From Candidatus Latescibacterota bacterium (GTDB lineage: Bacteria; Krumholzibacteriota; Krumholzibacteriia; WVZY01), in assembly GCA_011772205.1 (NCBI GenBank), contig WVZY01000012.1, positions 1 to 64,000 of the forward strand: DNA of 64,000 nucleotides, written 5' to 3'. The notes under the pieces are model-generated. The model was given only the letters and a program-made list of their open reading frames with translations, was not told the DNA's origin and searched no databases. This document shows, in pieces, positions 1 through 64,000 of this stretch. The translations under genes were made by a program, and so were the position numbers. The first letter of the stretch is position 1; each line of letters opens with the position of its first letter.

Positions 1-60
1 GTAGTCCCGCACGTCCGGTTCCGTGAGGGGGCTGGGGAGCAATCCCCAGCTCTACTCGAC
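1..60 (+). mobile_element. Group II intron, 3' end (domain V 3' half and domain VI)
   Basis: Only the last 60 bases of the intron lie in the window. Bases 1-21 read as the loop and 3' strand of domain V, ending CACGTCCGGTTC. Domain VI follows: arms CTGGGGA and TCCCCAG close a GCAA tetraloop, and an unpaired A at position 54 lies seven bases from the 3' end, where the branch-point adenosine is expected. The intron ends in AC at 59-60, matching the family's 3' terminal AY. Directly after it a transposase reading frame resumes in the same orientation, as needed for splicing. The intron-encoded reverse transcriptase, if any, lies upstream of the window. Confidence 0.8.
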
Positions 61-278
61 AGCGGTTCCACAAAACCGCACTAGATGAATTCTACCGGGT
101 AACGTTTAGGAAGAAGATCTACACGACGCTTGAAGAGCTTCAGAAGGATCTCGATGAATGGCTCAACGAGTACAACAACCAGCGGTCGCACCAAGGAAAA
201 CGATGTGAAGGGAGGACACCGTATGCTACACTAATCGATGGCAAGGCCATCGCACTGGATAAGCGGATCGCCGCTTGA
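61..278 (+). pseudogene. IS481-like transposase, C-terminal exon after a group II intron
   Basis: This is the last 72 codons or so of a DDE integrase-type transposase. If the 5' exon supplies the first base, the first codon is Glu, giving the E-R-F-H-K-T segment typical of IS481 transposases. The family-typical L-D-E-F-Y-R, F-R-K-K, and Y-N-x-Q-R-S-H-Q-G patterns follow, and the frame ends at TGA 276-278. The exon itself shows no frameshift or stop. The gene is interrupted by the intron, so a working protein would need RNA splicing; whether it is intact upstream cannot be seen. Confidence 0.75.
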
Positions 279-304
279 TCTGACAGACAACGTTCCAGGC
301 GGGG

Positions 305-334
305 TACCTGTCCGGTCTTATGTTAGCTTTCACA
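305..334 (+). mobile_element. Probable right end of the IS481-like element
   Basis: About 30 bases after the transposase stop the sequence runs CCTGTCCGGTC and ends TTTCACA at 334. Read from outside inwards it begins TGTGAAAGC, and IS481-family terminal repeats start with TGT. The matching left end is outside the window, so the boundary is an inference from family convention. From 335 to about 500 I recognise no gene. A short direct repeat (AATTGATGT, starting at about 334 and 362) is the only pattern noticed there. Confidence 0.4.
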
Positions 335-501
335 ATTGATGTCCCTCAACGTGAAGTACGAAATTGATGTATCCCCGTTCATGTCTTCCATGCTCTTGCT
401 TTAGAAACGGTAACGCGGCTAGGGACACCACTGTAAAAAGTTGATTATCGCTCGTCTCATCGGCTGCCTGCACCCAGACACCAGCGCCCTATTGTCCCCG
501 T

Positions 502-864
502 CTGCCGGAAAGAACTCTTCTCCACGGCCTGGTACGGGAACATCCTGAGTCGTTTCTGCACACTTTCCCTTACACCTGGGCCATGCTTCTCTCGAGAATC
601 TAAGACGTGCCTCCATTTATATGCCCTCGATGCGGTAGTGCGATAAGACTTATTTCCTTCACCACAATTTCAGCGGATGTGTATGCCGGCAAAGATCGAG
701 AAATCTTAGCTAGGAGAGAGCCGATCAAGCAAAGAACGATGAAGTTGAGGAGACGAGTAAATAGGGATAAGGTTTATGCAGTGAGGCAAGATCAGGATAT
801 GTCCCTTGACTTAATGCAGCAAACTGGTCATGAGCGTGCAGGCAACAAAGTGATGGCTACGTAG
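502..864 (+). pseudogene. Decayed IS91/IS801-like transposase C-terminal fragment
   Basis: One frame reads W-A-M-L-L-S-R-I at 577-600, then an in-frame TAA at 601-603, then D-V-P-P-F-I-C-P-R-C-G-S-A-I-R-L-I-S-F. In IS91/IS801-type transposases the W-A-x-L-L-x-R-[VI] helix is followed by Y or F and then a zinc knuckle C-P-x-C-G, so the stop sits where Tyr is expected (TAY to TAA). Similarity fades after about position 665, although the frame stays open to 864. A dead remnant is the best reading. A short GTG-start ORF from 607 is formally possible but lacks a convincing ribosome-binding site. Confidence 0.45.
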
Positions 865-959
865 TTCGTTACTTGATAATTAGTTAAAGAGATGTCTTCA
901 GAAGATACTTCAGGGTGCTCTTAGTGTTGAAAGTCGGCGGTTAAAAAGGCAATGAAAAC

Positions 960-1035
960 TGGTGAGCCGCCCAGGACTCGAACCTGGTACCACCTGCTTA
1001 AAAGGCAGGTGCTCTTCCTGATGAGCTAGCGGCCC
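960..1035 (-). tRNA. tRNA-Lys(UUU)
   Basis: The 5' end is at 1035, the discriminator A at 963, and an encoded CCA occupies 962-960. The acceptor stem GGGCCGC pairs with GCGGCTC (including a G-T pair). The anticodon arm CCTGC/GCAGG closes a loop CTTTTAA with anticodon TTT. The T arm has CCAGG/CCTGG around TTCGAGT. It lies 250 bases downstream of purA but has its own sigma70-like promoter. Confidence 0.95.
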
Positions 1036-1072
1036 ACCATTTTTTGACGCTATGTTTTTTAGGAACGGCTTG

Positions 1073-1101
1073 AATGTAGTATCGGACTACCCCGGTGTCA
1101 A
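1073..1101 (-). promoter_or_regulatory. Sigma70-type promoter for tRNA-Lys
   Basis: A perfect -35 TTGACA (1101-1096), a 17-base spacer and a -10 TACATT (1078-1073) lie upstream of the tRNA. Initiation near 1066 would give a leader of about 30 bases before the mature 5' end at 1035. No other gene lies between. Confidence 0.65.
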
Positions 1102-1284
1102 GTTGCGAATCGCTGGGAATGAGTGCCCGAACTCTATTGCAGCCATCAGAATTTCGTTCGCTCTCCAGACCCAACACCTCGCTCCAAAATACTCTATGCA
1201 ACGCCGACCTTCGGCAGCGCAGCATCGGGCGATCGGAACAGACGACGTTCTGTCGCAACTCTATCGCTCTTTCGCTCTTTATCC

Positions 1285-2556
1285 CTAGCGCTGAACAACC
1301 GCGTGCCTTTCGGGCCCTAAGGAAACCATCGTTATTTTGCATCCAATGAGCTTCTCCAGTAGCTGCACGTAGTGCTCTGCCTGTTTTGATAAACGCAGAG
1401 AGCCGCCGACGAGCGTCGGTGTTTTCCAGCCGTCGATAACCTCGTACTCCGGTCGGCATTTTGCGAGAATCCTCGAATCAGTAGGAAAATACTCGATCCG
1501 CTTTTTCCCTATCCGGTAGGCGGTGCATATCTTGATTTTGTCGAAGCCAACGAGAATATCGAGCTTCGTGAGGGCGATTTCGGTAACGCCGTTGAGCTTC
1601 GTGGTTGTCCTTGCGGCAACCGCATCGAACCAACCACACCGTCTTGGTCTCCCGGTTGTGGTACCGTACTCCTGACCGAGATCTCTCAGCCGATCGCCGT
1701 TTTTCCCCTTATCTTCCGTTGGAAACGGTCCGTTCCCCACTCGTGTACAGTACGCCTTGAGCACGCCAATGATTCGTCTTATGGATGACGGCGGAAGACC
1801 GGCGCCCACCGCAGCGCCACCGGCGATAGCGGAACTGGACGTTACAAAGGGGTAGGTTCCGTGGTCGACATCGAGAAGCGCGCCCTGAGCTCCCTCGCAA
1901 AATATCCGCTTGTTCTTTTCGATCGCATCCCACAGCATAATTCGCGTGTCGGCAATCAATGGTTTGAGCTTTCTGCGTGCGGCTAAGAAATCCTTCTCTG
2001 TTTTCGATGGTGAAATTGCGGGAAAGCCGAATAGTCTCAGCAACCGATTTTTCTCCGTGACTTTCTTACGCACAATCGAGCGAAACTCCTCGGACGATCT
2101 CAAGAACTCGCCCATTCGCATTCCTTCCCTTCCCACCTTATCCATGTACGCCGGCGTAATTCCCCTTCCGGTGGACCCGATTTTTCCAGAGCCCTTCTTC
2201 GCCTCCTGACTCCTATCCATTAAAATGTGGTGGGGAAGCACTACATGAGCCTGCTCGCTCACGAAAATCCGATCGCGTACATCGATCCCCCTCGATTTTA
2301 TGAACTCGATTTCCTCCGCGAGCGCCAGCGGATCGATCACCATCCCCCCGCCGAGAACGCATGTGATATCGGGGTATAGGATTCCCGAGGGAACCAGGTG
2401 GAACTTAAAGCACTCCTTGCCCACGACAACAGTATGCCCGGCGTTTGCACCACCCTGAAAGCGCACGACATAATCGGCATCCCTTGCGAGGATGTCGATG
2501 ATCTTCGCCTTACCTTCGTCTCCCCATTGCCCACCGACAATAAGCGTGACCGACAT
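1285..2556 (-). CDS. purA: Adenylosuccinate synthetase
   Basis: Joins IMP and aspartate with GTP hydrolysis to make adenylosuccinate, the first committed step of AMP synthesis, in the cytoplasm. The 423-residue product begins M-S-V-T-L-I-V-G-G-Q-W-G-D-E-G-K, the family's GTP-binding P-loop signature. It carries G-H-T-V around residue 40 and the conserved S-T-G-R-G-I-T-P segment. An upstream in-frame ATG at 2619 would add 21 non-conserved residues. The ATG at 2556 has an AAAGGA ribosome-binding site six bases before it and matches the family start. It follows the haem-motif protein gene by 140 bases and precedes tRNA-Lys. Length is normal and no defect is visible. Confidence 0.95.
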   Translation of the reverse strand: MSVTLIVGGQWGDEGKAKIIDILARDADYVVRFQGGANAGHTVVVGKECFKFHLVPSGILYPDITCVLGGGMVIDPLALAEEIEFIKSRGIDVRDRIFVSEQAHVVLPHHILMDRSQEAKKGSGKIGSTGRGITPAYMDKVGREGMRMGEFLRSSEEFRSIVRKKVTEKNRLLRLFGFPAISPSKTEKDFLAARRKLKPLIADTRIMLWDAIEKNKRIFCEGAQGALLDVDHGTYPFVTSSSAIAGGAAVGAGLPPSSIRRIIGVLKAYCTRVGNGPFPTEDKGKNGDRLRDLGQEYGTTTGRPRRCGWFDAVAARTTTKLNGVTEIALTKLDILVGFDKIKICTAYRIGKKRIEYFPTDSRILAKCRPEYEVIDGWKTPTLVGGSLRLSKQAEHYVQLLEKLIGCKITMVSLGPERHAVVQR

Positions 2557-2696
2557 GGCAATCCTTTCGAAAATCGAGCCCTTCGAAGCATTCGCCGCGG
2601 AGCAACAATATACGGGCATAAAAACAACCGCTCACTTTTGAGATGGCGGTCACATGTGAAAAACCTTCGTACTTATACTACGTCCGAGCTCGGATA

Positions 2697-3167
2697 TCAA
2701 GGAAAACGGGGGGACTCGGGCACTGACGTTTCTCTTGAAAAAAGCTCCTTGATTATACCCCAGGTTTTCTCGGTAACGGCAATCGTGCAATCCTTTGGAT
2801 CCCCGGGATTGCTGTGCTCGACAGGGGACGATGGCTGGTCGGGAAATCCATCACCGTCAGCGTCGCCCAGCTCAAAACCATTGGAACAGCGATCCCTGTC
2901 TGAATTGAGGTTGGCGAGAGTCTGGTTCCAGACGTTGCCGTTTCTCTTGAAGTCCTCTCCAAAGAGGTTCAGCTCGTAGGATGTTTGAGTTGGCTGGGCG
3001 GAGACGTGGCAAATGGCACAACGATACTTCTCATAGGCAGGGAGATAAGTCATAAAATGGGAAGTCCCTACGGCATCAAGAGGTACCAAAACAAGCAGGA
3101 TAGGGCACAAAACCATCCCTATTACCGCCACCGCAAAGAAAATCCTATGTGATGTTCGGCGCCACAT
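2697..3167 (-). CDS. Secreted/anchored CxxCH haem-motif protein with calcium-type loop and TWG C-terminal motif
   Basis: A 156-residue protein with an N-terminal hydrophobic segment (about residues 10-30) acting as signal peptide or anchor. A C-A-I-C-H motif near residue 50 is the c-type haem attachment pattern. It is followed by L-F-G-E-D-F, an S-N-G-F-E-L-G motif and the acidic loop D-A-D-G-D-G-F-P-D, which resembles thrombospondin type 3/EF-hand calcium loops. I recall similar unnamed one-haem secreted proteins with the same order of motifs. Near the C-terminus, C-x3-V-x3-T-W-G-I-I-K-E-L-F matches the tail of the lamin-tail protein at 36063. The ATG at 3167 is preferred because AAGAGGA lies seven bases upstream. 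It sits 41 bases after serA. Electron transfer is possible but unproven. Confidence 0.7.
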   Translation of the reverse strand: MWRRTSHRIFFAVAVIGMVLCPILLVLVPLDAVGTSHFMTYLPAYEKYRCAICHVSAQPTQTSYELNLFGEDFKRNGNVWNQTLANLNSDRDRCSNGFELGDADGDGFPDQPSSPVEHSNPGDPKDCTIAVTEKTWGIIKELFSRETSVPESPRFP

Positions 3168-3208
3168 ACATTCATCCTCTTTAAGTATACTTAAAAATAT
3201 CCATAACG

Positions 3209-4186
3209 TCAAGGCGCCTCTTTCGGCCCACTTGCTCCACTCGGGCTGTTGATGGCTCCCCTGATCACCCCATTCACCAGGGCTTCCGCCACCTTGACGG
3301 AGATGTCGACTGCCACTCTAATTTGAGCTTCCCTCGTCGCGCCTCCAATATGTGGCGTAAACACCGATCCATCGAGCAGCAACAGGGGCTCGCCTGCGGG
3401 CGGCTCTTGTAAGTAGACGTCGCACGCCACACCTGCGAGTTTGCCTGATCGGCATGCCTCGCTTGCAGCGGCTTCGTCGATGATGCCGCCTCGGGAGCAG
3501 TTTATCAAGTACGCGCCTTCCAGCATCAGACTGATTTCCTTCTCCGAAATCAGTCCCTTCGTCTCAGGACTTAGCGGTACGTGAATCGTAACAAAATGAC
3601 TGATACTCAGGAGCGTCTCGAGATCGACTAGGCGCACGCCGAGAACCTCCGCCATCTCCTTCTCTATATATGGATCCGCGGCGATCACATTCATCTCGAA
3701 TGCCTTCGCGCGCTTTGCCACCTCTCTTCCAATCCGCCCCAGGCCCACGATCCCCAGCGTCTTTCCTTGGAGTTCCGTGCCCCGGAAGGCGTCCCGATCC
3801 CATTTCCCTTCTGTCACAGACTGGTGCGCCTGGGGAATTTTTCTCGCCAGTGAAAGCATCAATCCTATCGTGTGCTCAGCCGTGGAAACCGCGTTTCCCG
3901 AAGACGCGTTCATCACGACGATCTCCCGCTTTGTCGCTTCCTCCACGTCGATGTTGTCGGTTCCAACACCCGCCCGTCCGATGATCTTGAGATTACTGGC
4001 GTGCCCGAGGATTTCTTTAGTGATCCGAGTGGGACTCCGAACAATGATCGCATCGAATTCGGGGATCATGGATAGGAGTTCATCCTTTGCGAGCGTAGCC
4101 GTTCTCACCGCTTCGATGTCAGGATACCGAGTGAACACATTCAGCGCTTCTTCGGCAAGATTATCGGTGAGTAGCACTTTGTACAT
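3209..4186 (-). CDS. serA: D-3-phosphoglycerate dehydrogenase, short form
   Basis: Oxidises 3-phosphoglycerate with NAD+ to 3-phosphohydroxypyruvate, the entry step to serine. The 325 residues hold the D-isomer 2-hydroxyacid dehydrogenase fold: the Rossmann motif G-L-G-R-I-G at 148-153, catalytic Arg232 in S-R-G-G, Glu261 and His279 in P-H-I-G-G. It stops after the catalytic domain, so the C-terminal regulatory (ACT/ASB) domains of long SerA are absent, which suggests no direct serine feedback. It follows the class V aminotransferase gene on the same strand by 106 bases, which supports a serine-pathway role over another hydroxyacid dehydrogenase. Confidence 0.85.
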   Translation of the reverse strand: MYKVLLTDNLAEEALNVFTRYPDIEAVRTATLAKDELLSMIPEFDAIIVRSPTRITKEILGHASNLKIIGRAGVGTDNIDVEEATKREIVVMNASSGNAVSTAEHTIGLMLSLARKIPQAHQSVTEGKWDRDAFRGTELQGKTLGIVGLGRIGREVAKRAKAFEMNVIAADPYIEKEMAEVLGVRLVDLETLLSISHFVTIHVPLSPETKGLISEKEISLMLEGAYLINCSRGGIIDEAAASEACRSGKLAGVACDVYLQEPPAGEPLLLLDGSVFTPHIGGATREAQIRVAVDISVKVAEALVNGVIRGAINSPSGASGPKEAP

Positions 4187-4292
4187 ATGGAATCATTGCC
4201 TTTCGCCGCACTCGAAAACGACTGCACCTGTCGTGGCTGATCATCGTAGCTTCACGAACCGGTTTTTGCCGCTGCTCGCACCGTTATCTCTG

Positions 4293-5435
4293 TCAATCCG
4301 CCCGCGCCTTCTGAAAACGCCTCATGGCTGCCTCTACGCCTTTTCCCGGTGCGGGGTTGATTCCCAGATCGATGAGCGTACCCTCGAGCGCAGAAATCAA
4401 CGTATGGATATCCGTCTCGGTATAAAAGCCCAGATGCCCAAGACGAAAGATCTTCCCGCTCAAATGCGCTTGTCCTCCTGCAATCTTCACGCCATAGTGC
4501 GACTCCATCGTTCGAATGATGTCTCCCGCGCTCCCCTTTCCCGGGAGCACCGCGGTCGCTGCGTTGCAGGGCCGCGAAGCGAAAAGCTCGAGACCTAGTG
4601 CGAGAACCGCGTCTCGAACCGCCGAAGCGTTCTTCTCGTGCCGGCTGATAACATTCTCCAACCCTTCTTCGCGAATCATTGACAGCGCGACACGCATCGC
4701 CAAGATCAGCTGGGTCGCTGGCGTGTACGCCGTGTCCCAGTTCTCCAGGGCTTTCAATGCTTTCGTCAGATCGAAGTAATAACAGGGATGGCCTTTTTGG
4801 TGAATCTTTTCCAAAGCGCGCTTTGAAAGAGACAAGAAACTAAGTCCCGGCGGCACCCCGAATCCTTTCTGTGATCCGCCGACAATCACATCAACACCCC
4901 ATGCATCTGTTTTCACTTCCTGCGCGCAGAGACTCGTTATCGCATCCACTACGATGAGTGCCCCATACTCGCGAGCGATCATCGCGATACCCTCGGCATC
5001 CAGGAGGACACCCGTGGACGTCTCCGTGTGGGTCGTAAAAACGGCTCTGACCCCGTCATGTTTGCGAAGAGCTTCCTCGACCTGATCCGGTTCCACGGGC
5101 TGCCCCCATTTCGCATCCACCATGATGGTATCCAAACCATAGGCAGCGGCGATTTCCGCCCAACGGTTACTGAATTTCCCGCAAGCCGTCACCAGCACTT
5201 TATCTCCCGGTTTGGTTGCATTGACCAACGCTGCTTCCATAGCGCCGGTGCCGGATGCGGCGAAGACGACGATGGGATTGTCCGTTCTGATAACATGTTG
5301 GAGGTTTCTCGTGACGTCCCTCAGTATCTCCCGGAATTCCTCTGTTCGATGGTGGATAAGGGGCTGGCCCATCGCATCTTGCACGCGACGGGGAACGGCC
5401 GTCGGTCCCGGAGTGAAAAGCTTGGTCGGATCCAT
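4293..5435 (-). CDS. Class V PLP aminotransferase (serine/alanine-glyoxylate type; probable serine-pathway transaminase)
   Basis: A 380-residue PLP enzyme of the alanine-glyoxylate/serine-pyruvate branch of class V. It begins F-T-P-G-P-T with H-H-R near residue 28, has the S-G-T-G-A-M-E phosphate-binding loop near 61-67, the V-V-D-A-I PLP-ring Asp near 164, and the Schiff-base Lys190 in G-G-S-Q-K-G-F. AAGGAG five bases before the ATG supports the start. Adjacent serA suggests it transaminates phosphohydroxypyruvate in place of SerC, as reported for related small-type pairs. Serine-glyoxylate or alanine-glyoxylate transamination cannot be excluded from sequence alone. Confidence 0.8.
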   Translation of the reverse strand: MDPTKLFTPGPTAVPRRVQDAMGQPLIHHRTEEFREILRDVTRNLQHVIRTDNPIVVFAASGTGAMEAALVNATKPGDKVLVTACGKFSNRWAEIAAAYGLDTIMVDAKWGQPVEPDQVEEALRKHDGVRAVFTTHTETSTGVLLDAEGIAMIAREYGALIVVDAITSLCAQEVKTDAWGVDVIVGGSQKGFGVPPGLSFLSLSKRALEKIHQKGHPCYYFDLTKALKALENWDTAYTPATQLILAMRVALSMIREEGLENVISRHEKNASAVRDAVLALGLELFASRPCNAATAVLPGKGSAGDIIRTMESHYGVKIAGGQAHLSGKIFRLGHLGFYTETDIHTLISALEGTLIDLGINPAPGKGVEAAMRRFQKARAD

Positions 5436-5484
5436 ACAACTCCTTCTGTCAATTATAGAATAATAAGTACTTCATGGAGCTAAA

Positions 5485-6072
5485 TCAAAGCGAAAGCGTT
5501 TCTTCGATCCACTGCCAGAGCTCGCGCTTTCCCACACCTGAAACACTGGAAAATGGGATTACGGCCGCATCCCCACTCACCTCGATTGCTCTCAGGTTTT
5601 CAGCGATTCGCTTTTCGATTTCAGAGCGTTTGTATTTATCGATCTTGTTGAACACTAGACACACTTTTCGGCCCATCCGTTGCAATACCATGGTCATTTC
5701 CCTATCGTCCGGGGTCGGTTCGCGGCGAATGTCCAACAGCTGCACCACACCCTTCGCTCCAGTCCGGCTTTCGAGGTATCTGTCGATTATCTCCATCCAG
5801 CGCCTCTTCTCGGCCTTGGATACCTTTGCGTACCCATAGCCGGGCATATCGACGAACAAGAAGCGGTGATTTATCAAAAAGTAGTTGGCGCTACGCGTTT
5901 TTCCGGGCGTTTTCGAAGTTCTTGCAATCTGCCGCCTGCCGAGGAGCGTGTTGATAAGAGTAGACTTTCCGACGTTAGAGCGGCCGAAAAATGCGATCTC
6001 CGGTCTCATTTCGCGGGGAAATTCCTTGGGAAATCCGAACGATCCGACGAATTCAACGGTCTGTATCTTCAA
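5485..6072 (-). CDS. engB: Ribosome biogenesis GTPase EngB/YsxC
   Basis: A 195-residue TRAFAC GTPase of the YihA/EngB family, which assists large ribosomal subunit assembly. The motifs are G-R-S-N-V-G-K-S-T (G1, about 31-39), T-P-G-K-T, D-M-P-G-Y-G-Y-A (G3) and F-N-K-I-D-K (G4). Length matches the family. The start is TTG at 6072, because no ATG in frame gives the conserved N-terminus. It lies between lon and the aminotransferase gene. Confidence 0.93.
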   Translation of the reverse strand: MKIQTVEFVGSFGFPKEFPREMRPEIAFFGRSNVGKSTLINTLLGRRQIARTSKTPGKTRSANYFLINHRFLFVDMPGYGYAKVSKAEKRRWMEIIDRYLESRTGAKGVVQLLDIRREPTPDDREMTMVLQRMGRKVCLVFNKIDKYKRSEIEKRIAENLRAIEVSGDAAVIPFSSVSGVGKRELWQWIEETLSL

Positions 6073-6155
6073 CTCGACATCTCTCTACATAGAAACTCGT
6101 GGCAACGCAAGCAGAACGCGGATAATCGATGGAGGTAACGCGGTCGGTTGGCGGA

Positions 6156-8588
6156 TCAATGAGGCAGGGATGTCTCGATATACTCGAAGAAACCTTTGAG
6201 CTCTTCGATTTCCCTCTTCGCCTGCCGCCTGGAGAGTCTGGGTAACGGTCTCACGAGGGCGATCTTCAATGCTTCCCGCATGTCGTTCACAATGTGGATT
6301 TTCAAACCGGATCGAACCTCCTTCGGGAGCTCTTTCACCGCCTGCGCGACACCTTTTGGGATGATCACCTCTTTTATACCCGCACGAAGTGCGGCAACCG
6401 TTTTTTCGTTGAGACCGCCTACAGGGAGAACCTCCCCCTTCAACGTCAGCTCCCCCGTCATTGCAACGTCTTTTCGAACAGGAATTCCAAAGAAATTCGA
6501 AACGAGGGCAGTTGCTACGGCGATGCCCGCGCTGGGCCCGTCCTTTGGGATTGCTCCCTCAGGCACGTGGATGTGCACGTCCATTTCGTTGAAGAAATTC
6601 TTCTTGAGCGGCAGCAGGCGGGCAAGATTTCGGGCGTAACTCAGCGCGATTTGGGTAGACTCTCTCATCACGTCTCCCAACTGCCCCGTGACCGTGAAGT
6701 TGCCCGTGCCGGGCATGAATGTCACTTCTATGCGCAGGATATCACCGCCGAAGCTCGTCCAGGCAAGTCCCGTTGCTATTCCAACACTCGGGCTGTCCGG
6801 AATCTCTTTTTCGGTGTAGTGCGGAATTCCCAAAAAGCGCTCGAGGTTTTTCGTGCTGATCTCTACGGCCCCGGATTTGCCGGCAGTAGCGATATCCTTT
6901 GCTACCCTTCTAAGAATTTTAGCGAGCTCGCGTTCGAGATTCCTCACACCGGATTCCCTGGTGTACCGCTGAATAATGCGCCTGATTGCTGACTCGCTGA
7001 CTTTGAGGTTTCGCGTCTCCATTCCGTGCAGCTTGAGCATTTTGGGAAGCAGAAAATTCCGGGCGATCTTTGCCTTCTCCACTTCGAGGTAACCAGGAAG
7101 TCGGATGGTCTCCATTCGATCCTGCAGCGCCGGAGGGATCGTGTGGGTTACATTGGCTGTGGTGATGAACATAACCTCGCTCAAATCGAATTCCACTTCG
7201 AGGTAATGATCGCTGAAAGAGTTGTTCTGCTCCGGATCCAGCACTTCAAGCAGCGCAGCTGCGGGATCCCCGCGGAAATCTCGAGACATCTTGTCTACCT
7301 CGTCCAGCAGCATAACGGGATTCCTGCTCTGGGCCTTGATGAGAGATTGAACGATCCGGCCCGGCATCGAGCCAATGTAAGTTCTTCGGTGACCGCGGAT
7401 CTCGGCTTCATCCCTGACGCCGCCCAGTGAAAAGTGCATAAACTTGCGCCCAAGCGCTTCCGCTATCGATCGGCCAAGAGATGTCTTCCCAACGCCGGGG
7501 GGCCCAACGAAGCACAGGATCGGACCTTTCATCGAATGCGACAACTTCATAACGGCTAGAAACTCGAGGATCCGCTCCTTGACCTTTTTCAGGCCGTAAT
7601 GGTCTGCATCGAGTTTCCGCTTCACTTGTTTGATATCCAGGTGGTCTTTGGTTCGCACTTGCCATGGAAGCGAAAGAAGCGTGTCGATGTAGTTTCGCAC
7701 AACCGTTGCTTCCGGTGACATCGCCGGCATTCGGGAGAGTCGATCGAGTTCCTTCAGTGCGACCTCATATGCTTCCGCACTCATTCCGGATTTCTCAATC
7801 TTATCCTGAAGTTCATCGATCTCTGTCGATTCATCACCGGTGTGACCAAGTTCCTTGCGGATCGCCTTTAGTTGCTCGTGGAGGTAGAACTCTTTTTGGT
7901 TTTTCTGGACCTGGCTCTTTACCTCTCCCTCGATTTTCTTTTCGATGTTTAGGATTTCCAGTTCTTCTGCGAGCAGCTTGCTGAGGGCACGACATCTTTC
8001 CTGGAGATCGATTGCTTCGAGGATCTGTTGTTTGACTTCTATTTTAGCGATGATATGCGCGGCAATGGAGTCAACTAACCGATCAAAGCTCTCTATGGGC
8101 AGCACGGACCGCAGCACCTCATCTGGAATTCGCTTGTTCAACTGAACGTACTCGGAGAACTGTGAAGAAACGCTCCGAACAAGGGCTTCGGTCTGCTGGT
8201 CAGACTCCTCCTCCAGCAGGATCGTCTTGACATGGGCCTTGAACATCTTCCGGGTCTTCAGATACTCCTCGACTTCACCCCTGGCCAAGCCCTCGACAAG
8301 GATACGCATGGTCCCCTCAACCAGGCGCATGTGCTGGAGAATCCTCACCACGGTTCCCATCTGGTAAAGATCCTCGTGAGTCGGCTCGTCGATGTTCATC
8401 TGCTTCTGTGTGACAACTAGAAGCAGGCGATCGCCTTTCAAGGAGGCGTCCACAGAGGCAAGCGACCTCGGCCGCCCCACCAGTAGTGGGGTGATCATAC
8501 CCGGGAAAATCACGACGTCTCTAAGCGGTAAGACAGGGAGCATTTCCGGGACTTCGATGATCTCATCTTCTTTCTCGATAATGGGCAT
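6156..8588 (-). CDS. lon: ATP-dependent protease Lon (LonA)
   Basis: An 810-residue AAA+ protease that degrades damaged and regulatory proteins. The N-terminal LON substrate domain covers about residues 10-200, with a coiled-coil linker after it. The ATPase carries Walker A G-P-P-G-V-G-K-T (362-369) and Walker B L-L-D-E-V-D (427-432). The C-terminal protease domain has the Ser686-Lys729 dyad in K-D-G-P-S-A-G and G-G-L-N-E-K. AGAGG precedes the ATG. It follows clpX on the same strand, with 80 bases between them that hold a promoter candidate and three GATAATC repeats. All catalytic residues are present. Confidence 0.97.
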   Translation of the reverse strand: MPIIEKEDEIIEVPEMLPVLPLRDVVIFPGMITPLLVGRPRSLASVDASLKGDRLLLVVTQKQMNIDEPTHEDLYQMGTVVRILQHMRLVEGTMRILVEGLARGEVEEYLKTRKMFKAHVKTILLEEESDQQTEALVRSVSSQFSEYVQLNKRIPDEVLRSVLPIESFDRLVDSIAAHIIAKIEVKQQILEAIDLQERCRALSKLLAEELEILNIEKKIEGEVKSQVQKNQKEFYLHEQLKAIRKELGHTGDESTEIDELQDKIEKSGMSAEAYEVALKELDRLSRMPAMSPEATVVRNYIDTLLSLPWQVRTKDHLDIKQVKRKLDADHYGLKKVKERILEFLAVMKLSHSMKGPILCFVGPPGVGKTSLGRSIAEALGRKFMHFSLGGVRDEAEIRGHRRTYIGSMPGRIVQSLIKAQSRNPVMLLDEVDKMSRDFRGDPAAALLEVLDPEQNNSFSDHYLEVEFDLSEVMFITTANVTHTIPPALQDRMETIRLPGYLEVEKAKIARNFLLPKMLKLHGMETRNLKVSESAIRRIIQRYTRESGVRNLERELAKILRRVAKDIATAGKSGAVEISTKNLERFLGIPHYTEKEIPDSPSVGIATGLAWTSFGGDILRIEVTFMPGTGNFTVTGQLGDVMRESTQIALSYARNLARLLPLKKNFFNEMDVHIHVPEGAIPKDGPSAGIAVATALVSNFFGIPVRKDVAMTGELTLKGEVLPVGGLNEKTVAALRAGIKEVIIPKGVAQAVKELPKEVRSGLKIHIVNDMREALKIALVRPLPRLSRRQAKREIEELKGFFEYIETSLPH

Positions 8589-8622
8589 ACGAACCTCTGC
8601 CGGTTGATTGTAACTCTATATT

Positions 8623-8669
8623 GAGGATAATCGAACGTTCGGCGATAATCAAGAGAACGGGCGATAATC
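8623..8669. repeat. Three direct GATAATC repeats between clpX and lon
   Basis: The plus strand reads GATAATC at 8626-8632, 8644-8650 and 8663-8669, start-to-start spacing 18 and 19 bases. The last two extend to GGCGATAATC and the first is GAGGATAATC. The first two overlap the lon promoter candidate and the third reaches the clpX stop codon. A palindrome CGAACGTTCG (8632-8641) lies between the first two copies. The near two-helical-turn spacing suggests a multimeric regulator site, but none is identified. Confidence 0.6.
8624..8652 (-). promoter_or_regulatory. Candidate sigma70 promoter for lon
   Basis: -35 TTGATT (8652-8647), a 17-base spacer and -10 TATCCT (8629-8624) sit about 35 bases before the lon ATG. 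Both boxes coincide with GATAATC repeat copies. No CIRCE-type element was seen. Confidence 0.4.
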
Positions 8670-9922
8670 TATGCTTCTCGAGCCCGGCGATCACGCTGGA
8701 AAATCATCTCCGGGTCGACATTCTTCAGTATTGTTTCTTCTGTGATAACGATTTTTCGAACATTCGGCCGAGAGGGTATATCGTACATGATATGCAGCAT
8801 CGTATCTTCGATGACGGATCGAAGACCTCTCGCGCCGGTCTCGCGCTTCTTCGCAATGCACGCAATAGCCCTCAGCGCCTCATCGGTAAACACAAGCTCG
8901 ACGTCCTCCATCTGGAAGAGCTTCTGGTATTGCCTGACCAAAGCATTCTTCGGCTTTATGAGAATCTCGACAAGCGCATCTTCATTGAGCTCTGATAAAA
9001 CACCGGCTATAGGGATCCTGCCAACAAGCTCAGGAATTAAGCCGAATTTTTGGAGATCTTCCGGAGCAATCTGCTTCAAGACCTCGGTCTTATCTTTCTG
9101 TACTCGTGTATTCTTCTCCTTTCCGAAGCCGAGGATCTTGCGTCCAATCCTCTGCTCGATGATCTTATCGAGGCCTTCGAAAGAACCCCCGCAAATGAAG
9201 AGGATGTTTTTGGTGTTGATCTCTATATAGCTCTGCTGGGGTATCTTCCGGCCTCCCTGTGGAGGAACGTTGGCAACACTTCCCTCCAGCATTTTGAGAA
9301 GAGCCTGTTGGACCCCTTCACCGGAAACATCTCTGGTGATCGAAGGGCTGTCGATTTTCCTGGCGATCTTATCCAGCTCATCCACGTATACGATCCCCTT
9401 CTCCGTGGCTTGAACGGATGAGCCGGCATTCTGATAGAGCTTGAGAAGGATGTTTTCCACGTCTTCCCCTACGTATCCCGCCTCAGTGAAAGTTGTTGCA
9501 TCGACAATGGCGAATGGAACGCGCAGAAACCGGGCCAAGGTCTGGGCGAGAAGCGTCTTTCCAGTTCCCGTCGGCCCGAGAAGAAGGATGTTGCTCTTAT
9601 CGATCTCCACATCGTCCGCAGTTCGCTCATGCATGATCCGCTTGTAGTGATTGTACACCGCGACGGATAGGATGATTTTTGCGTGATCCTGCCCGATGAC
9701 GTACAGATCGAGAAATTCTTTGATCTCCCTCGGCTTGGGAAATTCCTCTGCATCGAATAGCACTTGCCCGGAGATCTCGTCGTCCAGTATGTCCTTGCAT
9801 AGCTTGATGCACTCGTTGCAGATATAGACGGACGGGCCGGATATGAGTTTTGCAACCTCATCCTGGCCTCTGCCGCAAAATGAGCACCTCAGGATATGGG
9901 GGCTTCCGATCTTCTTTTTCAT
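8669..9922 (-). CDS. clpX: ClpXP protease ATPase subunit ClpX
   Basis: A 417-residue AAA+ unfoldase that feeds substrates into ClpP. The N-terminal zinc-binding domain has Cys13, Cys16, Cys35 and Cys38. Walker A is G-P-T-G-T-G-K-T (116-123), the pore loop G-Y-V-G is at 149-152, and Walker B V-Y-V-D-E-L-D is near 178-184. GAGGAG five bases before the ATG fixes the start. It lies 30 bases after clpP and just before lon, the common tig-clpP-clpX-lon order. Confidence 0.97.
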
Positions 9923-9952
9923 ATAAGCTCCTCGTCCCTTCTGTGCGAGGAA

Positions 9953-10558
9953 TTAACCTTCCCCTTTTGGCTTGTGCTTGAAGATGTTGTCGATGATCCC
10001 GTACTCCTGAGCTTGCTCTGCGGACATGAAGTAATCGCGATCCGTGTCCTTTGCGATTTTCTTCACGGGTTGTCCCGTGTGCACCGCTAAGACTTCATTC
10101 AGCTTATCACGCAAAGTCAGGATTTCCTTCGTATAGATCTCCAGAGTTGCAGCCTGACCCTGAGATCCTCCCGAAGGCTGGTGGATCATCACCCGAGCAT
10201 GAGGGAGGGCTGAACGCTTTCCCGGCGTGCCCGCAGCCAGAAGCAATGCTGCCATACTTGCAGCTTGCCCCATGCAAATCGTCGACACATCAGGCGAAAT
10301 GTACTGCATCGTGTCATAGACGGCCAATCCCGAAGAGATGATGCCCCCCGGGCTGTTGATGTAAAGGAATATATCTCTCTCTTGATCTTCAGCCTCAAGA
10401 AACAGCAACTGCGCGATGACGGCGTTGGCGACGAAATCATCGATGGGGGTTCCGAGAAAAACGATTCTGTCTTTGAGCAGACGTGAATAGATATCATAAG
10501 ACCGTTCGATCCTACCTGTCTGCTCGATAACTACTGGCAAAGGCAGTTGAGACTTCAT
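9953..10558 (-). CDS. clpP: ATP-dependent Clp protease proteolytic subunit
   Basis: A 201-residue serine peptidase that forms the double-heptamer chamber. The triad is Ser101 in G-Q-A-A-S-M-A-A, His126 in M-I-H-Q-P-S-G-G, and the Asp of K-D-T-D-R-D (about 171). AAAGGA lies upstream of the ATG. It sits between tig and clpX with 60 and 30 base gaps, so co-transcription is likely. Confidence 0.97.
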
Positions 10559-10619
10559 TTAAGGATCCTTTCCTTTAAAATAATATAATGCATTGCCAGA
10601 ACCCGAAGAAGCAAAATCG

Positions 10620-11933
10620 CTAGGCAGCTTTTACATCGGCGTTCTCGCGGAGGAAGTTGATGACTTTCTCTTCGAGAATTTGATCCACCAAGCTGCTACG
10701 GTGCTTCGGGTGGTTGAAGAAGGCTTTAAGCTCCTCGACCTTTTCCCCGCCTTTGTTCACAATCTCATTGATCCTTTCATCCACTTCTTCTTCTTCGACG
10801 ACGAGTTCCTCCTGGCTTTTCACTGCCAGCAAGACGAAGTACTTCTTAACATTCCGAACCGCAGTTTCCCGAAAAAGTTCCCTGATTTCTTTTTCCCGAT
10901 CCATCTCGGAAGGCACAGTGGGCCGCCTGCGGCGGTCCTCTTCGATAAGAGAAGTCAAGTAATTATCTACCATAACTTCAGGGACATCGAAGGGATTGGT
11001 TTCGATGATTTCATCGATGATCTTCTCCTCCACTTCCCGCTTATAACGACGCTCCTCATCTTCGACCAGGTCGTTTCGAATACGCTCTTTTAGCGAGTTG
11101 AGATCCGGTATATCCTCGCCGATCCGCTTGGCAAAAGCATCGTCGATTTCGGGGATAACTTTCTCCTTCACTTCGCGGAGTGACACGTAAAAAGTTCTCT
11201 GCTTACCCCGAAGTTCCTGGTTGGGGATATCATCGGGATACGTCACTGTTATTCGCTTTTCCTCTCCCAAGGGCATCCCGATGAGCCCATCTCGAAGCTC
11301 TGGAAACAGATTTCCACTCGCAAGATCCACAGGGTAGTTGCGTATCATCTCTTTTTCATCCACCTCCCCGGAATCGAGGACAGGAGCATAATCGATGATG
11401 AGATAGTCTCCCTCGCGAGGCTCCCGATCAACGACTCGGTAGGTGGCAAAACCCGCTTGAAGGTTCTCGAGCGCTTTTTCCACTTCCTCATCGCCGATCT
11501 CCCTCTTCTCGACGGCCACCGTTACATTGCGATATCCCTCTATCTTGACGGATGGCCGCACTTCTACGGCCACATCCACATTGATCTTGCCGCTTTGATC
11601 TGCCTGGACGTTCTCGAACTTGGGGTGTCCGAGCGGCTCGATCCCTTCGCGTCTCAGCGCTTCCTCATAAACGACCGGTAGCAGGTTTTGGACCGCGTCC
11701 GTATGAATCGCGTCCCCAAAGTTCTTTTCAATATAACGGAGCGGGACCTTGCCCCTCCGAAATCCCGGAACTTTCAGCTCTCTACGGTACTTCTTGAGCA
11801 CTTCCGCTTTTTCGAGTTCCACTTCCTCCTGGGGGATCTCTATCGACAGAATCCGCTTGCAGTCGCTTGGACTGGAAACGGTTACGGTAAATTTTCGTTC
11901 TTCCCTCTGAGGTGGTGTTAACTCCTTATCCAT
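10620..11933 (-). CDS. tig: Trigger factor
   Basis: A 437-residue ribosome-bound chaperone and peptidyl-prolyl isomerase. The N-terminal ribosome-binding domain carries the signature G-F-R-R-G-K-V-P (about residues 55-62). A PPIase domain follows near 160-250 (E-G-D-Y-L-I-I-D-Y), then a charged helical C-terminal domain. The ATG at 11933 has GGAGG six bases upstream. A longer frame to 11996 runs into tRNA-Leu and was discarded. It is the first gene of the tig-clpP-clpX-lon series. Confidence 0.95.
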   Translation of the reverse strand: MDKELTPPQREERKFTVTVSSPSDCKRILSIEIPQEEVELEKAEVLKKYRRELKVPGFRRGKVPLRYIEKNFGDAIHTDAVQNLLPVVYEEALRREGIEPLGHPKFENVQADQSGKINVDVAVEVRPSVKIEGYRNVTVAVEKREIGDEEVEKALENLQAGFATYRVVDREPREGDYLIIDYAPVLDSGEVDEKEMIRNYPVDLASGNLFPELRDGLIGMPLGEEKRITVTYPDDIPNQELRGKQRTFYVSLREVKEKVIPEIDDAFAKRIGEDIPDLNSLKERIRNDLVEDEERRYKREVEEKIIDEIIETNPFDVPEVMVDNYLTSLIEEDRRRRPTVPSEMDREKEIRELFRETAVRNVKKYFVLLAVKSQEELVVEEEEVDERINEIVNKGGEKVEELKAFFNHPKHRSSLVDQILEEKVINFLRENADVKAA

Positions 11934-11966
11934 TCTATGCCTCCGATCGCTCCTGCATAGGCTGTT

Positions 11967-12052
<86 letters not shown>

Positions 12053-12486
12053 TCCGACTTGGCATCCTGATATCAATCATTCAAAACGTGTCGCAAAGAG
12101 GCACGAGCCGGTTTTCTCTTCGTGAAGGGGCCTATCCGGATCATATGATTCCCGTGGCTCACCCGCCTTTCCCAGCGCTTCCACAGTCTTCGCGGTGCCC
12201 ATCTGCTGACGGGCACGATCGAATAACCTATTCCCTTAAAAACGATAAGCCCTCCAGAGTGCCCCTTTTTCCCGCAATGAATATATTATAGAGGAAATTC
12301 GAGGGAAATAGTACGCACCGCTTTCGAGAAGGGTCAAGCGAAATAAATTTCGAGAACCACCGCAGCGAGCGGGCGCGTAAGGCGCATTCGCAACCACCAC
12401 ATTAGCAACCGAATGCGAGGATTTGCTGGAGTAACTTATTAAATTATAATACAAACCTCTCCCGGTTTTCCAGGCGAAACCGTGCT
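12053..12486. other. Non-coding stretch between tRNA-Leu and the acyl-CoA dehydrogenase gene
   Basis: No recognisable gene in these 434 bases. Two inverted repeats were noticed: GTGCCC/GGGCAC arms at 12196-12217 and CGCATTCG/CGAATGCG arms at 12383-12417. Neither is followed by a T-run in either direction, so neither is called a terminator. An AT-rich patch lies near 12430-12455. Open frames here have no family resemblance. Confidence 0.6.
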
Positions 12487-13653
12487 TCATGCAAATGCAT
12501 CGATGCCCGTCAATTCCCGTCCGACGATGAGCGTGTGAACATCGTATGTTCCTTCATAGGTGTCGACGGATTCGAGGTTGCACATGTGGCGGATGACCGG
12601 GTATTCCCCGCTTATTCCGTTGGCGCCCAGTATTCCCCTGGCCGTTCGGGCGATCTCCAGCGCTTTGCGAACGTTGTTCCGCTTGGCCATAGAAACCTGG
12701 GCGAAGGACAGCTTCCTCTGGTCTTTCAGCCTTCCGAGCTGAACGTTGAGGAGCTGCCCCAGGGCGATTTCCGTAGCCATATCTGCGAGCTTCTTCTGAG
12801 TAATCTGAAAAGACGCTATCGGCTTGTTGAACTGAATCCGTTCCTTGCTGTATTCGAGGGCTCCATGGAAGCAAGCCATTGCGGCGCCCATGGCTCCCCA
12901 AGCGATTCCATAACGAGCCTGATTGAGACACATCAACGGGTGCTTGAGCCCGCCGGTTCCTGGAAGGAGGTTATCCTTTGGAATCCGGCAATCGCTAAAG
13001 ATGAGCTCGCTTGTGTCGCTCGCTCGAAGTGAAAGCTTATAAGGGATCTTCCTTGCCTCGAAGCCTGCACGGTCCTTTTCCACGATGAACCCATGGACGA
13101 TCCCGTCGCTTTTTGCCCATACTATGGCCACATCGGCGAGGCTGCCGTTTGTGATCCACATCTTGGCGCCATTCAACACGTAGTCGTCCCCGTCTCGAAC
13201 AGCCGTGGTAATGATGCCTCCGGGATCACTCCCATAGTCGGGCTCGGTCAGGCCGTAGCATCCGATGGATTCGGCGCTGGCAAGACGCGGGAGCCAACGA
13301 TTTTTCTGTTCATCGCTTCCAAAAGCATGAATTGGGTACATCACGAGACACGACTGTACGGAAGCAAAGCTCCTGATTCCAGAATCCGCGCGCTCGAGTT
13401 CCTGCATCATCAACCCATACACGACATTGTTCTCACCAGCGCAGCCGTATCCCTGAATCGTCGCCCCGAAGATGCCCAGCTCGGCCATCGGTTTGATCAA
13501 GTCCTCGGGAAACGTCCCTCTTTCATAATTGTCCTTTATGAGCGGAAGAACTTCCTCCTCGACAAACCTTCGCACGGTACTGCGAACGAGCAGCTCTTCT
13601 TCAGTGAGCAAGGTATCCACATGCATGTAGTCAAATCCGTCGAATCGTTTCAT
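12487..13653 (-). CDS. Acyl-CoA dehydrogenase, glutaryl-CoA dehydrogenase type
   Basis: A 388-residue FAD flavoprotein. Segments typical of the glutaryl-CoA dehydrogenase subgroup are S-V-Q-S-C-L-V-M near 102, Y-G-L-T-E-P-D-Y-G-S-D-P near 133-144, S-L-R-A-S-D-T near 210, G-A-N-G-I near 343, and the catalytic Glu in V-D-T-Y-E-G-T-Y-D. In characterised relatives this enzyme oxidises and decarboxylates glutaryl-CoA to crotonyl-CoA. The crotonase gene ends one base before this ATG (TAG-A-ATG), implying translational coupling and a shared pathway. Whether it decarboxylates cannot be told from the sequence. Confidence 0.85.
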   Translation of the reverse strand: MKRFDGFDYMHVDTLLTEEELLVRSTVRRFVEEEVLPLIKDNYERGTFPEDLIKPMAELGIFGATIQGYGCAGENNVVYGLMMQELERADSGIRSFASVQSCLVMYPIHAFGSDEQKNRWLPRLASAESIGCYGLTEPDYGSDPGGIITTAVRDGDDYVLNGAKMWITNGSLADVAIVWAKSDGIVHGFIVEKDRAGFEARKIPYKLSLRASDTSELIFSDCRIPKDNLLPGTGGLKHPLMCLNQARYGIAWGAMGAAMACFHGALEYSKERIQFNKPIASFQITQKKLADMATEIALGQLLNVQLGRLKDQRKLSFAQVSMAKRNNVRKALEIARTARGILGANGISGEYPVIRHMCNLESVDTYEGTYDVHTLIVGRELTGIDAFA

Positions 13654-13654
13654 T

Positions 13655-14437
13655 CTACCGTCCCTTGAAGTTGGCCTTTCGTTTTTCGAGAAATGCTCGG
13701 GTTCCCTCTTTCATATCATCCGTCGCACACACCAGGCCGAATAGTGAAGCCTCCAGTTTGCAGCCGTCTTCGAATTCCATCTCGAAGCCCCGGTCAATAG
13801 CCTCACGCGCTGCCTTGAGGGCAATGGGCCCTTTTTCGAGAAGGCTTTGTGCCGTTTCATTTACCGCCGCCATAAGCTCCTCCTGAGGAACCACGCGGCT
13901 CACAAGCCCTATTCTCAGCGCCTCCTGCGCGTCGATGGTTCTCCCGGTGAGAATCAGATCCAGGGCAATCCCCTTTCCAACAAGCCGGGAGAGTCGTTGG
14001 GTCCCCCCGTATCCGGGTATCAGACCAAGATTCACTTCCGGTTGGCCGAACCTGGCCTTTTCGGAGGCAATCCGAATGGTGCAGGCCATTGCCAGCTCGC
14101 ATCCGCCTCCCAAGGCATACCCGTTGACCGCCGCAATCGAGGGCTTTCCCATGGCCTCGAGCAGGCGGAACGCGTGCTGCCCCGTCTCAGCCGTTGCAGC
14201 TCCGCTCATGGCATTCTTCCCCGCGAGTTCGGCGATATCCGCTCCCGCAGCAAATGCTTTGTCCCCCGAGCCAGTCAGAACCATTACCCTGACTCCATCG
14301 TCATCGGCTGCCTCCTTGAAAGCCTTCTCGAGCTCCTCGATCGTTGCCGCATTCAGCGCATTCAGGACCTTGGGGCGATTGAGACTGATATACGCCACCT
14401 GGTCTCTTTTTTCAAATCGGATGTATTCCAGTTCCAC
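13655..14437 (-). CDS. Enoyl-CoA hydratase (crotonase family)
   Basis: A 260-residue crotonase-fold enzyme that hydrates trans-2-enoyl-CoA such as crotonyl-CoA. The oxyanion-hole segment A-F-A-A-G-A-D-I lies near 63-70. G-Y-A-L-G-G-G-C-E-L near 107-116 and P-E-V-N-L-G-L-I-P-G near 133-142 hold the two catalytic Glu positions. The GTG at 14437 is chosen because AAGGAGG lies seven bases upstream and it gives the normal family length. The longer frame to 14575 adds an unrelated segment. It is the upstream partner of the dehydrogenase gene. Confidence 0.9.
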   Translation of the reverse strand: MELEYIRFEKRDQVAYISLNRPKVLNALNAATIEELEKAFKEAADDDGVRVMVLTGSGDKAFAAGADIAELAGKNAMSGAATAETGQHAFRLLEAMGKPSIAAVNGYALGGGCELAMACTIRIASEKARFGQPEVNLGLIPGYGGTQRLSRLVGKGIALDLILTGRTIDAQEALRIGLVSRVVPQEELMAAVNETAQSLLEKGPIALKAAREAIDRGFEMEFEDGCKLEASLFGLVCATDDMKEGTRAFLEKRKANFKGR

Positions 14438-14772
14438 ACCGATACCTCCTTCCCTCGAGCACCCGATATCAGGCACTCCCGCTTGCAAATATGAGCTTCG
14501 CCGGTAACTTCGCCAGTCACCCGGGGTTTGAGCCCTCGGATGGGTGCGTGCCACACCCCAGACTGATTTAACCATTTATATCTCAATAAGTTGCTCGTTG
14601 TAAGCTAATGAAGATGCCTCATTTCGTCAATACAAAATTCCTGGGAAATGCCCAACCGGAACTGGATTTGCATCTACCCGCAAGACACCTGTAATCCGCA
14701 GCTCCGGCTTTCCTCCACGTCCTGTCCGGAGCGGCGAAACTAGCACTAGCTGAAAGGTCCGGTACGACATCC
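14438..14772. other. Divergent intergenic region with a weak minus-strand promoter candidate
   Basis: These 335 bases separate the crotonase gene (minus) from an exported protein gene (plus). On the minus strand, TTGACG (14630-14625), 17 bases and TAGCTT (14607-14602) form a promoter-like pair with a poor -10. No plus-strand promoter or gene was recognised. Confidence 0.35.
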
Positions 14773-17580
14773 ATGTCCCTCGCCGCTCGACTGATAATCG
14801 CTCGATTGATCATCTCGATAGTGCTGGTCGTCCCTTCCCCGAATGGATTTCGTGCGACTGCCTCGCAAGCCACAAAACAATCGCCTTCCGCAATGCCCTG
14901 TGAATCTCATGGAGTGTTTATCAAGGACAGATTGCGTGCCATTTTCCGGACACAGCTTGCGAGCGGGGTGCTGAGCGTTAGCGGCGCCGACGCGTGGCTG
15001 GAAGACTACCCGATCCTGGCGACGCTGAGTCTGGAAGCCTACAGATCGGATCGGGACGAAGCGTTCCTGCAGCATGCGTACAGCTCGATCGCCCGCTATT
15101 TCAATTACCTCTTCATAGAACAGGATGCGGATGGGGATTTTCTCATCGAAAGCCCTGATTGGAACGGAGCGGGACGATCTCAGGAGCGAGTTGCTTTCAA
15201 TGCCCTGCTTGCGATGGATATGGAGAATCTTTCCCGGATCTGCTTGCAGCTCAAGGTTCCGCTCAGGGGACTGCTCTGGCACGAAGGAGCGCGGATGATT
15301 AGAGAGCGGCTGACCACCGCCTGTTATGATGCGGATGCGAACATTTTCTTCTCATTGGAGCCGCTCACCAATGAAAAGCGTTGGCGCGACGGGCCATTCC
15401 TGCTACTGCCGACCCTGTTCCCTGACGGCATAGGGGAGAACTTCGCATCCTCGATGCTCCGGCAGTTCCTCACCAATCCCAACACGACCCGAGCGAATCC
15501 GACGGATGGCAGCGGAGGAGACGGTTCAGCGCCCTTCGGCGAATCCAACATCAAAACAAAGCACCTGCTGGAATCTTGCCTGGTTCCGGAAATACTCGAG
15601 CGTAACGGTCTCGTATCCGAAGCCGCCAACTTCCGCAAAAAGAGCATGCCTCAGCCCGGATCGACGCCACTCGAACAGTCATCTACCAGGCCTTCCGGCG
15701 CTGCAGTATACGAGGATTACCTGACCTGCCGGCTAGCTCAAAGCAACGGTGAGCATCTGTTTCCCCCGCTCCTCCCCCTCGAGCTCTTCTCACGAATCGC
15801 GATTGCCAAGTACATATTGCGCGGCGAAGAAGGTACATCATTAATGCAGAGCATCAACGAGATTTTGCATTATGTATGCATGTCTCGAAGCCCAGCGGAA
15901 TCAGCTAGCAACTATCGGACGATCGACGACAAAACCGCTCTCGCCGCCGTTCGACAAGTGTATCAGAGCATCTCAATCGTCAAAGAACGGCGAAAAAGGG
16001 GCGCCATCTTTACGCCAAGAGACCGAACTGATATCCCCGGCTTCGACTTGGACGGTGCTTTCACCAGGCTCATCCAGGATGTCATCAGCGCGCTTCACCG
16101 TGTGGAATCGACCATTTTTCATTCGCAAGGCAACGAGAAGGGATTTCGCCTTTCGAGCCATCTTTTGAAGGAACGAACGGTGATCGGTGAAACGATCACC
16201 CTGCGCCTGAACATCTCAGTGAACCGCGCTCCAGAAGCTATTCGCTCGGTCCTGCTCTCACGTGAAGCGCTCGTTGATACTCTGTTCCACTCCAATCTCC
16301 CTGCGGAGCTCCGTCCGGGAGGCGAGCCGATAACGCTCTTTCACCGCTTTTCCGTACCATCCGATTGGATGCCAGGGATTCATACGGTTCCGTTCTCCGT
16401 CACCGTGCGGCTCGGCACGGGGGAACGCCGGCGGTTGTATTTTCGCAAAAGCATATATCTCGACCCCCCCGTCGCATTCCAGGTCACATTTCCCGAAGGG
16501 CGAACCCTCAAGGATTGGGGTGTCCCTTTGGATGTTCAAATCAACAAGAAGGCGCCTTATCCCGTTGTGATTCAAACCGGCTGGTACAGCCCATCAGGAT
16601 TGAAGCTCAAGGAAGGAAAATCGCAAGAGATTTACATGCCTGAACTACAAAACTCGGTGTCGACCAAGCTGCATGTGCTTGCTCCGAGTCCGATCCGCCC
16701 GGGCGCTTTTCCATTCGTGTTCAAGATTTTTGCAAACGGTCTCGATCTCGGCACGATCTCATCAACGCTGTTCAAGCATTACCAGTGGATTTTCGTGGGC
16801 TCCTTTGCCACCGAGGGCGACCCGCTTCTGCAGGTATACCCTCCGGAGCGCGGGGTAAACCTATTCGCTGTATTCGATGGAATCGATAGCCGGATCTTCT
16901 GGCGGATGCTTCCGCCAGAAGCGCTATCTGACAATGGTGAGATCAACCTCGGTGATTTGCTTGCTCCCAATGGGGTCGGCTTTCTCTACACCGTGATAAA
17001 GAGCACGCGGCCAATGTCCTGCTCCGCATTCCTGTCCGGCAATGTTCCATCAGGGCTGTTGATCAATGGAAGACTCGTTCTCGGATCGAATCCAAACTCG
17101 TCTCCGGGCCAGTCGCAATGCACCATTCAATTGAAAGAGGGTCTCAATGACGTTCTCGTTAAAGTAGTAGGCGGCGAGGGGGCGAGAATATTTCTGAATC
17201 TCGGGGACGAGGAAAGCCTCACGTCCGATGAATTCAACAACAATCTATGGGAACTGGTCGACGGATTCAAAGACTTTTACGAAAAGCGAATCCGCCAGTT
17301 CGCCGAATCAAGCTCAACCCAGAAGCTCGCCACTCTCCGCTTTTTCGACCAAGAGGCGAACTCCGTCTCCGTAATCGGAACGTTCAACGGATGGTCTGCA
17401 GAAAGTTCACAGCTGAAAGAAATTTCAAATGGCGTGTGGGAGATCTCTCTCCATCTTCCTCCCGGAAAATACGCGTATCGATTCCTCGTCAACAACAGAA
17501 CGCAGGTGCTGGATCCCCGCTGTCCCGTTCAGGAACCGGATGGATTCGGCGGCATGAATTCCGTGCTCTACGTCGAATGA
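14773..17580 (+). CDS. Exported protein with alpha/alpha-barrel glycosidase-like N-half and C-terminal CBM48/glycogen-binding domain
   Basis: A 935-residue protein and the only plus-strand gene between 1 and 24 kb. A hydrophobic N-terminus (about residues 5-28) looks like a signal peptide. Residues 60-230 resemble the (alpha/alpha)6 barrel of MGH1/GH63-type glucosidases: W-L-E-D-Y-P, D-A-D-G-D-F-L-I-E-S-P-D-W-N-G, and helices with A-L-L-A-M-D-M-E. The usual G-W-D-N-S-P element is altered, so activity is doubtful. The middle (about 450-830) is beta-rich and unrecognised. Residues 855-935 match CBM48/AMPK-type glycogen-binding folds (V-I-G-T-F-N-G-W, P-P-G-K-Y-A-Y-R-F-L-V). It may bind or act on alpha-glucan outside the cytoplasm. 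It ends 21 bases before the convergent feoB stop. The ribosome-binding site is weak (AAAGG, 14 bases before the ATG). Confidence 0.65.
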   Translation: MSLAARLIIARLIISIVLVVPSPNGFRATASQATKQSPSAMPCESHGVFIKDRLRAIFRTQLASGVLSVSGADAWLEDYPILATLSLEAYRSDRDEAFLQHAYSSIARYFNYLFIEQDADGDFLIESPDWNGAGRSQERVAFNALLAMDMENLSRICLQLKVPLRGLLWHEGARMIRERLTTACYDADANIFFSLEPLTNEKRWRDGPFLLLPTLFPDGIGENFASSMLRQFLTNPNTTRANPTDGSGGDGSAPFGESNIKTKHLLESCLVPEILERNGLVSEAANFRKKSMPQPGSTPLEQSSTRPSGAAVYEDYLTCRLAQSNGEHLFPPLLPLELFSRIAIAKYILRGEEGTSLMQSINEILHYVCMSRSPAESASNYRTIDDKTALAAVRQVYQSISIVKERRKRGAIFTPRDRTDIPGFDLDGAFTRLIQDVISALHRVESTIFHSQGNEKGFRLSSHLLKERTVIGETITLRLNISVNRAPEAIRSVLLSREALVDTLFHSNLPAELRPGGEPITLFHRFSVPSDWMPGIHTVPFSVTVRLGTGERRRLYFRKSIYLDPPVAFQVTFPEGRTLKDWGVPLDVQINKKAPYPVVIQTGWYSPSGLKLKEGKSQEIYMPELQNSVSTKLHVLAPSPIRPGAFPFVFKIFANGLDLGTISSTLFKHYQWIFVGSFATEGDPLLQVYPPERGVNLFAVFDGIDSRIFWRMLPPEALSDNGEINLGDLLAPNGVGFLYTVIKSTRPMSCSAFLSGNVPSGLLINGRLVLGSNPNSSPGQSQCTIQLKEGLNDVLVKVVGGEGARIFLNLGDEESLTSDEFNNNLWELVDGFKDFYEKRIRQFAESSSTQKLATLRFFDQEANSVSVIGTFNGWSAESSQLKEISNGVWEISLHLPPGKYAYRFLVNNRTQVLDPRCPVQEPDGFGGMNSVLYVE

Positions 17581-17601
17581 TGTGCCGCTTTGCGCTGCGA
17601 T

Positions 17602-19737
17602 TCAAAGACCTATCCCCGTGAGACGTAGAAAAAAGTTTAGAAGCGTTCCTACCAATATCGCATAGGGGACTATGAACGCGACTATTAATGTGGAGATTTT
17701 CAGTCCGCGCTCCTTGATCATGACCAGAAAATGCGCAATGCATGGCACGAAAAGCGTGATCGTAACCATACTCACTGCTATCTGGTTGTGATTCAGATAG
17801 CCGTTTTGAAAGAGATCGTACAGACCAGCCGCTCCGTAATCGCGCCTGAAGAAACCGAGGATAAATGCCACGGTGCTTTCGATCGGCAATCCCAGCATCC
17901 GCACGATCACAGGCTCCGCAATACTCTGGAGCAGTAGAAGACCGCCGATCCTATCCAAGACGAACAGGATGAGCGTGCCGATGAGGAAGAGCGGTACGGC
18001 TTCGAAGAGATACCAACGGATTCTATGATTTGTCTTGATGAAGATATTACTCAACTGTGGAACTCGAAGCGGGGGAAGTTCTACGATGAAATCCCCGCGC
18101 CTTCCCTTGACGACCCGGGCGGATAAGGAGCCCACGATGACGAGCTGCGAAACGATGACAATGAACACGGTGAAGGCCACCGCGACAGAGCTTCCGGCCA
18201 CCATGGCGAGTATCACGCCAAGCTGGGCGGAGCATGGAATGCCGAGCGCAAGGAGAAGCGTTGCGATGATGCGTTCCTTGCGCGTATCCAATATCCGAGT
18301 TGTCAATGTCGCCATCGTGTCACATCCCAATCCCAGCACCATAGGCAGAACAGCCTTTCCGTTCAAACCTATCCGCTTCATCCCCTTGTCAGCAACAACC
18401 GCGAGTCGAGGGAGATATCCCGTATCTTCGAGAATTCCAAAAATGAAGAAGAACATTGCCACAATCGGAAGAACAATGGCAATGGCGTAAGTCAACCCCA
18501 TTGAAATCAATCCGTACTGCCCTATCAGGAGATCATTGGCAATCGCAAAGGGTACCGCTCTGTTCAACAATCCCGAAATCCATGGAAGCAGGTGTGCACC
18601 AAAGAGCCTGTTCTCGAACAAATCCACCAAGGCACCAGCGCCGAAGACACCGACAAACTTATAGACGAGGTATAGAACTTCGATGAGAAACAACGAGCCC
18701 CAGAACGGGTGAGTCGTGATTGTCCCGAAGAAGCGACTGGGTGTAACAGCAAGCAAGACGGAGATGCCAATCAGGTGCAGAAGGGTTGGATGCATACCCC
18801 AAGATGATAGCGTTTCGACACCGATCCAGGCATACATCACGATAGAAAAAAGCGCGATACCCGCCGAAAAGAATACAGCTCTCTTCCGCTTCGCGCGATG
18901 CATCTCTTCGCTTACATCTCCCGTGTCCTTTCTGTAAACCGCATCGAGAAGCTGATCGACGACTTTGGATCGAGAAACACCGATGATATATCCCAGTGGA
19001 TTTGCAAAGGCTCCTTGGATCTCCGCAGCGATTCCCCGGATCCGTTCAGCGTTTTCGACACCGATTTGGCCGCCGAACGCTCTCGTTGCTTCCCGGGGAT
19101 TCGAGAGAAACATCAGAGCCACCGCCCGTTTCTCGATCGGCATTTCCGGAAGGATCTTTGAGATTCTCCGGATCCCGTTCTCGATCTCTTCCGGATAGGT
19201 CACGGAAATCTGCGGCACGGACGCCGGCTCAGAGATAGCCTTTTCCAGCAGCCTGAATCCCTTCTTCTCCGTGGCAACGGTTTCAACCACGGGAATCCGT
19301 ATCATATTCTGGAGTGAGCTCCCCGACACGGCAATTCGCCGCCGACGTGCCTCATCCATCATGTTGAGATCGAGGATGGCCGGCAATCCCATTTCTGCTA
19401 TCTGCGCGGTCAGCGTGAGGCTCCTTCTCAGATTCTTTGCATCCGCAATCTGGAGCACCGCCCGGGGCGACGTCGAGCAGAGAATGTCTCTCGTAACCCG
19501 TTCATCTTCCGACTGGGGATGCAAGCTGTTCGCACCGGGCGTGTCGACGATTCGCGTGCGCCCATCGACAATGGACTTGCCGGTCGACACCTCAACGGTG
19601 GTCCCCGGATAATTGGATACGATGGCGTAACGTCCGGTAAGATGGGCGAAGATCACGCTCTTGCCAACATTGGGATTGCCGACCAAAATGATCGGCTTAT
19701 CGTGTGTCTTTGGAGCGGTAGCCGCATCCTGATGCAT
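17602..19737 (-). CDS. feoB: Ferrous iron transport protein B
   Basis: A 711-residue inner-membrane Fe2+ transporter with a cytosolic N-terminal G domain. The motifs are G-N-P-N-V-G-K-S at 19-26 (G1), the Y-P-G-T-T-V-E switch region (G2), D-T-P-G-A (G3) and N-M-M-D (G4, against the usual N-x-x-D). A GTP-dissociation-inhibitor-like helical region follows (about 180-260). From about 285 to the C-terminus come several transmembrane segments with Gate motifs, including G-L-G-C-D-T-M-A and G-I-P-C-S-A-Q-L. GAAGGA precedes the ATG. It lies 21 bases after a DtxR-family regulator gene that carries an FeoA-like domain. No separate feoA is present. Confidence 0.93.
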   Translation of the reverse strand: MHQDAATAPKTHDKPIILVGNPNVGKSVIFAHLTGRYAIVSNYPGTTVEVSTGKSIVDGRTRIVDTPGANSLHPQSEDERVTRDILCSTSPRAVLQIADAKNLRRSLTLTAQIAEMGLPAILDLNMMDEARRRRIAVSGSSLQNMIRIPVVETVATEKKGFRLLEKAISEPASVPQISVTYPEEIENGIRRISKILPEMPIEKRAVALMFLSNPREATRAFGGQIGVENAERIRGIAAEIQGAFANPLGYIIGVSRSKVVDQLLDAVYRKDTGDVSEEMHRAKRKRAVFFSAGIALFSIVMYAWIGVETLSSWGMHPTLLHLIGISVLLAVTPSRFFGTITTHPFWGSLFLIEVLYLVYKFVGVFGAGALVDLFENRLFGAHLLPWISGLLNRAVPFAIANDLLIGQYGLISMGLTYAIAIVLPIVAMFFFIFGILEDTGYLPRLAVVADKGMKRIGLNGKAVLPMVLGLGCDTMATLTTRILDTRKERIIATLLLALGIPCSAQLGVILAMVAGSSVAVAFTVFIVIVSQLVIVGSLSARVVKGRRGDFIVELPPLRVPQLSNIFIKTNHRIRWYLFEAVPLFLIGTLILFVLDRIGGLLLLQSIAEPVIVRMLGLPIESTVAFILGFFRRDYGAAGLYDLFQNGYLNHNQIAVSMVTITLFVPCIAHFLVMIKERGLKISTLIVAFIVPYAILVGTLLNFFLRLTGIGL

Positions 19738-19758
19738 AGGGATCCTTCAATTGGGGAG

Positions 19759-20454
19759 TTAATTCTTGGCGTGGTTGGTGGAAACCCGAAGGTAGATCTC
19801 ATCGGCCACGCTTTTCTCCAGCGCAAGTTCCGTCTCTCCGCATGAGACGATAAAAGATGGACGAACTTGTCTCACCGTGATTTCCTGCCCGGGAGATAGT
19901 CCCAAGCTTTCGAGTCGCGAAAGTCTCTCGTGAAAGGGAGAGCTGATGTAGGCGACCGTTCCCGTTTCACCACTGATCAATTGCGAGAGCGGCCTCACAA
20001 TAGCCTTCACTTCCGTCATCGCCCTTCGACAGCACTCGCCAGGGGGGATTTCTCTACCGTGTGGGCACGTGCGCGGGTGCCCGAGGAGGGTGCAAATACT
20101 ATCGGTCACTTCTTCGGAAAGAACGTGCTCGAATCGACAAGCACTGGACTCAACGAGGTTATCCTGAACGTTGAGAATGTCGGTGAGAAGTCGCTCAGCG
20201 AGCCGGTAGCATCGAATGATCTGCTTGGCCCTGGCAAAGCCGGCTTCGGTGAGAATCAGCACGCCATCGGCTTTCTCGACCAATCCCGCATTGACAGAAT
20301 CCTCGATGATCTCCCTCGTGAATTTGAGCCCGAAATGCTCTACCCGCGCGAGACCCTCCAAGGAGATGACTTTGCCGTCCTCACGCTTCGTGTACAGAAC
20401 TTCGAGAACCTCATCGAGAAGAACGGATTTCGACTGATTATCGTTTTCCGGCAT
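19759..20454 (-). CDS. DtxR/MntR-family metal-dependent regulator with C-terminal FeoA-like domain
   Basis: A 231-residue cytoplasmic transcriptional repressor. The N-terminal winged helix is about residues 8-65. The dimerisation and metal-binding part carries the family pattern S-A-C-R-F-E-H-V-L-S-E-E-V with C-P-H-G and G-E-C-C downstream. An SH3-like FeoA domain fills about residues 155-225 (L-G-L-S-P-G-Q-E-I-T-V). The ATG at 20454 has GGAG seven bases upstream; an in-frame GTG at 20487 is less likely. It is the first gene of a two-gene unit with feoB, so it probably represses iron uptake when Fe2+ (or Mn2+) is plentiful. The metal is not decided by sequence. Confidence 0.9.
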   Translation of the reverse strand: MPENDNQSKSVLLDEVLEVLYTKREDGKVISLEGLARVEHFGLKFTREIIEDSVNAGLVEKADGVLILTEAGFARAKQIIRCYRLAERLLTDILNVQDNLVESSACRFEHVLSEEVTDSICTLLGHPRTCPHGREIPPGECCRRAMTEVKAIVRPLSQLISGETGTVAYISSPFHERLSRLESLGLSPGQEITVRQVRPSFIVSCGETELALEKSVADEIYLRVSTNHAKN

Positions 20455-20529
20455 CGTGCCACTCCGCGCCAGAAGCTTCGCTTTCACCGACGAATGCGCT
20501 CAACGCTGCAATTGTTAGGGCATCAGATG

Positions 20530-20558
20530 AATATAGAGAAAAGAAACCCGCAGGACAA
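20530..20558 (-). promoter_or_regulatory. Promoter for the DtxR-type regulator and feoB
   Basis: -35 TTGTCC (20558-20553), a 17-base spacer and -10 TATATT (20535-20530) lie about 75 bases upstream of the regulator ATG. Initiation near 20523 is predicted. No obvious DtxR-box palindrome overlaps it. Confidence 0.5.
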
Positions 20559-20718
20559 CGGAGATTTCGAGCAATCCTCCCCGACGCTCCGCATGACTCT
20601 TTGAAGCGGCTCGATCCCAAGGCATGGCGCAACAGGTACTCTTGGCCGATCAGATAATCCGGGCGCGGAGCATGAGCCACCCGCTCCATATACAGGGCGA
20701 GCGGGAGATACCCCGCGC

Positions 20719-20739
20719 TTAAAACGCTCAGCGTTTTAA
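20719..20739. repeat. Perfect 21-bp palindrome
   Basis: Arms TTAAAACGCT and AGCGTTTTAA flank a single C at 20729. It lies 110 bases past the M6 protease stop and about 160 bases upstream of the regulator promoter. As RNA, the inner AAAACGC/GCGTTTT arms with a TCA loop (plus strand) or TGA loop (minus) could act as a weak bidirectional terminator. As DNA, the length and symmetry resemble a repressor operator. Confidence 0.55.
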
Positions 20740-20849
20740 TGTTACGCCGTACCCCCGCTCGCCTTATCCGTGTACTCTTTCGCTCCCCTCTCGAACCAAG
20801 CCGGCAAGCCAATCAGCGATCCCTCAGGTTCCCTTTGCGACCCACCCGA

Positions 20850-23705
20850 TCACTTCAACACCACCATTTTCCGGCTCAACATCTGCTTCCCAGCCGTAAG
20901 CCGGTAGACGTAGACGCCGGAACTCACTCGCTCACCGTTCTGATTTCTTCCATCCCACTCCGAGCGATGCGGCCCGGTTTGAAACACCCCAGTTGCCAGC
21001 GCTCGCACCAGACGCCCGCTCACATCGAAGATCTCCAACCTGATCTTCGACTCCGCAGGGAGATAGAAGTAAATCGTCGTGCTCGGATTGAACGGATTCG
21101 GGTAGTTCTGCTCGAGAACCAGATCCCTTGAAGGCACCGTTGCACTGTCCCTGTACAGTTCGGTCACGCGTCCGTCCGGAGTTTCGGTGTCAAGCCTGTA
21201 GAAATACGTTTTCCCGGGCTCGACCTCCCGATCGACGTACACATAGGCTCCCTGGCCTGTTTCCTCGATGGGTCCAGGGAGATCAGCCCAAGGGCCGTCG
21301 GGAGAAAGGGAGCGCCTGAGTACGATCTTTTCATCGAGCGAGAGATCTTCTAGCGCAAAACGGATCTCGATGCCTCCATCAATGAGAGAAACGCTTGCCG
21401 ACTGGAGCTTCGCCGCCACGATCTGGTTCAAGTGCAGCGCGTTCGGAAGCACGGCCTCCTGGGCATCCGGATTTGTCAGGGCAAGATCCCAGAATCCGCC
21501 CAGTCTTCCGTATATATAGAACGTTCCTCTGATCCGCGTGGGATCCACCCATTCGAGGGAGGTGGCATCGATGTCCGTCTCTCCCGTTCTAGTCAGGCGC
21601 ATAGTCGCGCCGTACTTGACGTAATTCCCGTCCACCGTGACATCTATCGTCGTGACATTGTTATCCGACGAATCCGGATCCAACTGAACGAGCGCGGGTG
21701 CAGGATCTCCCGCTTTGAGGTTCGCCGAAATCGAAGGTCCGGATGGACCGATGTTGGTAACGGCAATCAACGTCGGCTGCCCGGTGTTGTCATTGCTGTT
21801 CGGATTCGATCCCGAGTCGAACGTAGTATTGTTGCTCGTGCCAGGAAAGGGATCCCCCGGATCGCCGCGGTTGTCTCCTTTAGGGAGGTTCTGCTGGCCG
21901 TCCGCTTCTTCCAGGACGACTCCCCTTGCGGCGTCGTTCTTTGGAGTATCATCGCTGCACGGACTGCCGCAGTTTCCATTCAATGAGTGAATGATATCTT
22001 CATCGATGTGCCAGATGAGCAAACCCGTATTGTGGAGGTTCGCATCGAAGCCAACTTGTTGCCTGTTCTCTACCAGCCAGTACTCGGACGCCGGGTTCTG
22101 CGACGAACCCTGATGCCATCCATCGACGGATGTTTCGAAATCGGTAGAATAGCTTTCCCCGCCTCCCGTGACGCTCACATTGTCTAGAATAATCGCCCCA
22201 CAGAGCGTCGGGTTTTTATTGTCCTCATCGGACCACGAATAATCAGACACGAACCTGAAGATCAGCTGGTAGTCGATGGGCGGGGTATGACCAGACAGAA
22301 CCGGCGAGAGATCTATCGATTCCGTTCCGGAACTCAGATTACCCGTATAGGTCCGGAGCACCGTTTCTGTACTGTTTACCCTTATGAGCGTGTAAGCGTA
22401 ATCGTAATCAGTCTCAATGTCGTATTGATAATCATAGGAGAACATGACCGGTGTTGTGCCATCAAAGTCAAAGTCCCTCTCGATCGATTCGTCCCAACCA
22501 TTTCCGTAGCCGCCCCTTCCATCCCAGTGAAGCGAATCCCCCTCTTCGTTCGTCACGCCGCACCGAAGGGAGTGCGAGCCGGCGATCGCGCATTCGGCCA
22601 ACCGGCGAAAACGTTCGTCTGTGAAGGCGAGTTTGTACGCCACGGGATTCGTCTCGATTTGAGGAATCGAGAACGCGCTTCCCTGCCAATCGACCTCCGT
22701 CGGCACGATCCATCCGAGTTCCTTGCGCGTCCAAGCACATGGATGCGAGGGCTGTGACGGTGTATTCCAGCTCCCGCTTCCCATGATGCCCCAGTGACCG
22801 ATGCCTTCGGGACCGGGAAACGGGCCGTTGGCGTCGTAGAGGTCAGGAAGCCCGAAAGCGTGGCCGCTTTCGTGACAGTACACTCCGATCTCGATCATCG
22901 TTAACGCGCAGGAGTACGCCGGCTGGACGGTATAAGCGTCGACTTTGATAAAGCCACCGCCTGCAGCGGCGTCATTGGTGACGTACGGACCGCCGCCTGA
23001 TTCCGCCCACCCCCGAAATACCCAGCTATGAGACCAGAGATTATCGCCGCCGCATTCCCCGCCGCTTTCATTGTGCACGAACATTGTGAAATCAACGTAG
23101 CCATCATCGTCGCCTGAATTCGGCACACCATCCGGACCGTCGTTATCGTATTGCCCGAAATTCACAATGGGATCGTTGTGATTGAGGAGCTCCAACAGGA
23201 ACTGGCCTGTTTTGGCATCAAAGCCAAGCCCTTTGCAACAGCCCGCGTAATATATGTCGGTCTGCGATACTTCGAACCAAGGATACACCGTGCCCGTTGC
23301 GTTCAACATCCCGTAGGAGACTTCGGCGAAATACTCGGTCATCGTGCCCGGGGGCCAGGGTCCGTCGAAGAGTTCCTGCTGAATATCTGCAGAAGGAACC
23401 GTATCCGGGCGGTTCGTGAACTTGCCGAGAAGAACGGGAATAAAAAAGTCTCCCGACAAGCTGTACTCTTCGGGCAGATAAGCTACCGACTTCACTCCGT
23501 TTGCATGCAAAAAAGCCTCGCGTTTCGCTTTGATGTTCCGCGCTTTGTTCGTCCAGGCACGATCCACTTGAAATGCGCGCTTATCCTCCGCTTTTCTGGC
23601 GTAGTAGGCCTCTGGAAGCCTTCCACCATTCTTGGGAGGCACGATCCCGCCCGCCGCTGCGGCGAGCAACAATAGAAGTCCGGCTGCAATTGCAATGGTC
23701 TTCAT
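20850..23705 (-). CDS. Secreted M6-family metalloprotease with C-terminal FlgD/type A sorting-like domain
   Basis: A 951-residue extracellular zinc peptidase related to immune inhibitor A. A signal peptide of about 20 residues starts M-K-T-I-A-I-A-A-G. The catalytic motif H-E-S-G-H-A-F-G-L-P-D is at 278-288 (ligands His278, His282 and probably Asp288). Acidic D-N-D-G-P-D-G-V-P-N-S-G-D-D runs near 187-200 look calcium-binding. A jelly-roll region (about 400-560) and an N-T-G-L-L-I-W-H-I-D-E segment follow, then an IPT-like region. The last 90 residues start N-Y-P-N-P-F-N-P-S-T and form the FlgD-Ig-like tail common in FCB-group secreted proteins. AGGA lies upstream of the ATG. Confidence 0.88.
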   Translation of the reverse strand: MKTIAIAAGLLLLLAAAAGGIVPPKNGGRLPEAYYARKAEDKRAFQVDRAWTNKARNIKAKREAFLHANGVKSVAYLPEEYSLSGDFFIPVLLGKFTNRPDTVPSADIQQELFDGPWPPGTMTEYFAEVSYGMLNATGTVYPWFEVSQTDIYYAGCCKGLGFDAKTGQFLLELLNHNDPIVNFGQYDNDGPDGVPNSGDDDGYVDFTMFVHNESGGECGGDNLWSHSWVFRGWAESGGGPYVTNDAAAGGGFIKVDAYTVQPAYSCALTMIEIGVYCHESGHAFGLPDLYDANGPFPGPEGIGHWGIMGSGSWNTPSQPSHPCAWTRKELGWIVPTEVDWQGSAFSIPQIETNPVAYKLAFTDERFRRLAECAIAGSHSLRCGVTNEEGDSLHWDGRGGYGNGWDESIERDFDFDGTTPVMFSYDYQYDIETDYDYAYTLIRVNSTETVLRTYTGNLSSGTESIDLSPVLSGHTPPIDYQLIFRFVSDYSWSDEDNKNPTLCGAIILDNVSVTGGGESYSTDFETSVDGWHQGSSQNPASEYWLVENRQQVGFDANLHNTGLLIWHIDEDIIHSLNGNCGSPCSDDTPKNDAARGVVLEEADGQQNLPKGDNRGDPGDPFPGTSNNTTFDSGSNPNSNDNTGQPTLIAVTNIGPSGPSISANLKAGDPAPALVQLDPDSSDNNVTTIDVTVDGNYVKYGATMRLTRTGETDIDATSLEWVDPTRIRGTFYIYGRLGGFWDLALTNPDAQEAVLPNALHLNQIVAAKLQSASVSLIDGGIEIRFALEDLSLDEKIVLRRSLSPDGPWADLPGPIEETGQGAYVYVDREVEPGKTYFYRLDTETPDGRVTELYRDSATVPSRDLVLEQNYPNPFNPSTTIYFYLPAESKIRLEIFDVSGRLVRALATGVFQTGPHRSEWDGRNQNGERVSSGVYVYRLTAGKQMLSRKMVVLK

Positions 23706-23791
23706 AGTGCTTCCTTTTCGGTTGTTTGGAGTATGAACGACTACTCGGTTCGGTCCGGGCGTTGCAACACCGGAGCAACGACGGCCGCAAG

Positions 23792-24373
23792 CTATTTCTT
23801 ATTCAAAGCCGCGGTCCCTTTTTCCGCACCCACCTGCAGTGGGGGGTCATCGCACGTCACGAATCCTAAGAATCGGCTCCTCGCTCCCTCATCTGTGCTG
23901 ATCGTCCCGCCGGTGAAATCGTTTCCAGCGATACAGGTGTATTTCATCAGCATCATTTTCGGGCCAGGAGTACAGCGAAAAGCAATCATGAAGTCCGTCT
24001 CAGCATTCCCCGACCGCAGAGTGGCGCTATCCGTTTCAGCCGAATGGTGGATCGATACACCCTGGGGGAGATTCAGTTTGAATTCTGCAGCCGTCATCGA
24101 TTCGTCGGCTTCGAACTCAGCGATGATGTAAACGTCAAAAGACTCCCCAGGAGAAATCGATGTTTCGGCAACGGTTCCCTCCGCATCGAAGTAGGGCTTG
24201 ATCGCCGCATGCATCTCCGCCGCCACGGGCTTATCCGGAATCATCTGCCTTGGCTGGTCGCCGGCCGCCCTGGAAGTAGCGCTCTCTCCCTCGGAAGTGG
24301 CTGTCTCCGGCTCTTTCTGTGCGCAGCTGAATGCAACAAAAAGGACGAGCAGCGCGATTGAAAAGCGTTTCAT
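23792..24373 (-). CDS. Predicted lipoprotein with cohesin-like beta-sandwich
   Basis: A 193-residue protein with a lipoprotein signal: M-K-R-F then a hydrophobic stretch ending V-A-F-S-C, with Cys at about residue 17 as lipidation site. A low-complexity Glu/Thr/Ser linker follows. The body has F-D-V-Y-I-I-A-E-F and A-E-F-K-L-N-L-P-Q-G-V, resembling cohesin-type or Big-type sandwich domains in surface proteins. The ATG at 24373 is chosen because AGGAG lies eight bases upstream; a longer frame to 24433 spoils the signal peptide. It is 86 bases upstream of the protease gene on the same strand and could be co-expressed. Function unknown. Confidence 0.7.
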   Translation of the reverse strand: MKRFSIALLVLFVAFSCAQKEPETATSEGESATSRAAGDQPRQMIPDKPVAAEMHAAIKPYFDAEGTVAETSISPGESFDVYIIAEFEADESMTAAEFKLNLPQGVSIHHSAETDSATLRSGNAETDFMIAFRCTPGPKMMLMKYTCIAGNDFTGGTISTDEGARSRFLGFVTCDDPPLQVGAEKGTAALNKK

Positions 24374-25020
24374 TCGATCGCTCCTTTCAAACCAAATCCC
24401 GGCTTTCAAGGGCCGAAACTGCAAGATTTTCATATATCATAATAATTTATGTACCAGCTGGTGTCCACCGAGAAAAGGGCGATTATGTCGCCGAGACCGC
24501 AGACAGTTCGAGATTTGTGGGAAGGATTTCAAGGCGTGCAAGCGATCCTTCCTTATAAGGCTGAGGCGGCTCGGCGATTCTGGATTCCGGAAACCCAGCG
24601 CCGGTCGGCTGGCCCCGTTATGCGATCCAGAAGACCAGCGAAGCTATCCCAGTGCTATCGGAGCTGATTCTCGCGATTGGTGCGCGTTAGCGCCACGCAT
24701 CAGAACCCTTCTGAGCGTGAAACCGTACAATCATGACGGCGACACAGCGTTGCGACGATTTGACCGCATTCGTCATGCGGAAAACGGCTCTGGGATTAGG
24801 TATTGACGGGATGGCCATGGTCGATTAAAATTTCGGGATAGGAAAGCTATCTAACTCTTTATATTTAGTTATCTTAGACGTTTCGCGGCCGAAGCGTTTT
24901 AGCAAGGGTTGGTAATTTGTTCGGCGGGCTGCCGCCGCAGGGAGACGCTACGGTCAGGAGATGCCTTCGAGATCGATTGCAGGATTCCATCCCCCATTCA
25001 CACAACCCATCGGAGAAAAC
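24374..25020. other. Divergent intergenic region, mostly unexplained
   Basis: These 647 bases lie between a minus-strand lipoprotein gene and the plus-strand carboxylase operon. A strong promoter at 24803-24831 serves the operon. An AT-rich patch at 24430-24455 may belong to a minus-strand promoter, but no paired -35 is visible. The 24460-24790 stretch holds short open frames on the plus strand with no recognisable family. I saw no riboswitch consensus. Confidence 0.5.
24803..24831 (+). promoter_or_regulatory. Sigma70 promoter of the propionyl-CoA carboxylase/mutase operon
   Basis: -35 TTGACG (24803-24808), a 17-base spacer and -10 TAAAAT (24826-24831) match the consensus well. Initiation near 24838 would leave an untranslated leader of about 180 bases before the first ATG at 25021. 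Confidence 0.6.
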
Positions 25021-26574
25021 ATGAAAACAAGCGAGGAAAAGCTCAAGGAGCTGAAAGAGAAGCGCGAGGCCGCCCTTGTTGGAGGAGGCAAGGATCGCAT
25101 CAAGAAAATTCATGAATCAGGAAGGTTGACGGCGAGGGAGCGCATTAATCTTCTTTTCGATCCGGGAACATTTCAGGAGCTGGGCGTTTTTGTCACGCAC
25201 CGCTGCACCGATTTCGGCATGGACAAACAGAAAATCATCGGTGATGGCGTCGTGGCCGGCTACGGCAAAATCAATGGGCGCCTCACCTACGCTTTTGCTC
25301 AGGATTTCACCGTATTCGGCGGCACGATGAGTGAGGCAAACGCAATGAAAATATGCCGCTTGATGGATCTCGCGCTCGAGAACGGAGCCCCACTCATAGG
25401 TCTGAACGACAGCGGTGGCGCAAGGATTCAGGAGGGCGTCTCCAGCCTAGGCGGATATGCGGAAATCTTTCTCCGCAACACTCTCGCATCAGGCGTCGTT
25501 CCACAGGTATCGGCTATCATGGGCCCCTGCGCCGGCGGCGCTGTCTATTCACCCGCCATTACTGATTTCATCGTCATGGTCGACCAAACGAGTCATATGT
25601 TCGTTACAGGTCCCAACGTGATCAAGATGGTGACCAATGAGGAAGTCACTTTCGAGGAGCTCGGCGGGGCGAGAACTCACAGCACGAAAAGCGGCGTCGC
25701 GAGCTTGATGGCCAAGAACGATCAGGACTGCATTGTTCAGATTCGAAAGCTCTTGCAGTACATTCCCCAAAACAATCTCAGCGAGCCTCCCAGAAAAACT
25801 CCCGAGGACGACGTGAACAGAAGGGATGAATCACTGAACACGATCGTGCCGGACAACCCGAAAGAACCCTACGACATGCTAGAGATCATCCAACATATCG
25901 TGGACGACGGAGAGTTTCTGGAAATCCAACCGCTATATGCGCAGAACCTTGTGGTCGGTTTCGCGAGGCTCAATGGGCGGGTAGTGGGAATCGTCGGGAA
26001 CCAACCCAAATTCCTCGCCGGAGTGCTCGATATCAAGTCCTCGATCAAAGGCGCACGGTTCGTTCGATTTTGCGACGCATTCAACATACCGGTGATCACT
26101 TTCGAGGATGTCCCGGGATTCCTGCCGGGCACCGAGCAGGAATACGGCGGCATCATCAAGCACGGGGCAAAACTGCTCTATGCTTACTGCGAAGCCACCG
26201 TCCCCAAGATCACCGTGATCACGAGAAAGGCTTACGGAGGGGCATATGACGTCATGTCGTCGAAACACGTTCGGGCCGATTTCAATTTCGCCTGGCAGAC
26301 GGCGGAGCTTGCCGTTATGGGAGCCGAAGGTGCGGTAAACATCCTCAACAAGAAAGAAATTGCTGCGGCGGAGGACCCGGAGACCATGCGCAAGAAGCTC
26401 ATAGACGAGTACAATGAAAAGTTTGCCAATCCATATATAGCCGCGGAATTAGGGTACCTGGACGATATTATCGAGCCGAGGGACACGAGACCGAAGATCA
26501 TCGCATCGCTCGAGAGCTTGCTCAACAAGCGGCAAAGCCTGCCTCCAAAAAAACACGGCAACATCCCCCTATGA
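25021..26574 (+). CDS. pccB: Acyl-CoA carboxylase carboxyltransferase subunit (propionyl-CoA carboxylase beta type)
   Basis: Transfers carboxyl from carboxybiotin to an acyl-CoA, here most likely propionyl-CoA to give methylmalonyl-CoA. The 517 residues form the two crotonase-like halves of the family: [12 protein letters not shown] with [11 protein letters not shown] in the N-half, and D-V-P-G-F-L-P-G with R-K-A-Y-G-G-A-Y in the C-half, both oxyanion Gly-Gly sites present. GGAG five bases before the ATG at 25021 is preferred over an in-frame ATG 60 bases earlier. It is first of five plus-strand genes that continue to the mutase and epimerase, which argues for propionyl-CoA over acetyl-CoA. 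Confidence 0.93.
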
Positions 26575-26610
26575 AAAGGACGATCAAACAGCACCACCCA
26601 GGATTGAAAT

Positions 26611-28119
26611 ATGTTCGAGAAGATCTTGATCGCCAATAGAGGAGAAATCGCCATCCGTGTGATGCGCGCCTGCAAGGAAATGGGTATCACACCCGTAGGA
26701 GTTTACTCGGAATGCGACCGCTGCGCCTTGCATGTCTCCCATGCATACGAGTCATACCCTATCGGACCATCGCCGAGTAAGGAGAGCTACCTCTCTATCG
26801 AGCGAATCCTCGACGCCGCCAAAAAGAGCGGGGCTGAGGCCATTCACCCTGGATATGGTTTTCTCGCCGAAAACGCGGACTTCGCAGAAGCATGCGAGTC
26901 GGAAGGAATCGTATTCATCGGACCCACGGCACGCACGATCCGCTTGATGGGAGACAAACTCCAAGCCAGGGCGAGCGTCGCCTCATCAGGTGTGAAGGTT
27001 ATTCCTGGAAGCGAAAAAGTGGTGAATTCCCCCAAAGAAGCAGCTGCCCTAGCAAAATCCATCGGTTACCCGGTGATCATCAAGGCTGCAGGAGGAGGCG
27101 GCGGAAAAGGCATGCGAATCGTAAGCAAAGCATCGGAATTCGAAAATGCTTTGAGCTTAACGATTGGCGAAGCGGAGAGTGCATTCGGGAGCGATGCTGT
27201 TTACATCGAAAAGTACATAGAGAAGCCAAAACACATCGAGATCCAGGTGCTTGCAGACGGAAAAGGAAACCTCGTCACCCTCGGGGAGAGGGAATGTTCA
27301 CTCCAGCGCCGCTACCAGAAAATCATTGAAGAAGCCCCTTCCGTCGCGGTGACCGAATCAAAGCGGAAAGCCCTCTCGTCGGCAGCAAAAAAAGCGGCGA
27401 AGGCAGCCGGCTATACCAGCGCCGGTACTGTCGAGTTCATGATGGGGCAAAACGGCGAATTCTATTTTCTCGAAATGAATACACGGCTTCAAGTGGAACA
27501 TCCAGTATCCGAAATGGTCTATGGTGTCGATATCGTAAAGGAACAAATCCGGATCGCAGCCGGGGAAAAACTCGGAATCGACCAATCGAAAATTCACCCA
27601 ATCGGTCACGCCATAGAAGCCCGGATCTACGCTGAAGATCCCGCGCGCAATTTCGTTCCATCCGTTGGCATGATCAAACGGCTTGGCCTCCCTCAAGGAC
27701 CCGGGGTCCGTAACGAAAACGGCGTTTATGCTGGATACGAAATACCTATTTATTATGATCCCCTCATCGGGAAAGTAATCGCATGGGCGGAAGACCGCCC
27801 GAGCGCGATCAGAAGAATCCACCGTGCGCTCAAGGAGTACCAGCTCGATGGCGTGAGAACAAACGTCGAGTTCCTCCTCTGGGCGATCGATGAGAAGAGT
27901 TTCGTTAATGGAGCTTATGACACGGGAACGATCGAGAGAGCCTTCGAGCCGAGCCTCCTCCATAGCAATAAGGAAGCCGCTATGCTTGCCACAATAGCGG
28001 GAAGCATCACCGCCTTCAATACTCTGAAGAACCGGGATCTGAGTGTCGAAAACGAAGATACAGACGGAACGTGGAAAAGAACAGCGCGTGTCGAGGGGCT
28101 GAGAAAACCGAGGATTTGA
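26611..28119 (+). CDS. accC: Biotin carboxylase subunit of acyl-CoA carboxylase
   Basis: Carboxylates the biotin carrier using ATP and bicarbonate. The 502 residues start M-F-E-K-I-L-I-A-N-R-G-E-I-A-I-R, the biotin carboxylase N-domain. The ATP-grasp glycine loop A-A-G-G-G-G-G-K-G-M-R is near residues 160-170. E-R-E-C-S-L-Q-R-R-Y-Q-K near 225-236 and E-M-N-T-R-L-Q-V-E-H near 286-295 hold the catalytic Glu and Arg residues. There is no fused carrier domain; the next gene supplies it. The start is 36 bases after pccB with AGGA upstream. Confidence 0.95.
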   Translation: MFEKILIANRGEIAIRVMRACKEMGITPVGVYSECDRCALHVSHAYESYPIGPSPSKESYLSIERILDAAKKSGAEAIHPGYGFLAENADFAEACESEGIVFIGPTARTIRLMGDKLQARASVASSGVKVIPGSEKVVNSPKEAAALAKSIGYPVIIKAAGGGGGKGMRIVSKASEFENALSLTIGEAESAFGSDAVYIEKYIEKPKHIEIQVLADGKGNLVTLGERECSLQRRYQKIIEEAPSVAVTESKRKALSSAAKKAAKAAGYTSAGTVEFMMGQNGEFYFLEMNTRLQVEHPVSEMVYGVDIVKEQIRIAAGEKLGIDQSKIHPIGHAIEARIYAEDPARNFVPSVGMIKRLGLPQGPGVRNENGVYAGYEIPIYYDPLIGKVIAWAEDRPSAIRRIHRALKEYQLDGVRTNVEFLLWAIDEKSFVNGAYDTGTIERAFEPSLLHSNKEAAMLATIAGSITAFNTLKNRDLSVENEDTDGTWKRTARVEGLRKPRI

Positions 28120-28171
28120 AAAGGAGGGCCGCGCTCCATTTCTCATGCGGTCTTCCTGTTAGGGTACCAAC

Positions 28172-28693
28172 ATGAAATTCATAGTTCGGGTAGAATCTGA
28201 AGAAAAGGTCGTCAACGTCGAAGAAGAGAACGGATACTATTCCGTAGAGATCGACGGCAAGAAAAGCGTCGTGGACTGCAGGCACTTCGGCCACAAGGAC
28301 TATCTCTCCCTCCTCATCGACAACAAGTGTTATCTTATCGAGAGCGCTCCCATTAAAATCGACGAGGGCAAATATTACGCCCGGGTCATGGGCCGATACT
28401 ACAATGTGGAAGTCCTGGACGAACTCCTTATGGCAACACGAGAGGCCGAAAAGATCGTCCAAGGTCCGGGGGAGCATATTGTCACTTCCCCAATGCCGGG
28501 TCTGATCATTGACGTGAAGGTAAATGTCGGTGATACGGTGGAGGCCAACACGGTCATCGTGATCATGGAAGCGATGAAGATGCAGAATGAGTTGATCACG
28601 GAAGTTCCGGGAGTCATTAAAGAAATTCTCGTGAAGCCTCAGGAGACGGTTGAATCCCAAGTTCCTCTAGTCCGAATCGAGAGGGAAGGATGA
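28172..28693 (+). CDS. Biotin carboxyl carrier protein of the propionyl-CoA carboxylase
   Basis: A 173-residue carrier. The C-terminal biotinyl domain (about 100-171) has E-A-M-K-M at 133-137, with Lys136 the biotinylation site, and the paired V-x-V-G-D-T-V-E turn. Residues 1-95 form a beta-rich region with no family I can name; in larger single-chain carboxylases a comparable stretch links the carboxylase and carrier domains, so it may dock the subunits. AGGG seven bases before the ATG supports the start. Its stop overlaps the next start (ATGA), so translation is coupled to the mutase. Confidence 0.9.
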
Positions 28694-30360
28694 GCACGAA
28701 GGAAGATATCCGCAAGGAAAAGGAAAAATGGAAAAAGAGCCTTTACGGACAAGACGCCGAGAAGCGTCCCGAGCGGAAAAAATCGTTTGAAACCTCTTCC
28801 CATATTCCTATCCAGCCCATTTACACCCCGCTCGATCACGATCCAAATAACTATTGCGAACAAGTCGGATTTCCAGGTAACTACCCATTCACCCGCGGCG
28901 TCTACCCGACGATGTACCGCGTTCGTCCCTGGACGATCCGCCAGTACGCAGGATTCGGCACCGCCGAAGAAACCAATGAGAGATTCAGATTTCTTCTCGA
29001 AAAAGGTCAAAAAGGACTCAGCATCGCTTTCGATCTTCCAACGCAAATGGGCTATGATTCCGACAGCCCTATGGCCGCCGGCGAGGTCGGAAAGGTTGGT
29101 GTGGCCATAGACACTGTGGACGACCTGCGGGTTCTGTTCGACCAGATTTCCCTCGATAAAATCAGCACTTCGATGACGATCAACGCCACCGCGCCGATCC
29201 TGCTCGCCATGTATGTCGCACTCGCCGATGAGCAAGGCATCGAAAAAAAATCCCTTTCCGGCACGATCCAGAATGACATTCTCAAGGAGTACATCGCCCG
29301 CGGCACGTTCATATTCCCCCCAGAACCTTCGATGCGTCTCGTGACGGACACTTTCGCCTGGTGTGCCGAGAATCTTCCGAACTGGAATCCGATAAGCATC
29401 AGCGGCTATCACATCCGGGAGGCGGGCGCCACCGCCGTCCAGGAGCTTGCTTTCACTCTTGCAAATGCCATCGCGTATGTCGAGGCGGGAATCAGGGCGA
29501 ACCTGGATGTGGACTCCTTCGCCCCGCGGCTTTCGTTTTTCTTCAACGTGCACAACCATTTGCTGGAAGAGGTGGCCAAGTTCAGAGCCGCCCGCCGCAT
29601 TTGGGCGAGACTCATGAAGGAGCGGTTTTCGGCCAAGAAGGCCGAGAGCATGCGCCTGAGATTCCACACCCAGACAGCGGGCAGTACGCTGACTGCCCAG
29701 CAGCCGGAGAACAATATCATCCGCGTAACACTTCAGGCACTTGCCGCCGTTCTCGGCGGGACTCAATCACTCCATACGAACAGCCTGGACGAAGCACTCG
29801 GTCTTCCCAGCGACAAAGCTGTGCGCATTGCACTCAGAACCCAACAGATCATTCTGGAAGAAAGCGGAGTAACCGATTCGATCGATCCGCTGGGCGGCGC
29901 CCACATAATCGAATCGCTCACCGACGAGATCGAGAAACGAGTAATGGAAATCATCGAGAAAATCGATGAAATGGGCGGCATGGTCAAGGCGATCGAAGCG
30001 CGGTTCCCGCACAGGGAGATCGAAAAATCCAGCTACGAGTTCCAGAAAGCTATGGAAAAGGGAGATAAACAAATCGTTGGCGTGAATGTTCACAAAGAGG
30101 AGGACGAACCCCTAACCCCATTCCAAGTGGATCCAGAGCTCGAAAAGAATCAGATAGCAATGCTACGCAAACGAAAAACCTCCCGAGATACAGAGCAAGT
30201 AACGTCAGCGTTGAGGGCGTTGACGAACGCAGCAGAAGGCAAAGAGAACCTATTTCCTTACATCCTCACCGCTGTAAAGCGCACCACAACGATCGGCGAG
30301 ATCTGCGATGCGCTTTCACAAACATTCGGTCGGTACATTGAGGGAAGAACGGCGGGGTAA
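28690..30360 (+). CDS. Methylmalonyl-CoA mutase, large (catalytic) subunit
   Basis: Interconverts (R)-methylmalonyl-CoA and succinyl-CoA with adenosylcobalamin. The 556 residues form the TIM-barrel half only. [18 protein letters not shown] near 75-92 includes the substrate-binding Tyr. [16 protein letters not shown] carries the Arg that recognises the methylmalonyl carboxylate (Gln in isobutyryl-CoA mutases), so methylmalonyl-CoA is the likely substrate. The B12-binding domain is absent here and is encoded separately at 34294 on the other strand. The start overlaps the carrier gene stop by four bases. Confidence 0.93.
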
Positions 30361-30364
30361 CCCT

Positions 30365-30778
30365 ATGTTCAAAGGTATTGATCACGTTTCAATTGCCGTT
30401 GAAAACCTCGAAGAGGCCGTCGCTTTATATGTGGAGCGCTTCGGTGCCTGCATCAAACATCGAGAGTTCATCGAGAAGGACGGTGTGGAAGTGGCGACGG
30501 TTGATATCGGCGGAATGTGCATTGAACTCGTTGAAGGAAAAAGGAGCGATTCGCCGATCCGCAAGTTCGTGGAGAAGCGAGGTCCCGGCATTCACCATAT
30601 CGCGTTCGAGGTCGACGACATCGAAGCCGCGCTCGCCTCTCTCGAAGCGGCATCGATCCAGCTCATAGATAAGAAGCCGCGTGCAGGCAAAGAAGGTTCA
30701 CTCGTTGCTTTCGTTCATCCCGCTTCTACACAAAAAATCCTGTACGAAATAGTGCAAAAGAATCCCACCGCCAGGTGA
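30365..30778 (+). CDS. mce: Methylmalonyl-CoA epimerase
   Basis: A 137-residue vicinal-oxygen-chelate protein that converts (S)- to (R)-methylmalonyl-CoA, linking carboxylase product to mutase substrate. It has M-F-K-G-I-D-H-V-S-I-A-V with the first metal His, an E-L-V-E-G segment, G-P-G-I-H-H-I-A-F-E-V with the second His, and a distal Glu in L-Y-E-I-V. The ATG at 30365 lies four bases after the mutase stop; a longer frame starting inside the mutase gene is rejected. It is last in the plus-strand operon and converges with the next gene. Confidence 0.92.
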   Translation: MFKGIDHVSIAVENLEEAVALYVERFGACIKHREFIEKDGVEVATVDIGGMCIELVEGKRSDSPIRKFVEKRGPGIHHIAFEVDDIEAALASLEAASIQLIDKKPRAGKEGSLVAFVHPASTQKILYEIVQKNPTAR

Positions 30779-30836
30779 CGCCAGCGTCATATTCATGCGC
30801 AGTGATCATGATCCTATTATTCAAATAGCTCTGTTG

Positions 30837-31694
30837 CTACGAGGTGTAATCGTAGAAGCCGCGTCCTGCCTTTCGGCCCAAACGGCCGCTCGCAACCATG
30901 TTGCGGAGAAGGGGGCAAGGTCTGTATTTCGAGTCGCCGAGATCTTCGTGGAGCACTTTCATAATATCCAGGCAGACGTCCAGCCCGATCAAGTCAGCCA
31001 ATGCGAGAGGCCCCATGGGATGTGCCATTCCCAGCTTCATGACTTCATCGATCGCCTCTCTCGTGGCGACTCCTTCCATGAGGCAATAGACCGCCTCATT
31101 GATCATCGGCATCAGAATCCGGTTAGAGACGAATCCTGGATAATCATTCACTTCGACCGGAACCTTGCCCAGTGACTTGCATATCTCGGTAGTGGCTGCG
31201 GTGATTGCGTCGCTCGTTTCGAGCCCGCGAATTACTTCGACGAGTTTCATCATCGGCACCGGATTCATGAAATGCATGCCGATAAAGCGCTCGGGCCGCT
31301 TTACAAAAGATGCCAGCTTCGTGATCGATATGGATGATGTGTTGGATGCAAGGATTTCGTTTTCATCCACAATACCATCGATGCGCTTCCACAGCTCTTC
31401 TTTAACTGCAAGATCCTCGAAAACCGCCTCAACCACTAGCTGACTTCCCGCTATGTCTTCCAGCTTAATGCTCGTTTTGATCCGCCCGATAGCTTGCTCC
31501 TTGGCCTCGGCAGTAATCTTCTCCTTCTTTAGAAGCCGGCCGAGACTCGTCTCTATTGCCTTCATTCCTCGCTCGAGATATCTCTCATCAATATCGATCA
31601 TTGTGACGCCAAAACCAGACTGAGAAAACACCTGAGCGATTCCGTTCCCCATTGTGCCGGCGCCCAAGACTGCAACGTTTTTCACATCCATCAT
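30837..31694 (-). CDS. 3-hydroxybutyryl-CoA dehydrogenase
   Basis: A 285-residue NAD(P)-dependent L-3-hydroxyacyl-CoA dehydrogenase. The Rossmann motif [11 protein letters not shown] is at residues 11-21. The catalytic His lies in [11 protein letters not shown] near 136-146, with [10 protein letters not shown] near 183. There is no fused hydratase, as in the short PaaH/Hbd group. GGGAGG lies upstream of the ATG. It is the last gene of the minus-strand arm, after the thiolase and acyl-CoA dehydrogenase genes, consistent with short-chain beta-oxidation or butyryl-CoA formation. Confidence 0.92.
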
Positions 31695-31801
31695 TACCTC
31701 CCATCCATCAGTAGGTGGCTCTCCTTCAAATATTATCCCCCGCCCCAGACTGCGGCTCGATACTCACTTCGCCACAGACGGTGCCGGCTGAATGCTCAAA
31801 G

Positions 31802-32980
31802 TTACATCGAAATGTTCACCGCCGTGGCGTTTCCACCTCCGAGACAAAGCGTCGCCAATCCCGTCTTCGCGCCCCTCTTCCTCATTGCGTTTATCAGCGT
31901 GACGAGGATTCTCGCTCCCGTCGCCCCGATTGGATGACCAAGCGCCACAGCTCCACCGTTGACATTTACCCGATCGAGTGGCATCTTCAGCTCCCTCGTT
32001 ACAGCGACTGCCTGGGCGGAAAAGGCCTCGTTCAGCTCGATGAGATCGAAATCGTCGATTTTCTTACCCGTCTTCTCCAAGAGCTTGCCGACGGCTATCA
32101 AGGGGGCCATCATCACCCACTCCGGCTCCACCCCACCGACGGCGTAATCCTCGATTACCGCTAAAACGTCAAGCCCCAACTCTTTTGCCTTGGATTCGGT
32201 CGTAACGAGCAGCACAGCGGCGCCGTCGTTGATCGTCGAAGCATTCCCCGGCGTAACCGTTCCGTCCTTTTTGAAAGCCGGTTTCAATTGGGCAAGCTTC
32301 TCGAGGGTCGTGTCCTTGCGCGGGCCCTCATCTGCAGCAAGCATGATGGGATCTCCCTTCTTTTGCGGAATGGACACGGGTACGATTTCGTCATCGAAAT
32401 CACCTTCTTCCTGCGCCCGGACAGCTTTGCGTTGACTCTCCAAGGCATATTTGTCCTGGTCCTCTCTCGTGACATTGTACTTCTCCGCAACCAGCTCGCC
32501 CGTGTTGCCCATATGAAAATCGTTGTAGATATCCCACAATCCATCATGGACCATTCCATCGACCATGCTCCCGTGTCCGAGACGCTGGCCAGTGCGAGCC
32601 GAAGAAAGATAATAGGGCGCGCGGCTCATGTTCTCCATGCCGCCTGCGAGGATCACACTCGCATCGCCCAATTTTATTGCCTGCGTAGCGAGCATCACGG
32701 CTTTCATTCCGGATCCGCAGACTTTATTGACGGTAACAGCACCAACAGCCGGTGGAATTCCCGCATGAATCGCCGCCTGCCGGGCCGGATTCTGTCCCAA
32801 ACCCGCCTGGAGGACATTTCCCAAAATTACTTCGTCGACCACGCCTGGATCGATCTTCGTTTTCGCAATTATCGTCTTACAAAGGCCTGCAGCGAGCGCC
32901 GGAGCCGGAACGCTGGCCAATCCTCCAAGAAACTTTCCGATGGGTGTGCGCAACGCTTCACAGATCACAACCCTTTCCAT
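31802..32980 (-). CDS. Acetyl-CoA C-acetyltransferase (thiolase)
   Basis: A 392-residue thiolase that cleaves or forms acetoacetyl-CoA. The nucleophilic Cys is in V-N-K-V-C-G-S-G-M-K near residue 88. The His is in G-G-A-V-A-L-G-H-P-I-G-A-T-G near 348, and the second Cys in L-C-L-G-G-G-N near 378. The usual final G-G-G-Q-G reads G-G-G-N-A, a small change. GAGGAGG lies five bases before the ATG. The gene sits 107 bases upstream of the hydroxybutyryl-CoA dehydrogenase gene. Confidence 0.93.
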   Translation of the reverse strand: MERVVICEALRTPIGKFLGGLASVPAPALAAGLCKTIIAKTKIDPGVVDEVILGNVLQAGLGQNPARQAAIHAGIPPAVGAVTVNKVCGSGMKAVMLATQAIKLGDASVILAGGMENMSRAPYYLSSARTGQRLGHGSMVDGMVHDGLWDIYNDFHMGNTGELVAEKYNVTREDQDKYALESQRKAVRAQEEGDFDDEIVPVSIPQKKGDPIMLAADEGPRKDTTLEKLAQLKPAFKKDGTVTPGNASTINDGAAVLLVTTESKAKELGLDVLAVIEDYAVGGVEPEWVMMAPLIAVGKLLEKTGKKIDDFDLIELNEAFSAQAVAVTRELKMPLDRVNVNGGAVALGHPIGATGARILVTLINAMRKRGAKTGLATLCLGGGNATAVNISM

Positions 32981-33014
32981 TCTAGCCTCCTCTGGATGAA
33001 TGCTGCTGGATTCC

Positions 33015-34151
33015 TCAATCTTTCAGAATGCTTCTCGCAATGACCAGCCGCTGGATCTCGCTGGTGCCTTCGCCGATTTCCGTTAGCTTGGCGTCACGGT
33101 AATATCGCTCCACAGGGTATTCGGTAAAATACCCATATCCACCGTGAATTTGCAGAGCGTTCGTCGTGACTTTCATCGCCATTGTTGAAGCGAATAGCTT
33201 GCACATCGCAGATTCCGCGGAAAAAGGTTTTCCTTCGTCCTTCAAGCGACTGGTGTCGTACACCATCAATCGCGCCGCTCTGATCTCCGTGGCCATGTCC
33301 GCAATCATGTTCTGGATGGCCTGGAATTCCGAGATCGGCTTCCCGAACTGGTGGCGCTCCTTTGCATAGGCAATAGCTGCTTCCATGGCTCCTTGAGCGA
33401 TGCCGAGGGCCATGGCTCCAATCGATATCCTTCCACCATCGAGCGTTTGCATGAAAATTTTGAAGCCTTCTCCTTCGTTGCCCAACAGGTTTTCCTTGGG
33501 TACTTCGCAATCTTCGAAAACAATCTCAGTGGTACTGGATGCTCGGACGCCCAGCTTTTTCTCGTGAGTTCCTATCTTGAATCCGGGGAAATCGTTATGG
33601 ACGATGAAGGCGCTGATTCCGTGTACGCCCTTTTCCGGTTGCGTCATGGCCGTCATCACCATGTATCTGGCGTGGCCGCCGTTGGTAACATAGACTTTTG
33701 TGCCGTTCAGGATGTACTTGTCTCCTTTCAAAACGGCTCTCGTTTGTGTGCGCGAGGCATCGCTACCCGCCTGCGGCTCGGTCAAGCCAAATGCCGCCAC
33801 AGCTTCGCCGGAAGAAATTTCCGGCAGATACTTGCTCTTCTGTTCTTCCGTTCCTGCAATGCATATCGGCGCCGAACCGAGAGAGTTGTGTGCAGCTACA
33901 GAAAGCCCGGTAGAACCGCATACTCTGGAAAGTTCTTCAATGACTATCGAGTAGCATACGGTATCCGTCCCTGTCCCGCCGTACTCCGCAGGAACCACGA
34001 GCCCCAAGAACCCCATCCCCCCCATTTTTTCGATGAGTTCCAGAGGGTACTTACCCATCTGATCGATCTCTGCGGCAATTGGCTGCACCTCTGACTCGGC
34101 GAAACGACGCGCTGTTTCCTGGATCATTTGTTGTTCTTCGGTGAGTTCCAT
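33015..34151 (-). CDS. Short-chain acyl-CoA dehydrogenase (butyryl-CoA dehydrogenase type)
   Basis: A 378-residue FAD enzyme that oxidises short acyl-CoA to the enoyl-CoA. Conserved blocks are A-A-F-G-L-T-E-P-Q-A-G-S-D near 117-129, L-G-V-R-A-S-S-T near 197, Q-I-H-G-G-Y-G-Y near 339, and the catalytic Glu in L-T-E-I-G-E-G-T-S-E near 362. AGGGGG precedes the ATG. It lies 34 bases from the thiolase gene, and no etfAB genes are in the window. Confidence 0.92.
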   Translation of the reverse strand: MELTEEQQMIQETARRFAESEVQPIAAEIDQMGKYPLELIEKMGGMGFLGLVVPAEYGGTGTDTVCYSIVIEELSRVCGSTGLSVAAHNSLGSAPICIAGTEEQKSKYLPEISSGEAVAAFGLTEPQAGSDASRTQTRAVLKGDKYILNGTKVYVTNGGHARYMVMTAMTQPEKGVHGISAFIVHNDFPGFKIGTHEKKLGVRASSTTEIVFEDCEVPKENLLGNEGEGFKIFMQTLDGGRISIGAMALGIAQGAMEAAIAYAKERHQFGKPISEFQAIQNMIADMATEIRAARLMVYDTSRLKDEGKPFSAESAMCKLFASTMAMKVTTNALQIHGGYGYFTEYPVERYYRDAKLTEIGEGTSEIQRLVIARSILKD

Positions 34152-34293
34152 CTATATCCCCCTTCGTCCGTCCACTGTGTTTGCGTACCAGCCTGTGGCA
34201 GCACACCTCTCCCTATGAGCACTGCTTGCGTGCCGAATCAGCTTCGATGTTGCCTTAGCTGAATGTGTTCGAGTTCTTTTTGCTTGGTACCAT

Positions 34294-34701
34294 TTATTTC
34301 GGTTTTTTACCCTGTTTGAGCTCATTAATGAATTTTACGATCTCGCCGGTTTCCGTTCCGGGACCGAAAATTTTTGCGATCCCCTTTTCAATCAAAGCTT
34401 CTGCATCCTTATCAGGGATGATCCCTCCGCCGATCAGCGGAACTTCCTCCAATCCCTGTGCATCCATCAATTCCCTCACACGGGGGAAAAGAGTCATATG
34501 CGCACCGGACAAGATGCTCAATGAAACGATATCCACGTCTTCCTGGATGGCGGCTTCGACGATCATTTCCGGTGTCTGGTGCAAACCGGTGTAAATGACT
34601 TCCATCCCTGCATCTCTCAGGGCATTCGCAACGACCTTCGCTCCTCGATCGTGACCGTCGAGGCCGGGTTTTGCGATCAATACCTTGATGAGCCGCCCCA
34701 T
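34294..34701 (-). CDS. Methylmalonyl-CoA mutase small subunit, B12-binding
   Basis: A 135-residue stand-alone cobalamin-binding domain that partners the catalytic subunit at 28690. The base-off/His-on motif is D15-x-H17-x2-G20 in [15 protein letters not shown] near 70 and I-G-G-G-I-I near 98 are the other B12 contacts. The ATG at 34701 with GAGG upstream gives the family N-terminus; a longer frame to 34755 adds 18 unrelated residues. It follows the meaB gene on the minus strand, opposite in direction to the catalytic subunit. Confidence 0.93.
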
Positions 34702-34802
34702 CGTTTTTCCTCGATGAACCATTTCCAGCCAAATCGGCTCTGAAACATCGCACATACCCCCGCCGGAGGCGGGCGAAGAACATTATTCCAGGACCACCGA
34801 AT

Positions 34803-35771
34803 TCATTTCCTTCGGCGCACGCTCTTTTTTATGGCAATGGACGACAAGAGGTCTCTCGCCGCAGCGTAGGGCGATTTTCGGCCGGCTTTCACGTCGACAA
34901 AAGCCGAATCGAGTCGCTCTTTAGTATACTGATTTTCCCAGAAATTTTCCTTGAGTTTTTCCTCTGTTGCCATTGTGATGCGGTTTTTCAGCGACTCGAC
35001 CCATTTGCTCTCCAGCTTTCCGTTCTCCTCGAGAAAAGCGCGGTGTGATTGTATTGTTTCCATCAATGACATGACGCCGTCGCCTTTTGTTGCGACCACC
35101 GGCAGCACCGGCGGCTTCCAGCCGGGCTCGCTTCGCCGCAACTCGAGCATGGAAGCGAGTTCCTGGGCAAACCGTTCGCTGTCCGGGCGATCCGCTTTGT
35201 TTACCACAAAAATATCGCCGATCTCCATAATGCCGGACTTCAAACCCTGCACTTCGTCACCGGCGTCAGGGGTGAGAACGACGACGGTCGTATAAGCGGT
35301 CAACCGTATCTTGTATTCCAGCTGCCCAACGCCGATTGTCTCGAGCAATATCACATCCTTTCCAAAAGCATCCAGCACATCGGCAAGTTCGGTCGCGCAG
35401 GCGCTCAGTCCCGTCTCGCTTCCTCGGCTGGCGATGCTTCGGATGAACACACCTTCATCGCCACTACCACCCTGCATCCTGATCCGGTCGCCGAGAATCG
35501 CCCCGCCGGAGAATGGACTCGTCGGATCTTCAGCAACAACGCCGACAGTAATGCCGCGGCGCCGGTATTCGAGGATGAGGCCGTTGATGAGCGTGCTCTT
35601 TCCCGAGCCGGTGGGTCCGGTGATGCCGATACGGTAGGATCGACCAACTTTCGGGAAAAGCCTATCGAGAGCTTTCTCCGCTTCTGCACCGCCTCTCTCG
35701 ATAATGGACATCAGGCGAGAAGCGGCGAGCGGATCTCCCGTGAAGAACCGCTCAAAGTAATCTTCGGTCAT
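34803..35771 (-). CDS. meaB: MeaB/ArgK-family GTPase, methylmalonyl-CoA mutase chaperone
   Basis: A 322-residue G3E-related P-loop GTPase that gates cobalamin loading and protects methylmalonyl-CoA mutase. The motifs are G-I-T-G-P-T-G-S-G-K-S-T (P-loop), V-A-E-D-P-T-S-P-F-S-G, E-T-I-G-V-G-Q (switch) and V-N-K-A-D (G4). The ATG at 35771 gives the normal length, but no strong ribosome-binding site precedes it. A 40-residue extension to 35891 is unlike the family. It lies directly upstream of the B12-subunit gene. Confidence 0.9.
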   Translation of the reverse strand: MTEDYFERFFTGDPLAASRLMSIIERGGAEAEKALDRLFPKVGRSYRIGITGPTGSGKSTLINGLILEYRRRGITVGVVAEDPTSPFSGGAILGDRIRMQGGSGDEGVFIRSIASRGSETGLSACATELADVLDAFGKDVILLETIGVGQLEYKIRLTAYTTVVVLTPDAGDEVQGLKSGIMEIGDIFVVNKADRPDSERFAQELASMLELRRSEPGWKPPVLPVVATKGDGVMSLMETIQSHRAFLEENGKLESKWVESLKNRITMATEEKLKENFWENQYTKERLDSAFVDVKAGRKSPYAAARDLLSSIAIKKSVRRRK

Positions 35772-36062
35772 GGGGCTTGGTGTTCCAGTTCGAAAACTCT
35801 CTTCGTGTCGGACCGCTTCGGCGGATCTCGACCTTCCGGTGAATCTGATTGGGAAAATTCGGAGAAAAACGCCTTTGATCAAAAAGCGCAACGGCCCCTT
35901 TAAAACCCCTTGTCAACTGCAAACTTACACCATGTGTGGGCGACCTGTCAACGCCCTTTTTCTTCCGTCTTTCGACTGAACTCTAATGGCGCCAAAGTCT
36001 TATCGAATATCGAGAGTAGAAAACACCCGCCGCCACCGACAACGTCCGAGCCAACTCATTGT

Positions 36063-36695
36063 CTAATTGAGATACAGCGTCTTAACGATGCCCCATGTGA
36101 TCTTTTCAACAGGGGTGGCGCAAGACACCGGCATTCCTGGGGACGGATTGCAGCCTGTCGCCGGGGGCGGTTTCGTTCCGCTGTATGGATTCAGCCCATC
36201 GAATATCACCCAATCGCCCGTTCCGTCCGGTCTCCTTCCAACCGCCCGGTCGTCCAGCACCTCATGCGACAGGTAAGCATAACGATCCGCTTCGACGGTG
36301 TCCGACACGGATACCTCGTACAAGTACACAGTATCACCCGAGTTGTTGAGACTCAAACCATAGGTCGAAATGCCGTTCTCACTCTGCCAGCGGACTACTT
36401 CTGATCCGTAGACAACGGCAATCTCCGCTGGACCTAGGGTTCCGCTAAACGCGTAGCGCCAGTTGTAGCTTCCCGACAAGTCGGTCAACCGGTACTTCGA
36501 GAGATCGATGACAGTCGTCCCGACGTTGATGATCTCGACCCATTCATCCGCTTTCGATCCGACTTCGCCGTCGCCGTCCCAGTCGGAAGCGGGGTCGGCC
36601 AGTATCTCGTTCAAGCGAAGCTGGGCGAAACTCGACGTGACCAGCACAGAGGAAATTAGGAACAAACAAAAACAAACAACGAACCTCATCGTCAT
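36063..36695 (-). CDS. Secreted lamin-tail-domain protein with TWG C-terminal motif
   Basis: A 210-residue exported protein. A signal peptide runs to about residue 24 (F-V-V-C-F-C-L-F-L then S-S-F-A-Q). The lamin tail domain follows (about 25-145): L-R-L-N-E-I-L-A-D-P, an acidic D-W-D-G-D-G-E loop, D-E-W-V-E-I-I-N-V-G and the later L-S-L-N-N-S-G-D-T. Such domains occur in many bacterial surface and extracellular proteins. The protein ends C-A-T-P-V-E-K-I-T-W-G-I-V-K-T-L-Y-L-N, matching with the same spacing the tail of the haem-motif protein at 2697. GGGAGG upstream favours the ATG at 36695 among several nearby. Neighbours are meaB and gatB, with no clear operon link. Confidence 0.75.
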   Translation of the reverse strand: MTMRFVVCFCLFLISSVLVTSSFAQLRLNEILADPASDWDGDGEVGSKADEWVEIINVGTTVIDLSKYRLTDLSGSYNWRYAFSGTLGPAEIAVVYGSEVVRWQSENGISTYGLSLNNSGDTVYLYEVSVSDTVEADRYAYLSHEVLDDRAVGRRPDGTGDWVIFDGLNPYSGTKPPPATGCNPSPGMPVSCATPVEKITWGIVKTLYLN

Positions 36696-36815
36696 CATCC
36701 TCCTCCCTACCCGTTCGTTGCCGGTGGTGTACCAGGCGGGATTCGCTAAGGCGGTAAAGCTATCATGCAACGCGAAAGCATTTCAAGTAGAATTTTCCAA
36801 TGGAGGTGGATAATC

Positions 36816-38243
36816 CTACCGCCGCTCTTCGAGCACCGCTTTCAATATCGAAGCGGTTTTCTGCGGATCCGTCCTCCCTCGTGTTTCCCTCATCACCTGC
36901 CCTATGAAGAACGCAAGGAGTTTTACCTTACCGGCGTGATAGCTTGAGACCTCATCGGGATAGGCGTCGAGCACTTTCAGCACAATTTGTTCTATCTCTT
37001 TCTCATTGCTGATCTGCTCGAGTCCCTTACTTGCAATGATTTTCTCAGCTCGTCCCCCGGTTCCGACCATTTCTCTGAATATTTCCTTGGCAGTAGGCAT
37101 GTTTATTTTTCCCGATTTTTGCAACGCAATCAGGTCTGCAAGATCCTCGGCTGAAACAGAAAATTTTGAAATATCGATCTTCCGCTCGTTCAATTCCCTG
37201 AGGACCTCTCCCATGATCCAATTGCTTGCCTGCTTGGGATCCCCAAGTGCCTTTTCGACCGCTTCAAAATAGCCAGCGATCTCTCTCGACCCCGTAAGTA
37301 CCTGAGCGTCGTAACGAGGAAGGTTGTAGTCTCGAACGAACCGATCCTCCTTTGCATCGGGAAGCTCGGGGATGGCCGACTTCGCTCTTTTCATGAGCGC
37401 ACCCGGTACTTCCAGCACCAACAAATCCGGTTCGGGGAAATAGCGGTAGTCGTGAGCTTCTTCCTTCGAGCGCATGATCCGAGCCTCCCCCGTTTCGCTG
37501 TCCCAAAGCAGTGTTTCGTGCTCGACCCGGCCCCCTTCCAACAGAATTCGCTCCTGCCTGCCGATTTCATAATGCAAAGCCTGCTCGACCGCTTTGAACG
37601 AATTCAAATTCTTGATTTCAGTTCTCGTGCCAAACCACTCGCTCCCCTCTTGCCGCACTGAAACATTGACATCACATCGCAGGCTCCCTTCCTCCATATT
37701 TCCGTCGCAGATCTCCAGGTAGCGCAGGATCGACCTCAGTTTTTGTAGATATTCCGACGCTTCTTCAGGCGTTCGGATGTCCGGTTCGCTGACGACTTCC
37801 ACGAGCGGGACGCCGCACCGGTTCATGTCGACCAGGCTGCAATTATCGTCTTCGCAATGGATGAGCTTCCCGGCATCTTCTTCGAGGTGGATCCGCGCGA
37901 TACCGATTCTTCTTCCGCCAACGTACAGGGCACCATCCGAACAAAGGGGAGTGTCGTACTGGGAAATCTGATAGTTTTTTGGACAGTCGGGATAAAAATA
38001 ATTTTTCCGGGCGAAAACACTGTTCTTCGCGATCTTGCTGTTCGTGGCCAGACCCATACGGACGGCGTACTCGACGGCCTTCTCATTCACGACAGGAAGC
38101 GCCCCGGGCAGGCCAAGGCATACGGGGCATACTTGTGTATTTGGCGCTCCACCAAACTCGGTCGAGCAGGCGCAAAACATCTTGCTCTTTGTCAGCAGCT
38201 GCGCATGAACTTCAAGACCGATGATGGCTTCGTACTTGCCCAT
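36816..38243 (-). CDS. gatB: Aspartyl/glutamyl-tRNA amidotransferase subunit B
   Basis: A 475-residue kinase-like subunit that activates Glu-tRNAGln or Asp-tRNAAsn before amidation. The start Y-E-A-I-I-G-L-E-V-H-A-Q-L is diagnostic. Zinc-type Cys pairs occur in F-C-A-C-S and C-P-V-C-L-G-L-P-G. The C-terminal YqeY-like tRNA-binding domain covers about 330-475. It is the last gene of gatC-gatA-gatB, 12 bases after gatA. An intact GatCAB implies indirect Gln and/or Asn tRNA charging. Confidence 0.96.
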   Translation of the reverse strand: MGKYEAIIGLEVHAQLLTKSKMFCACSTEFGGAPNTQVCPVCLGLPGALPVVNEKAVEYAVRMGLATNSKIAKNSVFARKNYFYPDCPKNYQISQYDTPLCSDGALYVGGRRIGIARIHLEEDAGKLIHCEDDNCSLVDMNRCGVPLVEVVSEPDIRTPEEASEYLQKLRSILRYLEICDGNMEEGSLRCDVNVSVRQEGSEWFGTRTEIKNLNSFKAVEQALHYEIGRQERILLEGGRVEHETLLWDSETGEARIMRSKEEAHDYRYFPEPDLLVLEVPGALMKRAKSAIPELPDAKEDRFVRDYNLPRYDAQVLTGSREIAGYFEAVEKALGDPKQASNWIMGEVLRELNERKIDISKFSVSAEDLADLIALQKSGKINMPTAKEIFREMVGTGGRAEKIIASKGLEQISNEKEIEQIVLKVLDAYPDEVSSYHAGKVKLLAFFIGQVMRETRGRTDPQKTASILKAVLEERR

Positions 38244-38255
38244 AGAAGTCGAGAC

Positions 38256-39713
38256 TCAACTCCTTACGTTTGGCTTGCGATCGAATCCAATCTCGCGCTC
38301 GAGGCCGTATGCTGCTGCAAGCACCGTTTCATCCTTGCACGGCGGTCCAATAAGCTGGATTCCAAGTGGAAGCCCTCCACCGGAAAGCCCGCTGGGAATT
38401 GAGATTGCCGGGAGGCCCGCGAGGTTTGCGGGGACGGTGAAAATATCCGATAGATACATGAGCAGCGGATCAGCGACTTTTTCACCCAGCTTGAATGCAG
38501 GGGTTGGCGAAGTGGGCATCATCAAGAGATCGCATGCTTCGAAAGCCGATTCAAAGTCCCTTATAATGAGAGAACGGACCATTTGTGCTTTCAGGTAATA
38601 GGCATCATAATAGCCCGCGCTCAACACATATGTACCAAGGAGTATCCGCCGCTGGACTTCTTCACCAAATCCTTCGCCCCGCGTACGAGCGTACATGTCA
38701 TCCAACGTGTCGTACTCCGCTGCTCGGTATCCATACCTGACGCCGTCATAACGCGCGAGGTTTGCGCTGGCCTCCGCATTGGCGATGATGTAGTAGCAAG
38801 CCACAGCGTATCCGCTGTGTGGGAGAGAAACGTCCATAATGGGCACGTTGTGCGATCGCAGCAAATTTAATAACTCGTCGAAGTTCTGTTCGACTTCCGC
38901 ATCCATATTTTTTTTCAGGAAATCCTTGGGTATGCCGACCGTGAGTCCTTCGAGACCTTTTTCCAGTGATCTTGTGAAATCTCGAGTGAGAGAATGCGTG
39001 CTGGTTGCATCCTTGCGATCGCCACCGGTTATAACCGAAAGAACCAGTGCGCAATCCTCGACGCTTTTCGCAATCGGTCCTATCTGATCAAAAGAGCTAG
39101 CAAAGGCAACGAGTCCGTAGCGGGACACCGTCCCATAGGTGGGCTTCATTCCCACTACGCCGCAAAATCCTGCTGGCTGACGGATCGATCCACCGGTATC
39201 GCTCCCCAGAGCGGCCGGGGCAATGCCCGCCGCCACGGCCGCTGCGGAACCGCCGCTCGAACCGCCGGGTGCCCGCTCGAGATCCCAGGGATTCCTGGTC
39301 GGTCCAAAGGCCGAGTTTTCTGTCGAGGATCCCATCGCAAACTCATCGAGATTTGTTTTACCCGATATGATCGCACCCGATGCAATCAGCTTCTCGATTG
39401 CAGTTGCATGGTAAGGGCTCTCGTAGTCTTCGAGAATCCGTGATCCGCAAGTCGTTTTCTTTCCCTCTACGCAAATATTGTCTTTTACAGCTATGGGCAC
39501 TCCACACAATGGCTTCTCGCAGAAGCTTCCATCACGTGTGATCCGACCAGCGACATCCAGCAGCTCGTCGCCATAGACTTCGAGATAAGCATGAAGCACC
39601 TTATCTTTATCATTAACTGCAGAGAGAAGATCCGTGGCGATCTCAAGGGGTGTGATGTCCTTCTTTTGCAGAAGCGATATCAACTCCGTCAAGCCGTGCT
39701 CATTGAGTGGCAT
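38256..39713 (-). CDS. gatA: Aspartyl/glutamyl-tRNA amidotransferase subunit A
   Basis: A 485-residue amidase that releases ammonia from glutamine. The Ser-cisSer-Lys triad is visible: Lys77 in I-A-V-K-D-N, Ser152 in P-G-G-S-S-G-G-S, and Ser176 in G-S-D-T-G-G-S-I-R-Q-P. The ATG overlaps the gatC stop (TGATG), so the two are translationally coupled. Confidence 0.96.
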   Translation of the reverse strand: MPLNEHGLTELISLLQKKDITPLEIATDLLSAVNDKDKVLHAYLEVYGDELLDVAGRITRDGSFCEKPLCGVPIAVKDNICVEGKKTTCGSRILEDYESPYHATAIEKLIASGAIISGKTNLDEFAMGSSTENSAFGPTRNPWDLERAPGGSSGGSAAAVAAGIAPAALGSDTGGSIRQPAGFCGVVGMKPTYGTVSRYGLVAFASSFDQIGPIAKSVEDCALVLSVITGGDRKDATSTHSLTRDFTRSLEKGLEGLTVGIPKDFLKKNMDAEVEQNFDELLNLLRSHNVPIMDVSLPHSGYAVACYYIIANAEASANLARYDGVRYGYRAAEYDTLDDMYARTRGEGFGEEVQRRILLGTYVLSAGYYDAYYLKAQMVRSLIIRDFESAFEACDLLMMPTSPTPAFKLGEKVADPLLMYLSDIFTVPANLAGLPAISIPSGLSGGGLPLGIQLIGPPCKDETVLAAAYGLEREIGFDRKPNVRS

Positions 39714-40015
39714 CAGCTATCACCTCTGTCGATGACTTTTGGCACGCGGAAGAATCCGCGCACCGCATCCGGCGCCCGATCGAGCACCTCCCCCCGCGAG
39801 AGTCCTTCAACCACCCGATCTATCCGAAGCGGGCTGACTTCTCGTCTTGGGAGAAGGCTTGTGGGGGCTACGCCGGTGGTATCGACTTCTTGGAGCTGCG
39901 CGACATAGCCGATGATAATATCGAGCTGGCTGGTGAGCTTTTTTGCGGATTCGCGAGAGAGTTTGATGCGGGCGAGCTCTTCGAGGTGTGAAATCAGCTT
40001 TTTATCGACTTTCAT
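39713..40015 (-). CDS. gatC: Aspartyl/glutamyl-tRNA amidotransferase subunit C
   Basis: A 100-residue linker subunit that wraps around GatA and contacts GatB. It begins M-K-V-D-K-K-L-I-S-H-L-E-E-L-A-R-I-K-L, the family's N-terminal helix, and has a D-T-T-G-V-A-P-T segment like the usual D-x-x-x-V-x-P-x, with R-x-D near the end. First gene of the gat operon. Confidence 0.92.
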   Translation of the reverse strand: MKVDKKLISHLEELARIKLSRESAKKLTSQLDIIIGYVAQLQEVDTTGVAPTSLLPRREVSPLRIDRVVEGLSRGEVLDRAPDAVRGFFRVPKVIDRGDS

Positions 40016-40213
40016 TTTATTCGGAATTGATTCGCTGAACGCATCTCATCAGTGCAGGCCGGTTCTTAGCTTTTCAAGCGGAAGGCAGGCCATCCGGCAT
40101 GTACCTCGTTTTCGTATAAAGCCTTGCCAGGCATACTCAATTCAAATTTTCACACATCACTGCTCACTGCAGCACGGCGTATTCTAACACCAGCAGCTCG
40201 GTTCGTCCACATC

Positions 40214-42427
40214 CTAGAGAGGCCGCATCGGAGCATGCAGGGCGACAAACTTGCGCTCGCTACCCCGGTCGAACAGGATCGTGACGCGAAGATTTTTCCC
40301 GCTGCCTTCAACTTTGCGGACGATTCCCTTCCCGTACGCTTGATGATAAATGAGCATGCCCACCGTATAGACGACTTCCTCTTGCGAGTAGTCCTCGAAC
40401 TCGAGTCGCTTCCGCTCCGCAGCGCCCTTAACCTTGGGAGCACCCAGCTCGTCGCTCCCATCCAGCTCATCCCCCATCTCGGTTCGCGGCCATATCTCGA
40501 CCCCTTCGATGTCGCCCTCGATGCACCGCTCCGGGATCTCTGCCAGAAAACGTGAAGGCGTCTCTCCTTCTATGAAGCCCATGCGCCTGCGCATATTGGC
40601 AAAAGACAAATACAGATATTTTTTCGCCCTCGTCATCCCCACATAGAAAAGCCGCCTCTCCTCTTCGAGCTCATCCAGATTATCCAGTGAGGAATGGTGG
40701 GGGAAAAGCCCTTCCTCGAGACCCGCGATGATCACGCACTCGAACTCGAGACCCTTTGCATTGTGAAGCGTCATTAGTGTGAGGAGGCCTTTTTCCTCAT
40801 CCAACGCATCCACATCGGAGACGAGCGCTACTTCCTCGAGAAACGCACGCAGCGTTGCGTCTTCATGCGTGTCGGCGAATGCTTCGGCAGCGGCAACAAG
40901 CTCTTCAGCATTTTCGATCCTCGATTCCGCATCCGGGTAATTCTCTTTGAGATACTTCAGATAGTCCGTCTGTTCGATGATCGCCTCGATCACCTCGGCG
41001 GCATGCGTGCTTCTCGCAAGCCGTTCCAGTACCCGGAAAGTCTTCAAGAACTCCTTGGACTTCTTCTTCTGTTTGGCACCGACATCGTATTCGCCGGACG
41101 CAATGAGTTCAGTAACAGGAATGCCTCCTGAAGCAGCCAGTGTCTCGAGCTTTGCCACGGTAGCTTTACCCAGCGCTCTTCGCGGAACGTTGATGATCCT
41201 CCTCAAACTCACCAGATCGGACGGATTGCAAATCAATTTGCAGTACGCGAGTATATCCCGAACCTCCATTCGATCGTAAAAACTTACGGATCCGATGATC
41301 TGGTAAGGAACCGAACCGCGTTTGAGCACATCCTCGAGAGCGCGTGATTGGGCGTTGGTCCTGTAGAGCACGGCGATATCCTTGCGCTCGAGGCCCTTTT
41401 CCAATAGAGAAAGAACCGTCTGGAGGACGTTCATCGCTTCTGTTTCCTCGTCCATCGAAACAACGAGTTTTACCTTTTCCCCCTCCTCGTCGTCCGTCCA
41501 TAGGTTTTTCCCCTTTCTCCCTTTGTTGAAAGCGATTACATGATTCGCCGCATCGAGAATGGTTCGTGTCGAGCGATAGTTCCGCTCCAAACGGATGACG
41601 TTTGTTCCCGGGTAAAGTCCCTCGAAATTCAAAATGTGTTCCACGCGCGCTCCCCTCCATCCGTATATCGACTGATCGTCGTCTCCTACAACGAATAGAT
41701 TACCATGGTACGAAGAGAGCGCTTCTATAAACGCCATCTGAATCGGATTGGTGTCCTGAAACTCATCCACCAGGACGTAACGAAACCGCTCCGAGTACAG
41801 ATCTTTGATATTTTGATGTATGGAAAAAAGCTTCACCGGTTTGACGATAAGGTCGTCGAAATCGAGCGCCTTGGCTCGTTTGAGCTCCTTTTCGTACTCC
41901 TGGTAGAGGGTTACCATGCGACGCTCGACGTTGTCCGCGGCACGCTCGAATGCTTGCTCAGGCAAAAGGAAATCATTTTTCCACCGACTGATTGTATCCC
42001 TGAGAACGCGCGGGGATCGAATCAAGCGGCCTTGCGGCACATTTTTGCTCAATAAATTTTTCAGCAGGTTCAAGCTGTCTTCAGCGTCATAAATCGAAAA
42101 CCATTTTTGAATACCGATGTATTCTCCATGGTTCCGCAAAATCCGAACGCCTGTTGCATGAAACGTCCCAACCCAAAGTGATTCAGAAATCCCCGGAATC
42201 ATGCGCTCGAGTCGATTCTTCATCTCGAGGGCCGCCTTGTTCGTAAAAGTAAATGCGAGAATGTTCCAAGGAGAGACTTTCTTTTCGCCGACCAGATAGA
42301 CGATACGCTCCGTGAGAACACGTGTTTTGCCGCTTCCAGCTCCGGCAATCACGAGCACCGGTCCGTCCGTCGTCGTAACGGCTTTCAACTGGTCTTCGTT
42401 CAGGCTGGATCGATTAGGATAATGCAT
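40214..42427 (-). CDS. pcrA: Superfamily 1A DNA helicase, PcrA/UvrD type
   Basis: A 737-residue 3'-5' helicase for repair and replication-conflict resolution. It has the Q motif L-N-E-D-Q-L-K-A-V, motif I G-A-G-S-G-K-T-R, motif II V-D-E-F-Q-D-T-N, motif III G-D-D-D-Q-S-I-Y-G-W-R-G-A, motif IV-like L-E-R-N-Y-R-S-T and motif V T-L-H-N-A-K-G-L-E-F. The C-terminal Tudor-like tail (I-Y-H-Q-A-Y-G-K-G-I-V) is the PcrA RNA polymerase-contact type. The ATG at 42427 matches the family start, but no clear ribosome-binding site is visible. It is 200 bases from the upstream barrel-protein gene. Confidence 0.94.
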   Translation of the reverse strand: MHYPNRSSLNEDQLKAVTTTDGPVLVIAGAGSGKTRVLTERIVYLVGEKKVSPWNILAFTFTNKAALEMKNRLERMIPGISESLWVGTFHATGVRILRNHGEYIGIQKWFSIYDAEDSLNLLKNLLSKNVPQGRLIRSPRVLRDTISRWKNDFLLPEQAFERAADNVERRMVTLYQEYEKELKRAKALDFDDLIVKPVKLFSIHQNIKDLYSERFRYVLVDEFQDTNPIQMAFIEALSSYHGNLFVVGDDDQSIYGWRGARVEHILNFEGLYPGTNVIRLERNYRSTRTILDAANHVIAFNKGRKGKNLWTDDEEGEKVKLVVSMDEETEAMNVLQTVLSLLEKGLERKDIAVLYRTNAQSRALEDVLKRGSVPYQIIGSVSFYDRMEVRDILAYCKLICNPSDLVSLRRIINVPRRALGKATVAKLETLAASGGIPVTELIASGEYDVGAKQKKKSKEFLKTFRVLERLARSTHAAEVIEAIIEQTDYLKYLKENYPDAESRIENAEELVAAAEAFADTHEDATLRAFLEEVALVSDVDALDEEKGLLTLMTLHNAKGLEFECVIIAGLEEGLFPHHSSLDNLDELEEERRLFYVGMTRAKKYLYLSFANMRRRMGFIEGETPSRFLAEIPERCIEGDIEGVEIWPRTEMGDELDGSDELGAPKVKGAAERKRLEFEDYSQEEVVYTVGMLIYHQAYGKGIVRKVEGSGKNLRVTILFDRGSERKFVALHAPMRPL

Positions 42428-42623
42428 GGTCGTTCTATGGAGCTTGCATTGAGTTTCACCGCCAAAAAACACCTTGACTCGGTAAAATAAGATAGACCAT
42501 TTTCAACCGGTAGTACACTCGAAATGTACGCGGCCGATCGAAAGAGATATGCAACGACTTTCGACCGGCCGTAATCAAAAATAAAATCACGCAGCGTTGA
42601 CCCTCGGGGGCGCCAGCACAGGT

Positions 42624-45600
42624 TTAGAATGTGGGACCGATAAAGAAGTGGAATTCGTTGTCACCCACAGATTTCATGTCGGTCGGCCACGCGAACTGGA
42701 AGTTGAGGAGCAAAAACCCGAGGTTGAAGTACGCCCCAAAGCCGAAGTCTCCTCTCAGATCCTCGAACTGCAGTCCGCTCACATTTTTTTTGAAGGGAGT
42801 GAAATCATCTTTATCCCATGCGGCGCCTACATCGAAGAAAAGCGTGCCGCCGATGTTGGTAAATCCCCAGCGGCCCGGCCAACCGAAAATCAGTGCATCG
42901 AGCAGAGGGTACCTGTATTCGATGCTCATCAGACCCATCCGGGTGCCGAAAAACGAAAGGTAATCATAGCCTCTGAGAGTGGTGGGCCCTCCTAGGAAGA
43001 ACGACCGAGCATCGTCGCCTTCGCTCATAGCACCCGCGAGCCTGAACGCAAAAGAATTCCTGTAGAACAGCCTCTTGTACCATCGATAGTCCAGAAAAAC
43101 GGTTGTCCTCGAAACGTCTTCATCTCCTCCCAAGCTCAATCCCTTCGAGAGGCTGATGGTCCACCTGGATCCCTCCACGGGCCCGAAATAGCTCCAGAAC
43201 GACGAGTCGTGGGTAAATGACAGTGCTGGCTCGATGAGACGACGGCTGGATTCTTGCGAAGGGATGAAAACGATTCGGCTTGTGAATGGATCTTCCTCAA
43301 CTCGCTCGAAAAACTCTCTCTCGGACACGAAGGCCTGAAGCTCCAGGTCCATTCGATAAAACGTGTTGAATGGTATACTCACCAAACCGAAGAATCCGTA
43401 GTTCCGCTCGCTGAAAAGGCGGTAGTTTGCAAAGCTTTCCCCAATAGAGCTCAACCGGCTGTTGAGATAATTCTTGAATTGAAATACTCCGAAACCGTAG
43501 TTGATGCGCTTCTTGAGATAGTAGTAAGAGGCGAGAAAATCCGAGTTCTCGAAATCCCTGTACAGGCTGAAGGAAAATAGCAGTCGGTGATCCCCCAGCA
43601 GATCGCTCAATGCAATGGTGTTTGCCAGACCGAATCCAAAACCTGTCGAATAATAAAGACCGCCCTGGCCGATATAATCCGGCGCAAACCGGGTTTTGTA
43701 CTTGGCAACGGTTGCCCCTTTTGTTTGCGTCTCCTCACTGCGCACCGCAGTAGTCACACCTTCGATCATACCTGCTTGCTTCGTCCTCTTTGCTTTCATG
43801 GAGTCCAATCGGGCCGGCTCGAGACGCGCTTCGGGTTCCTTCAGCGAACTAGGGGATATTGTCGGTATCAGCGAATCGATTTTCGTGGAAGCGGTGGCTA
43901 GCACTTCCTCCGCAAGGGACGCTGAATCGACGGATGCTTTTGCAATCACGTCTTCCGAGAGTTCGGCTTTCGGGGAAGTAACAAGGAGGGCATCTCCATC
44001 GATGACCTCCGTCTCGGCCGGAATCTCGTCGGTTTCATCGGAGACGGCAATCTGCTCGATAACGGGCAGGTCCTTGTACCTGCGCTTGACGAGGTTATCG
44101 AAGTCATCGGAAACGAAGATATCATAACCGCCTTTTATAAAGGCTGCGAAGGTAATCCTCCCCTTTTCCTCATCCACATCGGGGGTAAAGAGACCTCCTA
44201 ATATGTCGGTAAAGCGGTGGTACTCTCCTGTCTCAACATTCCCTGCATAGAGGTTGTCGATTCCCGATTCATTCGATGTGAAGATCAGCGTCTTGCCATC
44301 TTTGAGGACCAGCGGGCTGTTGTCATCCCCATCTGTCTGAATGAGCGGTCGGATCGAGGCACTCTCCAGATCCATTTCGTAGATATCCAAGCTGACATCA
44401 TGCTTTACGTTGTCGGGTGATAGAAAATCCATCTCGCTCAATATCTTTTTGTTTTCACCCGTGAATGTGACAGGCACCGGCGAAGTAACCTCGGGGTAGT
44501 ACGTGAATACAATCCGCTTCCCATCGGGATAAAACCGAGGTGTCAATTGATCCGCTGCATCGTTTGTCAGCCGGCGGTAGCTTCCGTTCTCCACATCGAT
44601 GAGAAGTAGATCCGACTGGCCGCCGATGGTCGCAGTAATCACGATCGTATCTCCCATTGGGGACCAATCGGGAGCAGACAAGCCATCGGCATGAACATCG
44701 ATCTTCTTCAGTACGTCTCCCTTGTTCGCGTCCACGATAAAGAGCGCATCGTGACCTTTGGATTTGGCCGCGAACGCAATCCTGCTCCCGTCCGGACTGA
44801 AGCTTAGGCTGCTCGTGTATGAATGAAGCGACTCAAACCGGTTCGAGCGCTGGCCGGTTACCAGCTTCTTTATGATCTCGCCATCCAGGGCGGACATGAT
44901 GAAGATGCTGATCAATCCTCCACGGTCGGAAAAGAACGCTATTTTTTCTCCGTCTGGTGACAACACGGGTTTCGTATTGTAGTAACCGTGGTCTTTTACG
45001 TGATCTGTCAACCGACGGCCGACTTCCTCCACATCCATTTTGTGGCTATAAAGAGGCCAGTAGTGTTTTCGGAGCCACTTTTCCCATCGCTCGCCGAGCT
45101 CCCGAGTATCCAGCCCCAGAGTTGCCTCGAGTGCAGCGCTCCCGCTGCGCGTTGTCGAGAGCACGTCGAGAATTTCCAGCACTTTTTCCTTCCCGTAAGT
45201 TTCATCGATGTAGTTGAAAACCGATTGCCCCTCCTTATAGACATAGAATCCGCCAACGGCATCCAAAGGGGCAATGTAATCGTAGATCACCGCATCCCGT
45301 ATAAACATGTCCGAGTCGGCATCCCAGCCGACGGCGAGGTACTCCGCGATGCCTTCGGCAATCCATAGAGGCATGGCGAAAAGATAGTTGCGCGAAAACA
45401 CATTATCGAGCAGCCGGTTGTAGACGATGTTGAATGTGAAGACGTGCGCGAGCTCATGAATCGCGGTGTGTCGAAAGTCACGAAAAGAGCCCGAAAACGG
45501 GAGTACGATCCGTTTACGAGATGGCTCCGCAAATGCCTGAACTCCCTCGGGAAGAAGTTGTGATGACACGTTCGTCTGCTGAAAATCGTTGTGTGAGGCG

Positions 45601-45875
45601 TATAAGATAACCGGAACTTTCCACGGGAGCGTCGTCCGAAGCTTATCGGCAAGCATCTGATAGCCGTTCTCGAGCAACAGAGCCGTTCTTGCAGCAAACG
45701 GTTCTTCCCCTTCATAAAAATGGATTTCGAAGTGCGGGGTGCTGAGGATTTCCCACTTGTAATCTTTATACTGGATTTTATTGCGCCCGAAATACTGGGC
45801 GTTAACGGCATCTGCGAGGAAAATGGTGAGTATCAGCGCGAAAATGAAAACGCCTAAACGGGGGGTGAATCGCAT
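42624..45875 (-). CDS. Gluzincin-type peptidase / TolB-like propeller / outer-membrane beta-barrel fusion protein
   Basis: A 1083-residue protein with a signal peptide (to about residue 26, A-V-N-A-Q). Residues 40-280 form a peptidase-MA-like domain with zinc motif H-E-L-A-H at 140-144 and a third-ligand candidate Glu174 in W-I-A-E-G-I-A-E-Y. Residues 290-620 contain repeated P-D-G-x-[KR]-I-[AV]-F blades of a TolB/PD40 propeller. A low-complexity Ser/Glu/Ala linker covers about 620-740. The rest is an Omp85-like barrel with F-L-G-G-P-T-T-L-R-G-Y (the conserved L6 R-G-Y motif) and a terminal Phe in H-F-F-I-G-P-T-F, the outer-membrane beta-signal. It follows tamB by 124 bases. GGAAGG lies seven bases before the ATG at 45875. 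The joint role is unknown; surface or periplasmic proteolysis tied to barrel export is one idea. Confidence 0.8.
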   Translation of the reverse strand: MRFTPRLGVFIFALILTIFLADAVNAQYFGRNKIQYKDYKWEILSTPHFEIHFYEGEEPFAARTALLLENGYQMLADKLRTTLPWKVPVILYASHNDFQQTNVSSQLLPEGVQAFAEPSRKRIVLPFSGSFRDFRHTAIHELAHVFTFNIVYNRLLDNVFSRNYLFAMPLWIAEGIAEYLAVGWDADSDMFIRDAVIYDYIAPLDAVGGFYVYKEGQSVFNYIDETYGKEKVLEILDVLSTTRSGSAALEATLGLDTRELGERWEKWLRKHYWPLYSHKMDVEEVGRRLTDHVKDHGYYNTKPVLSPDGEKIAFFSDRGGLISIFIMSALDGEIIKKLVTGQRSNRFESLHSYTSSLSFSPDGSRIAFAAKSKGHDALFIVDANKGDVLKKIDVHADGLSAPDWSPMGDTIVITATIGGQSDLLLIDVENGSYRRLTNDAADQLTPRFYPDGKRIVFTYYPEVTSPVPVTFTGENKKILSEMDFLSPDNVKHDVSLDIYEMDLESASIRPLIQTDGDDNSPLVLKDGKTLIFTSNESGIDNLYAGNVETGEYHRFTDILGGLFTPDVDEEKGRITFAAFIKGGYDIFVSDDFDNLVKRRYKDLPVIEQIAVSDETDEIPAETEVIDGDALLVTSPKAELSEDVIAKASVDSASLAEEVLATASTKIDSLIPTISPSSLKEPEARLEPARLDSMKAKRTKQAGMIEGVTTAVRSEETQTKGATVAKYKTRFAPDYIGQGGLYYSTGFGFGLANTIALSDLLGDHRLLFSFSLYRDFENSDFLASYYYLKKRINYGFGVFQFKNYLNSRLSSIGESFANYRLFSERNYGFFGLVSIPFNTFYRMDLELQAFVSEREFFERVEEDPFTSRIVFIPSQESSRRLIEPALSFTHDSSFWSYFGPVEGSRWTISLSKGLSLGGDEDVSRTTVFLDYRWYKRLFYRNSFAFRLAGAMSEGDDARSFFLGGPTTLRGYDYLSFFGTRMGLMSIEYRYPLLDALIFGWPGRWGFTNIGGTLFFDVGAAWDKDDFTPFKKNVSGLQFEDLRGDFGFGAYFNLGFLLLNFQFAWPTDMKSVGDNEFHFFIGPTF

Positions 45876-45999
45876 GTTGTTACCTTCCAGCAAGTTATGG
45901 GTGCTTGGTCAACCCAGCCACACGCCCCCGGCCACTATTTTGAAACGTCTCTATCATTTAAAATATAAGTGCATTGCCTTTCACTCAAGCGAAAATCCA

Positions 46000-48900
46000 T
46001 CAGTATTCGAAACGAAATTTGATGTCCAAATTGATCTCATCCGTAGCCCTTCGTCTCTGCCCCAAGAATAATCTTTCCGAGTGGCGTATGATTTCCGAAC
46101 GGATGAGAAGCATGTTGCTAATCCTGTATTCGATGTCCACCTCTCGCTCAGAACGCACCGAGATGCCTTGACGATATTTCAAATACAAATCTTCGGAAAG
46201 ATATTTGCCGATAGCTATGGTCATCTCGCGCTCCCCGTCCGCCGCATATCTTCTCCCTCCCGGCGTCCCAGCTTCGACGTCAATGGTAACGTCACTCATC
46301 TGCGCATTGAGAATTCTTTCGAGATAGTTCGAAGCGATCCCGTGCGCTGTTCCGGTTGCATCCCAAGTACCACTTCCCGAACCCGCCGTGGGCGATACAT
46401 AAGTTCCGCCCAGCATCTTCCAGATATCCGTTTCACTGTAGCCGGGTTCATCATAACTAAGAGTCAGCTGAGGTTCCTTCTTGTCATAAGGCCATGAGAG
46501 GTTCAAGAAGATCCGGTGCTCCCGGTCGCCCTCACGCCTGTACGGCGTATAAGCTTCCAGAAATATCTCAGGTCGCAAGGCGACGGCTTTCGAGAAGTCG
46601 AATCTCCCGTCGGTAATCCGAAATTTGTTGTTGTAGATCGTATACCTACCCCTCAAAATTTCTAGTTCTCCCCGGAGATAGAGCCCCTTGTCATCTCGCT
46701 TCAGAATCACCTCCCCGGCGATTTCCATGTTGAGGTCCGGATTCCTCACCCAGACGTTTTTAGGGGCGCTGATATCGATGCTGCAGATCCAATCCGGTGA
46801 AGCTGTAGGCATCGTTATCGCAGAAGCGGGGCCCTCCCCCGCGCCCAGCGCTCGCATGATCTGTGCCTGTTTGACCGTCGCCGAACCAGTAATGTTTGGA
46901 ATCAATCCCTCGTCCCCCCATTGCTGGGATGTGATAGTGATAAGCCCGTCCTGCGTGGAGCTGACGTCCGGTATCGATGCGAGCAAAAAGTCTTTAAAAT
47001 GAAGGTCCACTTGGTAGTGCTCTATTGTGAATCCATGCAGCTTTGCGAAACCGGATCCGTAGAAAGATCCTCGCTTGCCCTCTTTCCCCGTCAGCTTCAT
47101 GATCCGGATCTGATCTTCCTCGAAAGCGACCTTGGCATCGATATCTCTATACACCTCTTCCATTCCCGAAAGACGCAGAGTGCCGTCCGTGACATCGATT
47201 TCCCCCGTCATTACAGGAACTTCAAACGATCCTCCGATCTCGACATCCCCTGAAAGCTTCCCTGATGTGGACGCAACCCTGTCGAAATATTGCTGGAGAC
47301 CCACTAAATCCTCCGATTCGATCGAGCCTTCCAAGCTAAGGGGGATGTCCTGCCGGAGCCGTACTCCGCCGGGAATGCTCAACACCATTGGGAGGCTGCC
47401 TTTGAGCTCTCCTCTCCAAGTACCATCGTCGAACGCAACTTTCATAACGGATAGTATGCTGTCTTCATAGACGAACTCGCATGCAACGGCAGGGAGATGC
47501 ACCCCTCCTTTTTTTGCGTCGGATAGAGTACCGGTAATCCGGACCCTTGGAGCACTCGGTATACTCTCGAAGAGAATACCTCCGGTAAATGCTCCGCTGG
47601 GACGGACTCCCGAATGGAGTGCCTGAAGGGCTGTGGATAAGGGGAAATGGTGGCTTTCCAGTTCTAGGGCAAATTGTCTCGTAGTCGATTCTTCGACCTC
47701 GATTCCCTCTCTCGCCAGGAGAACGGGTGACATGGGGAGCCTCCACCATCCCGACGCCACCAGCGAATCTCCCCCCGCTACTACGACGAGTCGGTCAAAC
47801 TGATAGCCCTCCTGCGGTGAAAAGGCACCCTCGAACTCAAGACGATCGAATGAGAGGCTATCGATGGCGCCTTCTCTAAGGCTGACGAACAATTCCACAT
47901 CCGGATTATCCACGTCACCCGAAATAGCAGCACGGAATCGACTCCGTCCTTGTAATCGAAATGGCAGCGCAAATGCGTCTTGGAACATAGAGAAATCGAT
48001 ACTCTCCCCCCAACCGGACAAGCGGCACCGACCTGCGTCCACGGAATAGTTTCCCACCACTCCCACGGATCCACGGCGGGAATAAAGTACCAGGGAATCG
48101 ATACGCACCGAGCCTTGCTCAAGCAAGAGATCGAAAGGAGCCGCTGTCTTCCATTCATCGTCTTCGGTGGTAAGGGAAATATGTTTGAAGGTCAGCAAGG
48201 ATTCCAGACTATCCCCCCGGACATCGAAGTCCATCGTTATAAACGTGTCTCCTTTCGCGAAACTGAAGTCCTTCACCATCATTATATCGGGCATCGCTTC
48301 GAGGAGAACGTGGGGATTCGAAAACTCACGTCCCTGCAGAGCAATTTCCCTCCCGCGAAGATCGACTCGCACAGAAACGGATTCACTGGGCACATCATTG
48401 ATCTGCGCCTGGACTGTTCCGCTGTCGATAGCCGCAAATAGATAAGATGCTTCCTGGAACTCACCGTTCAGGTTGATTTGGAGCTTATCGATCGGTCCGG
48501 AGATCCTTCCATTCAGATCCAACCGCCCTTCGATAGGCGGGAGCGAGAGGAATTCCCACAGGTATGTGATATCGTCACCCTTCAATCCGAACAAGAGATC
48601 CGCCTGCGACTGTGTATCGACCGTACCTGAGCCGGTGATGATGAAACCAGGTCTCATGAGCCTGACCTCATCGATTTCGAGACCCTGTTCTTCGAGCCAA
48701 CGCCCGTTCATGACGAGCCGATCGCTTTCGAATCCATTGACAACGGAGCTGTCAAGATCGGCGCGAAATACATACGATCCCGCCGGTCGACTGTGTTCGA
48801 TCTCAACATCCCCATACAGGCCAGTCTCAGGCGCTCCACTTACCGGAAGAAAACCCTGGGAGAGATCCAGATCGCTGCAGAAACCTTTGAACTCAAAACC

Positions 48901-49923
48901 GCCGTCATCCCCCATGATGTACCGAGCCTGGCCGTTGATATGACTGCCGAAAATATCTCCCTCAAGGCTCGACATGTACAGTTCATTACCGGCCATCACG
49001 CCGGAGAAAGACAGTCCGCCGAATATCAATCCCCATCCGCTCCCAGTGATCCTTCCATTGAGCGTCAATGAATCCAACGGGCCATCGAGAACGACGCTTC
49101 CTCCCAGCTCGCCTTCATTTGATGGGAGCAGTCCCATATCCGAAATTTCCTTCAGATCCACAGGATTGAATACCAGCTGAAGATGCTCGAGCTTCCCATC
49201 CTGGTATCCGCCGGTTGCCATGATGAACGACTTGTCCAAACGAGTAACGAATCCTTTGAGATTCAGATCCTGGCCCTGGAATTCCACTCTGGTTCGAAGA
49301 GAACTAATTGATGTCTCCGTATCAATCAGGTATCCGCTTCCGTCCTCCACTTCGAGGGATCCCTTCTGATCGGCATACTGCAGGGATCCCGAGAGGAACA
49401 CATCTCGTACCATGAGCTTTCTTGCGCCCCCGCTGAAGAACAAATGCAGTCCGTTGATTGCAAACCTCCGGACGTCGACTTGAGGGGACATCGATTCGCC
49501 AGGGCCGCCGTTGCTTGGAGAGAGGGGTATGACAAGGCGTCCGCTCTCATCCTGACCCACCTGGATACGTGCGTTATCGATGGTGAGCTCGTCCACTATC
49601 AATCTGAGCTTCAAGAGCTGCATCAGCTGATAATTTACCGTTACGTCATCGGCTTCAAAGATGGTGAAACGCTTACGCCCGTCATCATATCTGAGATGCG
49701 GATGTTCCAGCGACACGCGATTCACGAAGTCCCCCGAGACCTTTTTGCACGAAAAGCGAAATGGTGTCCCTTTCAGATAATGTTCATTTACGAACTTGCT
49801 GACTTGGTAGGGAAGATAGGCGCTTCGCTTGAAAATCCAAAAGGTGAGGACAATGCTCAGCGCAAGGGCAAGCACGAGGGATAGCCTTCGATGAAATCTG
49901 ATCCTGCGCCGCTTTGTGGCCAC
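46000..49923 (-). CDS. tamB: TamB-family translocation and assembly protein (AsmA-like, DUF490)
   Basis: A 1307-residue envelope-spanning protein. One N-terminal transmembrane helix (about 12-31) anchors it in the inner membrane. The long middle is repetitive beta-strand (the bridge-like groove family implicated in lipid transfer and autotransporter assembly). The C-terminal DUF490 region shows V-K-Q-A-Q-I, G-R-Y-T-I-Y-N-N-K-F-R-I and G-K-Y-L-S-E-D-L-Y-L-K-Y-R-Q-G, ending in alternating hydrophobic strands with F-R-F-E-Y. It starts 14 bases after the TamA-like gene stop, so the two form one unit. Length is within the family range. Confidence 0.92.
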   Translation of the reverse strand: MATKRRRIRFHRRLSLVLALALSIVLTFWIFKRSAYLPYQVSKFVNEHYLKGTPFRFSCKKVSGDFVNRVSLEHPHLRYDDGRKRFTIFEADDVTVNYQLMQLLKLRLIVDELTIDNARIQVGQDESGRLVIPLSPSNGGPGESMSPQVDVRRFAINGLHLFFSGGARKLMVRDVFLSGSLQYADQKGSLEVEDGSGYLIDTETSISSLRTRVEFQGQDLNLKGFVTRLDKSFIMATGGYQDGKLEHLQLVFNPVDLKEISDMGLLPSNEGELGGSVVLDGPLDSLTLNGRITGSGWGLIFGGLSFSGVMAGNELYMSSLEGDIFGSHINGQARYIMGDDGGFEFKGFCSDLDLSQGFLPVSGAPETGLYGDVEIEHSRPAGSYVFRADLDSSVVNGFESDRLVMNGRWLEEQGLEIDEVRLMRPGFIITGSGTVDTQSQADLLFGLKGDDITYLWEFLSLPPIEGRLDLNGRISGPIDKLQINLNGEFQEASYLFAAIDSGTVQAQINDVPSESVSVRVDLRGREIALQGREFSNPHVLLEAMPDIMMVKDFSFAKGDTFITMDFDVRGDSLESLLTFKHISLTTEDDEWKTAAPFDLLLEQGSVRIDSLVLYSRRGSVGVVGNYSVDAGRCRLSGWGESIDFSMFQDAFALPFRLQGRSRFRAAISGDVDNPDVELFVSLREGAIDSLSFDRLEFEGAFSPQEGYQFDRLVVVAGGDSLVASGWWRLPMSPVLLAREGIEVEESTTRQFALELESHHFPLSTALQALHSGVRPSGAFTGGILFESIPSAPRVRITGTLSDAKKGGVHLPAVACEFVYEDSILSVMKVAFDDGTWRGELKGSLPMVLSIPGGVRLRQDIPLSLEGSIESEDLVGLQQYFDRVASTSGKLSGDVEIGGSFEVPVMTGEIDVTDGTLRLSGMEEVYRDIDAKVAFEEDQIRIMKLTGKEGKRGSFYGSGFAKLHGFTIEHYQVDLHFKDFLLASIPDVSSTQDGLITITSQQWGDEGLIPNITGSATVKQAQIMRALGAGEGPASAITMPTASPDWICSIDISAPKNVWVRNPDLNMEIAGEVILKRDDKGLYLRGELEILRGRYTIYNNKFRITDGRFDFSKAVALRPEIFLEAYTPYRREGDREHRIFLNLSWPYDKKEPQLTLSYDEPGYSETDIWKMLGGTYVSPTAGSGSGTWDATGTAHGIASNYLERILNAQMSDVTIDVEAGTPGGRRYAADGEREMTIAIGKYLSEDLYLKYRQGISVRSEREVDIEYRISNMLLIRSEIIRHSERLFLGQRRRATDEINLDIKFRFEY

Positions 49924-49937
49924 GAGAGAGCCCCTTT

Positions 49938-51902
49938 TTAGAATATCTGCCCCAGGCTTATGTGAATTCGGCCCGTCTGATCCATGCCCGGTTCCCTCTT
50001 TATAGGGATCCCATAATCCAATCGGATTGGGCCAACGGGCGTGTTATACCGGATCCCAAAACCTACGCTATACCGATAATCTTGCTGTATCACATCATCT
50101 TCGTCCACAACCAGACGAAAATGGCGGAAGCGCACGCTACGTAAACTCGACCACACATTCCCACCATCTACGAAAATAGCTCCTGTCAGCCGTAAGCGCG
50201 AGAGATAAGGTAGCGGAAATCTCAGTTCCGCATTGGTCAAGAGCAACACCCGCCCGCCGATCACAGTCCCCCCTTGAAAGACGCTCGGAGCACCCACTGG
50301 ATCTGCAACTGGCCCAAGGCCGGCTTCCGGGTAGCCTCTAACAGAGTTCCCACCCCCTGCGAAATAGCGATTCTCGATCGGCACCCCCCGATCCTTCGAA
50401 TCACCGAAGGCGTCGGCAAATCCAACCCGCCCCCTCAGCGCCAGGACCACACCCTTTTTATTCAAATATCTCTGTATCGAACCACTGATCGTGTAGAAGT
50501 CGTTGTCACCCGCCAGTGGCCCGCCAGCGAACTGAAGCCGGATCGACCGGTAGATCCCACGTCTCGGATTCAATATGAAATCTCTTTTGTCGTACGAAAG
50601 CATGGTTGTCAGCACTCTCGTTGTGGACTTAACACCCGGGTCTTCGGGGGACTCCCTCTTTATCCGCTCGTGAGACAAGCTGGCGAAAAGATCCGTATAC
50701 CTGCTCACTCTTCTCTGCGTGCCGAGAGATAAGCCGATGGTGCGGAATGTGATGGGATCAACGGTTGCATCCTTTTCGTAAAAAGCGTTCAGACTGAGCA
50801 GCACCTTTTTGCCCCAGATGCGTCTTTGGTGGAACTCCCCTTCGTATCGATAATAGCGGGTTCGAATCTCGAATTTCCCGAAATCCAGCTCGTTGTCTTC
50901 GAAGATCCCAAAGGAATACTCAATTTTGAGCCTCAGCGCGCGCCCCAGACCAAAGAGGTTTCGATCGCCCCATTCCGCGAGGACACGGCTGCCTAAGATA
51001 TTTCCCACACCAAACCCAGCTTCGATGTATGCCGATTTTCTTTCACGAACCCGAACATTGATATCGACCTGCTTCATGGTAGTGTCGAGGTGTTCGGGAA
51101 TCATCTGCACCTCGGTGAACAATCCGGTCTCGTACAGGTTTCTCTGCGCATCGAGAAGTTTGTTCAGTCTGAAAGCGTCGCCTTCCTTGAAAGTCAACTC
51201 GTTTTCGATGATCGACATCTTGGTGAGCTGGTTTCCCCAGATGTTAATACCTCTGATAGCGATGACCGGACCGGGGACGATCGTGTACACGATTTCGGCG
51301 CTGTGATCGGAGAGCCTCACCGAATCCCTGATGGAAACAGCGAGACGACCCTCATTGAAATACTTGGTCTTGAGCCTGTAGATGTCCGAATCCAGCAATG
51401 AGGGATTGAATGGCACTCCCTCTTCCAACATGAGGTCCCTGCGCAGCTCCCACGGATCCAAAAGGAGATTGCCTCTGAACGATACAGAGCTAACGCGCGT
51501 CGCTTCCCCTTCTTCGATTTTTATGAGGACGTCGACAAACCTGCCGTCTTCGGAATACTCCAGTCTCAGCAATTCCACCTTCGCTTCAAAGTATCCCCGC
51601 GTGTGGTAAAACGCCTCCAGCGTCCCAATGTCTCTGAGGAGATAGTCTCTCTTGAGCCGGGGCTTTCTGAAAATCGCGAAAAACGAAGGCTCTTTCGTGT
51701 GCATCTGACCCTTGAGTTCTTTGTCGGAGAAAGACTCGTTTCCAACGAACATGATCTTGTTGATAAACGGCTTGCGCTCCTTTTCTTCGGGCGAATCGGC
51801 CTGGGCAAAAGCCACCGAAGCCAGGGCCATCGCCAATAAATAAGCAGCTAAGAATGTCATGAAAATGCCCCGTTGCATGGGGTTGACACCGACCGCGTTC
51901 AT
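49938..51902 (-). CDS. tamA: Omp85-family outer-membrane assembly protein, TamA-like
   Basis: A 654-residue Omp85 protein. After a signal peptide ending near A-S-V-A-F-A-Q come three POTRA-like units (starting I-N-K-I-M-F-V-G-N, V-S-S-V-S-F-R-G-N and I-R-G-I-N-I-W-G-N), then a 16-strand-type barrel with N-S-V-R-G-Y-P-E-A-G-L-G-P (L6 motif) and terminal Phe. Three POTRA units and the adjacent tamB favour TamA over BamA, which usually has five. With no second Omp85 of that size in view, a BamA role cannot be ruled out. The start at 51902 is uncertain; the next in-frame ATG at 51878 also gives a signal peptide. Confidence 0.85.
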   Translation of the reverse strand: MNAVGVNPMQRGIFMTFLAAYLLAMALASVAFAQADSPEEKERKPFINKIMFVGNESFSDKELKGQMHTKEPSFFAIFRKPRLKRDYLLRDIGTLEAFYHTRGYFEAKVELLRLEYSEDGRFVDVLIKIEEGEATRVSSVSFRGNLLLDPWELRRDLMLEEGVPFNPSLLDSDIYRLKTKYFNEGRLAVSIRDSVRLSDHSAEIVYTIVPGPVIAIRGINIWGNQLTKMSIIENELTFKEGDAFRLNKLLDAQRNLYETGLFTEVQMIPEHLDTTMKQVDINVRVRERKSAYIEAGFGVGNILGSRVLAEWGDRNLFGLGRALRLKIEYSFGIFEDNELDFGKFEIRTRYYRYEGEFHQRRIWGKKVLLSLNAFYEKDATVDPITFRTIGLSLGTQRRVSRYTDLFASLSHERIKRESPEDPGVKSTTRVLTTMLSYDKRDFILNPRRGIYRSIRLQFAGGPLAGDNDFYTISGSIQRYLNKKGVVLALRGRVGFADAFGDSKDRGVPIENRYFAGGGNSVRGYPEAGLGPVADPVGAPSVFQGGTVIGGRVLLLTNAELRFPLPYLSRLRLTGAIFVDGGNVWSSLRSVRFRHFRLVVDEDDVIQQDYRYSVGFGIRYNTPVGPIRLDYGIPIKREPGMDQTGRIHISLGQIF

Positions 51903-51910
51903 GCGATAAG
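51883..51910 (+). promoter_or_regulatory. Promoter for the small lipoprotein gene
   Basis: -35 TTGACA (51883-51888), a 16-base spacer and -10 GATAAG (51905-51910) face the plus strand. Initiation near 51917 would place the GTG start 29 bases downstream. The element overlaps the start of the TamA-like coding region on the other strand. Confidence 0.5.
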
Positions 51911-51945
51911 TTGAGAGTCCCTGACAGTTTATTGAGAGGTTACGC

Positions 51946-52314
51946 GTGAGCCCGTTTCTCAGATTTTTCTTCAAGCGATCCATCCTCTTCACAATATCAG
52001 TTGCACTGGTTCTGTTGCTTGGCTTTTGCAGCAACGAGAGAAAGTCTGCCAGCCAACGTCCTCTTACCGCTGACGAGCTCTATCTCATAGAAGCGTACGT
52101 ATCCGTAAACAGCGCACGAATCCTCCACCAAAAAGATCCGCTGAAAGCCGAAAGCCTTTTTACCCGGCTCGATTCTACGCTAGACACGTTGAGGATATCA
52201 AACACGATCAGGGCACTCAACGTCCAGCCGGATCGTTGGGCGATCATCCTCCAAGAAATCGAGAAAGCGCTCCGGGAATCGCCTTACAGGGGAAATCTAG
52301 AAGAGACCCGGTGA
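51946..52314 (+). CDS. Small predicted lipoprotein between TamA and RseP
   Basis: A 122-residue protein starting at GTG 51946 with GAGAGG six bases upstream and a promoter-like pair before it. The N-terminus has Arg/Lys then a hydrophobic run ending L-L-L-G-F-C, a lipobox with Cys at about residue 28. The mature part is helical and charged: L-T-A-D-E-L-Y-L-I-E-A-Y-V, A-E-S-L-F-T-R-L-D, P-D-R-W-A-I-I-L-Q-E-I-E. I do not recognise a named family. Its last 18 bases overlap the 3' end of rseP on the opposite strand. Signal peptide, ribosome-binding site and promoter together argue it is real. Confidence 0.65.
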   Translation: MSPFLRFFFKRSILFTISVALVLLLGFCSNERKSASQRPLTADELYLIEAYVSVNSARILHQKDPLKAESLFTRLDSTLDTLRISNTIRALNVQPDRWAIILQEIEKALRESPYRGNLEETR

Positions 52315-53670
52315 AGTCCCCGCACATCTGCTGATGTCCATGATTACCACGAAGGTCATCAGCAAAATGATCAACGCGAAACCAACCTGGGTGAGGATCT
52401 CCCGAACCCGCCGGTTTACCCGGCGCTGCGCGGCTCCTTCGTACAAAAACAGCACGAGGTGACCACCGTCAAACGGAAGAAATGGGAGCAGGTTGAAAAT
52501 ACACAAATTGATACTGAAAAACGCAAGAAAATAAAGCAGATAGTTGAAGCCCCATCGCGCCATATCCCCCGCCATCTGGGTGATGAGAATAGGACCTCCC
52601 AACGAATCCAGACCTGCTTTCCCGGTAAACAGAAGCTTGAGGAACGACAGGATCTCAGCAGTCATCCTGTAGGCGGCTGTCGAACCCATTTGAACGGCCT
52701 TTAGGAATCCGACTTGTTTCCTCTCATAATATGGACCAACACCGATTTGACCGACGATTCTTAGCTCCGTTTTGGAACCTTCTTTGAGTATCTTTTTAGC
52801 CTCTGGAACCACCGTATCTACATGTGCCTCTCCATCGAACGACCACTGAATAACGAGGGGAATCCCAGGTCTCGGGTGTATGACGTCTTCGATCTCGTAA
52901 TAGCTGGTAATGCTCGTGTCGTTAATCGCCTCTATTATAGCTCCCGTCCTCATTCCCGCCTTATAGGCCGGAGCATCTCGCTTGACTTGTCCAATCTTTG
53001 CAGGAATATGCGGTAAGAATCCAAGACTAATCCGGTTATCCTTCACTTTGCCCTTGAAGCCGATATCTATCTTTTCCCCTCCGCGAAGAACCTCGAACCT
53101 CTTGGCAGAATCCCAGTCTTCCAGGATAGCATCGTTCACTTCGCCCCAGTTCGCTACCTGCTTGCCATCGATGGCCAGTATTTCATCCCACACCTGCAGG
53201 CCACAAGAATCTGCAGGTGAATCTGGGATGACATGGCCGATCGTTGTTGTGGGAATCACCCGAATTCCCTGGAAATTGTAGATGCCTGTGTAAATAAAAA
53301 TTGCCAAAACAAAGTTCATCAATGGTCCGGCCACGATGACGGCACTCTTGATGAGCACTCGCTTGTTTCTGAAGTACTTTTCCGGGGAAATCTCGCGGTC
53401 AGGAACTTCGCCCGATGGAGGCTCCTCTGCAGGGGCATCATCAGTGGACTCGTCCACTTCGCCGGCAAATTTCACATAACCACCGAAGGGAAGAGCCGAG
53501 AGGGCGTATTGCGTATCGCCGAATCGCTTTTTCAACAATTTTTTCCCGAAGCCGACCGAAAATGTCTTCACGAAAACCCCGGAAACCTTGGCAACAATGA
53601 AATGCCCGAACTCGTGCACGAGGATCACTACGCCTAATACGAACGCTCCGGCAATAATCGTGATTAGCAT
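52297..53670 (-). CDS. rseP: Site-2 intramembrane zinc protease RseP
   Basis: A 457-residue inner-membrane protease that cleaves anti-sigma factors and signal-peptide remnants. H-E-F-G-H near residue 20 in the first membrane helix is the zinc motif. Two PDZ-like regions follow (around 140-210 and 225-300), and the L-P-F-L-P-F-D-G-G-H segment near 400 carries the third ligand Asp. The ATG at 53670 with GGAG six bases upstream is preferred; it overlaps the dxr stop by seven bases, implying coupling. Confidence 0.94.
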   Translation of the reverse strand: MLITIIAGAFVLGVVILVHEFGHFIVAKVSGVFVKTFSVGFGKKLLKKRFGDTQYALSALPFGGYVKFAGEVDESTDDAPAEEPPSGEVPDREISPEKYFRNKRVLIKSAVIVAGPLMNFVLAIFIYTGIYNFQGIRVIPTTTIGHVIPDSPADSCGLQVWDEILAIDGKQVANWGEVNDAILEDWDSAKRFEVLRGGEKIDIGFKGKVKDNRISLGFLPHIPAKIGQVKRDAPAYKAGMRTGAIIEAINDTSITSYYEIEDVIHPRPGIPLVIQWSFDGEAHVDTVVPEAKKILKEGSKTELRIVGQIGVGPYYERKQVGFLKAVQMGSTAAYRMTAEILSFLKLLFTGKAGLDSLGGPILITQMAGDMARWGFNYLLYFLAFFSINLCIFNLLPFLPFDGGHLVLFLYEGAAQRRVNRRVREILTQVGFALIILLMTFVVIMDISRCAGTSPGLF

Positions 53671-54851
53671 GACCAACTCCATGTGGATTTTTTATTTTTC
53701 AGGTGAAACTTTTCACCCACATACTTTCTCGTGACCTCCGCCGTCTTGAAAATATCTTCAACTGAACTCAGGTCACTAGTAGAGATCTTATTCAACGCAT
53801 CCTCTATTATAACGCTGATTTGCGAAAATGGCATTTCTCCCGCCAGAAACGTGGCAACGGCCACCTCATTCGAGGCGAGGAGCACCGTCGGCGAGCTTCC
53901 GCCCATCTCGGCCGCCTCGCGTGCGAGCTTCAAACACGGATATCTATTTATATCCACGGGTTTGAAGCTGAGTTCCGGAAACTCTTCGATTCTACTTGGG
54001 ACAAGATCGCTCTCGATCCGTTCCGGGTAGGACAACGCATACAGTATGGGCAGACGCATATCAGGTACGCTCATCTGGGCGAGGATCGATCCATCGGAGA
54101 ATTCTACGAGCGAATGAACAATCGATTGGGGATGAACCACGACGTTGATTTTTCCCAAAGGCAAGTCAAAGAGCCACTTGGCTTCGATCACTTCGAGCCC
54201 TTTGTTCAGCATTGTTGCGCTGTCTACGGTGATTTTATCCCCCATCTTCCAAGTTGGATGAGACAGCACTTCTTCGACTCCAGCACTCTCCAACTCTTCC
54301 AAAGGTCGATCCCGGAGGGCACCACCGGAAGCGGTGAGATAGATACATTTCACATCCCAGGTCGAATAGCCCCTCAGACACTGGCTGATCGCGGCATGCT
54401 CGCTGTCAACAGGGATAATAGGAGCGTCCGATGACTTCGATACGTTCATGAGAATCTCGCCGCCAGCCACAACCGCTTCTTTGTTAGCAAGTGCCACGGC
54501 GATACCATTGGACAAGCAATAGAATGCCGGCTTGAGGCCCTTGAAGCCGACAAAAGCGTTCACAACGAGATCCGGCTGGGTTTCGCTGATGAGCCGCACG
54601 ATCGCCTCATCGCCGTGTCCGGCGCTTCTTTTCTCGAATGAAGGGTCCGATTGCATGATCCTGTCGTGAGCTTCGGCATCGCACACAGTGAATTTCGCAT
54701 CGGCATGCTTCCTACACTGCTCTTCGAGAAGAGAAACGTTCATCCCCGCCGCCAAGCCCACTATTTTGAATCGATTGCGATGATGCTCGGCCACGTTCAA
54801 GACATTGCGACCTATAGATCCAGTTGCTCCTAACACAACGATTCGTTTCAT
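53664..54851 (-). CDS. dxr: 1-deoxy-D-xylulose 5-phosphate reductoisomerase
   Basis: The 395-residue second enzyme of the MEP isoprenoid pathway, converting DXP to MEP with NADPH. The motifs are L-G-A-T-G-S-I-G-R-N at 6-15, A-L-A-N-K-E-A-V-V-A-G-G near 120, P-V-D-S-E-H-A-A-I near 147 with metal ligands, and T-A-S-G-G-A-L-R near 181. GAGGAG precedes the ATG. It sits between cdsA and rseP in the usual order. Confidence 0.96.
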   Translation of the reverse strand: MKRIVVLGATGSIGRNVLNVAEHHRNRFKIVGLAAGMNVSLLEEQCRKHADAKFTVCDAEAHDRIMQSDPSFEKRSAGHGDEAIVRLISETQPDLVVNAFVGFKGLKPAFYCLSNGIAVALANKEAVVAGGEILMNVSKSSDAPIIPVDSEHAAISQCLRGYSTWDVKCIYLTASGGALRDRPLEELESAGVEEVLSHPTWKMGDKITVDSATMLNKGLEVIEAKWLFDLPLGKINVVVHPQSIVHSLVEFSDGSILAQMSVPDMRLPILYALSYPERIESDLVPSRIEEFPELSFKPVDINRYPCLKLAREAAEMGGSSPTVLLASNEVAVATFLAGEMPFSQISVIIEDALNKISTSDLSSVEDIFKTAEVTRKYVGEKFHLKNKKSTWSWSC

Positions 54852-54877
54852 ATTTCTCCTCGAGCGCCTCTACCCTA

Positions 54878-55744
54878 TTAGAATACCACAAATTTTAAAA
54901 AATAATATATGAGTGGTGCGGTGAAAAGTAAACTGTCAAATCTATCCAGTACTCCGCCGTGACCCGGTATCGTTGCTGATGCATCTTTGATTTCTGCATC
55001 CCTTTTGATCATTGACTCCACTAGATCGCCGAGCTGACCCACGATCGCAGCAATAAGACCTATCGCTATGGCCTGCCACGTCTCGAGGAAAGAGGCAAAC
55101 GTATATCTCGAGACAATTGCTCCAACGAGTGAAAAGAAAATTCCACCCATCGCCCCTTCTATTGTTTTCTTTTCAGATACGCGTGGAAGCAGAGGGCGCT
55201 TCCCAGCGAACATTCCCACGATGTAAGCGCTCGTATCCCCTGACCAGGTTACAACGAATGCGAGAAACACGAACAAGCTCCCGTAACTGTAACTGAGGTT
55301 CACGCTCGTAGGAAACTCTCTGAGCATAACTAGATGCGATGCGAGAAACGCTACGTATATTACGCCAAAGATCGTCGTGGATATATGGTAGACGGCTTTC
55401 TTTCCATCCTTTCTCGTCAATTCCATGCACATGATCGCAAGGAGCGCCAAGGTGAGGAAAAGATTCGCATACATGCCGTTTCTGAAGAACATGTACCACG
55501 ATAGAGCCAGAGCACAGAAAATTCCGATCCCTTTGTACGGTCGTATTCCCTTTGCCTCCATCATGCTGTAGAACTCCCACATGCCTATAACAATCACGAT
55601 ATCCACTAAGGCCAGAAAATGATAACCGCCCTTCTTTGTAATAATGAAAAGGCAAGGAAGGAAAACAATGGAAGCCAACAAGCGCAGAAGAACGGAGGAA
55701 TGGAAACCTATTTTCCGATTGGTACCGCTTTTGAAGGAACTCAT
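54878..55744 (-). CDS. cdsA: Phosphatidate cytidylyltransferase
   Basis: A 288-residue integral membrane enzyme that makes CDP-diacylglycerol for phospholipid synthesis. It has about seven hydrophobic segments. The C-terminal signature includes S-x-x-K-R-D-A-E-I-K-D near 253 and P-G-H-G-G-V-L-D-R-F-D near 264-274, with the metal-binding Asp. It starts seven bases after the uppS stop. Confidence 0.94.
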   Translation of the reverse strand: MSSFKSGTNRKIGFHSSVLLRLLASIVFLPCLFIITKKGGYHFLALVDIVIVIGMWEFYSMMEAKGIRPYKGIGIFCALALSWYMFFRNGMYANLFLTLALLAIMCMELTRKDGKKAVYHISTTIFGVIYVAFLASHLVMLREFPTSVNLSYSYGSLFVFLAFVVTWSGDTSAYIVGMFAGKRPLLPRVSEKKTIEGAMGGIFFSLVGAIVSRYTFASFLETWQAIAIGLIAAIVGQLGDLVESMIKRDAEIKDASATIPGHGGVLDRFDSLLFTAPLIYYFLKFVVF

Positions 55745-55751
55745 GGATAGA

Positions 55752-56498
55752 TCAGGTTATTAGGCCGAAACGCCTCTCGCGCTTTTGGAAGGCAAAGACG
55801 GCGTCGAGGAGATCTTTCTCCCTGAAGTCCGGCCAGAGAACGTCAGTTACATAGATTTCCGTATAAGCGATCTGCCACAGCAAGAAATTGGAGACACGAA
55901 ATTCACCGCTGGTTCTGACGAGGAGGTCCGGATCGGGCATGTCGGGATCGTACAGATATTTTTTGAACAGCCCCGCATCGATCTCCGCTTCGTTCAGCAC
56001 TCCTTTCCGTGCATCCTCCACGACTCTCTTCACCGCATCGGTGATTTCGGTCCTGCCCCCATAGCTGATCGCAAGGTTCAGGATCAAGCGGTCATTGTGC
56101 CTCAACTTTTCGATCGTATCTATCAATTCGCGGCGCGTTGTGTCAGGAAGAAGCTCGAGTCTTCCCATCGCCCTGAGCTGGACACCGTTTTCATCGAGCT
56201 CCAGGTACTCCTTCTCGAGAACCTCTTCGAAGAACGACATGAGCCCCCGGACTTCTGATTTCGGGCGCTGCCAGTTTTCGAGGGAAAAAGCGTAGAGTGT
56301 CAAATATTTGATCCCGATCCTGGCGCAGGCCCGAACGACGGCCTTGACCGATTCTCTACCTGCTCGATGACCCGCCAGCCTTGGAAGCCGGCGCTTTTTA
56401 GCCCACCGGCCATTACCGTCCATAATGATCGCAACATGGTTTGGAAGATTGGCTGAAGCCCTGAGCTTTTCGATCTGTTCGTCAATATTTTGAGTCAT
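55752..56498 (-). CDS. uppS: Undecaprenyl diphosphate synthase (cis-prenyltransferase)
   Basis: A 248-residue enzyme that builds the C55 lipid carrier for peptidoglycan and O-antigen. The motifs are H-V-A-I-I-M-D-G-N-G-R-W-A near 21-33, G-H-R-A-G near 43, Y-A-F-S-x-E-N-W near 70, and R-T-S-G-E-x-R-x-S-N-F-L-L-W near 195. An ATG at 56498 is preferred to a TTG 12 bases earlier. Confidence 0.96.
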   Translation of the reverse strand: MTQNIDEQIEKLRASANLPNHVAIIMDGNGRWAKKRRLPRLAGHRAGRESVKAVVRACARIGIKYLTLYAFSLENWQRPKSEVRGLMSFFEEVLEKEYLELDENGVQLRAMGRLELLPDTTRRELIDTIEKLRHNDRLILNLAISYGGRTEITDAVKRVVEDARKGVLNEAEIDAGLFKKYLYDPDMPDPDLLVRTSGEFRVSNFLLWQIAYTEIYVTDVLWPDFREKDLLDAVFAFQKRERRFGLIT

Positions 56499-56569
56499 TG
56501 AAAGTACCAAAGCTCGGGTAAGCGCCCGGAGTTGTGAATGATATTAGGGGTGAAATAGAGAGACGGCGC

Positions 56570-57127
56570 TCATATTTCCATAATTTCCTTTTCTTTCAAG
56601 GAAACGATTTCGTCCACCTCTTCGATGTACTTGTCCGTAATCTTCTGAACCTCTTCTTGGTTCGTATGCATCTCGTCCTCGGAAATCTTGTGCTCTTTCT
56701 CCAGCTTCCTGATGTTATCGTTGGCGTCCCTCCTGATGTTCCTGATCGCGATCCGGCAATCCTCGCCCATACGCTTGACTACCTTTACGAGTTCCTTTCG
56801 CCTCTCTTCCGTAAGAGGCGGAATGGGAAGCCTGATGAGCGTGCCGTCACTCTGGGGATTCAATCCAAGCTCCGATCCTTGGATGGCCTTTTCCACTTCC
56901 GGAACGAGACTCTTGTCCCAGGGCTGGACGGTAATAAGCCGCGGATCCGGGATGGCTATGCTCGCTACCTGCTTCAAAGGCACCGTCTGCCCGTAGTACA
57001 TTACTTTGACAGAATCCAGGAGCGCAGGGTTCGCCTTTCCAGTGCGGATACCTGCCAGTTCATGCTGGAGGTTTGAGATGGATTTCTTCATTTTTTCTTC
57101 TTCGCGTTTCAGGATGTCCTTGAGCAC
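56570..57127 (-). CDS. frr: Ribosome recycling factor
   Basis: A 185-residue protein that splits post-termination ribosomes with EF-G. It has the N-terminal helix M-K-K-S-I-S-N-L-Q-H-E-L-A-G-I-R-T-G-K-A, the L-K-Q-V-A-S-I-A-I-P-D-P-R hinge, and the K-V-V-K-R-M-G-E-D and I-R-N-I-R-R-D-A-N-D helix. The start is GTG at 57127 with GGAGG five bases upstream. Confidence 0.97.
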   Translation of the reverse strand: MLKDILKREEEKMKKSISNLQHELAGIRTGKANPALLDSVKVMYYGQTVPLKQVASIAIPDPRLITVQPWDKSLVPEVEKAIQGSELGLNPQSDGTLIRLPIPPLTEERRKELVKVVKRMGEDCRIAIRNIRRDANDNIRKLEKEHKISEDEMHTNQEEVQKITDKYIEEVDEIVSLKEKEIMEI

Positions 57128-57142
57128 GACGGCCTCCCTCCA

Positions 57143-57868
<726 letters not shown>

Positions 57869-58462
57869 TTACCGGCCCAACTGGAAACGGGCAAACCGCG
57901 CTATCCGGATATTTTCTCCTATTTTTCCGATGATTTCGTCCAGCAGCCCCTTCACTTTTTTATCGTTATCCTTTATGTATATCTGGTCCAGCAGGCAAGC
58001 TTCCGAATAGAATTTCTCCATTCGGCCTTCGACGATCTTGTCGATTACCTTCTCGGGCTTCTTTTCCTCGATCGCCTGGATCCGCAACAGCTCCCGCTCT
58101 TTCTCGACGACTTCCTGGTCAAGATCTTCTCTCTGTATAGCTTGAGGAGCTGCTGCGGCGATCTGCATCGCGATGTCCTTCGCGAAGGTCTGAAATTCCT
58201 CTGTTCTTGCCACAAAGTCCGTTTCACAATTCACTTCGAGAAGAACCCCGATTCTATTCCCGGGGTGAATGTAGGAGACGATCAACCCCTCAGTCGTTTC
58301 CCTCTCTGATTTCTTCTGCGCTCTCGCGATGCCTTTGACCCTGAGATACTCGATTGCCTTGTCCATATCGCCGCCGCTCTCGAGGAGGGCTTTCTTGCAG
58401 TCCATCATCCCGGCGCCGGTTCTCGCGCGCAGCTCCTTCACCACTTGTGCTGAGATCTCCAT
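57869..58462 (-). CDS. tsf: Elongation factor Ts, short form
   Basis: A 197-residue nucleotide-exchange factor for EF-Tu. The N-terminal UBA-like helix (V-K-E-L-R-A-R-T-G-A-G-M-M-D-C-K-K-A-L) and V-N-C-E-T-D-F-V-A-R near 80 are diagnostic. It is about 90 residues shorter than the E. coli protein, having one core subdomain, as in Thermus-type EF-Ts. GGAGG five bases before the ATG at 58462 sets the start. Confidence 0.95.
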   Translation of the reverse strand: MEISAQVVKELRARTGAGMMDCKKALLESGGDMDKAIEYLRVKGIARAQKKSERETTEGLIVSYIHPGNRIGVLLEVNCETDFVARTEEFQTFAKDIAMQIAAAAPQAIQREDLDQEVVEKERELLRIQAIEEKKPEKVIDKIVEGRMEKFYSEACLLDQIYIKDNDKKVKGLLDEIIGKIGENIRIARFARFQLGR

Positions 58463-58475
58463 TCGTACCTCCATG

Positions 58476-59234
58476 CTATGCAGCTGATTCCTTCTTATCT
58501 TCTTCTTCTGCCTTCACATCCCTGGCGAGCTCAGCTTCCCGGCCTTCGAGATATTTGGCTCTTCCTTCGAGAACGCTGTCGGCGACGATCTTACAGAAAA
58601 GAGAAATCGCGCGCATGGCGTCGTCGTTCGCTGGGACCGGATAGTCCACCTCTTCTGGGTCAGCGTTTGTATCGATCAGCCCAATAATGGGTATATTGAG
58701 CTTGCGTGCCTCTTTTACTGCATTGATTTCTTTCTTGGTGTCAATGACAAAAACCATCGACGGGAGCGTTGTCATGTTGCGGATCCCGCCCAACGCTTTG
58801 AGAAGCTTCTCCTTTTCCTTCTTGATCTTCAGGGCTTCCTTTTTGGAATACTGCTCGATACGGCCGTCTTCTTCGATCGCTTCGAGATTTTCGAGCTTGC
58901 TGAGACTCTTCCTCACCGTATCGAAGTTCGTCAGCGTGCCGCCCAGCCACCGCTCGGAAACATACGGCATCCCGCACCTGTTAGCCTCCTGCTTGACTGC
59001 GTTCTTGGCTTGCGTTTTGGTCCCGAGAAACAGCACGGTACCACCTTTTTCCGAGGCCTCACGAATGGCCTCCTTCGCCTTCGCGACGGCGGCCAGGGTT
59101 TTCTGCAGGTCGATGATATGAATCCCGTTTTTCTCCATAAAAATAAAGGGCTTCATTTTGGGATTCCACCGCTTGGTCTGGTGGCCAAAATGAACCCCTG
59201 CTTCCAAGAGATCCTTAAGGGTGATCTCACCCAT
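58476..59234 (-). CDS. rpsB: 30S ribosomal protein S2
   Basis: A 252-residue protein with L-L-E-A-G-V-H-F-G-H-Q-T-K-R-W-N-P-K-M near 9-27, the coiled-coil insertion near 105-150 and N-I-P-I-I-G-L-I-D-T-N-A-D-P near 190. GGAGG six bases before the ATG at 59234 rejects a longer frame to 59354. First gene of the rpsB-tsf-pyrH-frr series. No clear promoter was seen in the 180 bases upstream. Confidence 0.96.
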   Translation of the reverse strand: MGEITLKDLLEAGVHFGHQTKRWNPKMKPFIFMEKNGIHIIDLQKTLAAVAKAKEAIREASEKGGTVLFLGTKTQAKNAVKQEANRCGMPYVSERWLGGTLTNFDTVRKSLSKLENLEAIEEDGRIEQYSKKEALKIKKEKEKLLKALGGIRNMTTLPSMVFVIDTKKEINAVKEARKLNIPIIGLIDTNADPEEVDYPVPANDDAMRAISLFCKIVADSVLEGRAKYLEGREAELARDVKAEEEDKKESAA

Positions 59235-59413
59235 GAAATACCTCCTTCTGGTTAGTCCTCCACTGCAGCGACCGCCAACCCCTCCAGAGGAAGGGCACCA
59301 AGACGGCCGCAGAAGAGCAGTGTGCGTTATGATCAGTATCGATTCCCAGAGCACACCGTGGTGCCGCTCGGGGATCTTTCTATAATATGCAAATGGAAAC
59401 GGACGCCGCGGCT

Positions 59414-59818
59414 CTAGCGTTTTGAAAACTGAAAACGTTTTCTCCTGCCGGCGAGGCCGTATTTCTTACGCTCTTTCATACGGGGATCACGGGTGAGAAG
59501 GCCCCTCGAGCGGAGCACACCATGAAGGCTTTCATCCGCAAGAACAAGAGCTCTTGCGATGCCCAGCTTCAGCGCTCCCGCCTGCCCGGTAATGCCGCCA
59601 CCTCTCACCGTGGCAAGGATATCGTATTTCCCCAACGTGTTGGTGAGTTCCAGAGGCTGTCGGACTTGTAATATGAGCGTCTCCCGCCTCAGGTAGTCCA
59701 CGAGCTCCCTCCCGTTGACCACCGTCTTGCCAGTCCCGGGTCTAATATAGACCCTGGCCACTGCTTCTTTCCGTCTTCCAACGGCTGCTATGTTTTGACC
59801 TTCCATTTGAACTGCCAA
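59414..59818 (-). CDS. rpsI: 30S ribosomal protein S9
   Basis: A 134-residue protein with [13 protein letters not shown] near 11-23, [10 protein letters not shown] near 74-83 and the basic C-terminal tail R-F-Q-F-S-K-R that reaches the P-site. The likely start is TTG at 59818 with GAGGAG just upstream; an ATG four codons later lacks a site. Confidence 0.95.
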
Positions 59819-59904
59819 TCGCTCCTCGAAAAAGCGCGGCGCTCACTCATCATCGCCTAGGTGAAGTTGGCCGGAGCCGCGGCGCCGCAACGTGATTGAA
59901 TTCC

Positions 59905-60342
59905 TCAAGTCTGTGGCGTAAAAGACGTTGGCTTTTGCGCTTTATGGGGGTGATCCGGCCCTGCATAAACCTTTAGCTTTTTCAGCAGCCGTCTCCCCAA
60001 CCGATTAGATGGAAGCATCCCCCTCACCGCATGAACGACAACTCTAGTAGGGTCTTTCTCCATGACTTCCTGGAGCGTGCGCATTCTTAGACCGCCCTGA
60101 TAGCCGGAGTAGCTGTAATAAACTTTTTTCTGCCGCTTGCTGCCGGAAAGGCTGATTTTCTCCGCGTTCACCACGATAACGTGATCTCCAAGATGGAGAT
60201 GAGGCGAATAACTCGGGCGATGCTTGCCCCGAAGCACCTTCGCGATCTCGCTGGCCAACCGTCCTAGCGGTTGCTCCGCGGCGTCCACCAAATGCCATTC
60301 CTGCGAAATGTCGCTTGCTTTAACCGTATGAGTTTTCATCAT
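59905..60342 (-). CDS. rplM: 50S ribosomal protein L13
   Basis: A 145-residue protein with W-H-L-V-D-A near 16-21, L-G-R-L-A-S, G-D-H-V-I-V-V-N-A near 52-60, and G-M-L-P-x-N-x-L-G-R near 108-117. It precedes rpsI by 86 bases. A sigma70 promoter lies 30 bases upstream. Confidence 0.96.
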   Translation of the reverse strand: MMKTHTVKASDISQEWHLVDAAEQPLGRLASEIAKVLRGKHRPSYSPHLHLGDHVIVVNAEKISLSGSKRQKKVYYSYSGYQGGLRMRTLQEVMEKDPTRVVVHAVRGMLPSNRLGRRLLKKLKVYAGPDHPHKAQKPTSFTPQT

Positions 60343-60373
60343 TATTTACCACTTCCGGGAAAAGTCTTTCATA

Positions 60374-60402
60374 TATAACAGTTAAGTCCTTGAAAAGTCA
60401 AG
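60374..60402 (-). promoter_or_regulatory. Promoter of rplM-rpsI
   Basis: -35 TTGACT (60402-60397), a 17-base spacer and -10 TTATAT (60379-60374) lie just upstream of rplM and downstream of the Alternative Complex III operon. Initiation near 60367 is expected. Confidence 0.6.
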
Positions 60403-60452
60403 CGGAAAAACTAAAGGAATGGATGCATCTGACGCCGTTATGCCGCAATATA

Positions 60453-61538
60453 TCAATTATGAAGCTTTGGCATCCCCGAGCTTTTGGCGGGCCGCCAAAC
60501 TGCACCACCATCAGGCAAAGCCGGCAGCAGAAGATCCTCGCTGCCGATGGTGGCGAAAAAGAGGATCGCCAGCGCCAGGAATTCCACGACGATAATGGCG
60601 ATGTTCATCTCCACGACCGGCACAATGAATAGAAACCGTTCGAGAAAAATACCCACGAGCACGCAGAGGGAGAGAACACCCGTGACAACCGGGACGGTCT
60701 TGAGCTTTCTCGAGAGCAGTCCGATAAATGGAAGGATGAACAGAAGCGCCAGAATCACCTTTGAAATGAAAGCATAAGGTGGAAATATGCGCTTGATCAA
60801 ATATCCCGTTTCCTCGGGGAGATGGCCGTACCATATGACGAGATACTGCGCGTAAAACAATCCCGCCCAAAGCAGGCTGAAACCGAACAGCATTTTTGCG
60901 GCGTCTCGCAAAGTCTCTTCGCTGCCGGCCGCCTTTCTTGCATAGAAAATATAGATAATGATGGAAATGGCGATCGCCGCATAGAAAGCCTCGACAAAGA
61001 AATAACCCCCGAAAAGCGTGCTGAACCACGGCTGCTCGAGAGACATGATCCAATCGAACGCGATGAGGGACTGAGAAGTGACGAATACGAGAAGATAAAT
61101 AACGGCGAAAAGATTTTTCTTGGATCCTCCAGCGAGACTCTCTCTGGCAAACATTCGGGCTACAAAAAAAGCGAGCAGAAGGAGAACGAAACTTCGCGTG
61201 ACAAAGAATCCTTTGTTCAACCACAGGCCCGGCTCCTTTGTCCAGGAATAGAGGTCCATCTGCGGCCATATGAGGAGGAATAAAAACGCAAAAAATAGAA
61301 GGAGCGGATACACGCTGAGGAGTCCCCTTTTCAAAGGAAGAATCCACTTCGCATTCGACAGCTCCGCACCGGCCACGAGCGCAACACAACCCTCCACTAC
61401 AGACACCCAGAACACGAGAGACAGAAGAAGCGCTCCCCCAGATCCGGAACCGCCCAGGCTCCCAATAATCGCAACGAGAGCTCCGATCAAAATGCAGGCT
61501 AAAATAAGCCTCGTTGGGTTCAAACGCACGAGAAGCAT
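60453..61538 (-). CDS. actF: Alternative Complex III subunit ActF (NrfD-like quinol-side membrane subunit)
   Basis: A 361-residue integral membrane protein with about ten hydrophobic helices, of the polysulfide reductase/NrfD type found as the second such subunit in quinol:cytochrome c/HiPIP oxidoreductase (ACIII). Motifs include S-L-I-A-F-D-W-I-M-S-L-E-Q-P-W-F-S-T-L-F-G near 157-177 and F-Y-A-Q-Y-L-V-I-W-Y-G-H-L-P-E-E near 222-237. The ATG at 61538 overlaps the actD stop (TGATG) with GAGG upstream. It is the last gene of the operon. Confidence 0.9.
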   Translation of the reverse strand: MLLVRLNPTRLILACILIGALVAIIGSLGGSGSGGALLLSLVFWVSVVEGCVALVAGAELSNAKWILPLKRGLLSVYPLLLFFAFLFLLIWPQMDLYSWTKEPGLWLNKGFFVTRSFVLLLLAFFVARMFARESLAGGSKKNLFAVIYLLVFVTSQSLIAFDWIMSLEQPWFSTLFGGYFFVEAFYAAIAISIIIYIFYARKAAGSEETLRDAAKMLFGFSLLWAGLFYAQYLVIWYGHLPEETGYLIKRIFPPYAFISKVILALLFILPFIGLLSRKLKTVPVVTGVLSLCVLVGIFLERFLFIVPVVEMNIAIIVVEFLALAILFFATIGSEDLLLPALPDGGAVWRPAKSSGMPKLHN

Positions 61539-61972
61539 CACCTTTCCTCTGCTTCGATCCGGATCTCGAACATATTCTCGAATTCTTCCGACGAAACAAT
61601 CCTATTGACATCGGGAAGCCTCGAGAAATGCAGGAAACCAATGAAAGACAGGAGCGAGCCAAAAAGTATTGCCAATTCGAAAGCGATGATGAGAAACGCA
61701 GGTATGGAAACGAGCGGTTTCCCGCCGCTGATGAGAGGCCATACCTTCACCGTATATATCGTGAATACAAATCCAGTGACCAGCCCGGCAACGGCACCTA
61801 AGAGCGCAAATACGCGGACGCCGCTCGGAGCTGAAGGGAGGATCTCGTCCACTTCGTGAACCGGATATGGAGACAGAACGGTGATGCGTTTCTCCGGCAC
61901 GCCGCTTCTTACGATTTCCCGCAGCTTTTCGAGAAACTCTTCTTTCCTTTCAAAAACAAACCGCTCGCTCAA
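61538..61972 (-). CDS. actD: Alternative Complex III subunit ActD (DUF3341)
   Basis: A 144-residue membrane protein with a short cytosolic N-part (R-F-V-F-E-R-K-E-E-F, V-L-S-P-Y-P-V-H-E-V-D-E near 35-46) followed by two transmembrane helices, the DUF3341 layout. The start is TTG at 61972, chosen because GAGGAG lies five bases upstream and the codon overlaps the actC stop (TTGA). The next gene is actF, so the cytochrome subunit actE is missing from its usual place. Confidence 0.87.
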   Translation of the reverse strand: MSERFVFERKEEFLEKLREIVRSGVPEKRITVLSPYPVHEVDEILPSAPSGVRVFALLGAVAGLVTGFVFTIYTVKVWPLISGGKPLVSIPAFLIIAFELAILFGSLLSFIGFLHFSRLPDVNRIVSSEEFENMFEIRIEAEER

Positions 61973-63312
61973 TGCGACTCCTCTTTGATCTCCGTGACGG
62001 AAAGAACGGGCAAAAGCTTTGTAAACAACAAAAACATAGTAAAGAAGAAACCGAAGCTTCCCAAAGTGATGCCGACTTCCACCATGGTTGGCTTGTATGT
62101 GCCCCAAGCGTAAGGGCTGTACTCTTTGGCCAGAGAGCTGACGATGATGACGAAACGTTCCAGGTACATGCCGATGTTGACGAGAATGGATAGAATGAAC
62201 AAATACGGGAGGTTTCTCCTCAAAGACCGCACAAAAAGCGTCATGGGAACCAGAGCGTTGAACAGCAGCATTCCATAATAATAGAAGCGGTAATGACCGA
62301 ATGTTCGATACTTGAAGATGCCTATCTCGTAAACACTCCCGCTGTAGAACGCGAGCCCGTATTCGACGATGTACGCGTAAGTAACGATGAGAGATGTGAA
62401 CAACAGTATTTTGGCGATGCTTTCGAAATGGTCGATGGTGATATATCTTTCGAGCTTCAAGATCCTCCGCATCGGCACGACGAGTGTAATAACCATCGCC
62501 GTTCCGGAGAAGATCGCACCGGCGACGAAATAAGGAGCGAATATCGTCGTATGCCAACCGGGTACGATGCTCATCGCAAAATCCCAGGAAACCACAGAGT
62601 GCACCGATACAACGAGCGGCGTGGCGAAGGAAGCGAGAAACATGTACAGCTGGTTATAATGCTTCCACTGAACCTGCGATCCTTTCCACCCCAGCGACAG
62701 CGCGCTGTAGAACCATTTCCTCACTCCACTCGAGAAGCGCTTGACGATGGCAAGGTCGGGAACCATTCCAATAAAGAAAAAAACGGCACTCACCGTGAAG
62801 TAGGTGCTCACCGCGAAGACGTCCCACATCAGTGGGGATTTGAAATTCGTCCATAGCAGTCGCTGAGTGGGATACGGGAACAACCAGAAGAAATACCAGC
62901 TCCGGCCGAGATGAATAAGAGGGAATAAGCCGGCAGTCATAACTGCAAATACGGTCATAGCTTCCGCAGATCTGTTAAAGCTGCGTCTAAAGCCGGCACG
63001 GAATAAAAAGAGAACGGCGGAGATCAGCGTCCCGGAGTGCGCGATACCGACCCAGAAGACGAAGTTCGTGATATAGACACCCCAGCCCACGGGGTGGGTG
63101 ATCCCGGCGACTCCCATCCCCCGGGTCATCTGATAGGCCCAAAGGGCCATCCCAACCATGAACAGCGATCCGCAGACAAGGAGAAGAAACCAGTACAAGG
63201 CGCCCGGCTTCCGCATCGCGGCCAAGACATCCACCTCGACCTGCGATCCAGATCCCGGTGCTCCAGATCCTGGTGTGCTCGAATGCGAGCTGCGAATACC
63301 GTCAGGACTCAT
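61969..63312 (-). CDS. actC: Alternative Complex III subunit ActC (NrfD-like quinol-binding membrane subunit)
   Basis: A 447-residue membrane protein of the NrfD/PsrC family with about ten helices. It carries H-P-V-G-W-G-V-Y-I-T-N-F-V-F-W-V-G-I-A-H near 73-92, P-L-I-H-L-G-R near 131-137 and W-D-F-A-M-S-I-V-P-G-W-H near 243, regions that form the quinol pocket in solved ACIII structures. Its start overlaps the actB 3' end by 11 bases. An extra Ser/Gly-rich N-terminus (about 25 residues) precedes the usual start. Confidence 0.93.
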   Translation of the reverse strand: MSPDGIRSSHSSTPGSGAPGSGSQVEVDVLAAMRKPGALYWFLLLVCGSLFMVGMALWAYQMTRGMGVAGITHPVGWGVYITNFVFWVGIAHSGTLISAVLFLFRAGFRRSFNRSAEAMTVFAVMTAGLFPLIHLGRSWYFFWLFPYPTQRLLWTNFKSPLMWDVFAVSTYFTVSAVFFFIGMVPDLAIVKRFSSGVRKWFYSALSLGWKGSQVQWKHYNQLYMFLASFATPLVVSVHSVVSWDFAMSIVPGWHTTIFAPYFVAGAIFSGTAMVITLVVPMRRILKLERYITIDHFESIAKILLFTSLIVTYAYIVEYGLAFYSGSVYEIGIFKYRTFGHYRFYYYGMLLFNALVPMTLFVRSLRRNLPYLFILSILVNIGMYLERFVIIVSSLAKEYSPYAWGTYKPTMVEVGITLGSFGFFFTMFLLFTKLLPVLSVTEIKEESH

Positions 63313-64000
63313 GCTTCGTTCTTCCCTTGCTCAAGTAATATACTCCCGGACCCGTTCCGAGATGATCGAACGTGCGGTACGCCCTGTCCGAATGTGCCCA
63401 TTTGTAAACGGTGGCATTCGGATCGAGAATATTTCCGAACACAATGGCTTGCGTCGGGCAGGACTGAGCGCACGCCGGGATGACTTCGCCATCGCGTACC
63501 TTTCTTCCCTCATCCTTAGCCGCATCTTTTGCTCCTCGGATTCGTTGCACGCAGAACGTGCACTTCTCCATGACACCTCTGTCCCGGGTGGATACGTCGG
63601 GATTCACCATGCGATCTAGGGGCTTCGGGCGATCATGATCGAACCAATTGAACCTCCTCACCTTGTAAGGACAGTTGTTGGAACAATAGCGGGTGCCAAC
63701 GCACCGGTTGTAGATCTGCGCATTCAAGCCTTCGGGATTGTGATAGGTCGCATACACAGGGCAAACCGGCTCGCAGGGAGCATAGTCGCACTGCTGGCAC
63801 ATCATCGGGAGAAAATGGCTGTGTTCCCTTTTTCCTAGGATTCTTTGTTTTTCGTAATAGGGTTCGATCCGGAGCCAAGACATTTCCCTTCCCTTGAGAT
63901 GCTCTTCTTTGCCCACCAGAGGCACATTGTTTTCGATATGGCACGCGACGGCACAGGCGGCGCAACCGATACAGAGATCCAGATCGATCGCCATCGCCCA
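63302..64000 (-). CDS. actB: Alternative Complex III subunit ActB, C-terminal ferredoxin part (5' end outside window)
   Basis: Only the last 232 or so codons are inside the window. They form the iron-sulfur domain of ActB, which relays electrons from quinol oxidation. Cysteine groups are visible: C-I-G-C-A-A-C-A-V-A-C near the left part, C-Q-Q-C-D-Y-A-P-C-E-P-V-C, C-V-G-T-R-Y-C-S-N-N-C-P, then C-T-F-C with C-A-Q-S-C-P. The segment A-M-A-I-D-L-D-L-C-I-G-C is internal in ActB relatives, so the ATG at 63994 is not taken as the start. The catalytically inactive molybdopterin-like N-half should lie upstream. Confidence 0.9.
   Translation of the reverse strand, partial: WAMAIDLDLCIGCAACAVACHIENNVPLVGKEEHLKGREMSWLRIEPYYEKQRILGKREHSHFLPMMCQQCDYAPCEPVCPVYATYHNPEGLNAQIYNRCVGTRYCSNNCPYKVRRFNWFDHDRPKPLDRMVNPDVSTRDRGVMEKCTFCVQRIRGAKDAAKDEGRKVRDGEVIPACAQSCPTQAIVFGNILDPNATVYKWAHSDRAYRTFDHLGTGPGVYYLSKGRTKHES

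Follow-up and report, generated by a model that had tools for sequence, protein, structure and literature searches.

Directly downstream of an Omp85 gene and a tamB-like gene lies a gene for a protein that combines a peptidase, a propeller and a barrel; what would such a protein do, and is it coupled to its two neighbors? The window (the whole stretch of 64,000 nucleotides that was analyzed) belongs to contig C34 of a genome of 4.13 Mb in 81 contigs. Open reading frames and Pfam matches give the order frr-uppS-cdsA-dxr-rseP-Omp85-TamB-PPB-uvrD-gatC-gatA-gatB on its minus strand, where PPB is our name for the peptidase - TolB-like propeller - Omp85 barrel protein. The features discussed below are:

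52297..53682, minus strand: rseP (site-2 protease), marker of the bamA position; Peptidase_M50, 223 bits
49938..52034, minus strand: BamA-like Omp85 gene with three POTRA domains; POTRA and Omp85 matches, likely start ATG at 51902
46000..49923, minus strand: TamB-like gene, 1307 aa; PF04357, 139 bits
42624..45893, minus strand: PPB gene (ORF, Pfam), 1089 aa from a TTG or 1083 aa from the ATG at 45875
44988..45797, minus strand: predicted gluzincin (M1-like) metallopeptidase domain of PPB; Peptidase_MA_2, 43 bits
44100..45000, minus strand: TolB-like beta-propeller of PPB, residues ~298–596; PD40, 83 bits
43686..44100, minus strand: linker of PPB, probably flexible and of low confidence, residues ~597–736; pLDDT 21–32
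42627..43685, minus strand: Omp85-type barrel of PPB without POTRA; PF01103, 53 bits, LRGYDY loop at 973, C-terminal Phe
40214..42472, minus strand: uvrD helicase, 3' neighbor of PPB; Pfam

A scan for promoters and terminators returned sites no more numerous than expected by chance, or fewer. Genes near housekeeping clusters may stay adjacent without a joint function.

Domain architecture and catalytic residues of PPB

The initial annotation had read peptidase, propeller and barrel in a single chain, and each domain scores above its curated Pfam cut-off: Peptidase_MA_2 with 43 bits (cut-off 32.4), PD40 with 83 bits (cut-off 20.9) and PF01103 (Omp85, 42627–43634) with 53 bits (cut-off 24). The peptidase motifs, counted from the TTG start (H146/E147 are His140/Glu141 when counted from the ATG), are HELAH at 146–150, W177-x2-E180-G181-x2-E184 and Y219-x2-G222. 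We take W177-x2-E180-G and Y219-x2-G222 to resemble the Glu ligand and the stabilizing Tyr of M1 peptidases. The HExxH motif with a downstream Glu ligand, which marks gluzincins in the MA clan, is present in PPB and invariant in the clade found at this locus. Conservation was measured in an alignment of 81 rows, 45 from this TAM-locus clade and 36 others. H146, E147, H150, E180, Y219 and G222 are invariant in 45/45 clade rows, so the zinc residues, whose conservation had been set as a test, are kept in every TAM-locus homolog; HELAH and EGIAEY, the two motifs originally picked out, are likewise retained in all clade homologs. Among the 36 non-locus rows, H146, E147 and H150 are each found in 35, and E180, Y219 and G222 in all 36; the exceptional row lacking HExxH is a Calditrichota tandem copy. 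The near-invariance of the catalytic residues across 81 rows argues for strong selection for peptidase activity.

An AlphaFold2 (AF2) model of the cropped peptidase domain (pLDDT 70.9, pTM 0.70) has as its best PDB fold matches M1 aminopeptidases and M9 collagenases (E ~1e-3, TM ~0.5), and no sequence relative of the domain was found in the PDB. The GxMEN substrate motif of M1 aminopeptidases is absent from the sequence preceding HELAH. From its sequence, PPB is probably an active gluzincin.

The propeller's best Foldseek matches are to TolB (E 4e-15), and the TolB equivalog TIGR02800 is not passed (138.7 bits, cut-off 343). The full-length AF2 model of PPB shows a propeller mostly at pLDDT 75–92 and visible barrel strands, with a mean pLDDT of 54.6 that is too weak for reading contacts. 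Within the TAM-locus clade, the shortest linker has 50 aa and the longest 192 aa. Pfam finds no POTRA match before the barrel, and R974/G975 of the barrel loop are invariant in the 81 aligned rows. PPB begins with a Sec signal peptide and ends in Phe, as do 69/81 homologs at their C-terminus; a C-terminal Phe is the usual BAM signal. The barrel, the signal peptide and the C-terminal Phe together support placement of the peptidase at the outer membrane, as the initial annotation had proposed.

The BamA-like Omp85 and its TamB neighbor

PPB had been placed directly after a tamA-tamB pair. The order, the strand and the TamB hold; the “TamA,” however, is a BamA-class protein. It consists of three POTRA domains and an Omp85 barrel (Pfam, above cut-off), and the curated models speak against TamA identity: it falls short of the TamA equivalog NF047950 (102 bits, cut-off 625) and passes the BamA model TIGR03303 (346 bits, cut-off 297, model positions 151–741). 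The corresponding proteins of three relatives score 319–360 on TIGR03303, while E. coli TamA reaches only 134 bits. The gene also follows rseP, as bamA does in the E. coli order rseP-bamA-skp. Elsewhere in the same genome, contig C8 encodes a 5-POTRA BamA (509 bits) and contig C47 a further Omp85 followed by its own TamB; in an Omp85 tree with long branches, the C47 copy pairs with E. coli TamA (97/96) and the window copy does not. By these sequence criteria, the window Omp85 is a BamA-class paralog in the bamA position, and the C47 protein is more TamA-like. Because of the BamA-model score, the rseP position and the separate BamA and TamA-like Omp85, the locus is best named a BamA-like/TamB pair.

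The TamB-like protein has an N-terminal membrane anchor and a C-terminal DUF490/TamB domain (PF04357, 139 bits, cut-off 22.4), and does not pass the TamB equivalog NF047952 (48.9 bits, cut-off 825); on sequence, it is a TamB-domain protein outside that equivalog. TamB is an AsmA-like anterograde lipid transporter (PMC12800296, PMC8593681). An apparent TamB-PPB fusion of 2416 aa at locus L104 was rejected: TamB (7081–10935) has its own stop there, and the long upstream frame is an open frame in a GC-rich genome.

Gene order, losses and distant relatives

PPB relatives (E <= 1e-60) occur in 54/80 genomes of the little-known phylum Krumholzibacteriota. In a tree, the 45 full-length PPB rows form one clade (support 99); all 45 lie at the locus position, compared to 0/36 of the other rows. 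Counting three truncated copies, the clade comprises 48 loci, window included, and in 48/48 of them TamB is just upstream on the same strand, with a median gap of 97 nt between TamB and the first aligned PPB residue. The order holds over PPB identities down to ~30%. Conservation of the three-gene order had been posed as a test, and its retention in every clade locus indicates that the arrangement is not due to chance. The same genome also carries a PPB paralog in a dapF-PPB-proS context, and there are 2–3 PPB paralogs per genome at unrelated sites.

Genomes without PPB retain Omp85-TamB-uvrD and miss PPB only, TamB being followed directly by uvrD (loci L145–L169). On a uvrD tree, this absence needs three changes: in family f3, in genus g34 and in a large part of family f8. 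The changes are best read as losses, at least three in number. When the f8 genomes lacking PPB were searched with a profile, no PPB relative turned up, only TolB-sized propeller matches in some of them. Since at least three putative losses left Omp85-TamB-uvrD intact, PPB appears to be an accessory component on which the pair does not strictly depend; it is, judged from gene trees and synteny, old at the TamB locus yet dispensable. In one draft genome (G015), the locus Omp85, its TamB and PPB are absent together, which would fit a module, with the weight of a single draft genome. Distance correlations, controlled for dxr and rseP divergence, link PPB to TamB (0.45) and to Omp85 (0.45) but not to uvrD (0.08). 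The TamB-uvrD value of 0.63 reveals a high background, so the coevolution signal of PPB is weak and short of proof.

Outside the phylum, two genomes of another phylum carry full PPBs; they were reached by way of L018 and L019, of which L019 is named Calditrichota. At E <= 1e-60, 39/40 Calditrichota genomes have PPB matches, with peptidase and propeller recognized by Pfam and the barrel by profile match. In none of these 40 genomes does PPB stand beside TamB, and the notion that the family in general is Tam-bound was therefore rejected. Coordinates place mlaE directly downstream of PPB in 11/40 Calditrichota genomes, and in five loci read in detail mlaF follows mlaE (TIGR00056 above cut-off). 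This neighborhood was noticed post hoc and is confined to one part of a single phylum, but it hints at intermembrane phospholipid transport, as does TamB. The coupling to Tam that had been suggested is thus not obligatory, given at least three PPB losses with Omp85-TamB kept and Calditrichota relatives never found by tamB.

Proposed role and comparison with known systems

The domain set and the stable adjacency to Omp85-TamB make an outer-membrane-tethered protease in quality control or processing probable enough to serve as our working reading: PPB would be a Zn metallopeptidase of the envelope and an accessory near the BamA-like/TamB pair, a reading that we hold tentatively and just short of an even chance. 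The BAM machine would insert the barrel. Since the N-terminal part would be periplasmic, as in other Omp85 proteins, peptidase and propeller would hang below the membrane on a tether of 50–190 residues. The propeller may hold a substrate or dock on a partner, and the peptidase may cut proteins near the pair that are stalled, misfolded or in need of trimming, much as BepA, a periplasmic Zn-peptidase, acts on barrel intermediates at BAM (precedent in PMC8423444). The Calditrichota relatives could do a similar job at other sites. The periplasmic side, proteolysis, substrates and partner contact are features that we infer, and a propeller contact with Pal or TolA would be only an analogy. The quality-control or processing role is, in our judgment, the best testable idea. 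A more ambitious version, in which PPB is a standing third part of a BamA-like/TamB trans-envelope machine throughout the phylum, a barrel-tethered protease in a lipid/protein export bridge with its propeller docked on that bridge and a sister version on the Calditrichota Mla-type transporter, seems rather doubtful.

Other readings account for parts of the same evidence. PPB could be an ordinary outer-membrane peptidase that sits, with no functional link, in the stable housekeeping cluster from frr to gatCAB; its neighbors are indeed housekeeping genes in stable order, PPB can be lost while the other cluster genes are kept, and paralogs such as that between dapF and proS lie elsewhere. Yet the short, operon-like TamB-PPB gaps speak against this, as does the distribution of 45/45 full-length clade members versus 0/36 other rows at the site, which implies that site and subfamily stayed together, and we regard it as on the unlikely side. 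Alternatively, PPB may serve outer-membrane lipid homeostasis as an outer-membrane partner or regulator of intermembrane phospholipid transport, acting on the TamB bridge in the Krumholzibacteriota and on MlaEF in the Calditrichota; its peptidase would then adjust how much of the bridge is present or how it is assembled. Two independent neighborhoods, TamB and the Calditrichota mlaE-mlaF, both concern phospholipid transport; the mlaE link, however, was seen post hoc in one part of one phylum and is probably one ancestral event, Krumholzibacteriota mlaE is located elsewhere in the genomes, and PPB has no lipid-binding domain; we consider this explanation unlikely.

An outward-facing PPB, whose barrel brings peptidase and propeller to the surface for nutrient digestion or release of surface proteins, would turn the tamB site into an old insertion. 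Outward delivery of the enzymatic N-terminus has been proposed for the Omp85 protein PlpD (PMC4104836), and 2–3 paralogs per genome at unrelated sites fit general peptidases. The position after TamB, however, is strict across the whole phylum, and PPB lacks POTRA domains to aid export; we find this placement improbable. Returning to the tethered quality-control protease, the enzymes known to exert proteolytic control over the assembly of the outer membrane, DegP and BepA among them, are mostly soluble proteins of the periplasm. If our reading is true, a peptidase fixed by an Omp85 barrel and genetically tied to the TamB bridge would show that phyla lacking model organisms have solved the task differently; the WD40-Omp85 proteins, unexplained since 2014, would gain a testable enzymatic function.

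Several known systems share single aspects of PPB. The gluzincin layout HExxH...W-x-x-E-G...Y-x-x-G is that of M1 aminopeptidases and M9 collagenases, from which PPB differs in its ~10–15% identity and in having no GxMEN exopeptidase motif. E. coli BepA is, as PPB would be, a periplasmic Zn-peptidase working on barrel proteins at their assembly site; it is, unlike PPB, a soluble M48 protein with TPR that is not barrel-anchored, and we claim no homology. In PlpD and the patatin-Omp85 proteins (type Vd), too, the Omp85 barrel is preceded by an enzyme domain, in their case a lipase rather than a peptidase plus propeller. As in the TAM complex (TamA-TamB), a POTRA-Omp85 gene directly precedes tamB at the PPB locus, whereas this Omp85 is BamA-class by NCBIfam, lies after rseP and is accompanied by PPB as a third gene. 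The hybrid BAM-TAM of Borrelia burgdorferi, in which a BamA-class Omp85 was modeled in one complex with TamB (PMC13382580), is described with no such third protein, and the PPB genome has a separate 5-POTRA BamA.

The closest relatives in architecture are the WD40-Omp85 proteins (Heinz and Lithgow 2014, PMC4104836), a subfamily with TolB-like N-termini for which a BamA-BamB-like fusion was suggested. They share with PPB a TolB-like WD40/PD40 propeller before an Omp85 barrel without POTRA; the word “peptidase” has 0 occurrences in the main text of that paper, and its “Metallo” Omp85 subfamily is a different group (PF00149). A peptidase-propeller-Omp85 protein, or its tamB linkage, was not described in the literature searched, which covered few subscription journals. 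The barrel and propeller part has thus been known since 2014, and the additions in PPB, an M1-like gluzincin domain before the propeller and a gene position after tamB, were found in no paper of the literature searched and are apparently new.

Genes in and around the locus within the window

An additional small ORF lies between rseP and the Omp85 gene of the locus, on the strand opposite to the latter:
51946-52314 (+), small ORF of 122 aa

Its product is lipoprotein-like, with a hydrophobic N-terminus containing a Cys, and matched no entry in Pfam or NCBIfam. Similar divergent small ORFs occupy the same place in many relatives (loci L071, L073-L075, L079, L092, L097, L103, and L168). Elsewhere in the window, we identified two further genes:
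20850-23705 (-), secreted peptidase of the M6 family, immune inhibitor A-like
14773-17580 (+), protein of 935 aa whose C-terminus carries a glycogen-binding module (CBM48/AMPK1)

The M6 peptidase has a FlgD-like/Por secretion tail at its C-terminus, which suggests C-terminal sorting by a system akin to type IX secretion. The 935 aa protein also gave a weak glycoside hydrolase match.

Locus variation in other genomes

In genome G015 (family f6), the locus Omp85, its TamB, and the peptidase-propeller-barrel protein (PPB) are all missing together, reflecting either an assembly gap or loss of the whole locus; another TamB is kept.

In Calditrichota, mlaE, a phospholipid ABC transporter gene, directly follows PPB in 11 of 40 genomes, accompanied by mlaF in the loci where this was read:
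L218:9744-14362, PPB then mlaE; also loci L219, L221, L222, and L227
G085, G087, G090, G091, G094, and G096, genomes with PPB then mlaE

Genome G115 of this phylum carries a second, tandem PPB (L225:8125-10773) lacking the HExxH zinc-binding motif, which would be either inactive or cut by the contig end.

Paralogues in the source genome

Beyond the window, the source genome encodes two more peptidase-propeller-barrel paralogues, one flanked by dapF-like and proS-like genes, and a second Omp85-TamB pair:
L064:7148-9940 (contig C77), paralogue
L065:8058-11264 (contig C20), paralogue
L062:7052-13478 (contig C47), Omp85 (606 aa) and TamB (1540 aa)

This second pair is closer to canonical TamA-TamB.
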